Source: a virus. Taken from it: a stretch of DNA of 33,453 nt. Where the stretch lies: IMG/VR virus record IMGVR_UViG_3300032265_002079, positions 1-33,453 of that record; one strand, written 5' to 3'. The translations under genes were made by a program, and so were the position numbers. This document shows, piece by piece, positions 1 to 33,453 of the stretch (positions within the stretch are counted from its first letter, which is position 1; each line of letters opens with the position of its first letter). Below the pieces are notes generated by a model. It made no database searches. It worked only from the letters and a program-made list of their open reading frames with translations, and was not told the origin of the DNA.

Positions 1-1
1 C

Positions 2-1417
2 CACGCATTTTCGTATCAAAATGAATTATTAGAAAGTTATCACGATAGCCGTTTTAGCGTAAACATGCTCGGACGACAGATGGGTAAAACTACAACTGCT
101 GTTGGTTATTTGTTATGGTATGCAATGTTTGTGCCAGACAGCACTATATTAATTGCCGCGCACAAATATACAGGTGCTCAGGAAATTATGCAACGACTAC
201 GTTACGCATACGAGCTGTGTCCTGATCATGTTCGTTGTGGTGTTACTAGTTATAATAAACAAAGTATCGAATTTGACAACGGAAGTCGCATAGTATCGCA
301 AACAACAACAGAAACAACAGGTCGAGGTATGTCTATATCTCTACTATACTGCGACGAGTTTGCCTACGTAGAACCTAATATTGCTGTAGAGTTTTGGACT
401 AGTATTTCGCCTACACTAGCAACTGGTGGTAAGGCAATTATTACAAGTACTCCAAACAGTGACGAAGATCAATTCTCACAAATTTGGAAAGAAGCCAACA
501 AACGTGTTGACGAATATGGTAACACTACCTTGTTAGGTAAAAACGGTTTTTATCCATACATGGCAATCTGGAGCCAACATCCGGATCGTGATGAAAAATG
601 GAAGAATGAAGAAATGTCACGTGTGGGTGTTGAACGGTTTGAACGAGAACACGAATGTAAATTTTTGATCTTTGACGAAACATTGATTAACAGCATGACG
701 TTGTTTGATATGGAAGGTATTGAGCCAATCATAAAAATGGGACAAGTTCGTTGGTATAAAAAAATCAATCCTGCAAGCACCTATATCATTGCCCTTGATC
801 CTAGTCTAGGAACAGGTGGAGACCCAGCCGCACTGCAAATATTAGAATTACCAAAACTAGAACAAGTAGGAGAATGGCATCATAATCTTACACCTGTACA
901 AGGGCAAGCCCGTGTGTTACGAGACATTTGCAAGTACATAGACGACGAGTGTACAGCAAAAGGAAGTGCTTCTAGCATTTATTACAGTGTTGAAAATAAC
1001 ACCATTGGCGAAGCCGCATTGGTTGCCATCGCCGAACTTGATGAAGCCAGCATCCCGGGATTATTTTTGAGTGAACCTGTAAAGCGCGGCCATGTACGTA
1101 GATTCCGCAAAGGATTCAATACCACTAACACCAGTAAAATTGCCGCTTGCGCTAAGTTGAAACAGTTAATTGAAAATAAAAAATTGACACTAAACAGCAA
1201 GAGTTTGATCAGTGAGCTAAAAACCTTTGTAGCAAAAGGCGTTAGTTTTGAAGGAAAAACAGGCAGTCACGATGACTTGGTAAGTAGTTTATTGCTAGTA
1301 GTACGCATGGTAAGCATGCTACAAGACTGGGACCCTGCCATATATGATAAAATGCGTGAAGAAAACGTTGAAGATTTAGTCATGCCTATGCCCATCTACA
1401 TCAGCAGTTTTAACTAA
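2..1417 (+). CDS. gp17: Terminase large subunit (T4 gp17-like), 5' truncated by window edge
   Basis: DNA-packaging motor ATPase and headful nuclease. The frame is open from base 2, and the Walker A motif (GRQMGKTT, bases about 71-94) lies only about 23 codons into the visible part, so the first ATG at 65 is internal and the gene starts outside the window. Walker B is seen as LLYCDEFA. The C-terminal RNase H-like nuclease shows an ALDPS acidic strand about residue 245 (counting from the ATG at 65), then VENN and a terminal SHDDLV acidic motif. About 471 residues are visible, against about 610 in T4 gp17. The next gene starts 9 bases downstream behind a late-promoter-like box. Confidence 0.95.
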   Translation, partial: HAFSYQNELLESYHDSRFSVNMLGRQMGKTTTAVGYLLWYAMFVPDSTILIAAHKYTGAQEIMQRLRYAYELCPDHVRCGVTSYNKQSIEFDNGSRIVSQTTTETTGRGMSISLLYCDEFAYVEPNIAVEFWTSISPTLATGGKAIITSTPNSDEDQFSQIWKEANKRVDEYGNTTLLGKNGFYPYMAIWSQHPDRDEKWKNEEMSRVGVERFEREHECKFLIFDETLINSMTLFDMEGIEPIIKMGQVRWYKKINPASTYIIALDPSLGTGGDPAALQILELPKLEQVGEWHHNLTPVQGQARVLRDICKYIDDECTAKGSASSIYYSVENNTIGEAALVAIAELDEASIPGLFLSEPVKRGHVRRFRKGFNTTNTSKIAACAKLKQLIENKKLTLNSKSLISELKTFVAKGVSFEGKTGSHDDLVSSLLLVVRMVSMLQDWDPAIYDKMREENVEDLVMPMPIYISSFN

Positions 1418-1420
1418 ATA
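1413..1420 (+). promoter_or_regulatory. Probable T4-type late promoter (ACTAAATA)
   Basis: It carries the TAAATA core of the T4 late box TATAAATA and lies across the terminase stop codon, 6 bases before the ATG at 1427. In T4 the transcript starts about 6 bases after the box, so an mRNA from here would have almost no leader. The same spacing recurs at several other genes in this window. Confidence 0.5.
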
Positions 1421-1426
1421 ACAATT

Positions 1427-4120
1427 ATGAGCCCAATACAAATTATTAGCCAAGACGTTTTTGACAAAGTGCGTAGCCGTTTCCAAAATTTGGAAATGGG
1501 TGACGAAACAGGAGCGGTCACAATTGATCCATCCGAAGCACGTTTCTTTGATTTTGATTTTGTTAATGAAGGCACAAATTTAGGTCGTGTTAGCATCAGC
1601 CTAAACGATACAGGCAGTTTAAAAGTATATTACAGCCAAGGAATCACAGAAAACCAAGATGACATGGCCAAAAAAATGTGGTACAATTTCTTAAGAGAAA
1701 TGCGTTTGTTTGCTATGCGTAGACTATTGAGATTTGACACAAGAGATATTGCCAAAGACAATCTCGACAAAAATGATTTTCAATATTTGGCCACTAAAAG
1801 TTCAAAGGAACAAGCAATGAGTATGAATGAATCCAGATGGAGCCCTAAGAGCACCAAAAAAACCAGCCGTGCAGTAGCCGGCCGAACAGAAGTTATTGTA
1901 AGACATAACGAAGCAGTTGATGAACTATATGCAGGCGCTCGTAGTCAGCCTAAAAAGATCAAAGCAATCTTTATTCAAAACCAAGATGGCGAACGATTCA
2001 AATATCCGTTCATTCATCCGGCCGGCGCATTTGCTATGGCACAACACGTGGATCACGGTGGCGTTCCACACGATCCAGCCGGAAAAGCAATCATGAACAT
2101 GAGTGAGCAAATTGCTCAATTGCAAGAATTTGGTCGTCATGTGCGTTCTGCAACATTACATGATGATGCAACTGGTATTGTACAAAGAACAAATGAACGA
2201 CTACAAGAACTCAAATCTCAAGTTGCCGCTCTAAGTAAGCGTCATCATTATGAAAGTTGGATGGAAACATTTACAGGCACTGACGCCGGTGACACTGTGC
2301 TAGATGATGTTACCATGGAACAATACAAACAGAAATTTACTGAGACAAATTTTAAAGAAGAAATTTCAAAATTCTTTCCTTTAATACATAGCATCATGAG
2401 TGAAACAAACACTATTGATTTAGAAAGTTATGTTAAAGAAGCTAGCGACGAAAAGTGTACATGTGACAACACCGGTGAAGAAAGTTGTGCAGTACACGGA
2501 ATGAAAGAAGATCAAGTACAAGAATTTATTGCACCACTAATAGCCGCTGGCGCACGTGGACTAATGGCACTTGGACCAGTGTTAGCTCGTACTATTGCGG
2601 CAGGACGTGCGGCCGCACCGGCAGTAGGACAAGCAGTAGGTAGCGCCGCAAAAACGGCTGCAACAGGAGTTGGCAATGCGGCCAAAGCGGCAGCGCCAGC
2701 AGTTGGACAAGTTGCCAAAGGTGCGGCAGATGTTGCGGCTAAAAATGCAGTTCCTATTGCTAGCGGTATGGCAATATGGGATGCATATGATACAGTTAAG
2801 AAACAATTATTTGGTGGTGACGAAAACAAAGCAGGCGAGGTATTCCACGATCCTGAATCACTAATGGCAAGAATAAAAGAACTTGCCGGTGGAGCAATTT
2901 CGGGTGCTGGATCAATGCTACCATCTTTAGTTGAAATGGCTATCAAATATGCTCTACCAATTGGTATTGTACTGGCTGTTATATATGGCGGCAAAAAATT
3001 AATTGATAGTTTATTTTCTAGCAATCAAAAGTCTCCTGCAGAAAGCATTGATTATTTTGCAGAATGGGCAGATGCTGTTGAACAACATAAATTAACTCCT
3101 GATCAAGTACATGGTTTAAAACAAGCAGTTTCACAATTACAACCGGGCGAATTAAATTTAGAAAATGACGGCGCAAATGCTTATGATTTCTTTAATCAGT
3201 TTGGAATCGAAGATCGCGACCTAGAACAAAAATTAAAAGACATGGCTGGTATTGATGCTAGTACAGATCCAATGCAGGTATTCCAGGCCTGGGCCAAAGA
3301 CAGCTATCCAGAACTATTGCCAGCTCTTGGCATTAGCGATACTACCTCGTCAGAAGAAGAACCAGCACCAGAAGAAGAACCTGTTGCAGAAGAGCCGAAG
3401 AAAGTTGATGTTCCTGCGTATCTACGTAAACAAAAATCAGATCATGGTGATGATAGTTGGAGAACAACACACAAAGATTTGGAAAAAGACGACGAGCGTA
3501 ACCTAAGTAGTAAAGCAGGGTTAGCAAAGCGCAAGGCAGAATTAGGCATGTCAGAAGGCAACAATCCAAAAGATATGATCCGCGAAATCGCTGAAATGGT
3601 AAAACAATTTTACAACGCTGACAACGAGAGCGTTGGGCCATTCCACAGCAATGAAGGCATAGCCATCGATATTAAAAAACAAATCGCAGAAAAATACGGC
3701 GAGGAAGCGGGCGAACAGGCAGAAGCAATTTCTAAGAAGTTCATGGAAAAACTTACCCAACAATGGCAAGAGCGTCATGGATCAATTCCAGGACCTGCAC
3801 CAGAAGGAGACGGACTATCTATTAATAGGCTCAAAGAACTAGTAGGCAATATTAAACAAAAAGTTGAAACTTATGGAAAACCAGTAAACGAAATAGGCGC
3901 AGAAACAACTAATATTATGCCAGCAGAAGAAAAAGACAATTGGCACCCATCCAAGCATGTTACCGATCCACAAAAGAAAAAGGAACTTGCTCCGCATGAT
4001 AAAGATGTAGAACGCGGTAGTTATAAAGATCGTGCCGATTACCTAGACAAAGGCGGCGTTCCTAGATCAGAAAGCATTGAAATGGAAAGTATGTTGAAGT
4101 TGGCAGGTTTGGCAAAATAA
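1427..4120 (+). CDS. Large putative virion-associated protein, Ala-rich middle with membrane-like segment
   Basis: I do not recognise the family; 897 residues. Visible features are a CxC-x7-C-x2-H cluster at residues 344-357 that could bind zinc, and an Ala/Gly-rich stretch about 370-440 with the motif AAAPAVGQ repeated at 395-402 and 421-428. A hydrophobic segment about 508-525 is followed by lysines, then come an acidic Glu/Pro-rich linker about 640-660 and a charged C-terminus rich in Lys, Asp and Glu. The late-type promoter directly in front, the position after the terminase and the terminator behind it suggest a late structural or internal head protein. That role is inference. A membrane-active, ejected or core protein are alternatives. 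Confidence 0.7.
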   Translation: MSPIQIISQDVFDKVRSRFQNLEMGDETGAVTIDPSEARFFDFDFVNEGTNLGRVSISLNDTGSLKVYYSQGITENQDDMAKKMWYNFLREMRLFAMRRLLRFDTRDIAKDNLDKNDFQYLATKSSKEQAMSMNESRWSPKSTKKTSRAVAGRTEVIVRHNEAVDELYAGARSQPKKIKAIFIQNQDGERFKYPFIHPAGAFAMAQHVDHGGVPHDPAGKAIMNMSEQIAQLQEFGRHVRSATLHDDATGIVQRTNERLQELKSQVAALSKRHHYESWMETFTGTDAGDTVLDDVTMEQYKQKFTETNFKEEISKFFPLIHSIMSETNTIDLESYVKEASDEKCTCDNTGEESCAVHGMKEDQVQEFIAPLIAAGARGLMALGPVLARTIAAGRAAAPAVGQAVGSAAKTAATGVGNAAKAAAPAVGQVAKGAADVAAKNAVPIASGMAIWDAYDTVKKQLFGGDENKAGEVFHDPESLMARIKELAGGAISGAGSMLPSLVEMAIKYALPIGIVLAVIYGGKKLIDSLFSSNQKSPAESIDYFAEWADAVEQHKLTPDQVHGLKQAVSQLQPGELNLENDGANAYDFFNQFGIEDRDLEQKLKDMAGIDASTDPMQVFQAWAKDSYPELLPALGISDTTSSEEEPAPEEEPVAEEPKKVDVPAYLRKQKSDHGDDSWRTTHKDLEKDDERNLSSKAGLAKRKAELGMSEGNNPKDMIREIAEMVKQFYNADNESVGPFHSNEGIAIDIKKQIAEKYGEEAGEQAEAISKKFMEKLTQQWQERHGSIPGPAPEGDGLSINRLKELVGNIKQKVETYGKPVNEIGAETTNIMPAEEKDNWHPSKHVTDPQKKKELAPHDKDVERGSYKDRADYLDKGGVPRSESIEMESMLKLAGLAK

Positions 4121-4158
4121 ATCAAAATAAACAAATATAATACTTGACGTGATAAATA

Positions 4159-4196
4159 AAACTGTGTATAGTTAACTCTATGCACAGTTTTTCTTT
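4159..4196 (+). terminator. Rho-independent terminator after the terminase/structural block
   Basis: A 13-bp stem (left arm 4159-4171, right arm 4178-4190, one G:T wobble) with a 6-base loop is followed by TTCTTTT. It separates the late block from the gp32-UvsX replication/recombination operon. Confidence 0.85.
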
Positions 4197-4252
4197 TAGT
4201 CAGTAGGCTTTAAGAAATGGCATAACAAAGGCACATTATCAAGGAGATTATT

Positions 4253-5248
4253 ATGGCAACTTTGGCAGAAATCCGCGCTAAACTTCAAAACAGCGCACAA
4301 TCAAATTCCACCAACTTCGGTGGAGACAACGCAATTTACCCCCATTGGAATATCGCAGAAGGTACTAACGCAACAGTACGTTTCCTTCCTGACGGTGATC
4401 CAAACAACACTTTTTTCTGGATTGAAAGAGCAATGATCAAATTGCCTTTTGCCGGTGTCAAAGGCGAAACTAACTCTAAGCCTGTGACTGTGCAAGTTCC
4501 TTGCATGGAAATGTGGAACGAGACTTGTCCAATTCTTACTGAGGTTCGTCCTTGGTTCAAGGACAAGAGTTTGGAAGATATGGGTCGTAAGTATTGGAAG
4601 AAGAAGTCTTACCTTTTCCAAGGTTTTGTGGTTGACAGCAAACTACAAGAAGACAAAACTCCAGAAAATCCAATTCGTAGATTTATCATTGGAAGTCAGA
4701 TTTTTAACATTGTTAAGAACGCTTTGATGGATAGTGAAATTGAAGAATTGCCAACAGACTATGTTCGTGGTTTGGATTTTAAAATCACCAAAACTTCAAA
4801 AGGTGGTTATGCTGACTACAGTACTTCTAATTGGGGACGTCGTGAACGTGCTCTGAGCGCAGAAGAAAACGCCGCAATTGAACAATTTGGTTTGTTCAAA
4901 CTAAGCGACTTCTTGCCTAAGAAGCCAACTGATGTTGAACTCAAAGTTATCAAGGAAATGTTTGAAGCGTCAGTAGACGGTGAAGCATTTGACATGGATC
5001 GTTGGGGTCAATACTACAAGCCGGCAGGCATGGGCGGTAGCGGTCAAAGTACAGGTAGTGCTCCACGCACCACCGCAGTTCCGGCACCAGCACCAAAAGC
5101 ATCTGCACCAGCGGCAGATGAAGATGATGCACCGTTCGAAGCTGACGTACCAGCCAAGACCGTAGTCAAGGAAGAATCAGCAAATGGTGATGCAGGCAAC
5201 CGTGCCGCAGATATCATTGCTATGATCCGCAAACGTCAACAACAATAA
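4253..5248 (+). CDS. gp32: Single-stranded DNA-binding protein (T4 gp32-like)
   Basis: Coats ssDNA and organises replication and recombination proteins. The 331 residues (T4 gp32 has 301) follow gp32 architecture: a short basic/polar N-terminus for cooperativity, an OB-fold core opening with the ATVRFLPDGD strand (compare VIRFLPS in T4), aromatic-rich strands such as RKYWKKKSYLFQGFVV, and a low-complexity Pro/Ala/Asp-rich acidic tail for partner binding. Only two cysteines of a possible zinc site stand out (CMEMWNETC), so the T4 zinc module may be altered. A strong Shine-Dalgarno AAGGAG (4241-4246) lies 6 bases before the ATG. UvsX follows after 15 bases. Confidence 0.93.
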   Translation: MATLAEIRAKLQNSAQSNSTNFGGDNAIYPHWNIAEGTNATVRFLPDGDPNNTFFWIERAMIKLPFAGVKGETNSKPVTVQVPCMEMWNETCPILTEVRPWFKDKSLEDMGRKYWKKKSYLFQGFVVDSKLQEDKTPENPIRRFIIGSQIFNIVKNALMDSEIEELPTDYVRGLDFKITKTSKGGYADYSTSNWGRRERALSAEENAAIEQFGLFKLSDFLPKKPTDVELKVIKEMFEASVDGEAFDMDRWGQYYKPAGMGGSGQSTGSAPRTTAVPAPAPKASAPAADEDDAPFEADVPAKTVVKEESANGDAGNRAADIIAMIRKRQQQ

Positions 5249-5263
5249 ACTGGGAGATAGACT

Positions 5264-6322
5264 ATGGGAAAAGCCTTCGATATTTCGAAGTTCCGTAAGT
5301 CTATCACCAAGTCTATTGATGGACTTGGTATAGGCTTCAATGATCCAACGGACTGGATCAGCACAGGCAATTATGCCCTAAACTATCTTATCAGCGGGGA
5401 CTTCTTTAAAGGAGTACCTCTTGGTAAAGTTACGGTATTTGCAGGTGAAAGCGGTGCAGGAAAGAGTTATATTTGCTCAGGCAATATCATTCGTCATGCA
5501 CAAGAGCAAGGAATTTTTGTTATCCTAGTTGATAGTGAAAATGCTCTAGATGAAAAATGGTTACTAGATTTGGGAGTTGATACTAGTGCAGAAAAGTTGT
5601 TAAAACTTAACATGGCCATGATTGATGATGTAGCTAAAACTATTTCAGAATTCATGAAAGAGTACAAGCTCATGCCCGAAGAAGAACGTGTCAAAGTATT
5701 GTTTGTAATTGATTCATTGGGTATGTTGCTGACACCAACAGACGTTAATCAGTTCGAAGCAGGCGAAATGAAAGGTGACATGGGCCGTAAGCCTAAAGCA
5801 CTTACAAGTCTTGTTCGTAACTCTGTAAACATGTTTGGTTCTTGGAATGTGGGGTTGGTTTGTACAAATCACACATACGCAAGCCAAGATATGTTTGATC
5901 CAGATGATAAGATTTCAGGTGGACAAGGATTTGTCTATGCAAGTAGTATCGTAGTTGCTATGAAAAAACTTAAACTGAAAACTGATGCCGATGGTAACAA
6001 GGTCACAGACGTATTAGGTATTCGTTCTAAATGTAAAATCATGAAGACACGTTATGCTAAACCGTTTGAAGAAGTTTCTGTTGAAATTCCTTATTCAACT
6101 GGTATGGCTCCTACATCGGGTCTGGTTGACATGTTCGAGAAGATGGGTGTATTATCTAAAGTAGGTAACAAGTTGGCATATACTAGCAAAACTACTGGAG
6201 AAATTATTGCGGAATTCCGTAAACATTGGACAGAAGACAAACTTCGAATGATTATGCAAGAATGGGATAGCAGTATTGCCGCAACATTAACTACAATACC
6301 AGAAGATACAGAGGAAGAGTAA
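5264..6322 (+). CDS. uvsX: UvsX, RecA-like recombinase
   Basis: Strand-exchange protein of T4-type recombination-dependent replication. Walker A GESGAGKS is at residues 61-68, and the Walker B-like strand VLFVIDSLGML is about residue 150. The conserved region around GGQGFVYASSIVVAMKK is also present. 352 residues compares with 391 in T4 UvsX. A GGGAG site precedes the ATG. The stop overlaps the next start (TAATG), so translation is probably coupled. Confidence 0.95.
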   Translation: MGKAFDISKFRKSITKSIDGLGIGFNDPTDWISTGNYALNYLISGDFFKGVPLGKVTVFAGESGAGKSYICSGNIIRHAQEQGIFVILVDSENALDEKWLLDLGVDTSAEKLLKLNMAMIDDVAKTISEFMKEYKLMPEEERVKVLFVIDSLGMLLTPTDVNQFEAGEMKGDMGRKPKALTSLVRNSVNMFGSWNVGLVCTNHTYASQDMFDPDDKISGGQGFVYASSIVVAMKKLKLKTDADGNKVTDVLGIRSKCKIMKTRYAKPFEEVSVEIPYSTGMAPTSGLVDMFEKMGVLSKVGNKLAYTSKTTGEIIAEFRKHWTEDKLRMIMQEWDSSIAATLTTIPEDTEEE

Positions 6323-6570
6323 TGGAAGAAAGTTTAATTATCGAAACATGGGATGTCTTTAAGGAATATATTCCTGAAAAGAATCGTGACACAGCCGCAA
6401 GCCACTATGTTGACTTTTTAGTCGGCAAAGATGTTGAGCTGTCAGTCCTTGAAGGATTAATGGGTTACGATCCTAGCCTTGATCACGCAATTGAATTAGT
6501 AGTTGGCGAGAACAAAGAGGAAGATGAAGAAGACGATGAAGACTACGGATACGAAGACGAGGATTATTAA
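6322..6570 (+). CDS. Small acidic protein between uvsX and uvsY
   Basis: 82 residues with no recognised family. A folded-looking N-terminal 55 residues precede a tail made almost entirely of Glu, Asp, Tyr and Gly. Such tails act as DNA mimics or SSB-like protein-binding tails in other systems; that is only a suggestion here. Overlaps uvsX by one base at the front (TAATG) and uvsY the same way at the back, which argues that it is a real, co-translated member of the recombination operon. Confidence 0.8.
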   Translation: MEESLIIETWDVFKEYIPEKNRDTAASHYVDFLVGKDVELSVLEGLMGYDPSLDHAIELVVGENKEEDEEDDEDYGYEDEDY

Positions 6571-7025
6571 TGTCTTGGTATGCGAAAGTCAGCAAAGACA
6601 TAGCACATCTTCCGCAGTGTCTTGATCATTTTTATAATGAACTAGACCAAGCCAGGGCCGAGGTTAAAATCTACGGAAACGTGGAAAAAGCCTCGGCGGC
6701 TTTACCTGGCATTGTAGAGCACAGATTCAACCAGCTTCAAGAAATTGAGGCTGTCCTTGAATATCTTAACATCGAGCTGAGACGAATACGGTCTAAAGCA
6801 TTCAAAAAATATCTAGAAAACTATCAACGTGTGTTGAGTAGTAGAGACTGTGAAAAATACGTCGAAGGCGAAGCAGATGTAGTCGATATGGAAAAAATTA
6901 TCAACGAATTTGCCATGCTTCGAAACCAATGGTTAGGCATTGTAAAGGCCCTTGACATCAAACAATGGCAACTGAGCAATATTATTAAACTCCGGGCCGC
7001 AGGCCTTGAAGACATATCGTTATAA
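6570..7025 (+). CDS. uvsY: UvsY, recombination mediator
   Basis: Loads UvsX onto gp32-covered ssDNA. The 151-residue helical protein (T4 UvsY is 137) contains the segment LRRIRSKAFKKYLE and the block EGEADVVDMEKIINEFAMLR, followed by a C-terminal KQWQLSNIIKLRAAGLED helix, a pattern I recognise from UvsY proteins of aquatic T4-like phages. Position between uvsX and uvsW supports the call. Confidence 0.88.
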   Translation: MSWYAKVSKDIAHLPQCLDHFYNELDQARAEVKIYGNVEKASAALPGIVEHRFNQLQEIEAVLEYLNIELRRIRSKAFKKYLENYQRVLSSRDCEKYVEGEADVVDMEKIINEFAMLRNQWLGIVKALDIKQWQLSNIIKLRAAGLEDISL

Positions 7026-7026
7026 C

Positions 7027-8211
7027 ATGTATATTGAAGACATTTTACACACACTTGAGTTAGTTGGAAAGATCAACAGATTTGACCAAGCAGTAGTGCA
7101 GAGTTTAAATTTTCAAACTCATGTCAATTCTAGCGGTTATACAGAAAAACAAAGCCAGTTGGCTATCAAACTATTGAAACGATACAGTACTCAGATTAGT
7201 ACTCATCTACGTCAGGATATTACACAGTATCTTGACAATCCCTTGTTCAAAATGCCGTTGCGTAATTCTACGCTACCATCTAAACGCATTTCGATTGAGG
7301 ATCACTCAACATGGGTCAAGGCCATCAAGATAGAATTCCCATACAATGAAGACCTGGTAAAGCGCATCAGAGAGCTTCGCGACAAAGATGCACTAGTGGC
7401 CTGGGATAAAGACAAAAAAGCCTGGTTTTTTAGCCTGCACGAAACCAATATCAAGTTGGCATTGTCGTTGGCCGAGAATGAAAATTTTGAAATTGATGAA
7501 AATTTTAAAGTTTACAAAAATCAAATTGCCCAGGTCATGGAAAAAATGGAAACATTTTTTCCAATGTTAATTCTTGAGGAAAATACCCCAAAATTAGTGA
7601 ATATTTCCAAGTATATACCCGAGCTTGAAACCACCGATATCTTGGAAGCAGTCTTTGAGGCCAGGAAATATGGTATCGATACCTGGGATGATAGCATCAA
7701 TACATTTATACAATCAGACTCAATTGACTCGATCGTTAAAAAATTTATAAACACCGATGCCAGTGAAAAATTCCACATAGATTCCACATCGACCTCTATG
7801 AATCTGCTTCGAGATATAGTACAATACTTAGAGCCTGTGTTGTTTATTGTACCCGGCGGATCTGAATTGAGTAAAACTAAATTGGCATATGAATTTTTAA
7901 AAGAACAAAATGTAACTGATGAGGAAATTTCAGTTATGTTCAGATTGCCCAGCGATAATGGTGGAGAATTTAACAGTTTTGTTAAAAGCAATCATTTGAA
8001 TAATCCTATTTCTGAAAAAACTCGTTTTGTTTTTGTAAGTCAAAAAATGCCTAAACCTGTATTAGCATCAAAAACACATTTCAATTGTGTTATCAGTATG
8101 GGATTACATAATATGCATTATACCATCCGAGATTTTACGAAAAATTGTCCAAATTTAATATATTATTGCGAACAACGACCTAACAAGGAAATGAATTTTG
8201 GCAACGTGTAA
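7027..8211 (+). CDS. HARP-domain-like protein upstream of UvsW, possible degenerate helicase partner
   Basis: 394 residues from the ATG at 7027, two bases after the uvsY stop. A TTG frame extension to 7006 overlaps uvsY and is less likely. Residues about 98-155 read like a HARP domain (FPYNEDLVKRIRELRDK, then AWDKDKKAWFFSL), the branched-DNA-binding module attached to SMARCAL1-type annealing helicases. The C-terminal part (LFIVPGGSELSKTKLAYEFL onward) has the alternating strand/helix look of a helicase lobe but no clear Walker motif. Immediately followed by, and overlapping, uvsW. I infer an accessory factor for UvsW fork remodelling. Family name uncertain. Confidence 0.6.
   Translation: MYIEDILHTLELVGKINRFDQAVVQSLNFQTHVNSSGYTEKQSQLAIKLLKRYSTQISTHLRQDITQYLDNPLFKMPLRNSTLPSKRISIEDHSTWVKAIKIEFPYNEDLVKRIRELRDKDALVAWDKDKKAWFFSLHETNIKLALSLAENENFEIDENFKVYKNQIAQVMEKMETFFPMLILEENTPKLVNISKYIPELETTDILEAVFEARKYGIDTWDDSINTFIQSDSIDSIVKKFINTDASEKFHIDSTSTSMNLLRDIVQYLEPVLFIVPGGSELSKTKLAYEFLKEQNVTDEEISVMFRLPSDNGGEFNSFVKSNHLNNPISEKTRFVFVSQKMPKPVLASKTHFNCVISMGLHNMHYTIRDFTKNCPNLIYYCEQRPNKEMNFGNV
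8185..8190 (+). promoter_or_regulatory. Ribosome binding site fixing the TTG start of uvsW
   Basis: AAGGAA sits 7 bases before a TTG at 8198. The in-frame codon upstream is a stop (TGA at 8192-8194) and the nearby ATG at 8191 is in another frame, so TTG is the only sensible start. Confidence 0.65.
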
Positions 8212-9658
8212 AGTTATTATCAAAGATGAAGTTAATGTTAAGATAGAAAATTTAAGTCTTGATACACGCAAGGCTTTGGTTAAAAAATTCAAGTTTGAAG
8301 ACCCCACTGCTCGCTTTAGACCAGCCTTTAAATTGGGTCGTTGGGACGGAACAGTAAGTTATTTTGGTCTTGGCGGAACTACCTACATGAGTATGTTACC
8401 GCAGGTGCTTGAGTATCTCGAAAATCAAAATTACTATATCGAACTAGAAGACCAACGTAGTCCTATTGCCTTGGATTTTCCCGAAATTTCTGACGATTTT
8501 TGGGGTGATCAAACATGGCCAAAAGGACACTTGCGAGCAGGTGAAAAAATTAGACTGCGAGATGATCAAGTTGAAGTTGTAAACAAGTTCCTTGAAAATC
8601 CTCAGTGTATCCAAGAAATTGCCACAGGGTTTGGCAAAACAATTACAACAGCAACACTGGCAAAAATCTGTGAAAAATATGGAAGAACAGTCACTATTGT
8701 CCCGAACAAAAGTCTTGTCGAACAGACAGAAGAAGATTTTATTAACTGCGGCCTTGATGTCGGAGTCTACTACGGAGATAGAAAAAATCTTGATAAAACA
8801 CACACTATCTGCACTTGGCAAAGTTTAAATGTTTTAGATAAAAACTCTAAACAATACGACGAAGCGGCCTGTGCAAAATTAGAAATATTGCTGGACAATG
8901 TACAGTGCGTTATGGTAGACGAAGTACACATGGCCAAGGCAGAAGTACTTAAAAATCTATTAACACGCAATCTAGCCGCTACGCCAATTCGTTGGGGTCT
9001 AACAGGTACTGTTCCTAAAGATGATTTTGAATTTCAGAGCTTACGATGCAGTTTAGGTGAAGTTGTTAACAGAGTCGCGGCACATGAATTACAAGAATCT
9101 GGCGTACTCAGCAACTGTCATGTGAACATTATTCAGACTGCTGAATGGAAAGAGTTTAGCGGATATGCCGAAGAACTTAAATTCCTAGTAACTGACGAAA
9201 CACGCATGGTATATTTGGCCAACCAAATTAAAAATATTGCAGAAAATGGAAATACCTTGGTTCTAGTTGGCAGAATTGAGTCTGGAAAATTTTTAACAAA
9301 CGAATTAGAAGATGCTGTTTTTATTTCAGGCGAAGTAAAAACCAAAGATAGAAAAGAAGAATACGATGAAGTTAAAACTAGTACTAACAAGATTATTGTG
9401 GCGACTTACGGTGTGGCCGCTGTGGGTATTAATATCCCCCGTATTTTTAATCTGGTTCTTCTTGAACCCGGAAAGAGCTTTGTCCGCGTTATACAAAGTA
9501 TTGGGCGAGGCATTAGAAAAGCAGACGACAAGGATCATGTAGAGATTTGGGATCTTACAGCCAGCACAAAATACGCAAAACGGCACTTGACAGAACGTAA
9601 ACGTTTTTACAAAGATGCTAAGTATCCGTTCACAATTACAAAGGTAAAATATCAATAA
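8198..9658 (+). CDS. uvsW: UvsW, DNA/RNA-DNA helicase
   Basis: Superfamily 2 helicase that unwinds R-loops and branched DNA and regresses forks. The N-terminal domain carries RFRPAFKLGRWDG, equivalent to the NPRFRYGNWDG region of T4 UvsW. Motif I is ATGFGKT at residues 142-148, motif II DEVH at 241-244, motif III LTGTV, and motif VI QSIGRGIRK near the C-terminus. 486 residues compares with about 503 in T4. Starts with TTG inside the end of the preceding gene, suggesting coupling and modest expression. Stop overlaps the next start (TAATG). Confidence 0.94.
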   Translation: MATCKVIIKDEVNVKIENLSLDTRKALVKKFKFEDPTARFRPAFKLGRWDGTVSYFGLGGTTYMSMLPQVLEYLENQNYYIELEDQRSPIALDFPEISDDFWGDQTWPKGHLRAGEKIRLRDDQVEVVNKFLENPQCIQEIATGFGKTITTATLAKICEKYGRTVTIVPNKSLVEQTEEDFINCGLDVGVYYGDRKNLDKTHTICTWQSLNVLDKNSKQYDEAACAKLEILLDNVQCVMVDEVHMAKAEVLKNLLTRNLAATPIRWGLTGTVPKDDFEFQSLRCSLGEVVNRVAAHELQESGVLSNCHVNIIQTAEWKEFSGYAEELKFLVTDETRMVYLANQIKNIAENGNTLVLVGRIESGKFLTNELEDAVFISGEVKTKDRKEEYDEVKTSTNKIIVATYGVAAVGINIPRIFNLVLLEPGKSFVRVIQSIGRGIRKADDKDHVEIWDLTASTKYAKRHLTERKRFYKDAKYPFTITKVKYQ

Positions 9659-10161
9659 TGCAAATTTTAACATTAGAAGACAAAACATTTTTTCTCAATG
9701 AGCTACCAGAGGAGATAGATGATGATTTACGATTTGCTGTATTAGATAACAGCGACAATCAAAATCCAGACCATTTCTTTATTCCTCTTATATTTCTTGA
9801 GAGCTTTACAGGTCCAGCGGTAGCACTTAAGATCGGACCCTACGAACTAACTATGCCACTAGATTGGTGTACTATTGTTGGAGATCCAGAAGGCCCAGAC
9901 ATGGAGGTATTACCATTAACTAGTCTTAATGATCGCGGGTTTAGGACATTCTGCTTTAATCCGCTAAGTGGGTTTAGACCAGAATTTTTAGACATTGACA
10001 TCATTGATGTATATCAGGATGTTAAGTGGTATTTTCCCAAAATGAGAAGTGGACAATTATTGTGTACTCCGTTGCATCCTGGTCCTAAACCGATCTGTGC
10101 TTTCTTTGTCAAAGAAGTTAGTCGACAAAGTGAAATCGTAGATTATACCAAGTGTTGGTAA
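9658..10161 (+). CDS. Conserved phage protein of unknown function
   Basis: 167 residues, no recognised domain. Strand-rich with many Pro, Phe and Asp, for example HFFIPLIFLESF and MPLDWCTIVGDPEGPD. The overall look matches a protein I associate with the replication region of aquatic T4-like phages, but I know no function for it. TAATG overlap with uvsW puts it in the same operon. It is not the gp55 sigma factor, whose sequence is Lys/Gln-rich and helical. Confidence 0.75.
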   Translation: MQILTLEDKTFFLNELPEEIDDDLRFAVLDNSDNQNPDHFFIPLIFLESFTGPAVALKIGPYELTMPLDWCTIVGDPEGPDMEVLPLTSLNDRGFRTFCFNPLSGFRPEFLDIDIIDVYQDVKWYFPKMRSGQLLCTPLHPGPKPICAFFVKEVSRQSEIVDYTKCW

Positions 10162-10162
10162 T

Positions 10163-10441
10163 ATGGGAAGTCTTAAACCTGGAGCAACTTACATATACGA
10201 AAGAGCCGATGGCGTTACCTACTCTAGAGAATTCGGATCAGACCCTAGTACAAGAAAACCGATAGGTTGGGATTTAGGCAAAGGACCCGAGGATACTTTT
10301 CTTGGAATGCCGGTAAGAAAAGTTGGTGAATTAGTTGCAATAGCACAGGCGGCTGAAACTAATTCCTCTTTACATGAGGCACTAGAACGTGTTAAAATAT
10401 TATATTACTTGAGCAAAGAATATGGCGACAGCAAAACTTGA
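10163..10441 (+). CDS. Small conserved hypothetical protein
   Basis: 92 residues. The N-terminal half is polar and aromatic (TYIYERADGVTYSREFG); the C-terminal half is a probable helix rich in Ala, Leu and Glu. Starts one base after the preceding stop and overlaps the following gene by 20 bases. No function assigned. Confidence 0.7.
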   Translation: MGSLKPGATYIYERADGVTYSREFGSDPSTRKPIGWDLGKGPEDTFLGMPVRKVGELVAIAQAAETNSSLHEALERVKILYYLSKEYGDSKT

Positions 10442-10886
10442 TATTAAACGTGAACTATCCGCAGTAGATCAAAGAAATCATAACTTCTATGATAATCTAA
10501 CGGAAGACGAAAAGAAAGCATTTAGCCCTTACATTCTAATGCGTTATACCGCAAGTGTGCAAGGAGATAGAGATGTACAAGAATGGTATCTCGAAATGAC
10601 CAATGAACTAGTAAACAAAAATCACTGGTCGTTAAGCAAAGGTCATAAGGCTCTGCTTTGGAAATTATTTGCGTCAACTGGTACTGGAGTAAATGCATAT
10701 CATCCATATCTTGCCAGCGGCAAAAGAGAAAAAACAAATAAAATAGAAAAGCTGATCGCCGAATTAAATCCTACAATGAAATTTGATGAAATTAAACTGC
10801 TGGCCAGTTTAATGGATAAACAAGATATCGAGGAGTTGTTTGACAAGATGGGCTTTGATAAAAAACAAAGAAAGGAATACGAATGA
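10422..10886 (+). CDS. Probable clamp-loader small subunit (T4 gp62-like)
   Basis: In T4, gp62 joins gp44 to load the sliding clamp gp45. This 154-residue helical protein (T4 gp62 is 187) has a segment with the spacing of gp62: YHPYLASGKREKTNKIEKLI, then EIKLLASLMDKQ, comparable to the NYLMAAVPRGKR and IIKLLAKRY region of T4. Location in a replication/recombination operon agrees. Similarity is weak by eye, gp44 and gp45 are not in the window, and an unrelated helical adaptor is possible. Confidence 0.55.
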   Translation: MATAKLDIKRELSAVDQRNHNFYDNLTEDEKKAFSPYILMRYTASVQGDRDVQEWYLEMTNELVNKNHWSLSKGHKALLWKLFASTGTGVNAYHPYLASGKREKTNKIEKLIAELNPTMKFDEIKLLASLMDKQDIEELFDKMGFDKKQRKEYE

Positions 10887-11053
10887 ACAATTTTTGGACT
10901 GTGGCTATCGATGCAGATGGCCGAGTATTTTTAGAAAACGAATCCAACCGAGGAACACGTTTTTATCTTGAGGGAGATTTTGCCACTCAAGACAACCGTG
11001 TGCTTTTTGCCAGCGAAATAGCAAGAAAAATTAACGGTACTTTTGTTGGTTAA
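10883..11053 (+). CDS. 56-residue hypothetical protein
   Basis: Starts at an ATG overlapping the previous stop (ATGA) and encodes 56 residues beginning MNNFWTVAIDADGRVFLENE and ending KINGTFVG. The GAATACGA before the ATG is a poor ribosome site, so coupling to the upstream gene is likely. The composition is protein-like and the ORF fills an otherwise empty 170-base gap between two operon genes. No known family. Confidence 0.65.
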   Translation: MNNFWTVAIDADGRVFLENESNRGTRFYLEGDFATQDNRVLFASEIARKINGTFVG

Positions 11054-11057
11054 AAAC

Positions 11058-11753
11058 ATGATAGCATTGGTAGATCAGCCTTTCAATTGTGTGCATTGTG
11101 GTAAGAGTTTTATGAAAGAAAAAACTCTGTATGCTCACATGTGCGAACGCAAACGTAGAGCAATGCAAAAGACTGAGAAACGTGTGCAGGCAGGTTACAT
11201 GGCTTTTAATAGATTCTGGCAGTTGGCCCAAGGTGGAAAGAAACTTAAAACTTATGATGAATTCTGTGATACAGCATACTATAACGCTTTTGTTAAGTTT
11301 GGATCTTTTATTAACAATGTTAATCCTATATACCCTGATAAATTTGTAGACTATGTCATCAAAAGCGGTGTTAAATTAGATCAGTGGTGCAGAGATGAAC
11401 TGTATGAAACTTATCTTTACGAAATGATAAAGATAGAACCTGTAGAGGGTGCAGTGCAACGTAGCCTACAAACCATGATGGAATGGGGAGACGAGCATAG
11501 TGCAAATTTTGCACAATACTTTTTGTATGCCAGTTTGAACAAAGCAGTTTCAGATATTAGAAACGGAAATATTAGCCCATGGGTCATACTCAATACCAAG
11601 TCAGGCAAAAAGATGGTTCAAAGCATGAACGACGAACAGTTGGATCTAATTTCGCCGGCGTTTGATGTGCCGTTTTGGTTGAAGAAATTCAAAGAAGTGC
11701 CGGCTGATATTGCACTAGTCAAAGAAATTTGTCATGAAGCAGGTATACAATGA
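11058..11753 (+). CDS. Protein with N-terminal C2HC zinc finger, function unknown
   Basis: 231 residues from the ATG at 11058; a TTG extension to 11043 overlaps the small gene before it. The N-terminus has a classical finger layout, C11-x2-C14-x12-H27-x-C29, with the aromatic and Leu positions of C2H2 fingers (FNCVHCGKSF, then LYAHMC). A basic linker and a helical domain follow. The finger suggests nucleic-acid or protein binding. Overlaps the next gene by four bases (ATGA). A transcription or replication regulator is plausible, but nothing in the sequence decides it. Confidence 0.78.
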   Translation: MIALVDQPFNCVHCGKSFMKEKTLYAHMCERKRRAMQKTEKRVQAGYMAFNRFWQLAQGGKKLKTYDEFCDTAYYNAFVKFGSFINNVNPIYPDKFVDYVIKSGVKLDQWCRDELYETYLYEMIKIEPVEGAVQRSLQTMMEWGDEHSANFAQYFLYASLNKAVSDIRNGNISPWVILNTKSGKKMVQSMNDEQLDLISPAFDVPFWLKKFKEVPADIALVKEICHEAGIQ

Positions 11754-12133
11754 GTACAGAAAATATAAAAGAGTTTTGTAATTACCATAGCATTCGTGTG
11801 CTCGATACAAACAAGCGAGCCAGTCGTTATCATAAGGTTAACATAAATTATTTTAAAGATCCTATGGATTTTAATCGAGTTTATGAAGATATTGTCTATG
11901 ATAGCGAACCTTTGTATACTGTAGAAATTGCAGAAAGTGAACTAGAACGTATTGCAGGCTTTCAAGCCGAAGTGTTTAATCACATGAAGAACCAAGGACA
12001 TTACCGAATGTTTGAGGTTATAATGGAACAAAAAGAAAGAGAAAAGTATTTGAAAAACAAATACCCAGCAGTAAAAAAAGCGTATGAACAATATAGCCTA
12101 ATGTTAAAATTAGCAGAAAGTGGAGAGTTATGA
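11750..12133 (+). CDS. Conserved hypothetical protein
   Basis: 127 residues; mostly charged, with a long C-terminal helix rich in Lys, Glu and Tyr (EQKEREKYLKNKYPAVKKAY). No catalytic motif seen. Overlaps both neighbours by four bases, so it is a translated part of the operon leading into nucleotide-metabolism genes. Confidence 0.72.
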   Translation: MSTENIKEFCNYHSIRVLDTNKRASRYHKVNINYFKDPMDFNRVYEDIVYDSEPLYTVEIAESELERIAGFQAEVFNHMKNQGHYRMFEVIMEQKEREKYLKNKYPAVKKAYEQYSLMLKLAESGEL

Positions 12134-12660
12134 AAAAATTAAAGATTGATTATACTGAATATAAAGGCATGGTACAAAGCATCTGCAGAGACATTTCTGC
12201 AAGTGGATGGACACCTGACTACATTGTTGGAATTACAAGAGGCGGATTGTTGCCTGCTGTAATGATTAGTCAGTACTTTGATATTCCTTGTCAGACATTA
12301 AAAATCAGCCTACGGGAGAATGACGAACTTGGACCAGAAAGCAATTTATGGATGGCGGAAGAAGCATACGGATATCGTGGTGGACTCGGCGAGCCTGCCG
12401 CAAAAAATATTCTCGTAGTTGATGATATCAATGATACTGGTGCAACACTGAATTGGCTAATGGAAGATTGGCGCAGTGGATGTTTGCCAAATGACGAAAG
12501 ATGGAATCATGTCTGGGGACATAATGTACGATTTGCAGTAATTGTAGACAACTTGGCTAGCAAATGTAATGTCAAAATGGACTACGTTGGGTTAGAAGTT
12601 AACAAAACAGAAAACGATGTATGGATCGAATTTCCTTATGAGGAGTGGTGGGCAAAATGA
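12130..12660 (+). CDS. Phosphoribosyltransferase
   Basis: Type I PRTase fold, 176 residues. The PRPP-binding loop is ILVVDDINDTGATL at residues 94-106 with the two adjacent acidic residues D97-D98, and the pyrophosphate loop is GITRGGLLPA at about 34-43. The size and the ITRGG loop resemble xanthine/hypoxanthine-guanine enzymes, so purine salvage is the best guess. Base specificity cannot be read from the sequence. It lies just upstream of dCMP deaminase, consistent with feeding nucleotide pools during replication. Confidence 0.85.
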   Translation: MKKLKIDYTEYKGMVQSICRDISASGWTPDYIVGITRGGLLPAVMISQYFDIPCQTLKISLRENDELGPESNLWMAEEAYGYRGGLGEPAAKNILVVDDINDTGATLNWLMEDWRSGCLPNDERWNHVWGHNVRFAVIVDNLASKCNVKMDYVGLEVNKTENDVWIEFPYEEWWAK

Positions 12661-12884
12661 CAACATTTACAACAGATGATAGAATAGAAGCAACAAAACC
12701 TTCCAAGTTACCAAAAGCAGGTAGCGTATGGGCTGGAGATAGCATGGAAAAATTTCGTGTTATTGATGTGGTGTACACTGACGATCATGTTTGGGTATAC
12801 TATGTTAAAGCAAAAGACGGAACAGAATATAGTTGCTATGTAGAGAGTTTCTTAGCAAGATTTAGAGAGATGCCATCAGAGTGA
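12657..12884 (+). CDS. Small hypothetical protein, possible SH3-like barrel
   Basis: 75 residues from the ATG at 12657, which overlaps the PRTase stop (ATGA); an ORF extension to 12645 is less likely. The strand pattern GSVWAGDSMEKFRVIDVVY, then HVWVYYVKAKDGTEYSC, is typical of small beta-barrel proteins. No function assigned. Its stop overlaps the GTG start of the deaminase. Confidence 0.65.
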   Translation: MTTFTTDDRIEATKPSKLPKAGSVWAGDSMEKFRVIDVVYTDDHVWVYYVKAKDGTEYSCYVESFLARFREMPSE

Positions 12885-13366
12885 AACAAAAATTTATCGA
12901 CCTATATATGGATTGGGCTAAACGTTGCGCTGAGCTCAGTCATGCACGTAGATTACACGTTGGTGCAGTTATAGTCAAGGAAGATACTGTTATTAGCTAT
13001 GGCTATAACGGAATGCCGTCTGGATGGGATAATGATTGTGAAAATACCGTTTTTGTATTAGACGAAGAATCCATGGGCACCGATATGATATCGTTGGGCT
13101 ACTCTCGTACAGAAAATGGCAATTGGGTTAAACTTAAAACTAAACCAGAGGTATTACATGCTGAATCAAACGCTATTGCAAAACTGGCGAAGTCTAGTAA
13201 CAGTGGGATTGGGTCTACTATATTTGTTACTCACAGCCCTTGTATGGAATGTGCCAAACTCATTGCCCAGTCAGGTATTAGTAGTGTATACTATAATGAA
13301 AACTATAGAGATGATGCAGGAATCCGGTTCCTTGAAAAGTCCGGAGTAGAGGTTACAAAAGTATGA
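12881..13366 (+). CDS. cd: dCMP deaminase
   Basis: Zinc enzyme converting dCMP to dUMP, the precursor for dTMP. HAE at residues 93-95 supplies the zinc ligand and catalytic Glu, and PCMEC at 120-124 the two Cys ligands. The N-terminal LHVGAVIVKEDTVISYGYNG strand-loop is typical. An insertion of about 35 residues lies between NDCEN and the HAE motif, as in other phage-type dCMP deaminases. GTG start overlaps the previous stop. Confidence 0.93.
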   Translation: MKQKFIDLYMDWAKRCAELSHARRLHVGAVIVKEDTVISYGYNGMPSGWDNDCENTVFVLDEESMGTDMISLGYSRTENGNWVKLKTKPEVLHAESNAIAKLAKSSNSGIGSTIFVTHSPCMECAKLIAQSGISSVYYNENYRDDAGIRFLEKSGVEVTKV

Positions 13367-13722
13367 CAAGATTAGATGGATTTGTAGAAAAAGGATGGGG
13401 CTCAGAAAATATCTGGGCAACCAACGACAAGTATTGCGGCAAGCTGATGAAGTTTAATACAGGTGCAAAATTCAGTATGCACTTTCATCAGTTCAAAGAA
13501 GAAACATGGTATGTGTTAGATGGTTTATTTTTTGTCAAGTGGATTGACACAAAAACTGCCGACGAATATACCACATATCTTAAACCCGGTGATGTATGGC
13601 ACAATGAACCATGCAAGCCTCATCAAATTATTTGTCAAGAAGCAGGCACTATTATTGAAGTAAGTACTCCTGATAGTGTCGAAGATAACTATCGTGTTGC
13701 AAAAGGTGACAGTCAAAAATGA
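13363..13722 (+). CDS. Cupin-domain protein, sugar-isomerase-like
   Basis: 119 residues with a single double-stranded beta-helix. The metal motif is MHFHQFKEETWYVLDG (H-x-H with a following Glu), then LKPGDVWHNEP and PHQI. It looks like the short mannose-6-phosphate-isomerase-type cupins found in surface-sugar clusters. Placed directly before the heptose epimerase gene with a four-base overlap, so a sugar-related role is likely. The substrate is unknown. Confidence 0.8.
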   Translation: MTRLDGFVEKGWGSENIWATNDKYCGKLMKFNTGAKFSMHFHQFKEETWYVLDGLFFVKWIDTKTADEYTTYLKPGDVWHNEPCKPHQIICQEAGTIIEVSTPDSVEDNYRVAKGDSQK

Positions 13723-14489
13723 AAATTTTAGTAACAGGCTATAAAGGATTTATTGGGCAAAACATGGTCAATGCTCTAAAAGATGAGCATACTGTAACCA
13801 CCTACGAAATAGGAGAAGAGCCTCCTGAGTTTGAGGGATTGGACTGGGTTATTCATCTTGGTGCAATCAGTAGCACCACTGAGCGCAACGTAGAAAAAGT
13901 CATGCGTCATAATCACGATTTTAGTTGTATGTTATTGATAGCCTGTCAGGTTGAAAAGGTTAATTTGCAATATGCTAGTTCTGCAAGTGTATACGGCCTG
14001 AATACCAACTTTAGAGAAGATGCTCCTGTTGATCCACGTAGTCCTTATGCATGGAGCAAATATCTATTTGATCGTAATGCAGGTTCGCAAAAGTTTGATG
14101 GTATTCGTGTACAAGGATTTAGATATTTTAATGTATTCGGACCTCATGAAGATCACAAAGGCGATCAAGCAAGCCCGTATCATAAGTTTGAAAAACAAGC
14201 ACAGGAAACTGGTGTTATTAAATTGTTCGAAGGCAGTGAAAACTATCTAAGAGATTTTGTACCAGTAGAAACAGTTGTCGATGTACATAAAAAATTCCTT
14301 ACTGTTGACGAATCAGGATTATGGAATGTAGGAACAGGACAAGCCACTTCTTTTGAAGCAGTTGCAAGAACGATCGCAGACAAATACAATGCCCGTATCG
14401 AATATATTCCTATGCCCGAAGATGTTAAATCACAGTATCAGAAATACACCTGTGCAGATGTTACAAAACTAAGAAAGTATTATCCATGA
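13719..14489 (+). CDS. hldD: ADP-L-glycero-D-manno-heptose 6-epimerase-like (HldD/RfaD)
   Basis: Short-chain dehydrogenase/reductase, 256 residues (E. coli HldD has 310). The NAD(P) loop GYKGFIGQN begins at residue 7. The active-site region SSTTE, YASSASVYG and YAWSK (Y110, K114) follow. Specific HldD signatures are RYFNVFGPHEDHKG, KLFEGSENYLRDFV and RIEYIPMPEDVKSQYQ, all close to the E. coli protein, which favours HldD over generic epimerases. Overlaps the next gene, which encodes heptose-phosphate nucleotidyltransferase. Confidence 0.88.
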   Translation: MKILVTGYKGFIGQNMVNALKDEHTVTTYEIGEEPPEFEGLDWVIHLGAISSTTERNVEKVMRHNHDFSCMLLIACQVEKVNLQYASSASVYGLNTNFREDAPVDPRSPYAWSKYLFDRNAGSQKFDGIRVQGFRYFNVFGPHEDHKGDQASPYHKFEKQAQETGVIKLFEGSENYLRDFVPVETVVDVHKKFLTVDESGLWNVGTGQATSFEAVARTIADKYNARIEYIPMPEDVKSQYQKYTCADVTKLRKYYP

Positions 14490-14887
14490 CCACTGTAGTA
14501 GTTAATGGTACATTTGATATTCTCCATCCAGGGCACGTTGCTATGCTAAACACGGCTCGCAGTTTAGGCAACTATCTTATTGTATGCATCGATACAGACC
14601 GCCGTGTTAAAGAGCTCAAAGGTGATAAGCGTCCGATCAATGATCAAAACTTTCGTAAGGTAATGCTACAAAATCTTAAGTCTGTTGATATTGTAGAATT
14701 TTTTGATAGTCAAGAAGAACTAATAGAAATACTCCAACTCTATCAGCCAGACATTATGGTCAAAGGTAGTGATTGGAAAGGTAAGAGCGTAGTGGCAGAA
14801 AAATATGTAAAAGAGATCTTTTGGTATGACAGAATCGACGAATACTCAACAACAAAAATCATTGAAAATATTATTAATCGGGGATGA
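14486..14887 (+). CDS. Heptose-1-phosphate adenylyltransferase (C-terminal HldE / RfaE2 domain as a separate protein)
   Basis: 133 residues of cytidylyltransferase fold. GTFDILHPGH at residues 8-17 carries the HxGH nucleotide-binding motif. LKGDKRPIND, MVKGSDWKGK and the terminal STTKIIENI correspond closely to the C-terminal domain of HldE (LKGDSRPVN, LVKGGDY, STTNIIKKI). It would form ADP-heptose from heptose-1-phosphate. In E. coli this domain is fused behind the kinase; here it is free and encoded before the kinase. Specificity for ADP over CDP is assumed from the family. Confidence 0.85.
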   Translation: MTTVVVNGTFDILHPGHVAMLNTARSLGNYLIVCIDTDRRVKELKGDKRPINDQNFRKVMLQNLKSVDIVEFFDSQEELIEILQLYQPDIMVKGSDWKGKSVVAEKYVKEIFWYDRIDEYSTTKIIENIINRG

Positions 14888-15596
14888 TTGTCTTGATGTT
14901 TATCAGTACGGTACTATAGATAGAATTAGTCCCGAAGCGCCTGTCCCTGTATTCAAATATAGCCATAAAGAAGAAATTGGAGGAATGGCACGTAATGTCA
15001 AATCCAATTTAGAAAATCTAGGATGTGAAGTTAGCTATCTATGCGGCGATACCAGTGTCAAGACTAGACTAATTGATCTGCGTAGCAAACAACACATTGT
15101 GAGAATCGACAATGATCAAATGTCATCGCCTATCAGTTTTAATACAGAGATTCCGGCAATATATGATGCTGTGGTAATCAGTGATTATAATAAAGGAACT
15201 GTGAGCTACGATATGGTAAAAAATATAATACAGACCTTTAAAGGCCCTGTGTTTATTGATACCAAAAAGACCGATCTGACACAATTCGAAGGTGCGTGGG
15301 TCAAAGTAAACGAGCTAGAGTATAGCAAACTTGTCACCACTTGCTCTGGATTAATTGTTACTTTGGGTAGCCGTGGCACATTGTTTAACAATGAAATATA
15401 TCCAGCAACAAAGGTAGAGGTTAGCGATGTATGCGGAGCAGGTGATACGTTTTTATCAGCATTGACATTGCAATTTCTCTTGACAAAAGACATGCAAAAA
15501 GCTATACTATTTGCTAACATAGCCGCTGGCATAACTGTACAGCATTTGGGAAACTACGCACCAAGTTACGACGAGATTAGACGTGCCGGATATTGA
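14826..15596 (+). CDS. Heptose-7-phosphate kinase-like (N-terminal HldE / RfaE1, PfkB family)
   Basis: 256 residues if the ATG at 14826 is used, overlapping the adenylyltransferase gene by 62 bases; a TTG at 14862 (giving LKILLIGDD) would trim 12 poorly conserved residues. GDDCLDVYQYG, then RISPEAPVPV and GGMARNVKSNLENLG, is the RfaE1 signature. The C-terminal CGAGDTF is the PfkB anion hole with the catalytic Asp. E. coli HldE kinase is about 318 residues, so this is compact. With the two preceding genes it forms an ADP-heptose pathway. GmhA- and GmhB-type genes are absent from the window. Confidence 0.85.
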   Translation: MTESTNTQQQKSLKILLIGDDCLDVYQYGTIDRISPEAPVPVFKYSHKEEIGGMARNVKSNLENLGCEVSYLCGDTSVKTRLIDLRSKQHIVRIDNDQMSSPISFNTEIPAIYDAVVISDYNKGTVSYDMVKNIIQTFKGPVFIDTKKTDLTQFEGAWVKVNELEYSKLVTTCSGLIVTLGSRGTLFNNEIYPATKVEVSDVCGAGDTFLSALTLQFLLTKDMQKAILFANIAAGITVQHLGNYAPSYDEIRRAGY

Positions 15597-16164
15597 TATA
15601 GACTTTTTAGATAGAACCGAAGCTCTTAAGATAATTAAGCATGTACCTGCGGCTATCAAAGAAGAAAATGGTACTTTTAAAAAACACAATACCGGCGTAT
15701 ATTGTCACGCTATTCCGTACAATCCGGTTACAGGTTTAGCAAGTTTTGATTATAAAGAAGCTGAAGATCGTAAATATTTTAAGTTAGATTTTTTAAACGT
15801 AAATGTTTATAAAGGTGTTCGCAACGAGGAACACTTGACTAATCTTATGAATCAGGAGCCATTATGGGATTTACTTTTACAAGACGACTTCGTGAATCTG
15901 TTATTTCATTTGAACGGGCATGGGATGGTACTAAGGAAGACTTGCCCTACTTCCGTGGAACAATTAAGTGCGGTCCTCGCTATGATCCGTCCGGCCAAGA
16001 GGCACCTGATTGGACAGGATTGGACTACGATAATGAAGGAAGTGTGGACGAAACCGACAGGTAATGAATATTACTTTAAGAAGGCTCATGCAGTGGCCTA
16101 TGCGGTTGCTATCGTTGTTCAGATGAATCTCATCTGTGAAGGAGTCAGCTATGAATATAGTTAA
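15583..16164 (+). CDS. Miniature DnaE-like protein (DNA polymerase III alpha fragment)
   Basis: 193 residues from a GTG start overlapping the kinase end. The N-terminus PDIDIDFLDRTEA matches the PDIDIDF catalytic-strand motif of bacterial DnaE. KYFKLDFLNVNVY resembles the K-x-D-x-L-G region, and the C-terminus EYYFKKAHAVAYAVAIVVQM matches the FNKSHAVAYALISYQ helix of the DnaE fingers. The long polymerase segments between these motifs, the PHP domain and the beta-clamp site are missing, so polymerase activity is unlikely. It may be a remnant or a repurposed template/dNTP-binding module. The reading frame is intact and embedded in an operon, so it is probably expressed. Confidence 0.65.
   Translation: MPDIDIDFLDRTEALKIIKHVPAAIKEENGTFKKHNTGVYCHAIPYNPVTGLASFDYKEAEDRKYFKLDFLNVNVYKGVRNEEHLTNLMNQEPLWDLLLQDDFVNLLFHLNGHGMVLRKTCPTSVEQLSAVLAMIRPAKRHLIGQDWTTIMKEVWTKPTGNEYYFKKAHAVAYAVAIVVQMNLICEGVSYEYS
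15854..16064 (+). other. Candidate nested out-of-frame gene (66 residues) with its own ribosome site
   Basis: An AGGAG site (15854-15858) precedes an ATG at 15864 by five bases and opens a 66-residue frame inside the DnaE-like gene. The product begins MGFTFTRRLRESVISFERAW and is balanced and soluble-looking. Sense-strand nested ORFs of this length occur by chance, so this is a candidate only. Confidence 0.3.
16139..16144 (+). promoter_or_regulatory. Ribosome binding site deciding the start at 16151
   Basis: AAGGAG six bases before the ATG at 16151. This selects that ATG over a GTG at 16136, which lies upstream of the site. Confidence 0.75.
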
Positions 16165-16753
16165 ACATGAATTTTGGTCAACACCTGTGTGGGAAGTTGA
16201 AACTGGATTTGATAGTTATTTCAATACCGTGTTAGTCAATGACATAGCTGAGTTAGCAAGGACAGGACTTCAATACAACATCTGGAAAAGCAACAAGTAT
16301 TCTATAGAACGTCTCAAAGAAAAAACATTTGAATGCTTGGATGCAACTGTTCGAGATTGTTTTCCTGAGTTTAATCCTTACGATCCTGTACTGCTAGATG
16401 GTTGGGCAAATCGTACCATGCCTGGAGAAAGTCTAGGATTACATGCCCATCCACATGCAACATTGATTACCACCTATTATGCTAAAAGTCCAGAAAACAG
16501 CGGTGATTTGTTACTAGTAGACCCAAGGGGTGCAGTCAATTGGGATTGGCATTTTGATACAGTTCCAAAACTGCTACATGGCGTAAATTATAAAAGAATC
16601 AGGCCAACTGAAGGAAAAATGGTATTTTTTCCAGCTTACATAATGCACATGGTCGAAGCAAACAGATCTAATGAGGATCGTATCTGCGTTGCTAGCAATA
16701 TACAAAATGGTATGAGTACAGTTGATTTTACTCCGAGAGCCAATAATGGCTAG
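16151..16753 (+). CDS. Putative 2OG-Fe(II) oxygenase (double-stranded beta-helix)
   Basis: 200 residues. The N-terminus HEFWSTPVWE is typical of the phage-rich 2OG-FeII_Oxy family (Pfam PF13759). GWANR is followed by LHAHPHAT with H98 and H100, then TTYYAKSPENSGDLLLVDPRG, GKMVFFPAYIMHMVEA with H166, and R177 in DRICVASN as a likely 2-oxoglutarate-binding Arg. The family would hydroxylate an unknown substrate. Just upstream of a late promoter and the Cys-rich protein gene. Two downstream proteins (21025 and 21678) share the WANR and HxH signature, so three relatives surround the radical SAM locus. Confidence 0.82.
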   Translation: MNIVKHEFWSTPVWEVETGFDSYFNTVLVNDIAELARTGLQYNIWKSNKYSIERLKEKTFECLDATVRDCFPEFNPYDPVLLDGWANRTMPGESLGLHAHPHATLITTYYAKSPENSGDLLLVDPRGAVNWDWHFDTVPKLLHGVNYKRIRPTEGKMVFFPAYIMHMVEANRSNEDRICVASNIQNGMSTVDFTPRANNG

Positions 16754-16761
16754 TATAAATA
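16754..16761 (+). promoter_or_regulatory. T4-type late promoter, exact TATAAATA
   Basis: Perfect match to the T4 late consensus in the 30-base gap before the ATG at 16784, leaving a leader of about 15 bases. It marks the Cys-rich protein and the genes behind it as a late transcription unit. Confidence 0.75.
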
Positions 16762-16783
16762 TACGTTTAGAATATAGAATACT

Positions 16784-17296
16784 ATGACACTACCATTAAC
16801 TCCTAATTCCTTATCAATTGCCGATATTAACGCAGAATGCGGTGTTGCAGTAAACACAACACACGGCCTTGATTGGGTATTCGAAATCACAAGACCGGCA
16901 GAGCGTCCATACGCTCAATCTTATACTCCTGTAAATGTAACCGATCAAGTAAGTGGCGGTACTATTGCTGTAGCAAATGCTAATCTTGGACACTACAGAT
17001 CCAACCCAGTGAGCAGGCCAGGACAAAACGTCGGAACAGGATGGGCATATTATGTTGATAATATTAGAACCAGTGCCTGTGATAATGGAAACTGCCTCAA
17101 TTGTCAAACTACTGCTTGTGGAAATATTGGCGGCCAAAACTGCACTACAACTCCAATTAATTGTGCTGTTGATGATACTCGTGCCTGGTTACAAGGAAAC
17201 TGTAATTGTGCTTGCTCTTTCAACTGCGATCAAGTAACATATACTGTTGCTTGTAACTGTGCATGTCCTTGGATCTGCGCTTGTGCTTGCTGGTAA
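16784..17296 (+). CDS. Cys-rich putative modified (RiPP-like or virion) protein with CNCAC repeats
   Basis: 170 residues, no family named. The N-terminus (LPLTPNSLSIADINAECG) resembles the SLSxINxExG start common in virion and tail-associated proteins of aquatic myoviruses. Residues 1-98 have one Cys; residues 99-170 have sixteen. Two copies of CNCACxxxC, 17 residues apart, lie at 140-148 and 157-165, and the protein ends CACACW, with Trp at 163 and 170. The layout, a leader-like or structural N-terminus plus a Cys/Asn/Ala/Trp tail, with a SPASM radical SAM gene 21 bases downstream and a halogenase in the same array, makes it the likely modification substrate. This is inference; a metal-binding or disulfide-rich tail protein is the alternative. 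Confidence 0.75.
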   Translation: MTLPLTPNSLSIADINAECGVAVNTTHGLDWVFEITRPAERPYAQSYTPVNVTDQVSGGTIAVANANLGHYRSNPVSRPGQNVGTGWAYYVDNIRTSACDNGNCLNCQTTACGNIGGQNCTTTPINCAVDDTRAWLQGNCNCACSFNCDQVTYTVACNCACPWICACACW

Positions 17297-17301
17297 AATA
17301 A

Positions 17302-17309
17302 TTTAAATA
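17302..17309 (+). promoter_or_regulatory. Possible late promoter (TTTAAATA) merging into the ribosome site of the radical SAM gene
   Basis: TAAATA core directly followed by GGAAC and the ATG at 17318. The final bases also form the Shine-Dalgarno AGGAA, so the resemblance could be coincidental. Confidence 0.3.
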
Positions 17310-17317
17310 GGAACAAC

Positions 17318-18781
17318 ATGAAATTTGAAATCATTGCTGGATTAAAAGGCAACAAAGACGACCGCAAAACATTTTACTACGATAACGTATCGAACGTAAT
17401 TTCTGATGAAACAGGATTTGTATGGGAATATCAAAAACCCGGTGGCGCTTTTAACTCACCGGAATCCTTGCCTTTCTCAAAAGATAACCCTCTAAAAAAG
17501 GGAAAAGAAATAGATGTAATCAAAATCCAGCTTGGTCTAAGCTGTAACTATTCATGTGATTATTGCAGTCAGCGATTTGTTGAACGACCACCAGAGACAA
17601 GTAAAAAAGATATCGAAGCGTTCATGGCCCAATTAGACGTACTTGAATTTTCGGAAGAGCGCGGCCTACGGGTAGAATTTTGGGGAGGCGAGCCACTAGT
17701 GTATTGGAAAACTCTCAAACCCTTGGCAGAAGCATTCCAGGAAAGATTTGCACACTGGGAGAAAAAACTCAGCTTTGGAATGGTAACTAACGGAACATTG
17801 CTTACTAGAGAAATTTGTTCTTGGTTATATTACATGGGGTTTGGAGTAGGTATCAGCCACGACGGCCCTGGACAATTTGTGCGCGGCCCAGATCCTTTCG
17901 AAGATGAAAAACAAAAAGAAATCATATTAGAATTTTATAAAGTAATGAAGCCGCTAGGCCGAATCAGTTTTAATTCCATGATGAACAATAAAAATACCAG
18001 TCGCAAGGCAGTGTATGATTGGTTTGTAGAGCTAACTGGTGACCCTAGTGTCAGTATTGGAGAAGGTGGATTCATTGATGCTTATGATGATGCGGCCGCA
18101 AACAACTGTTTGCAAACTCACGAAGAACATTTTGCATATCGACGACAAGCGTTCAATGATATTCACAGTACAGGAAACAGTATTAATTTTTACTTGACAT
18201 TCCAAAAACTTGATAATTTTATCAACGGTGTTCTTAATCATAGAGAATCTAAATATGTTGGACAAAAATGTGGGATGGACAATAGCGGTACTATTGCACT
18301 GGATTTAAAAGGTAATGTTGTCACCTGTCAGAATGTCAGTATCATTGAAACCAGCAAGAATGGCGAAAGTCATCTTGGCGGAAATCTATCGGACTACGAC
18401 AATGTTGAATTAAAATCAGTAACACATTGGAGTTCAAGAACAACAGAAATCAAATGTAGCGAATGCCCTGTCTTACATCTTTGCCAAGGCAGTTGCATGT
18501 ACCTCGATGGAGAAAATTGGGATATTACCTGTGCCAATGCCTATTCCGATAACGTGGCACTGTTTGCTGTAGCATTTGAGAAAATGACCGGTGGCTACAT
18601 TCCTATCTTGATAAACTCGCCAACTTTGCCTAAAGATCGTCAAGACATCTGGGGTACCATATACGAGCACAATGATAAACCCAAGAAAAAGTTTATTCCT
18701 ATCAAGGTTGTGGCTGAAAAAATTGGTACAGTAAATGACATTGAAATTTATGGCGTGCCTACACTAGCAACAGAGGTATAA
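17318..18781 (+). CDS. Radical SAM enzyme with C-terminal SPASM domain, peptide/protein-maturase type
   Basis: 487 residues. The radical SAM iron-sulfur motif is C76-x3-C80-x2-C83 (CNYSCDYC), with the SAM-binding GGEP at 123-126. The C-terminus has the complete seven-Cys SPASM signature: C318-x13-G-x4-C337, a gap, C380-x2-C383-x5-C389-x3-C393, then C405. SPASM enzymes such as AlbA, PqqE and anaerobic sulfatase maturases carry two auxiliary [4Fe-4S] clusters and modify peptides or proteins, often at Cys. The N-terminal 60 residues may bind a substrate but show no clear PqqD-like domain. Directly downstream of the Cys-rich gene, followed one base later by an unknown gene. Confidence 0.9.
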   Translation: MKFEIIAGLKGNKDDRKTFYYDNVSNVISDETGFVWEYQKPGGAFNSPESLPFSKDNPLKKGKEIDVIKIQLGLSCNYSCDYCSQRFVERPPETSKKDIEAFMAQLDVLEFSEERGLRVEFWGGEPLVYWKTLKPLAEAFQERFAHWEKKLSFGMVTNGTLLTREICSWLYYMGFGVGISHDGPGQFVRGPDPFEDEKQKEIILEFYKVMKPLGRISFNSMMNNKNTSRKAVYDWFVELTGDPSVSIGEGGFIDAYDDAAANNCLQTHEEHFAYRRQAFNDIHSTGNSINFYLTFQKLDNFINGVLNHRESKYVGQKCGMDNSGTIALDLKGNVVTCQNVSIIETSKNGESHLGGNLSDYDNVELKSVTHWSSRTTEIKCSECPVLHLCQGSCMYLDGENWDITCANAYSDNVALFAVAFEKMTGGYIPILINSPTLPKDRQDIWGTIYEHNDKPKKKFIPIKVVAEKIGTVNDIEIYGVPTLATEV

Positions 18782-18782
18782 C

Positions 18783-19502
18783 ATGACAGAGTTTGTGATA
18801 ACAGAACAACTACAAAATCAAATAAATCACTATAGAGGATTTACTGGAATTGTTTTATCTGTTACTGTAGGGCCGCCGGCAGCTGATTTAATTTTTCCTA
18901 ATACGCTGACCAATCCGGTTATGTTTACTTTTAAGATACATAATGCAGAATCAGGACAGACTGGTGACATACAGGTTGTTGTTCCTGACACAATATATAA
19001 TCTTGGGGTGGTCGACTACGGCGGCGCAGATGTTGAATTTTTGAAACAAGCAATCGGCTATAATGATCCTGACAACGATATAGGTTGTCTTGGACTAGCT
19101 AATGGATGTGTAATATGTCCAGATACTTTATCCTTCTGGATTGATACTGAAACACATCAGTTTGTTCCTATTATGGGAATAGATCATATACCCGTTGATC
19201 AAACAACTGTGGATCCTATGTTGCAAACGTTGCTAGATAAAATTAAACAGATACCCGGTATTGTCAATGTTTTAATTTATAAATTCAATGATCCTGCACG
19301 TCTAGAGAAATTAGAGACAACTCTTGCTTATAAATGCTATTGCTATTTTGGAGACGGAAATGGCACTAATTTTGACGGATTAAACAATGTTGCAACTGTG
19401 ATACCGAGCGAGGTATATCTAAACGAAATATGCTTTGATACTGTCGTAGAAAATATTAAAACGCTTTTGGAAAAAGCACTACTAACTAACCAGGCCCGAT
19501 AA
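18783..19502 (+). CDS. Unknown protein between radical SAM and halogenase genes
   Basis: 239 residues with no recognised family. It begins one base after the radical SAM stop and overlaps the halogenase start by one base (TAATG), so all three should be co-translated. The middle is strand-rich (MFTFKIHNAESGQTGDIQVV). A Cys cluster sits at C102, C109 and C112 (CLGLANGCVIC), and there is a CYCYFGDGNG segment near the C-terminus. It could be a second substrate, a scaffold or a virion protein. Confidence 0.75.
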   Translation: MTEFVITEQLQNQINHYRGFTGIVLSVTVGPPAADLIFPNTLTNPVMFTFKIHNAESGQTGDIQVVVPDTIYNLGVVDYGGADVEFLKQAIGYNDPDNDIGCLGLANGCVICPDTLSFWIDTETHQFVPIMGIDHIPVDQTTVDPMLQTLLDKIKQIPGIVNVLIYKFNDPARLEKLETTLAYKCYCYFGDGNGTNFDGLNNVATVIPSEVYLNEICFDTVVENIKTLLEKALLTNQAR

Positions 19503-21028
19503 TGATTAAATTTGTAGTTGTAGGCGGCGGAACTGCTGGGTGGCTTACTGCCCTCTTTTTAAAAAAGAACATAGCATACAGTAAGGTAACTGTAATTGCC
19601 AGTGACGAGATAGGAATATTAGGTGCAGGCGAAGGTACCAATTGGGATTTTATAAAATTCTTACAAGAAATTGATATTCCGGTCGATCAGGTTATTAAAC
19701 ATGCTAAGGGTACGTTTAAGAATGGTATAAAGTTTTCCAATTGGAATGGCGATGGAACACATTATTACCACCCCTTCTATGATCACCTAGGCAAGGAAAC
19801 AGATCCAGAAAAAAATCGGTTTGATCCGATTCCGTTTTATCTTCACAAACTTGTCGATAATAAAAATTTTAATGATTTGCAATTTACAAGTATTATATCA
19901 GAAGATAATCGTGTAAAATATGTCAACGATACACAAGAAGAATTAGGGTTAAGTGCATTGCATTTTGATGCTAATCTGCTAGCACAGTATCTACAAAGCG
20001 TAGGCATTGAACGAGGAATTGATTTGATCGACGACGAAGTTGTAGAAATCATTACGAATAAAAAAGGTGATATCTCTGAGCTTCAATTAAAATCAGGCAG
20101 TGCATGCGAAACAACATTTGTATTTGATTGTACAGGATTCAAGAGGCTTATCATTGGTGATTTCTACAAATCTGAATGGATCGATTATCAAAACAGTCTG
20201 CCCGTAAATAGAGCCATACCGTTTTTTATTGAGCATGATAATCAAGAAATTCCGCCATACACTGAAGCTATTGCTATGAAGTATGGGTGGATGTGGAAAA
20301 TTCCTGTACAAGGTAGATTTGGGTGCGGATATGTATTTGACTCTAGAGTAGTATCAGACGATGCCATAAAACAAGAGATTAAAGAATATCTTGGATTTGA
20401 ACCAGACTTTCCTAGAGTATTTGATTTTAAACCTGGCGTGTATAAAGATGTATGGATCAACAACTGTATTGCAATTGGATTAAGTTCGGGATTCGTTGAA
20501 CCGCTTGAAGCAACATCAATACAAGTATCGACTTTTGCACTACGTTCTTTTGCATTTAGAATCAACGATATGATTAGAAATCGAAAAAATACATCTGCTG
20601 AATTTAACAAAGAAATGAAACAGGTAAATGATCATATTTTGAGTTTTTTGCATTTTCATTACCTATCAAAGCGGAACGATACCGAATTTTGGAAACTGTT
20701 TTCAGAAAATAATGTTACTCCTCCCTTTGTTAAAAAGTTCGGGGAAATATCCAAAAAGTCCCTCCCGCAAGATCATGATTATGATTATTTGACCATTGCC
20801 ACATGCCCGATAGGTATTCCTCCTAAGAATCCTTTTACTGTTTATAATTGGCATATGGTAGGAGCAGGCATTAATTATTTTAGCTCAAGTATAACAAGCC
20901 GTCAACTTGAAAAATACAAGAATTTTGACATGGAACAACAAGAAGCTCGGCTTATATCGATTCTCAATACGGCAGCGGCGACCACTTACAAACACAGCGA
21001 TTATATTGAATACTTAAAACAATTATGA
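19502..21028 (+). CDS. Flavin-dependent (tryptophan-type) halogenase, copy 1
   Basis: 508 residues, as in PrnA/RebH-type enzymes. The FAD loop GGGTAG is at residues 8-13, and a Lys at 73 in the FKNGIKFSNW segment corresponds to the catalytic Lys (K79 in PrnA). The family WxWxIP motif is at 263-268. EPLEATS carries E336, aligning with catalytic E346 of PrnA. FADH2, chloride or bromide and oxygen would form HOX to halogenate an indole or another aromatic group. A flavin reductase partner is not encoded here. The context with a Trp-ending Cys-rich protein suggests peptide-bound Trp as substrate; free Trp is equally possible from sequence. Confidence 0.9.
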   Translation: MIKFVVVGGGTAGWLTALFLKKNIAYSKVTVIASDEIGILGAGEGTNWDFIKFLQEIDIPVDQVIKHAKGTFKNGIKFSNWNGDGTHYYHPFYDHLGKETDPEKNRFDPIPFYLHKLVDNKNFNDLQFTSIISEDNRVKYVNDTQEELGLSALHFDANLLAQYLQSVGIERGIDLIDDEVVEIITNKKGDISELQLKSGSACETTFVFDCTGFKRLIIGDFYKSEWIDYQNSLPVNRAIPFFIEHDNQEIPPYTEAIAMKYGWMWKIPVQGRFGCGYVFDSRVVSDDAIKQEIKEYLGFEPDFPRVFDFKPGVYKDVWINNCIAIGLSSGFVEPLEATSIQVSTFALRSFAFRINDMIRNRKNTSAEFNKEMKQVNDHILSFLHFHYLSKRNDTEFWKLFSENNVTPPFVKKFGEISKKSLPQDHDYDYLTIATCPIGIPPKNPFTVYNWHMVGAGINYFSSSITSRQLEKYKNFDMEQQEARLISILNTAAATTYKHSDYIEYLKQL

Positions 21029-21681
21029 AAGTTGAACAGGCCTTTGGTCATACAATAGTAAGAGTAGAATGTCCTGATGTAGAACTATATAAAAATGAGG
21101 ATTTGACCAAGGCAGTTGATCATGTGTTAAATCTTCCATATTTTAAAAACAGACTGCGTGGCTTCAAAGAAGATTCTTTAACAGGTGCTGGCCTAACGTC
21201 GGTAGGTCACGAATACCTGGCACTCTCAAATCTTCCTGGTTCCGGAAATTTAAATAAATGGGTCAAGGAACAAATGCTAATGGCCAAGCAAATATTTGAG
21301 ATAACAAAACCGGGCAATGATATTAAATTTAAAAGATCCTGGGCCAATAGATTATTTAAAGGTGCTCAAGGCAAATGTCATCAGCACATAAAAGTTGATC
21401 AGTACATTGCAGAATTAACCGACTATAGTTATGAAAATTTTTGTCCGGACATTGTAGGAATAATGTATGTTGACGTTCCTCCCGACTCTGCCGATCTAGC
21501 AATTATTAATAACGGTAGAGAAGATACCCGAGCATCGGATTATGTCGAAGATGACAAATATTATATCTCGCCAGTTGAGGGCGAACTAGTACTACACCTG
21601 CCAGATGTATGGCATGCAATAACATCGCATAACAGTGATCTACCAAGAAATGTTTATGTATTTGATGCAGATTTTGTATGA
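21025..21681 (+). CDS. Dioxygenase-like double-stranded beta-helix protein, tandem copy A
   Basis: 218 residues. SWANR (105-109) is followed by CHQH with H119 and H121, then GIMYVDVPPDSADLAI, GELVLHLPDVWHAI with H197, and R208 near the C-terminus. The order WANR, HxH, beta-helix strands, distal His and Arg matches the 2OG-Fe(II) oxygenase at 16151, so an Fe/2OG hydroxylase is likely, though the ligand set HxH rather than HxD is unusual. Overlaps the halogenase stop by four bases and the next, paralogous gene by four bases. Confidence 0.68.
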   Translation: MKVEQAFGHTIVRVECPDVELYKNEDLTKAVDHVLNLPYFKNRLRGFKEDSLTGAGLTSVGHEYLALSNLPGSGNLNKWVKEQMLMAKQIFEITKPGNDIKFKRSWANRLFKGAQGKCHQHIKVDQYIAELTDYSYENFCPDIVGIMYVDVPPDSADLAIINNGREDTRASDYVEDDKYYISPVEGELVLHLPDVWHAITSHNSDLPRNVYVFDADFV

Positions 21682-22265
21682 TAATCGAAGATATCTTTGG
21701 ACATAAAATCGTCCGTATACAATGTGCAGACAGCAGTTTATATAATAATACAGAACTAACTGCCAGCGTCGATCAAGTATTCAAGTTACCAGAAGTTAAA
21801 AAATTTAACAGCAATCGAGGATCGCAAAACGGCCACGGACTAACTTTTGTCGACCATCCCTACTTGTCGTTAGAACATTTACCCGGTGCTGGTTTATTAA
21901 TGAAATGGATAGCTGACCAGATGATAGCTAACACAGAACATACAGGTGTTACATTTGTTAGATCTTGGGCCAACAGAATATTCAAAGATTGTACGGGTAT
22001 GCTACATAATCATCTTGGATATGGGCATGTCGATATTACAGGAATATTGTATGTTGATGTACCAGCTCACGGCGCAGAATTAATTTTTGTACGGGACGGT
22101 GAAGCAGGAAAGTCTCACTTTGAGTATGCACCCGAGGATAGATACTGTATACAACCTATGCAAGGGGAATTGATATTACACGATTCTGCGGTATTTCATA
22201 CAGTGGGTCAACATGTGGTTGATATGACTAGAACTGTGTTTGTATTTGATGCAGTGTATAGTTAA
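21678..22265 (+). CDS. Dioxygenase-like double-stranded beta-helix protein, tandem copy B
   Basis: 195 residues, clearly a duplicate of the preceding protein. Both begin with (V/I)E-x-x-FGH-x-IVR and share SLxHLPG-type and SWANR-(L/I)-FK segments, then HxH (H110, H112), G-I-x-YVDVP, GELILH, distal H174, R185 and the end VFVFDA. Copy A has an extra 20 or so residues between the LPG and WANR segments and near HxH. Ends tail to tail with the minus-strand gene behind it, the two sharing a TTAA stop overlap. Confidence 0.68.
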   Translation: MIIEDIFGHKIVRIQCADSSLYNNTELTASVDQVFKLPEVKKFNSNRGSQNGHGLTFVDHPYLSLEHLPGAGLLMKWIADQMIANTEHTGVTFVRSWANRIFKDCTGMLHNHLGYGHVDITGILYVDVPAHGAELIFVRDGEAGKSHFEYAPEDRYCIQPMQGELILHDSAVFHTVGQHVVDMTRTVFVFDAVYS

Positions 22266-22639
22266 GATTTTTTAACAGCTCTAACCAGCTGTATTGATTT
22301 GCGTTTAATACGCTTTTCCGCAATTTCACTTAGATTAACAGTTGGTCCAAACACCAGATCAACATCCTTGCTATTGAATGTTTTTATAGCGTATCGGAAT
22401 AATTGCATTTCTTGTTTGAGAAAAATATTGATTGGAATTTTACGATTGCTTTCCCACCACCAAACTTCTCCCATTTCTAAAAATATTCGACGTTCGTCAT
22501 CACTTTTAAGCATTGATATATCGTATATACTAGCAACATAGGTATCAAAATTGATCACGATACCAACGTATTCAATATCATTTGATTTAATACAGGAGAC
22601 GAAAGGATAGTTGGCGTGGAACGTTGTGGGTGATGTCAT
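22262..22639 (-). CDS. Conserved hypothetical phage protein
   Basis: 125 residues from the ATG at 22639; a TTG six bases upstream is a weaker start. Features are EVWWWESNRKIPINIFL in the middle and a basic C-terminus LVFGPTVNLSEIAEKRIKRK that may bind nucleic acid or virion components. No function recognised. Transcribed against its neighbours, with an exact late box 35 bases upstream, so probably expressed late. Confidence 0.72.
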   Translation of the reverse strand: MTSPTTFHANYPFVSCIKSNDIEYVGIVINFDTYVASIYDISMLKSDDERRIFLEMGEVWWWESNRKIPINIFLKQEMQLFRYAIKTFNSKDVDLVFGPTVNLSEIAEKRIKRKSIQLVRAVKKS

Positions 22640-22643
22640 TGTC

Positions 22644-22651
22644 AATAAATA
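22644..22651 (+). promoter_or_regulatory. Late promoter-like box (AATAAATA) 5 bases before the ATG at 22657
   Basis: TAAATA core 5 bases before the start codon, predicting a leaderless or nearly leaderless mRNA. Lies inside a divergent promoter region facing an exact minus-strand late box. Confidence 0.5.
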
Positions 22652-22656
22652 CTCAT

Positions 22657-23499
22657 ATGCAAATTTTACCAGTTTATTTATATCCGAATGCTCTTGACGT
22701 TATATTAGATTTGGATCCCACTGTGCAAGGAGTTAATCAAGTTATGTATCAACGCGACCTAAAAATACAAAAAGGCATTAAAAACGAAGTTCGTATTCAG
22801 TTTAAGAACAGCGACCAAAAGCGAATCGGTATCAGCAGTACACTTACTTACACCTTTTCAATGTTTGACGCAGTTAATCAGAGACTGCTTATCGAAAAAC
22901 CTTTGCAAGTAATTGACGATGGCGTTACTACCAGCACTCGCGGATTGGCACTATTGGTATTAGATGCAAGCGATACATTGGATCTGACCAAATCCAGTTA
23001 CACCTACAGTATCAAATATGCCAACCCATCAAACGGTGATTATTTGCCTGCTTACAGCAATACCTATTACGGTATGAATGGTACATTGTACATTTCGGAA
23101 GATATACATCCTGTTCTACAACCTAGTCAGGAAGTGGCCAGCTTTCAAAAGAGTTTCAATGCCGCTACACAAAAATACGAACACAAGAGCGGCAACTTGT
23201 ATGCTTACCCAGAATACAATGGTAATAACGCACTACATACCGCGGCATATTACATGACCAATTTTAAAGGTACTGTATATGTAGAAGGAACGCTTTATAA
23301 TACACCAGACAGTTTTGATCGTTACAGCATAATCGATACTCGTCATTATAATGGATTCACTGGAATTGATGTGGTAAATTTTAATGGTGTATTCAGCTAC
23401 GTTCGAGTAATGTACATTCCAGACACAGCACCTGCCGGCGCAAACAACGACGACCCTAGTTTCTTCGGATCATTTGACAAGTTACTGTATAGATGCTAA
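22657..23499 (+). CDS. Putative virion structural protein
   Basis: 280 residues from the ATG at 22657; a frame extension to a TTG at 22624 runs through the promoter and is rejected. The sequence is beta-rich with many Tyr, Asn, Thr and Ser (TYTFSMFDAVNQRLLIEKPL, later NTYYGMNGTLYISEDIHPV), as in tail or neck proteins. I do not recognise the gene number. The late box and the composition support a structural role. The primase gene follows after nine bases. Confidence 0.7.
   Translation: MQILPVYLYPNALDVILDLDPTVQGVNQVMYQRDLKIQKGIKNEVRIQFKNSDQKRIGISSTLTYTFSMFDAVNQRLLIEKPLQVIDDGVTTSTRGLALLVLDASDTLDLTKSSYTYSIKYANPSNGDYLPAYSNTYYGMNGTLYISEDIHPVLQPSQEVASFQKSFNAATQKYEHKSGNLYAYPEYNGNNALHTAAYYMTNFKGTVYVEGTLYNTPDSFDRYSIIDTRHYNGFTGIDVVNFNGVFSYVRVMYIPDTAPAGANNDDPSFFGSFDKLLYRC
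22675..22682 (-). promoter_or_regulatory. T4-type late promoter on minus strand, exact TATAAATA
   Basis: Reverse complement of TATTTATA. It lies within the first codons of the plus-strand structural gene and 35 bases before the minus-strand ATG at 22639, so late transcription diverges here from overlapping units. Confidence 0.65.
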
Positions 23500-23508
23500 A
23501 CTAGTGCA

Positions 23509-24510
23509 ATGCACGAGATACAGGCATCTTTATTAGCCCTCCTACCCCCAAAAAGGAAACTAACAGCCGGTGGCTGGACCAGTTTCAATGCCCCTTGCTG
23601 TCATAACAGAGGAGAAAGCAGAGACGATCGTGCTCGCGGTGGAATTAAAACAGACGGCGACGGATTTGTCTATCACTGCTTTAATTGTGGATTTGCCGCA
23701 GGGTGGAGCCCTGGCAAATTACTGAGTAAAAATTCAAAAGATCTATTTAAATGGATCGGTATGCCAGAATCGGAAATTGGCAAACTTAATCTCGCCGCAT
23801 TAAAAACCAAAGACAGCATACCTGTACTTAAGAAACTAATAAATTTAGAATTAGTAGAAAAACCCTTACCTGAAGATTGTTTATCAATTGATCAGTGGAT
23901 TGCTGAAGGCGCTCAAGATACTGAATTATTAGATGTAATCGCATACTTGGTAGACGAACGCAAGGTAGGCTGGGATTGGTATCCGTGGCACTGGAGTGCG
24001 GCACCAGGCTTCCGTGACAGAGTCATTATTCCATTTTATCAAGATGGAAAAGTTGTAGGCTACACAGGTCGAAAAATAAAACCAGGCAAGCCCAAATACC
24101 TGACAGATAGTCAAAGTGGATACGTATTCAATATCGATGCACAAGGTTGGGACAGAAAATATGTTATCGTATCTGAAGGACAGTTTGATGCCATTGCAGT
24201 AGGCGGTGCTGGCATTATGACCAATGAGCCAAACGAAGCACAGGTGATGCGATTGAATGCACTAGGCAGAGAGGTTATTGTTGTACCCGATAAAGACAAG
24301 CCCGGAGCCAAAATGCTTAAGAGTGCTATTATCAATGGGTGGAGTGCTAGTCTTCCACCGTGGGAAGATGACATTAAGGATATCGCAGATGCAGTGAAAC
24401 GATATGGCCGGCTGTATGTATTATCCACAATCTTGCACTATAGAGTCAGTGGAGAGATAAAAATAAATTTACTTAAGAAAAAATTAGAAGCAATAAAAGA
24501 TGATGAATAA
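23509..24510 (+). CDS. gp61: DNA primase (T4 gp61-like)
   Basis: Makes RNA primers with gp41 at the fork. 333 residues (T4 gp61 is 342). The N-terminal zinc site is CCH at residues 30-32 and CFNC at 57-60. The TOPRIM-type core has VSEGQFDAIAVGG with the catalytic Glu, and VVPDKDKPG with the metal-binding Asp pair. Overlaps the helicase gene by 11 bases, reflecting the physical primosome partnership. Confidence 0.93.
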   Translation: MHEIQASLLALLPPKRKLTAGGWTSFNAPCCHNRGESRDDRARGGIKTDGDGFVYHCFNCGFAAGWSPGKLLSKNSKDLFKWIGMPESEIGKLNLAALKTKDSIPVLKKLINLELVEKPLPEDCLSIDQWIAEGAQDTELLDVIAYLVDERKVGWDWYPWHWSAAPGFRDRVIIPFYQDGKVVGYTGRKIKPGKPKYLTDSQSGYVFNIDAQGWDRKYVIVSEGQFDAIAVGGAGIMTNEPNEAQVMRLNALGREVIVVPDKDKPGAKMLKSAIINGWSASLPPWEDDIKDIADAVKRYGRLYVLSTILHYRVSGEIKINLLKKKLEAIKDDE

Positions 24511-25984
24511 AAAAGATAAAACTCCAAAACCCAACTATAACTTTGAGATGCAACAACTGTATCTTGAAATGTTTCTTTCAGATGCTGAAACATTTATTAG
24601 ATGTCAAAACATTTTTGATCCATTAAACTTTGATCAAAAATTGCAGGACTCTGCAGAATTTATTACCCGATATGTAGATGAGTATAAGGTAATGCCAGAG
24701 GCAAATATTGTCAACGCATCTACACGTAGTAACTTTAATCCAGCACAACTGCCTAGAGAAAACTACGAATGGCTAATGAACGAGTTTGAACAGTTTAGTA
24801 GACATAAAGGATTAGAGCGAGCCATTATCGAATCTAGCGATTTGTTAGAAGCAGGTGACTACGGTCCTGTAGAAAAATTAATCAAGGATGCCATCCAGAT
24901 CAGTTTGAACAAGGATATGGGCACAGACTATTGGGATGATCCCCGTGCTCGTTTAATGAAGCTTAAAGATAACAACGGGCAGATTAGTACAGGATGGCCC
25001 AGTGTTGATAGAAAGCTATATGGCGGATTCAAGCGTGGAGAATTGAATATTTGGTGTGCAGGATCAGGTGGTGGTAAATCGTTATTCTTAGCAAACCAGG
25101 GTGTAAACTTTGCTCAGGCAGGATTGAATGTATTGTACTTTACATTCGAACTTAGCGAAGAACTAGTGGGTATGCGTATTGATAGTATGGTAACTGGAGT
25201 AACTACTAGAGACATTTTCAAAGACCTAGATAATGTAGAAATGAAGGTTAAAATGATAGGGAAGAAGGCTGGCGGAATCCAGATAAAATACATGCCTTCT
25301 GGCAAGAATTGTAACGATTTGAGGTCGTATTTGAAGGAATATCAGGTCAAAACAGGCCTAAAACCTGACGTTTTATTAGTGGACTACTTAGACCTTATGA
25401 TGCCTCTATCGGTCAAGGTAAGTCCGAGCGATCTGTTTGTTAAAGACAAATATGTATCAGAAGAACTGCGTAATTTGGCCATGGAAACCCAGTGCGTAGT
25501 GGTTACTGCGGCACAGTTAAATCGTAGTGCGGTTGAAGAAATTGAGTTTGATCATAGCCATATTTCGGGCGGTTTAAGCAAGATCCAAACAGCAGATAAC
25601 GTGATTGGTATCTTTACAAGTCGTGCCATGAAGGAACGTGGACGCTATCAAATACAGTTTATGAAAACACGTAGTAGTAGCGGTGTTGGACAGAAAGTAG
25701 ACTTGGAATTTAACGTAGATACGCTGAAGATTAATGACCTAGGCGAAGAAGAAGATAACCGTAGTTTTAGTCAGGGTGGTGGAAATAATCAATCCAGCAA
25801 TACCAGTAACATATATGCAGGATTAAAACGTACCAGTACTGTATCAACTACTACAGATCCAGAAACTGGTGAAATACGTGATGTTGACCCAACGCAGGGT
25901 GTGAATATTAAACAGTTTAAAAATAAAAGTTCAGCGCCTGCGATACGCAATATGCTGAGTAATTTGAACCCGGAAAAAGATTAA
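24500..25984 (+). CDS. gp41: Replicative DNA helicase (T4 gp41-like, DnaB family)
   Basis: Hexameric 5'-3' helicase of the fork. 494 residues (T4 gp41 is 475). Walker A AGSGGGKS is at residues 187-194, Walker B PDVLLVDYLDLM follows, and the H4-type segment QLNRSAVEEIEFDHSHISGG and a RYQIQFMKTRSS arginine-finger region are seen. The C-terminal 80 residues are Ser/Thr/Asn-rich and probably disordered. The stop overlaps the minus-strand YqgE-like stop at a TTAA. Confidence 0.95.
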   Translation: MMNKKDKTPKPNYNFEMQQLYLEMFLSDAETFIRCQNIFDPLNFDQKLQDSAEFITRYVDEYKVMPEANIVNASTRSNFNPAQLPRENYEWLMNEFEQFSRHKGLERAIIESSDLLEAGDYGPVEKLIKDAIQISLNKDMGTDYWDDPRARLMKLKDNNGQISTGWPSVDRKLYGGFKRGELNIWCAGSGGGKSLFLANQGVNFAQAGLNVLYFTFELSEELVGMRIDSMVTGVTTRDIFKDLDNVEMKVKMIGKKAGGIQIKYMPSGKNCNDLRSYLKEYQVKTGLKPDVLLVDYLDLMMPLSVKVSPSDLFVKDKYVSEELRNLAMETQCVVVTAAQLNRSAVEEIEFDHSHISGGLSKIQTADNVIGIFTSRAMKERGRYQIQFMKTRSSSGVGQKVDLEFNVDTLKINDLGEEEDNRSFSQGGGNNQSSNTSNIYAGLKRTSTVSTTTDPETGEIRDVDPTQGVNIKQFKNKSSAPAIRNMLSNLNPEKD

Positions 25985-26535
25985 AACCAAACAGAGGTCT
26001 GCATTTTAACGCTTTCGTTTAAAACGGACCTCCACTGATCTTGATCAATAGTTGAAAATACGTTTTCTAGTGTAGCAGGTATTACTTCCCAACGATGTAC
26101 CTCTTTGCTAGGGTAATTTTTTGGATCAATTTGTTGTTCAAATCTTCCGTGTTCCCAAATCCAATAACCGACACAGCAACGATAAAACTCAGGGCCTTCG
26201 TTACGGCTGATAGCGGCTAACACGCTAATATCGTTAGTAACTCCTAGTTCATCGTTGATCTTGGTTGTGCTAAGTCCTTGCCAGTCTAGGCTATGTACCA
26301 CGTGTATTTTGTTTTGGCTAATCTGCCCGCCCCAAAATAAAGGTTCTGTACCGTCGTAGTCTATGCCTATGTTCTGGCATATTTGACCCAACGCAGGGCT
26401 GTCCATGAGTTGATTAATTTGTAAACCCACCGTGGTATCATTGTTGTTGGCTATTATCAGCACAACTGCATTTTCAGATCCATCTTTAGGGTTAGCCGGG
26501 TTAGCGGCAATCAAATGTCCTTGGTAGTTTTTCAT
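25981..26535 (-). CDS. YqgE/AlgH (UPF0301) family protein
   Basis: 184 residues from the ATG at 26535; the in-frame extension to 26577 crosses the promoter. Family landmarks in order are NYQGHLIAANP at the N-terminus, ENAVVLII, TVGLQINQLMD, LFWGGQISQNKIHVVHS (bacterial: GGP, then hH), then CCVGYWIWEHGRFEQQI (bacterial: GYAxWExGQLExEI) and a C-terminal WRSVL. Bacterial YqgE/AlgH has been linked to transcriptional regulation but has no settled biochemistry. Its presence in a phage, reversed between replication genes, is unusual. Confidence 0.75.
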   Translation of the reverse strand: MKNYQGHLIAANPANPKDGSENAVVLIIANNNDTTVGLQINQLMDSPALGQICQNIGIDYDGTEPLFWGGQISQNKIHVVHSLDWQGLSTTKINDELGVTNDISVLAAISRNEGPEFYRCCVGYWIWEHGRFEQQIDPKNYPSKEVHRWEVIPATLENVFSTIDQDQWRSVLNESVKMQTSVWF

Positions 26536-26542
26536 ATACGAG

Positions 26543-26550
26543 TATTTAAC
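26543..26550 (-). promoter_or_regulatory. Possible late promoter (GTTAAATA) for the YqgE-like gene
   Basis: TAAATA core on the minus strand, 7 bases before the ATG at 26535. It abuts a plus-strand box one base away. Confidence 0.4.
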
Positions 26551-26551
26551 C

Positions 26552-26559
26552 AATAAATA
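26552..26559 (+). promoter_or_regulatory. Late promoter-like box (AATAAATA) before the nucleotidyltransferase gene
   Basis: TAAATA core 8 bases before the ATG at 26568. Together with the minus-strand box it forms a compact divergent promoter of about 17 bases. Confidence 0.45.
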
Positions 26560-26567
26560 ACAGTACC

Positions 26568-27257
26568 ATGATAGCAAACGAATTCGCAGATCCCATAGAA
26601 CTACACCCTACCCTTAATCCAAAGTTATGGACTAATAATCAGCTACGTCCTGACGTTAAAAAAGCCCTGTTGCGTATTGCACAAGATTTTAAAGATTATA
26701 TCGGAGTTCCGTTTAAAGTTGTAGATGTACAAGTTGCCGGCGGCAATGCCAACTACACCTATACTGATCACAGCGATTTAGATCTACACCTAATAGCTGA
26801 CTTTGGTAGTGTACAATGCGATAGAGAAGCTGCCGAATTGTTCGATAGCAAACGCCTGTTGTACAAAGAACAATACGATGTCAAGATACATGGAATACCT
26901 GTAGAACTCTATGTGGAAGATCAAGATCATCCAGCGGTCAGTAGCAGTTATAGTTTGCTCGATAATCAATGGATACGTGAGCCCAAAAAAGAAGTTGCTG
27001 ATATCGATCGAGAAGAGATTGAACGCATGGCCGGTGTATGGCATAAGATAATTCAGCATGCTATTCAAACTGCTGATAGACACAGCTTGCAAAATGTGCT
27101 AAAATTGTTGCGTAAGTATAGAAAAATGGGTCTACAACAATCTGGAGAATTTGGTGTTCCTAACCTGGTTTACAAAAGCCTGCGTAATGACAATACCCTT
27201 AGAGGTTTGACTAGATTGCTAGACCGCTTACACGATCAAGAACTCAGCATAGGATAA
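26568..27257 (+). CDS. Predicted nucleotidyltransferase-fold protein
   Basis: 229 residues. The Pol-beta-type signature is GGNANYTYTDHSDLDLHLI at residues 58-76, with D70 and D72 as the metal pair and IPVELYVED supplying a third acidic position. The C-terminal half is helical and basic (NVLKLLRKYRKMG). This fold includes CCA-adding enzymes, antibiotic adenylyltransferases and MNT toxins. The first G-S of the usual GS motif reads GG here. Substrate unknown. The deoxyribonucleotidase gene starts two bases after its stop. Confidence 0.78.
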   Translation: MIANEFADPIELHPTLNPKLWTNNQLRPDVKKALLRIAQDFKDYIGVPFKVVDVQVAGGNANYTYTDHSDLDLHLIADFGSVQCDREAAELFDSKRLLYKEQYDVKIHGIPVELYVEDQDHPAVSSSYSLLDNQWIREPKKEVADIDREEIERMAGVWHKIIQHAIQTADRHSLQNVLKLLRKYRKMGLQQSGEFGVPNLVYKSLRNDNTLRGLTRLLDRLHDQELSIG

Positions 27258-27259
27258 AA

Positions 27260-27787
27260 ATGCCAACAATTTATATAGACATGGACGGCGTAGTAGCTGA
27301 TTGGGAAACTGCGGCTGAACAACATATTCAAAAACAAAAAGATATCAACAGCTTATGGCCCGACGAAGAATGGGAAAAGATTCGCAGTCTGGATCATTTT
27401 TATAGGCATTTGCCAGAAATGCCCAGAGCACAGGAACTGATGGCTCTAGCCCGTAGATTTAGAGATGAACTGGGATGGAACCTGTACATGCTCACAGCTA
27501 TTCCTCACAAGAACGACATGCATGAAGTATTCCATGACAAGATCGATTGGATGGCCGAACGCTGGCCAGAAATACGTGTGCATTTTGGCCCTTACAGCCA
27601 CGACAAGCATGTTCACTGCAAGCCAGGTGATATTCTAGTGGATGATCGTACCAGCAACTGTCAAGAATGGGCCCAAGCTGGCGGGATAGCTGTTCAAGTT
27701 ACCAAGGACTACGGATGGGCACTGCACCAGCTACAGCAGGTGTTTGATGCAGTCAAGGATACAGATAGTTCACCGATTCAGGGTTAA
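27260..27787 (+). CDS. 5'(3')-deoxyribonucleotidase-like HAD phosphatase
   Basis: 175 residues. HAD motif I is YIDMDGVVADW with nucleophile D7 and acid/base D9, motif II is MLTAIP, a Lys lies in the SHDKHVHC segment, and motif IV is GDILVDDRTSN. This fits the NT5C family that dephosphorylates (d)NMPs, consistent with pool adjustment during DNA synthesis. The last 35 bases overlap the 3' end of the convergent minus-strand gene. Confidence 0.85.
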   Translation: MPTIYIDMDGVVADWETAAEQHIQKQKDINSLWPDEEWEKIRSLDHFYRHLPEMPRAQELMALARRFRDELGWNLYMLTAIPHKNDMHEVFHDKIDWMAERWPEIRVHFGPYSHDKHVHCKPGDILVDDRTSNCQEWAQAGGIAVQVTKDYGWALHQLQQVFDAVKDTDSSPIQG

Positions 27788-28190
27788 CGCGGAAAATTTC
27801 AGCACCGTTTTTTAGATGGAACAGTCTGGCCATTTCGGTTGGCGGGCTTAGTGTAACAAACTCGTTGATGTAAGGGCGGTTGACTTCAATCCAGCCACGT
27901 GCAGATAAAATCAGTTTGCGTCCTGCTCCGGGTTGATAACTCCATATGGTGTAGAATACAGCAGTACCAGGATCAATAGGATCACGTGCTAGTTCATAAA
28001 CATCGGCTGGAATACTGTCTCTATAGGCCACACAAACGGCCGCCATGGGCTCGTTGGTTTCGTCATTGAGCATGACAAAGATTTCCGTAGTATCACCCAC
28101 TCTAAACTCTGCAGGAATATCCGGTCGTACAGGATCGTCTTTGATCAATCTAATCAATGGATCGGTAGTGCGTGTGATTACGTGTAACAT
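27753..28190 (-). CDS. Conserved hypothetical, possibly GNAT-like fold
   Basis: 145 residues, no firm family. The strand pattern AAVCVAYRDSIP, then GTAVFYTIWSYQPGAGRKLI followed by a helix, INEFVTLSPPTEMARLFHLKNGA, is like an acetyltransferase core, where a Q/GxxG-type loop precedes a helix and FHLKNGA sits where GNAT proteins have their late helix. The acetyl-CoA loop is not clearly met. Reverse-oriented late-region gene. No convincing promoter found in front. Confidence 0.6.
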   Translation of the reverse strand: MLHVITRTTDPLIRLIKDDPVRPDIPAEFRVGDTTEIFVMLNDETNEPMAAVCVAYRDSIPADVYELARDPIDPGTAVFYTIWSYQPGAGRKLILSARGWIEVNRPYINEFVTLSPPTEMARLFHLKNGAEIFRVNPESVNYLYP

Positions 28191-28259
28191 AAAATTCCCG
28201 GGAGTTATATCTGTACTTATCTACAGCATCAAAAAATGCTATGTTAATTGAAAAATGAA

Positions 28260-28267
28260 ATTAAATA
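28260..28267 (+). promoter_or_regulatory. Possible late promoter (ATTAAATA) 4 bases before the ATG at 28272
   Basis: TAAATA core directly followed by CCGT and the start codon. No Shine-Dalgarno is visible for this ATG, which fits the leaderless pattern seen at 22657. Confidence 0.4.
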
Positions 28268-28271
28268 CCGT

Positions 28272-29795
28272 ATGAAAATATGTATCTTGGGCGGAGGCAC
28301 CGCCGGATGGATGGCCGCACTATGTATCCAGAAGCGTCAACCCGAACACGAAATTATTGTAGTAGAAAGCAGTCGTATAGGTATCATTGGCACCGGTGAA
28401 GGAACCACAGGGCTATTTGCTGACATAATGAGCAAGGTGCTAGGACTGTCCGAAGAAGATTTTTTAATCAATACCGGTGCTACACAAAAACTGGGCAACA
28501 GGTTCCACAATTGGCGCGGTGACGGCACCAGCTTTATAGCACCCTTGGACAATACACATACATCACTTTCACCAGTAGATACTACACTGATATATCACTG
28601 TAGATATCACGAAAAAGATCAAGTACACCTAACTACCCAATGCGGACAACTGGCCGATCGCGGACTGACCAGTTTTAGACACGATGGTGGAGAAGTGTTA
28701 CCCATACACGGATATCATTTTGATGGACATCTAGTAGGAGCATATTTCAGACGTATCAGTGTTGCCCAAGGAGCTGAGGTAATTGACAGTGAATACACTC
28801 ATTGTAAACGCAGAGAAGACGGCAGTGTTGCGTTGATACATCTGGCCAACGACCAGACCGTTGAAGCAGACGTGTTTGTTGATGCCACTGGTTTTGCTAG
28901 ATGCCTAGGACAAGAAGTAGGAGCAGGTTGGCACAGTTTCAGCGACAGTCTCAGTTGCGATCGTGCCATGCCGTTCCATTTGCCGCATTTGCCTAAAATA
29001 GACGCCTTGACCGAAGCCCATGCATTGTCATCCGGCTGGATGTGGCGCATACCCGTGCAGGCACGTAGAGGATGCGGCTATGTGTTTGACAGCAATTTTA
29101 TCACTGCTGATCAAGCACAGGCAGAAATAGAAACAGTACTAGGGCACCCGATTGATCCTATCAAAGTCATCAAATTTGAACCAGGACGAGTAGAACATAC
29201 CTTTTGCCACAACGTGGTCACTATAGGGCTTGCCGGTTGCTTTTTAGAACCCTTGCAGGCCACCAACCTACACGGCACCTTGATACAGATACAAAAGATG
29301 GTGGAGTATTGGCTACGCCCTGAGGGCTTGGCCGGCCCGCTGGAAACCAAAAATCTAAACAGGGAAATCACTCGCGTGTTTGATGATTTTGCCAATCTTA
29401 TACAGATACACTATCACAGCGGCAGATCAGATACCGAATTCTGGCGCCATCAGCAGGCAGTGCCACTGTTGCCCACAGCGGCCACCATGCAGGAAATCTG
29501 CCAGCGCCGATGGCCCGTGCATGATGATTGGGCACTAAAGGGTGCGGCCGGCTACGGTGTCAGCATATATCCCATGATCGAGTACGGCTGGTTGGATCAG
29601 GCCATCAAACAGGAAACGCTGGCCAATCTCGACGGTGTTCGCCAGCAGTACCAGCGCGAGGTCTCGCATGCAGAAGAAATCAGTCGCGGAGCCATGTCGA
29701 ACACAATTTTGGTAAATCGACTAAGACAGCAGGGCGCCATAAGGCCCAGAACCATACCTGCTGATCTACGCAAACTGTTGGAGTTGGGACAATGA
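28272..29795 (+). CDS. Flavin-dependent (tryptophan-type) halogenase, copy 2
   Basis: 507 residues from the ATG at 28272, which gives the family-standard start MKICILGGGTAG; an extension to 28248 adds eight atypical residues. K73 lies in TQKLGNRFHNW, and W256-x-W258-x-IP is in SGWMWRIPVQAR. The position of catalytic E346 of PrnA reads Gln329 (EPLQATN), so chemistry may be changed or reduced. Related to copy 1 throughout but clearly diverged and noticeably more GC-rich (31 of 60 bases in the line at 29401, against 19 of 60 at 20041). Coupled by ATGA to the SGNH-like gene. Confidence 0.88.
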   Translation: MKICILGGGTAGWMAALCIQKRQPEHEIIVVESSRIGIIGTGEGTTGLFADIMSKVLGLSEEDFLINTGATQKLGNRFHNWRGDGTSFIAPLDNTHTSLSPVDTTLIYHCRYHEKDQVHLTTQCGQLADRGLTSFRHDGGEVLPIHGYHFDGHLVGAYFRRISVAQGAEVIDSEYTHCKRREDGSVALIHLANDQTVEADVFVDATGFARCLGQEVGAGWHSFSDSLSCDRAMPFHLPHLPKIDALTEAHALSSGWMWRIPVQARRGCGYVFDSNFITADQAQAEIETVLGHPIDPIKVIKFEPGRVEHTFCHNVVTIGLAGCFLEPLQATNLHGTLIQIQKMVEYWLRPEGLAGPLETKNLNREITRVFDDFANLIQIHYHSGRSDTEFWRHQQAVPLLPTAATMQEICQRRWPVHDDWALKGAAGYGVSIYPMIEYGWLDQAIKQETLANLDGVRQQYQREVSHAEEISRGAMSNTILVNRLRQQGAIRPRTIPADLRKLLELGQ

Positions 29796-30625
29796 CACGC
29801 ATAGTGACCATAGGCGACAGCCACGGCGGCATATTCCAGGATCTGGCACCACGCTGGACCACCTACAGTGATGCATTCACAGCCGAAAGATTTTGTACCG
29901 GATTCCCGGGCATATGGCAAGAAATGACTCCTTGGCTGGCCCAGCAACATGCCACACACCTGGTTGTGTGTGCAGGCGAAATAGACATACGCGGACACTG
30001 GTGGCGTCACATGCCCAGACAAGCCGACGAACCCATAGCTGACTACATCGCAGCCAGAGCAGGAGAACTGTATCAAGCAGTGGAGGATCTGGCCGATCGT
30101 CTGGGTCTAGAGCGTGTGGTCATATGGGGACCACCTCCGGCTACTGATCGAACCACATATAACCCGGATTGGCCTTTCGTGGGCCCAACTACCACTCGTA
30201 ATAGACTGATAGATGCCTACAATCATGCCATGATCGAGAGATCAACAGACAGAATAGCCTATGCCACTGCTTTCTACGACTATGTGGATCGGACCACGTT
30301 TGAAACTGTGAACTATACAGAAACTGACGGAGTACACTATTTCCCCACGCTAGGTCCACAGTTTTGGACAGGTTTAATATTGCCAGCACTAAGTGGATTC
30401 CAACAGCATTTACCACCCGAGCAAGAACTGGTGTATCAAGAACACCCGGCCGAAAGCAGAGGCTTGTATGATACCTGGATACGCACCCAAGACCTCACAC
30501 AGCCAGTCCAATCAAGAACCACCCACGTAAACAACATTCAGTACACATACATGACCATTAGGGACAACTGGAGCCAGTGGCCAAAAACCTATCGTGAGTT
30601 GGGGTTGCTAGGGCCCAGGCCGTAG
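29792..30625 (+). CDS. SGNH-hydrolase-like protein
   Basis: 277 residues. IGDSH at 7-11 gives block I with Ser10, CAGEIDIRGHW about 60-70 stands where block III has GxND, and DGVHY at 179-183 gives the Asp179/His182 pair of block V. Together these suggest a GDSL/SGNH esterase, though block III is degenerate. Overlaps halogenase copy 2 by four bases, so the two act in one unit. Deacylation or deacetylation of a modified product or a surface sugar is possible. Confidence 0.7.
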   Translation: MTRIVTIGDSHGGIFQDLAPRWTTYSDAFTAERFCTGFPGIWQEMTPWLAQQHATHLVVCAGEIDIRGHWWRHMPRQADEPIADYIAARAGELYQAVEDLADRLGLERVVIWGPPPATDRTTYNPDWPFVGPTTTRNRLIDAYNHAMIERSTDRIAYATAFYDYVDRTTFETVNYTETDGVHYFPTLGPQFWTGLILPALSGFQQHLPPEQELVYQEHPAESRGLYDTWIRTQDLTQPVQSRTTHVNNIQYTYMTIRDNWSQWPKTYRELGLLGPRP

Positions 30626-30627
30626 AA

Positions 30628-30648
30628 GCGCGAAGCGCGAAGCGGTCA
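30628..30648. repeat. Tandem GAAGCGC repeat in the convergent gap
   Basis: GAAGCGC twice plus GAAGCG, just behind the SGNH-like stop. It can fold into small GCGC hairpins with a GAA loop. The 60-base gap to the convergent minus-strand gene may serve as a terminator, but there is no clean U-tract. Confidence 0.4.
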
Positions 30649-30685
30649 TAAAGCAAAAATTTCGTCAGACCTTTAACCGCGTATA

Positions 30686-31036
30686 TTATAACAAGTGTTG
30701 TGCTAGTACCATACAGCTAATCCAAGCCCACAGTGTGTTAAAGCCTACTAGAGTGGGTAACAGTTTGCGGTTACTTGCCCATATAAGCGATAAGCTAGTA
30801 GCTAGTGTAAACCAGTATAGCCACCATAACTGTATGCCAAACACTAGTCCGGGCACAATGATCACAGCTTTGGTCGACCAGCTTAGTGCTTCAATCACAT
30901 TGTAGTCAGTCCAGTAACTGCGCTGAAACCACATGGCGTAGCACTCCTTAATGCGTGACCAATGACATCTAGCGTAGACTACAGCTACGAGAATGAGCCA
31001 TACAGCGGTTGCTAGAGTGACTTGCGGAATGGTCAT
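30686..31036 (-). CDS. Small multi-spanning membrane protein
   Basis: 116 residues from the ATG at 31036; the longer frame to 31099 overlaps the upstream gene too far. Three hydrophobic stretches about 5-21, 57-80 and 92-113, the second rich in Trp, suggest an inner-membrane protein. Start overlaps the upstream stop (ATGA). No family recognised; an early membrane-acting phage protein is plausible. Confidence 0.65.
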   Translation of the reverse strand: MTIPQVTLATAVWLILVAVVYARCHWSRIKECYAMWFQRSYWTDYNVIEALSWSTKAVIIVPGLVFGIQLWWLYWFTLATSLSLIWASNRKLLPTLVGFNTLWAWISCMVLAQHLL

Positions 31037-31218
31037 AGTGATCGTTCCAGAACATATACAGCTAGTGCTAATAGCACTGACACAGCCACCCACAGCCACT
31101 GTGATACTCTAGTTTCAGATTCACGGGGCACTGGATACCATGTGTCAAAGTCTGGGTCGTAGCGATAGAGTCTGCCGCGAATGAGTTCGGTTTGGTTGTA
31201 TAGATCGGGTTCTGTCAT
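31033..31218 (-). CDS. Small tail-anchored membrane protein
   Basis: 61 residues from the ATG at 31218: a polar N-terminus (MTEPDLYNQTELIRGRLYRY) and one C-terminal hydrophobic helix about 40-56 ending in ERSL. It is preceded by a sigma70-type promoter whose start point lies only a few bases from the ATG. Coupled to the downstream membrane-protein gene. Confidence 0.65.
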   Translation of the reverse strand: MTEPDLYNQTELIRGRLYRYDPDFDTWYPVPRESETRVSQWLWVAVSVLLALAVYVLERSL

Positions 31219-31227
31219 AGTGTGTAC

Positions 31228-31257
31228 ACTATAGCATACTGTGAATAACAATGTCAA
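31228..31257 (-). promoter_or_regulatory. Sigma70-type promoter (TTGACA, 18 bp, TATAGT, extended -10)
   Basis: -35 at 31252-31257, -10 at 31228-31233 preceded by TGC. Points into the small membrane-protein pair with a very short or absent leader. Confidence 0.7.
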
Positions 31258-31260
31258 CCG

Positions 31261-31480
31261 GGAACCACAATTTACCAAGATTGTCCAGGCGGTCTATAGT
31301 GCGGGCAAAAAAATTGCTAAAAAAAATTTCACGACCCAGAATTTACCAGCCCGAGGTCTATACGTAGCCGAAAAATTGCCGCGCAAATAATGCCAGGTTT
31401 CGAGATCTAGATCTGCCAGGTTCTAATCTAAGTCGAGTATTTTTAAGGTGGGAATTTTTATGGTAAATTTTGCATGCGGT
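31261..31480. repeat. Repeat-rich non-coding region
   Basis: Part of a 336-base gap without a credible gene (31219-31554). It holds AATTTACCA at 31269 and 31340 with an inverted copy at 31461, GGTCTATA at 31291 and 31355, AAAAATTGC at 31309 and 31371, and TGCCAGGTT at 31391 and 31414 flanking the palindrome AGATCTAGATCT (31403-31414). The first three motifs recur in the same order about 62-71 bases apart, forming two imperfect tandem units with A-rich tracts. Confidence 0.6.
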
Positions 31481-31503
31481 AAAAGCGCAAGCATGCTTGC
31501 GCT
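31481..31503 (-). terminator. Rho-independent terminator of the minus-strand early block
   Basis: Perfect 20-base palindrome AGCGCAAGCATGCTTGCGCT (31484-31503); on the minus strand it is followed by TTTT. It lies about 50 bases after the stop of the 31555-31812 gene. A second hairpin GCACCC/GGGTGC (31511-31532) precedes it. Confidence 0.65.
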
Positions 31504-31554
31504 GTGTGTAGCACCCCCCGTACCCTGGGTGCCCCACCCCTCCCTACCTCTCCG

Positions 31555-31812
31555 TCAGATAGCGAAGCCTACCCGGCGTGCCTCATCGTACACAGGCACC
31601 AGTAGGTGTGTGAGCTCTTGTTGCTCCACCACGTCCATGGTCTGTTGCATGAGCTCTTCCACATGCTCGGGCTGTCCTGCATCGTGAGTGAACACAACCT
31701 CTATGCCGTGCTTGCGTAGCACCCTAGTGCGTGTGTAGGCATCGTTAGCATAGCGTACATCCATAGCGCCCGACTGTGTGCGAACTACGAGTACATATTG
31801 ATAGTGTGACAT
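31555..31812 (-). CDS. Small hypothetical early-region protein
   Basis: 85 residues, N-terminus YQYVLVVRT, then helix and strand elements (RVLRKHGIEVVFTHDAGQPEHVEELMQQ). No family recognised. It has its own consensus promoter and the shared leader, and is followed by a terminator, making it a monocistronic unit typical of early phage regions. Confidence 0.7.
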   Translation of the reverse strand: MSHYQYVLVVRTQSGAMDVRYANDAYTRTRVLRKHGIEVVFTHDAGQPEHVEELMQQTMDVVEQQELTHLLVPVYDEARRVGFAI

Positions 31813-31838
31813 AGTGTGTCCTTTGTTAGTGTGTGTAG

Positions 31839-31867
31839 ATTATAGCACAGGGCCGGAGCCCTGTTAA
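31839..31867 (-). promoter_or_regulatory. Sigma70-type promoter (TTAACA, 17 bp, TATAAT, extended -10) overlapping a hairpin
   Basis: -35 at 31862-31867, -10 at 31839-31844 preceded by TGC. A 7-bp stem ACAGGGC/GCCCTGT (31847-31853 with 31858-31864) fills the spacer and enters the -35. Leader contains ACACACACTAAC and AAAGGA. Confidence 0.8.
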
Positions 31868-31868
31868 G

Positions 31869-32189
31869 TTAGTCCAAGCGCGAGCCTGCATAGGCTGTCA
31901 AGCCCAGACTGCGTAGGTAAGCGGCATAGGCTTCAGCGCCTGCTTCCTTTACTGAGATGCTCTGTGTAGGCACACCAGCTGGGTCCCACATGCTAAGGCA
32001 TTTAGGTTTGTAGTCTTTGCGGAAGCCTGCCTTCAGTAGCTCTTTGGCCTGCTTGCTGTTGGTGCGATCCACATACACTTCTACCCAACCAAAGCCGCAA
32101 GCATCACGCTCGCCTACTCGTTGGTACATGGCTTGTCCGGCTTGCTCTGCGAACACTTTGCCTGCTTGGATGAATTCTGCTGTAACCAT
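31869..32189 (-). CDS. Hypothetical early-region protein
   Basis: 106 residues, no recognised family. Mixed alpha/beta with many Ala, Gly and Lys (GFGWVEVYVDRTNSKQAKEL). A good AGGAG lies before the ATG and an ideal promoter sits in the 3' end of the upstream gene. The product is probably made immediately after infection by host RNA polymerase; function unknown. Confidence 0.72.
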   Translation of the reverse strand: MVTAEFIQAGKVFAEQAGQAMYQRVGERDACGFGWVEVYVDRTNSKQAKELLKAGFRKDYKPKCLSMWDPAGVPTQSISVKEAGAEAYAAYLRSLGLTAYAGSRLD

Positions 32190-32222
32190 TTTGCCGCTCC
32201 TGTTTAGTGTGTGTAAGTATGT

Positions 32223-32251
32223 ATTATACTAGGCTTTGATCACTTTGTCAA
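32223..32251 (-). promoter_or_regulatory. Consensus sigma70 promoter (TTGACA, 17 bp, TATAAT)
   Basis: -35 at 32246-32251 inside the 3' end of the upstream gene, -10 at 32223-32228. Both hexamers match the bacterial consensus exactly. Drives the 31869-32189 gene. Confidence 0.85.
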
Positions 32252-32561
32252 TACGAACAATCATGCCCTGTGGCGTACTAACAACACTGTATCCACGCTC
32301 TCCAAACAGGGCTAACACCTGCTTGGCCAGTGCATCTCGAGCTCTGGCACCTTCTGCTTTGACAGCGATGAAGCGTTTGCGATAGTTGATGTAGAGCTTG
32401 TCGTAACGAAACGCTGAATCCAACAAGTCTCTCACAGTGAGTGCTGAGCGGATTTGCTCTGCCGTGTAGTGACTCTTGTTGTTGGTATTACGGCGCTGGG
32501 CATCACATGCCGCGGCAAATGCAAATCCGCCTGCATCTTTGGTATCTAGTTCTTTAAACAT
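32229..32561 (-). CDS. Hypothetical early-region protein, possibly nucleic-acid binding
   Basis: 110 residues from the ATG at 32561, which has AAGGAG six bases upstream; the open frame to 32621 runs through the promoter and leader and is not coding. Basic and Arg/Lys-rich in the middle (RYDKLYINYRKRFIAVKAEG). No family known. Carries the promoter of the next gene in its last codons. Confidence 0.72.
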   Translation of the reverse strand: MFKELDTKDAGGFAFAAACDAQRRNTNNKSHYTAEQIRSALTVRDLLDSAFRYDKLYINYRKRFIAVKAEGARARDALAKQVLALFGERGYSVVSTPQGMIVRIDKVIKA

Positions 32562-32592
32562 TTCCGGCTCCTTTTTGTTAGTGTATGTGTGT

Positions 32593-32621
32593 ATTATACA
32601 CAAAAGGAAAGGGGCTGTCAA
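32593..32621 (-). promoter_or_regulatory. Consensus sigma70 promoter (TTGACA, 17 bp, TATAAT) with -35 in a terminator loop
   Basis: -35 at 32616-32621, -10 at 32593-32598, both exact consensus. The -35 hexamer falls in and beside the 4-base loop of the hairpin at 32608-32629. The transcript leader again has ACACACATACACTAAC then AAGGAG. Confidence 0.85.
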
Positions 32622-32629
32622 GCCCCTTT
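32608..32629 (-). terminator. Terminator hairpin after the MPNW gene, overlapping a promoter
   Basis: 9-bp stem AAAGGGGCT/AGCCCCTTT, 4-base loop, about 22 bases after the stop of the upstream gene. On the minus strand it runs into TTTCCTTTTG. Confidence 0.7.
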
Positions 32630-32651
32630 GGTGTTGTATTTCGGCAACAGA

Positions 32652-33311
32652 TTATTCGTCTGCTTCTTCGTCTTTCTTCAACCCTTCTTCAATGGTAAAC
32701 GACCCCGGAGTGGCAAACTCATGCGGAGTCTCATCATATTCGTCTTCGTTCTCTGCTTCGTATTCAGCCATGCACTCGCTGATGCCGTAGGCTTCGTCCA
32801 AGTGTTCGGGCAGTTGTTCACGCACCTGCTCGCTGTTCATGTCGCTCAAGTCGTAGTAGTCATCTGCTCCGTCTTCCCAGATGCCTGCAAAGCACATACC
32901 GGGCTCGTAGTAACTGGCACGAACGGAGAAGCCTAGATCCAGCAGTTTCTCATAGAACTGTATAGGAGGCGCCCAGGCACTGTCAAACGCCATGATCAAG
33001 CCACCCGGAATGTCCTGTGCAGGGCCTAGATCATCCCCGCCCACATCCCACTTGGTTCCCCATTCGTTCACACAGTAGTCATACCAGTTGGCATAGCCAT
33101 ATTGGGCCAAGTTGGCCTCTTCCTGTTGCTCCAGCAAAACCTGACTGGGTTCACCATCAGCGCCAGCGCGGCCAGCCACGATATGCAGGCTTTCAGGCAC
33201 CGGCACAAACTCGTTGCACAGGCGACCTTCCTTGAAGGCAACCCGGGCCCGCTCAAGCATGGCAGGGTCTTCGTGAAGCAGTTCCAGTGTGTTATTGCAC
33301 CAATTAGGCAT
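32652..33311 (-). CDS. MPNW-type ferredoxin-fold-like phage protein (YubB/DUF1281-like)
   Basis: 219 residues. MPNWCNNTL at the start, EFVPVP, YGYANWYDYCVNEWGTKWD, AFDSAWAPPIQFYEKL and GMCFAGIWEDG are the landmarks of a family widespread in phages and plasmids and named for a ferredoxin-like fold; it does not bind iron as far as I know and its function is unsettled. The C-terminal 60 residues are very acidic. AAGGAG before the ATG, which overlaps the stop of the gene in front. Confidence 0.82.
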   Translation of the reverse strand: MPNWCNNTLELLHEDPAMLERARVAFKEGRLCNEFVPVPESLHIVAGRAGADGEPSQVLLEQQEEANLAQYGYANWYDYCVNEWGTKWDVGGDDLGPAQDIPGGLIMAFDSAWAPPIQFYEKLLDLGFSVRASYYEPGMCFAGIWEDGADDYYDLSDMNSEQVREQLPEHLDEAYGISECMAEYEAENEDEYDETPHEFATPGSFTIEEGLKKDEEADE

Positions 33312-33453
33312 CTGTGGTCTCCTTAGACATGTCAGTTAAAAAGTCAAAAATCTTACGCTCATACTCTGAAAGATCGTTCATATGGATCTCTACATAATCC
33401 TCATCATCCATATAATTGCCTGGTAGAGGAATAGCAATGAGGTAATCATCAAA
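33304..33453 (-). CDS. 3' end of an early-region gene, truncated by window edge
   Basis: The minus-strand frame is open from the window end and encodes at least 49 residues, ending FLTDMSKETTDA. Acidic and rich in Tyr and Asp. Its stop overlaps the start of the MPNW gene, so both were probably read from one promoter outside the window. Identity unknown. Confidence 0.65.
   Translation of the reverse strand, partial: FDDYLIAIPLPGNYMDDEDYVEIHMNDLSEYERKIFDFLTDMSKETTDA

Follow-up and report, generated by a model that had tools for sequence, protein, structure and literature searches.

The locus examined here raises the question of what a phage-encoded radical SAM/SPASM enzyme modifies, and whether the Cys-rich protein encoded beside it is a released peptide or a part of the virion. 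The locus lies in a virus record of 33,453 bases, the whole of which is called the window here and which, judged by eye, is a fragment of a T4-like phage with RecA/UvsX-like, UvsW-like, and primase/helicase-like ORFs. The original prediction proposed that the protein is a ribosomal peptide whose long structural N terminus acts as leader for a modified, Cys-rich tail.

Anatomy and conservation of the array protein

The layout on which that prediction was built is present in the translation. All but one of the 17 cysteines fall at residues 99 to 169, that is, within the final 72 positions of the protein. A CNCACxxxC motif occurs twice, beginning at residues 140 (CNCACSFNC) and 157 (CNCACPWIC), exactly 17 residues apart, and tryptophans occupy position 163 and the very C terminus (position 170), with further tryptophans at 31, 87, and 135. 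This 72-residue tail was shuffled 20,000 times without once giving two copies of CNCACxxxC. The number of CxC pairs in the tail (6) is ordinary for its composition and is reached by 6% of shuffles. At the sequence level, cysteine conservation is stronger proof of the array than the shuffle test: across 15 homologs with identities down to 34%, most array cysteine columns are invariant or nearly so. The N-terminal part (MTLPxSGxIxISDIxxExG), which had been thought to look like the start of a virion protein, does resemble the starts of further structural-type proteins encoded by these phages, e.g. L380:6557-7645. Neither this part nor the whole protein (P0001) gave a match in Pfam, PHROG, or NCBIfam, and an AlphaFold model of the array protein (pLDDT 48) was uninterpretable. 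Close arrays seem to be absent from known phages other than two Achromobacter isolates, because tblastn with P0001 and a second array type as queries found no match in 50,697 phage records, a search in which the BLAST low-complexity filter may mask some sequences.

Table 1. Features of the array locus in the window, with proposed roles.
Feature	Position	Strand	Remarks
2OG-Fe(II) oxygenase, candidate co-tailoring enzyme	16136..16753	+	PF13759, E 5.7e-20
T4-late-promoter-like box TATAAATA	16754..16761	+	22 bp before the ATG of the array gene
Array protein (P0001) ORF	16784-17296	+	170 aa, 17 Cys
N-terminal part of array protein, residues 1-98	16784..17077	+	structural-type start MTLPLTPNSLSIADIN
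C-terminal cysteine array, residues 99-170, and stop codon	17078..17296	+	16 Cys; putative radical SAM/SPASM substrate
Codon of C-terminal Trp170	17291..17293	+	proposed halogenation site; Trp/halogenase linkage
Radical SAM/SPASM enzyme, proposed array maturase	17318..18781	+	PF04055, phrog_1802
Protein between radical SAM/SPASM enzyme and halogenase	18783..19502	+	L378 and L379 have the only clear relatives, same place; no Pfam match
Flavin-dependent Trp halogenase, with Trp170 as proposed target	19502..21028	+	PF04820, E 2.2e-99
2OG-Fe(II) oxygenase-like, possible accessory	21025..21681	+	PF13759 below cutoff, phrog_81
2OG-Fe(II) oxygenase-like, possible accessory	21678..22265	+	PF13759, phrog_81

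The neighboring enzyme belongs to the radical SAM/SPASM class

The product of the gene downstream of the array gene matches PHROG 1802 (radical SAM domain-containing protein) with an E value of 1.1e-63. In 26 diverse sequences, the CX3CX2C motif of the radical SAM core (C76, C80, C83) is invariant, as are all seven cysteines of a complete SPASM signature (C318-x13-G332-x4-C337, C380x2C383x5C389x3C393, and C405). A structural model of the enzyme (pLDDT 86) has CteB as its nearest solved fold, accompanied by ChlB, anSMEcpe, TigE, SuiB, and SkfB; a profile search of solved structures returned TigE, CteB, and anSME, in agreement with the fold comparison. The best NCBIfam models were PapB, with 86.6 bits against a cutoff of 340, and then the quinohemoprotein amine dehydrogenase maturase, with 82 bits against 453, and the enzyme lies far under the cutoff of every named NCBIfam maturase family.

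Arrays and the radical SAM enzyme occur together

Most of the enzyme's 54 viral relatives lie in array-bearing loci, where arrays such as CNCACACACFVCACACW, NCRTNCNCNCACACAC, and NCNCNCNC are joined to very different N-terminal parts. To avoid circularity, we scanned IMG/VR at the codon level, blind to the enzyme, for NCNCNCNC and NCNCACAC (Asn-Cys repeated four times, and Asn-Cys-Asn-Cys-Ala-Cys-Ala-Cys). Loci with a C-terminal array contained the radical SAM gene in 103 of 124 cases, and in 64 of 66 once the flanks had to reach 3.5 kb or more downstream and 1.5 kb or more upstream. Where the codon pattern fell in other ORFs, the enzyme was present in 3 of 37 loci, two of those three being real arrays (all scan counts are per locus and include redundant copies). 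A search starting from an N-terminal domain, A3 (MQNYTEIPSSTTLSDS), found the enzyme in 47/47 array loci with enough flank, and in both sets the candidate substrate is encoded beside the enzyme. Three tail fibers that share a similar N-terminal domain, from phages without a nearby radical SAM gene, have no CxC at all; they served as the array-less control in place of domain A3 itself, which was dropped as too tightly tied to arrays.

A bacterial-genome scan with the enzyme alignment extended the pairing to alpha- and betaproteobacterial prophage-like loci with arrays beside the enzyme, in Limnohabitans, Polynucleobacter, Paraburkholderia, Burkholderia paludis, Thalassobacter, Thalassovita, Nereida, Magnetospirillum, Bradyrhizobium, and others. 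The whole collection of 283 loci yields 309 array proteins, whose N-terminal parts fall into at least 14 unrelated families. Homologs that lie next to the enzyme and lack the Cys array would have spoken against a substrate role. This check did not overturn the proposal: of the 175 radical SAM loci whose flanks could be used, 143 have an array by a simple rule, and the remaining 32 include truncated or degenerate arrays; conversely, locus L164 has an array and no radical SAM gene within 3.6 kb. The proposal of the array as a radical SAM substrate is thus supported by co-occurrence over hundreds of phages and prophages with many unrelated N-terminal parts. Because a regular module on unrelated carriers consistently accompanies one enzyme family, we infer, with high confidence for a conclusion drawn from sequence, that the array is the substrate of the neighboring radical SAM/SPASM enzyme.

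Several loci depart from the arrangement of one array gene and one enzyme gene. Two or three small tandem proteins, each with a terminal NC/AC array, precede one radical SAM gene in L018:3510-4434, L121, L153, L180:5155-6516, and L193:4637-5998, so that one enzyme probably serves several substrates there. Extra radical SAM-like genes, which may be partners or second maturases, occur near the array-linked one in L172:7669-10012, L085:7139-9354, and L104:240-3777. Divergent CQxC-rich arrays (CQSCQGCQTCQGC...) are encoded at L140:2873-3978, near a distant radical SAM gene and a small Hint-like gene.

Array composition and candidate chemistry

Across 142 non-redundant tails, 544 positions lie between cysteines, of which 311 are Asn, 132 Ala, and 55 Asp (92% together). 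The arrays contain runs of 4 to 10 cysteines, one at every second residue. With CteB and PapB as precedents for thioether formation, we lean toward the view that the array would carry thioether bridges. The enzyme could also be correctly paired with the array and catalyze another reaction, such as conversion of Cys to formylglycine (as by anaerobic sulfatase maturases), epimerization, or C–C cross-linking at Asn, Ala, or Trp. The presence of anSMEcpe among the nearest folds would fit this, as would the very different reactions covered by the closest NCBIfam models, all of them under cutoff. However, thioether-forming enzymes (CteB, PapB, and the quinohemoprotein amine dehydrogenase maturase) account for the top fold match and for several of the leading sequence models, and many cysteines at a strict i, i+2 spacing fit bridges better than single-site oxidation. 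We consider a reaction other than thioether formation unlikely.

The domains that follow some arrays bear on the end of the modified segment. In L002 and L401, a Peptidase_S74 chaperone lies behind the array, and position 1 of its domain model is the Ser directly after ...CFW. S74 domains cut before that Ser, so self-removal would leave a C-terminal Trp in these two proteins also. A Hint domain begins directly after the array in four cases (Achromobacter phages JWF and 2-1, Burkholderia paludis, and L258). Because S74 and Hint domains begin right behind it, the array seems, from its sequence context, to be meant as a free C terminus.

Hint (intein-like) domains directly behind the Cys array were seen in phage and prophage tail-fiber proteins at L055:3808-5250, L377:3679-5130, L222:4733-6262, L258:5038-6057, and L045:2-850, the last called from its sequence and a weak Pfam match only; the placement is as if for exposing or attaching the C terminus of the array. 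One clade (L010-L016 and L031; e.g. L012:7437-8333) has a domain of ~170 aa (CSKIICTKLYEIG...) after the array, with a hydrophobic end and no Pfam match, and its array gene is downstream of the radical SAM gene.

A tryptophan halogenase tracks the terminal tryptophan

The flavin-dependent halogenase of the locus retains its characteristic motifs, which are invariant in five relatives (G8, G10, and G13 of the FAD motif; W263, W265, I267, and P268 of WxWxIP), and its solved relatives include PrnA, Thal, RebH, and VirX1 of a cyanophage. The terminal Trp had been regarded as part of the pairing with the radical SAM enzyme. This did not hold, as most partners of the enzyme lack it; the Trp instead tracks the Trp halogenase gene. 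Radical SAM loci with a close Trp halogenase have arrays that terminate in Trp, and when IMG/VR was searched with the halogenase alone, a Trp-ended array was found in every locus in which both the radical SAM gene and an array were found. The residues preceding the terminal Trp vary (CACACW, CACTW, CDCW, FNCW, CACLW). Among distinct, non-redundant arrays, 22 of 22 with a halogenase end in Trp versus 0 of 65 without (downstream flank at least 4.5 kb), a comparison that overstates the independent evidence because the trait needs few changes on the radical SAM tree (at least two, of which strong branches force only one). Two truncated loci, representing one distinct tail (CCGW), have a terminal Trp and no halogenase in view. 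Together, these data make the last Trp of the array protein, as far as sequence linkage can indicate, the likely target of the halogenase.

A broader rule, by which a Trp-ended neighbor would accompany every phage halogenase, was rejected: at halogenase loci without a radical SAM gene, 564 nearby ORFs included 2 with a terminal Trp. The window encodes a second, divergent Trp halogenase at 28248-29795, distant from any array.

Other genes near the array

A 2OG-Fe(II) oxygenase gene lies within 3.5 kb of the radical SAM gene in 102 of 143 array loci versus 5 of 57 loci without a radical SAM gene, the calls being from a Pfam check of representatives, several of them under the curated cutoff. A second companion protein, which has no Pfam match and ends in a C-terminal KxGF-type sequence, is present in 109/143 and 9/57 of the same loci. 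Such conserved proteins, of ~270-320 aa and with a KxGF- or KAGY-type ending, are encoded directly behind the array gene at L130:4807-5688, L253:5512-6336, L061:1221-2183, and their relatives. In the window, positions 15583-16164 encode a 193-aa protein like a fragment of DNA polymerase III alpha (phrog_11778), which is conserved at this location in L378 and L379.

Probable late expression and location of the array protein

A box of the form NATAAATA, similar to the late promoter of T4, occurs within 60 bp upstream of the ATG in 21 of 21 array genes of the halogenase type. In the same loci it precedes 5 of the 298 other ORFs and none of the 22 radical SAM genes; such boxes also arise by chance across the window as a whole. 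Array proteins of the relatives match tail-fiber PHROGs, S74 domains, and collagen-type fibers, the better-known carriers being tail fibers, and in the Achromobacter phages the array gene is located between baseplate hub and lysis genes. From its neighbors, domain matches, and promoter, the array protein is likely to be located in the virion. That the modified tip contacts the host is a tentative suggestion, which we place slightly short of even odds.

A leader-type ribosomal peptide, as originally proposed, fits these findings loosely. No sign of N-terminal cleavage was found, and the processing domains (S74 and Hint) lie after the array, where their self-removal would expose it as a C terminus. 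The array protein appears closer to a modified virion protein than to a peptide that is released. A bacteriocin-like or host-modulating peptide, with the structural N terminus as a leader that is cut off after modification, has a precedent in the SrpE/SrpI proteusins, which combine long structured leaders with bromination of a C-terminal Trp that follows modified Cys (PMC10286304). However, no recurrent protease or exporter was found near the cassette in the loci inspected, the array proteins include long tail fibers of collagen type and S74 type, the array genes adjoin baseplate/tail and lysis genes, and the known processing domains are on the wrong side of the array for leader removal. Release is improbable on this evidence.

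The least probable alternative is an array that forms a metal, Fe-S, or disulfide tip while the radical SAM enzyme acts elsewhere or merely loads a cluster: metal-bearing spike tips occur in other phages and the density of cysteines is high, but 4 to 10 cysteines at every second residue are unlike known Zn or Fe-S spacings, no gene other than that of the radical SAM enzyme is so tightly tied to the array (64/66 loci), and disulfides are unlikely because phages assemble in the reducing cytoplasm.

Discussion

Starting from what the sequences show, namely the anatomy of the array protein, its strict linkage to the radical SAM enzyme, the equally strict pairing of a terminal Trp with the halogenase, the box resembling a late promoter, and the fold class of the enzyme, we propose a model in which a late structural protein acquires a radical SAM-modified Cys tip and a halogenated Trp and is retained on the virion. 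We assign this reading as a whole a probability of roughly 60%. The 170-aa protein, of tail or fiber type, would be expressed late, and its N-terminal part would serve as a docking platform for the radical SAM/SPASM enzyme. The enzyme would join Cys thiols to nearby carbons of Asn, Ala, or Asp as thioether bridges and thereby convert a loose array into a stiff, cross-linked C-terminal tip, which the neighboring 2OG-Fe(II) oxygenase may also hydroxylate. The flavin-dependent halogenase would then halogenate the C-terminal Trp. Precedents for these chemical steps are CteB and PapB for thioethers and SrpI for a C-terminal Trp behind modified Cys, with an obligatory leader. The finished protein would remain uncut and carry its modified tip on the particle, most likely where the host envelope is met; in relatives with an S74 chaperone or Hint domain behind the array, that domain would first remove itself, so that the tip becomes the C terminus.

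In broader terms, it appears somewhat probable that many phages build cross-linked and sometimes halogenated tips of virion proteins with enzymes of RiPP type, and that one group of viral halogenases has the virion as its natural substrate. If so, widespread tailed phages and prophages finish their host-contact proteins by the chemistry of peptide natural products, a general and previously unseen class of virion modification. The phage radical SAM family PHROG 1802 would gain a substrate, one group of viral halogenases its natural substrate, and some of the 2OG oxygenases common in phages a possible role. The arrays also offer genetically portable modified tails, in which any N-terminal part can be combined with an array, so that substrate and chemistry are directly testable in Escherichia coli.

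Individually, the enzymes are of known kinds. We found no report of the arrays, their substrates, or the linked system in a literature consisting mostly of open-access papers, and no described counterpart there for the use of such enzymes on virus structural-type proteins with at least 14 unrelated carriers. We regard the system as new because no known kind of system applies these enzymes to virus structural-type proteins. Among the nearest arrangements are the PapB/PapA ranthipeptide system and the sactipeptide-type maturase CteB, in which, as in the window, a SPASM radical SAM enzyme adjoins a protein with a regular Cys array. The window lacks the CX3D/E motif of PapA and has CxC with Asn, Ala, or Asp instead, its enzyme scores well below the PapB cutoff, and its putative substrate, unlike theirs, is a structural-type protein of a phage. 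In the QhpD/QhpC system, a radical SAM enzyme likewise introduces several thioethers, and its target is a folded structural subunit and not a peptide that is released. That subunit belongs to a cellular enzyme and contains Cys-Asp/Glu links, and the array of the window differs in sequence and setting.

Among phages, the radical SAM genes of pelagimyophages have been described as gained cassettes in the tail-fiber/host-recognition region, and the accessible part of that report does not describe a substrate, an array, or a mechanism (PMC7029224). PHROG 1802, the family matched by the enzyme of the window, has no assigned function or substrate. Viral Trp halogenases are abundant in cyanophages (PMC10452541), and VirX1 and other phage Trp halogenases belong to the same Pfam family as the halogenase of the window. 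VirX1 is known from its activity on test compounds, and the accessible text of its description names no natural substrate (PMC8407142), whereas the proposed target in the window is the C-terminal Trp of a virion-type protein.

The closest parallel to this target is the brominase SrpI, which acts on the C-terminal Trp of the proteusin SrpE (core -LCCCW) and requires both the leader and the terminal Trp (PMC10286304). In the proposed reading, both systems would combine a flavin-dependent halogenase with a ribosomal precursor, a long structured leader, and modified cysteines just before the Trp. In SrpE, a marine sponge RiPP, the cysteines are converted to thiazolines by a YcaO enzyme, whereas the window pairs a radical SAM/SPASM enzyme with a virus structural-type precursor that shows no apparent leader removal.

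Follow-up and report, generated by a model that had tools for sequence, protein, structure and literature searches.

The window, that is, the whole stretch of DNA analysed here, is a virus record of 33,453 bases (IMG/VR IMGVR_UViG_3300032265_002079). Its terminase is of the T4 type (match to the T4likevirus-type Pfam Terminase_6N) and finds matches in 2498 phage records; by this protein, the nearest isolates are PA5oct-like Pseudomonas phages, at 55% identity. The window phage is a large phage of the T4 type that was recovered in an environmental sample. The plus strand carries large genes, including the terminase and a tryptophan halogenase (28248-29795; PF04820, E 1.8e-92). The minus strand harbours a run of small genes, read from 33.3 to 30.7 kb (Table 1). 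Protein-family searches assigned no function to these small genes, and a megablast comparison of the region with isolated phages gave no match. Neither an Rfam family nor a tRNA was found within the window. Homologs of the 106-aa and 219-aa genes occur in the marine phages HTVC026P, CRP-9, CRP-13, HMO-2011 and CRP-207; their presence in phages of unrelated genome size suggests wide exchange.

An earlier, sequence-only reading placed four near-consensus sigma70 promoters ahead of the small minus-strand genes. This is confirmed; the four sites (P1 to P4) match the consensus at 11 or 12 of 12 positions, and they are the best four among 38 promoter-like sites found in 20000-33453 by a lax criterion (shuffle mean 30.3). 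All four are presumed to fire early. The leaders of P1, P2 and P3 have a (C/T)ACACTAA-like sequence in common, followed by a GGA-type ribosome site. The claim of a shared leader holds in this looser form: the exact string ACACACACTAAC is found at P3 only, P1 having ATACACTAACAAAAAGGAG and P2 ACACACACTAAACAGGAG, and P4 is without such a leader. Instead, P4 leads directly into the ATG at 31218 (TATAGTGTACACACTATG) with no ribosome site; its message would be almost leaderless, unlike those of P1 to P3. Upstream of P4 lies a noncoding stretch of about 225 nt (31258-31483) that contains runs of A/T and two copies, 71 nt apart, of a 16-nt direct repeat (GAACCACAATTTACCA / GACCCAGAATTTACCA). It is possibly a regulatory or replication-related sequence.

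Hairpins overlie two of the four promoters. At P1, the −35 element sits within a 9-bp hairpin, as had been described, with the correction that the loop is TGAC, closed by pairing of the first T with the last A of the −35. The first stem base lies 25 nt past the start of the upstream stop codon. The 56-nt P1 segment has an MFE of −18.2 kcal/mol (z −4.15), and none of 200 shuffles was as good. The 7-bp hairpin across the −35 and spacer of P3 is likewise borne out, by folding (z −3.62; 1 of 200 shuffles as good) and by stems that covary in relatives; it begins 7 nt past the start of the 106-aa gene's stop codon. The same folding and shuffle test gives no hairpin at P2 (z +0.14) or P4 (z +1.24). 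The picture of promoters fused to hairpins applies to P1 and P3, and fails at P2 and P4. The gene that precedes P4 ends in an ordinary, separate hairpin with a TTTT tail. Elsewhere, the plus strand has a 13-bp terminator-like stem (AAACTGTGTATAG-TTAACT-CTATGCACAGTTT, then TTCTTTT; 4144-4197) in the gap that separates genes 1427-4120 and 4253-5248. Within it lies the −10 of a site resembling a promoter (TTGACG-17-TATAGT), possibly another terminator-promoter overlap.

Table 1. Genes, promoters and hairpins of the small-gene region of the window.
Feature	Position	Strand	Description
219-aa gene	32652-33311	-	PHROG 20518/12644; 3' end abuts P1; relatives found
Unit 1 hairpin	32608-32629	-	AAAGGGGCT-TGAC-AGCCCCTTT, 9 bp, tail CCTTTTGTG (tail also written CCTTTTG)
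P1	32621-32593	-	TTGACA-17-TATAAT, 12/12; −35 at hairpin apex; T-containing tail in spacer
110-aa gene, predicted to be driven by P1	32229-32561	-	ATG 32561; SD AGGAG 32572-32568; homologs found
P2	32251-32223	-	TTGACA-17-TATAAT, 12/12; overlaps end of upstream gene; no hairpin
106-aa gene, predicted to be driven by P2	31869-32189	-	PHROG 22149
P3	31867-31839	-	TTAACA-17-TATAAT, 11/12; hairpin across −35 and spacer
Unit 3 hairpin	31847-31864	-	ACAGGGC-TCCG-GCCCTGT, 7 bp
85-aa gene, predicted to be driven by P3	31555-31812	-	Leader ACACACACTAAC-AAAGGA
Stand-alone terminator-like hairpin after 85-aa gene	31484-31503	-	Perfect 20-nt palindrome AGCGCAAGCATGCTTGCGCTTTT, then TTTT
P4	31257-31228	-	TTGACA-18-TATAGT, 11/12; no hairpin
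61-aa gene, predicted to be driven by P4	31033-31218	-	ATG 31218; near-leaderless start

Early-gene loci of related phages were collected by taking homologs of the 106-aa and 219-aa genes as anchors, without reference to promoters. In a total of 1377 kb, these loci contain 613 distinct 12/12 promoters; the 1071 kb collected around terminases have 18. Several long contigs have their promoters gathered in a single block, as at 27-39 kb in G009 and 110-122 kb in G012, each about 12 kb long. Removal of near-duplicates gave a test set of 610 nonredundant promoters with a 17-nt spacer. As a control, right halves were exchanged between promoters, which keeps all positional composition. Against this half-swap (n = 610), stems of at least 8 bp are in clear excess in the −35/loop (25 vs 2.7), spacer (34 vs 2.2) and upstream (48 vs 7.1) registers, and few in the leader (3 vs 0.3). 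Segment shuffling gives a similar picture for stems of at least 6 bp, with 142 vs 64 upstream, 55 vs 22 with the −35 in the loop and 60 vs 10 in the spacer; leader hairpins, the negative control, show no excess at this length (6 vs 6). The centres of the spacer hairpins peak at +12.5 (30 vs 6.1) and +13 (21 vs 2.5) from the −35. Stems of 7 bp or more are present at about a quarter of the strong promoters (163 of 610). The unit was to be given up if other early gaps and related phages lacked the hairpins; this is not the case, and in relatives they recur well above chance. About 11% of the 610 promoters have, in addition, a fixed spacer motif, GGTAAAAC(C) (GGTTGACAnnTGGTAAAACC...TATAAT), which is absent from P1 to P4 and may be an operator or a mini-hairpin with the loop AAA.

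The position of the hairpin relative to the promoter depends on where the upstream gene stops. A stop codon at −60 to −30 goes with an upstream hairpin (60%), one at −30 to −15 with a hairpin that has the −35 in its loop (28%), and one at −15 to 0 with a spacer hairpin (25%). Whatever the register relative to the promoter, the median distance from the upstream stop to the start of the stem is 10 nt, and 68% of stems start within −3 to 22 nt of the stop, compared with 27% when stops are reassigned. Spacer hairpins are found at 28 of the 227 promoters with an adjacent stop and at none of the 182 without (p = 3e-8). Taken over all classes, hairpin frequency differs only weakly between promoters with and without an upstream gene end (30% vs 21%, p = 0.09); the contrast is carried by the spacer class. 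Because the register follows the upstream stop codon, the hairpin belongs to the end of the upstream gene: it is that gene's 3' end, and in short gaps it comes to overlie the following promoter. This supports a stop-and-restart function, and argues against control of the promoter by a cruciform or other regulatory structure. Coding constraint contributes, since coding sequence cannot easily hold a hairpin and the anchoring to the stop is partly forced; it cannot account for the absence of spacer hairpins at wide-gap promoters.

The gap that follows the 106-aa gene, homologous to the P3 gap, was read in 96 relatives. Some have hairpins with the −35 at the apex (AAGGGCGTTG-ACTAA-CAGCGCCCTT, GAACACGTTG-ACAAA-CAGCGTGTTC), and others have spacer hairpins (ACACGGAG-TCAA-CTCCGTGT, ACAGGATG-GCAA-CATCCTGT) or a hairpin that ends at the −10 (AAGCCC-GCAA-GGGCTT); still others have plain U-tailed terminators after the same gene. 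Covariation was assessed in 20 distinct sequences (19 relatives and P3 of the window), picked by promoter-to-stop distance and not by hairpin. In these, 83.8% of the cells are paired, compared with 63.8% in shuffled alignments, and both sides have changed in five of eight pairs. The covariation score of 0.478 was reached in 0 of 500 shuffles (0.166 shuffled), and slid controls gave at most 0.212. The promoter hexamers stay fixed while the stems covary. Among the −35-apex lineages, 13 of 16 have stems of at least 7 bp (1.85 expected by control). The four-base loops of spacer hairpins are of the GNRA type in 11 of 19 cases, against a background of 4.2%, which points to a hairpin that acts as RNA. 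The layout of a hairpin over a promoter is a real, conserved and space-saving design.

These observations are best explained, and quite probably so, if the hairpins are 3'-end hairpins of the upstream genes, likely terminators, that lie over the next promoter in cassettes of the PeSL (promoter-early stem-loop) type. The hairpin at the 3' end of an upstream early gene, most likely an intrinsic or near-intrinsic terminator, would overlie the strong host-sigma70 promoter that drives the following gene, as the two genes lie only about 40-90 nt apart. Incoming RNA polymerase would transcribe the hairpin and be stopped or released inside this promoter, and fresh polymerase would then start just downstream. 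At P1, the U-containing tail in the spacer could act as the release tail; spacer hairpins would need the A/U-rich −10 for this purpose. Each small gene would thereby form its own gene-promoter-terminator cassette, movable within the variable early region. The compact stop-and-restart unit proposed from the sequence alone stands as the best fit, given the median distance from the stop, the covarying stem, the GNRA loops and the U-tailed terminators in relatives; that the hairpins terminate transcription, and serve in shuffling, is what we infer from these features.

U-rich tails are enriched, relative to segment shuffles, at upstream hairpins (16% vs 5%) and at −35-loop hairpins (18% vs 7%). 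A canonical U-tract is missing from spacer hairpins, that of P3 among them (3% have 5 or more T in 8, shuffles 5%). This counts against the main reading, as does the limited share of strong promoters that have a stem of 7 bp or more, about a quarter in relatives and two of four in the window. Hairpins of the P3 type may terminate weakly, may use the −10 as their tail, or may only protect the 3' end. It is possible, if somewhat doubtful, that they represent a class of terminators without a U-tract, in which UAUAAU of the −10 is the release tail and ACA of the −35 and TG(T) of the extended −10 form the stem base. One 29-bp sequence would then code for a transcript end and the next start, with compensatory change across many phages and the register set by gap length.

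The lack of U-tracts at spacer hairpins and several −35-apex hairpins, which nevertheless keep their stems and GNRA loops, could also mean that the hairpin is a 3'-end stabiliser or processing site, i.e. a barrier to 3' exonucleases or a site of RNase cleavage, with messages that are read through or ended by Rho. This is rather unlikely, given the enrichment of U-rich tails at −35-loop and upstream hairpins and the textbook terminators that other relatives have at the same gene end. A dyad that regulates the promoter, be it a protein operator, a cruciform or a structure modulating the −35 and spacer, is favoured by the tight placement of centres at +12.5/+13 in the spacer class and by a separate fixed motif, GGTAAAACC, in many spacers. 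Against it, the arm sequences diverge freely and with compensatory changes, and the register shifts with the position of the stop. Stems of 7-9 bp are also short for cruciforms. Control through an operator or cruciform was rejected, as the dyad is anchored to the upstream stop and is not placed regardless of the upstream gene; regulation by such a dyad in general is quite improbable. The earlier suggestion that cruciform or RNA folding regulates the promoter finds no support in the distribution of spacer hairpins (none where no upstream gene ends at the promoter); moreover, the promoter's own transcript begins downstream of the hairpin.

Gene shuffling might in itself account for the hairpins, if they persisted mainly as recombination hot spots or repeated homology, with termination as a secondary role. 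The order and spacing of the 219-aa and 106-aa marker genes are indeed scrambled across relatives, and the 12/12 promoters are clustered in blocks, which marks a hyperplastic, gene-shuffled region of the kind in which PeSL cassettes lie. Two promoters of one relative's locus have exact strings in common, the longest with a median of 25 nt and up to 60 nt in clean cases; in RB49, the corresponding maximum is 43 nt. However, these strings lie mostly in the promoter and leader and not in the hairpin, whose arms diverge, and over the four promoters of the window the longest is 13 nt. This reading is very improbable. Chance overlap of promoter and hairpin in a compact genome would fit hairpins at only two of the four window promoters, but for the set of relatives it is refuted by stem enrichment and covariation, as measured against the swap, shuffle and slide controls, and its overall probability is negligible.

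Superimposed terminators and promoters have precedents, of which the sequence-only reading did not mention the closest, the PeSL cassettes. PeSL cassettes reportedly occur in the T4-type phages RB49, phi1, PST and nt-1, and Arbiol and co-workers are said to have found that the stem-loops are effective terminators and that recombination takes place between PeSLs. As summarised in later papers, PeSLs are composite promoter-terminator motifs of T4-type phages (Arbiol et al. 2010; Comeau et al. 2014; via PMC4503421, PMC5348500 and PMC3950731). The window units appear to belong to this known kind. In the window group as in RB49, a strong sigma70-like early promoter is combined with a stem-loop in the gaps of a variable early region. 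A scan of RB49 gave 72 near-consensus promoters, 10 with a spacer hairpin (TTGACAggggatcNNNgatccccTATAAT) and 9 with an upstream hairpin or terminator, and a common leader, ACACACATACCGAAAC..GGAG. The window group differs in its leader consensus (ACACATACACTAA..AGGAGC), in stem sequences that are far more diverse, whereas RB49 repeats ggggatc, and in the common −35-in-loop register, for which the two RB49 candidates seem to lie inside coding sequence. The two are also distant, the closest isolate to the window's group by terminase being PA5oct (55%). A search of viral contigs for exact RB49-type hairpin promoters matched a single contig, of 164.7 kb.

PA5oct itself, a Pseudomonas jumbo phage of the Arenbergviridae, has at 186478 a −35-in-loop terminator with a U-tract (aaaagggcacTTGACAagtgccctttttttgccaTATAAT), like P1. 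The unit is rare there, though; a hairpin touches the −35 or spacer in 4 of 48 near-consensus promoters. A scan of KVP40 revealed −35-in-loop units, and a scan of T4 gave 8 near-consensus sites and no comparable unit. In the archaeal myovirus HGTV-1, a TATA box-like region and an inverted repeat precede many ORFs, and its authors drew the comparison with PeSLs (PMC3950731). Here too, a promoter element and an inverted repeat go together, and they do so ahead of many ORFs in one half of the genome; the element is archaeal and TATA-like, whereas the window units are of the sigma70 type. Lambdoid morons are small genes carried with their own promoter and terminator (PMC1524935), in which they resemble the window units. 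Morons are insertions of foreign base composition between conserved genes; in the window group, such units make up an entire early region, and the terminator overlaps the promoter.

Among the works citing the primary PeSL papers, no earlier description was found of the stop-codon rule or of the wide stem covariation. The present analysis extends PeSL-type cassettes to a large, mostly uncultured group of environmental T4-type phages. With hundreds of natural variants, the dual coding of promoter and terminator becomes readable, with fixed hexamers, a covarying stem and a register that follows the upstream stop. The same variants offer a panel for studying termination from within a promoter, and the means by which phages insulate their small early genes without giving up the mobility of these genes.
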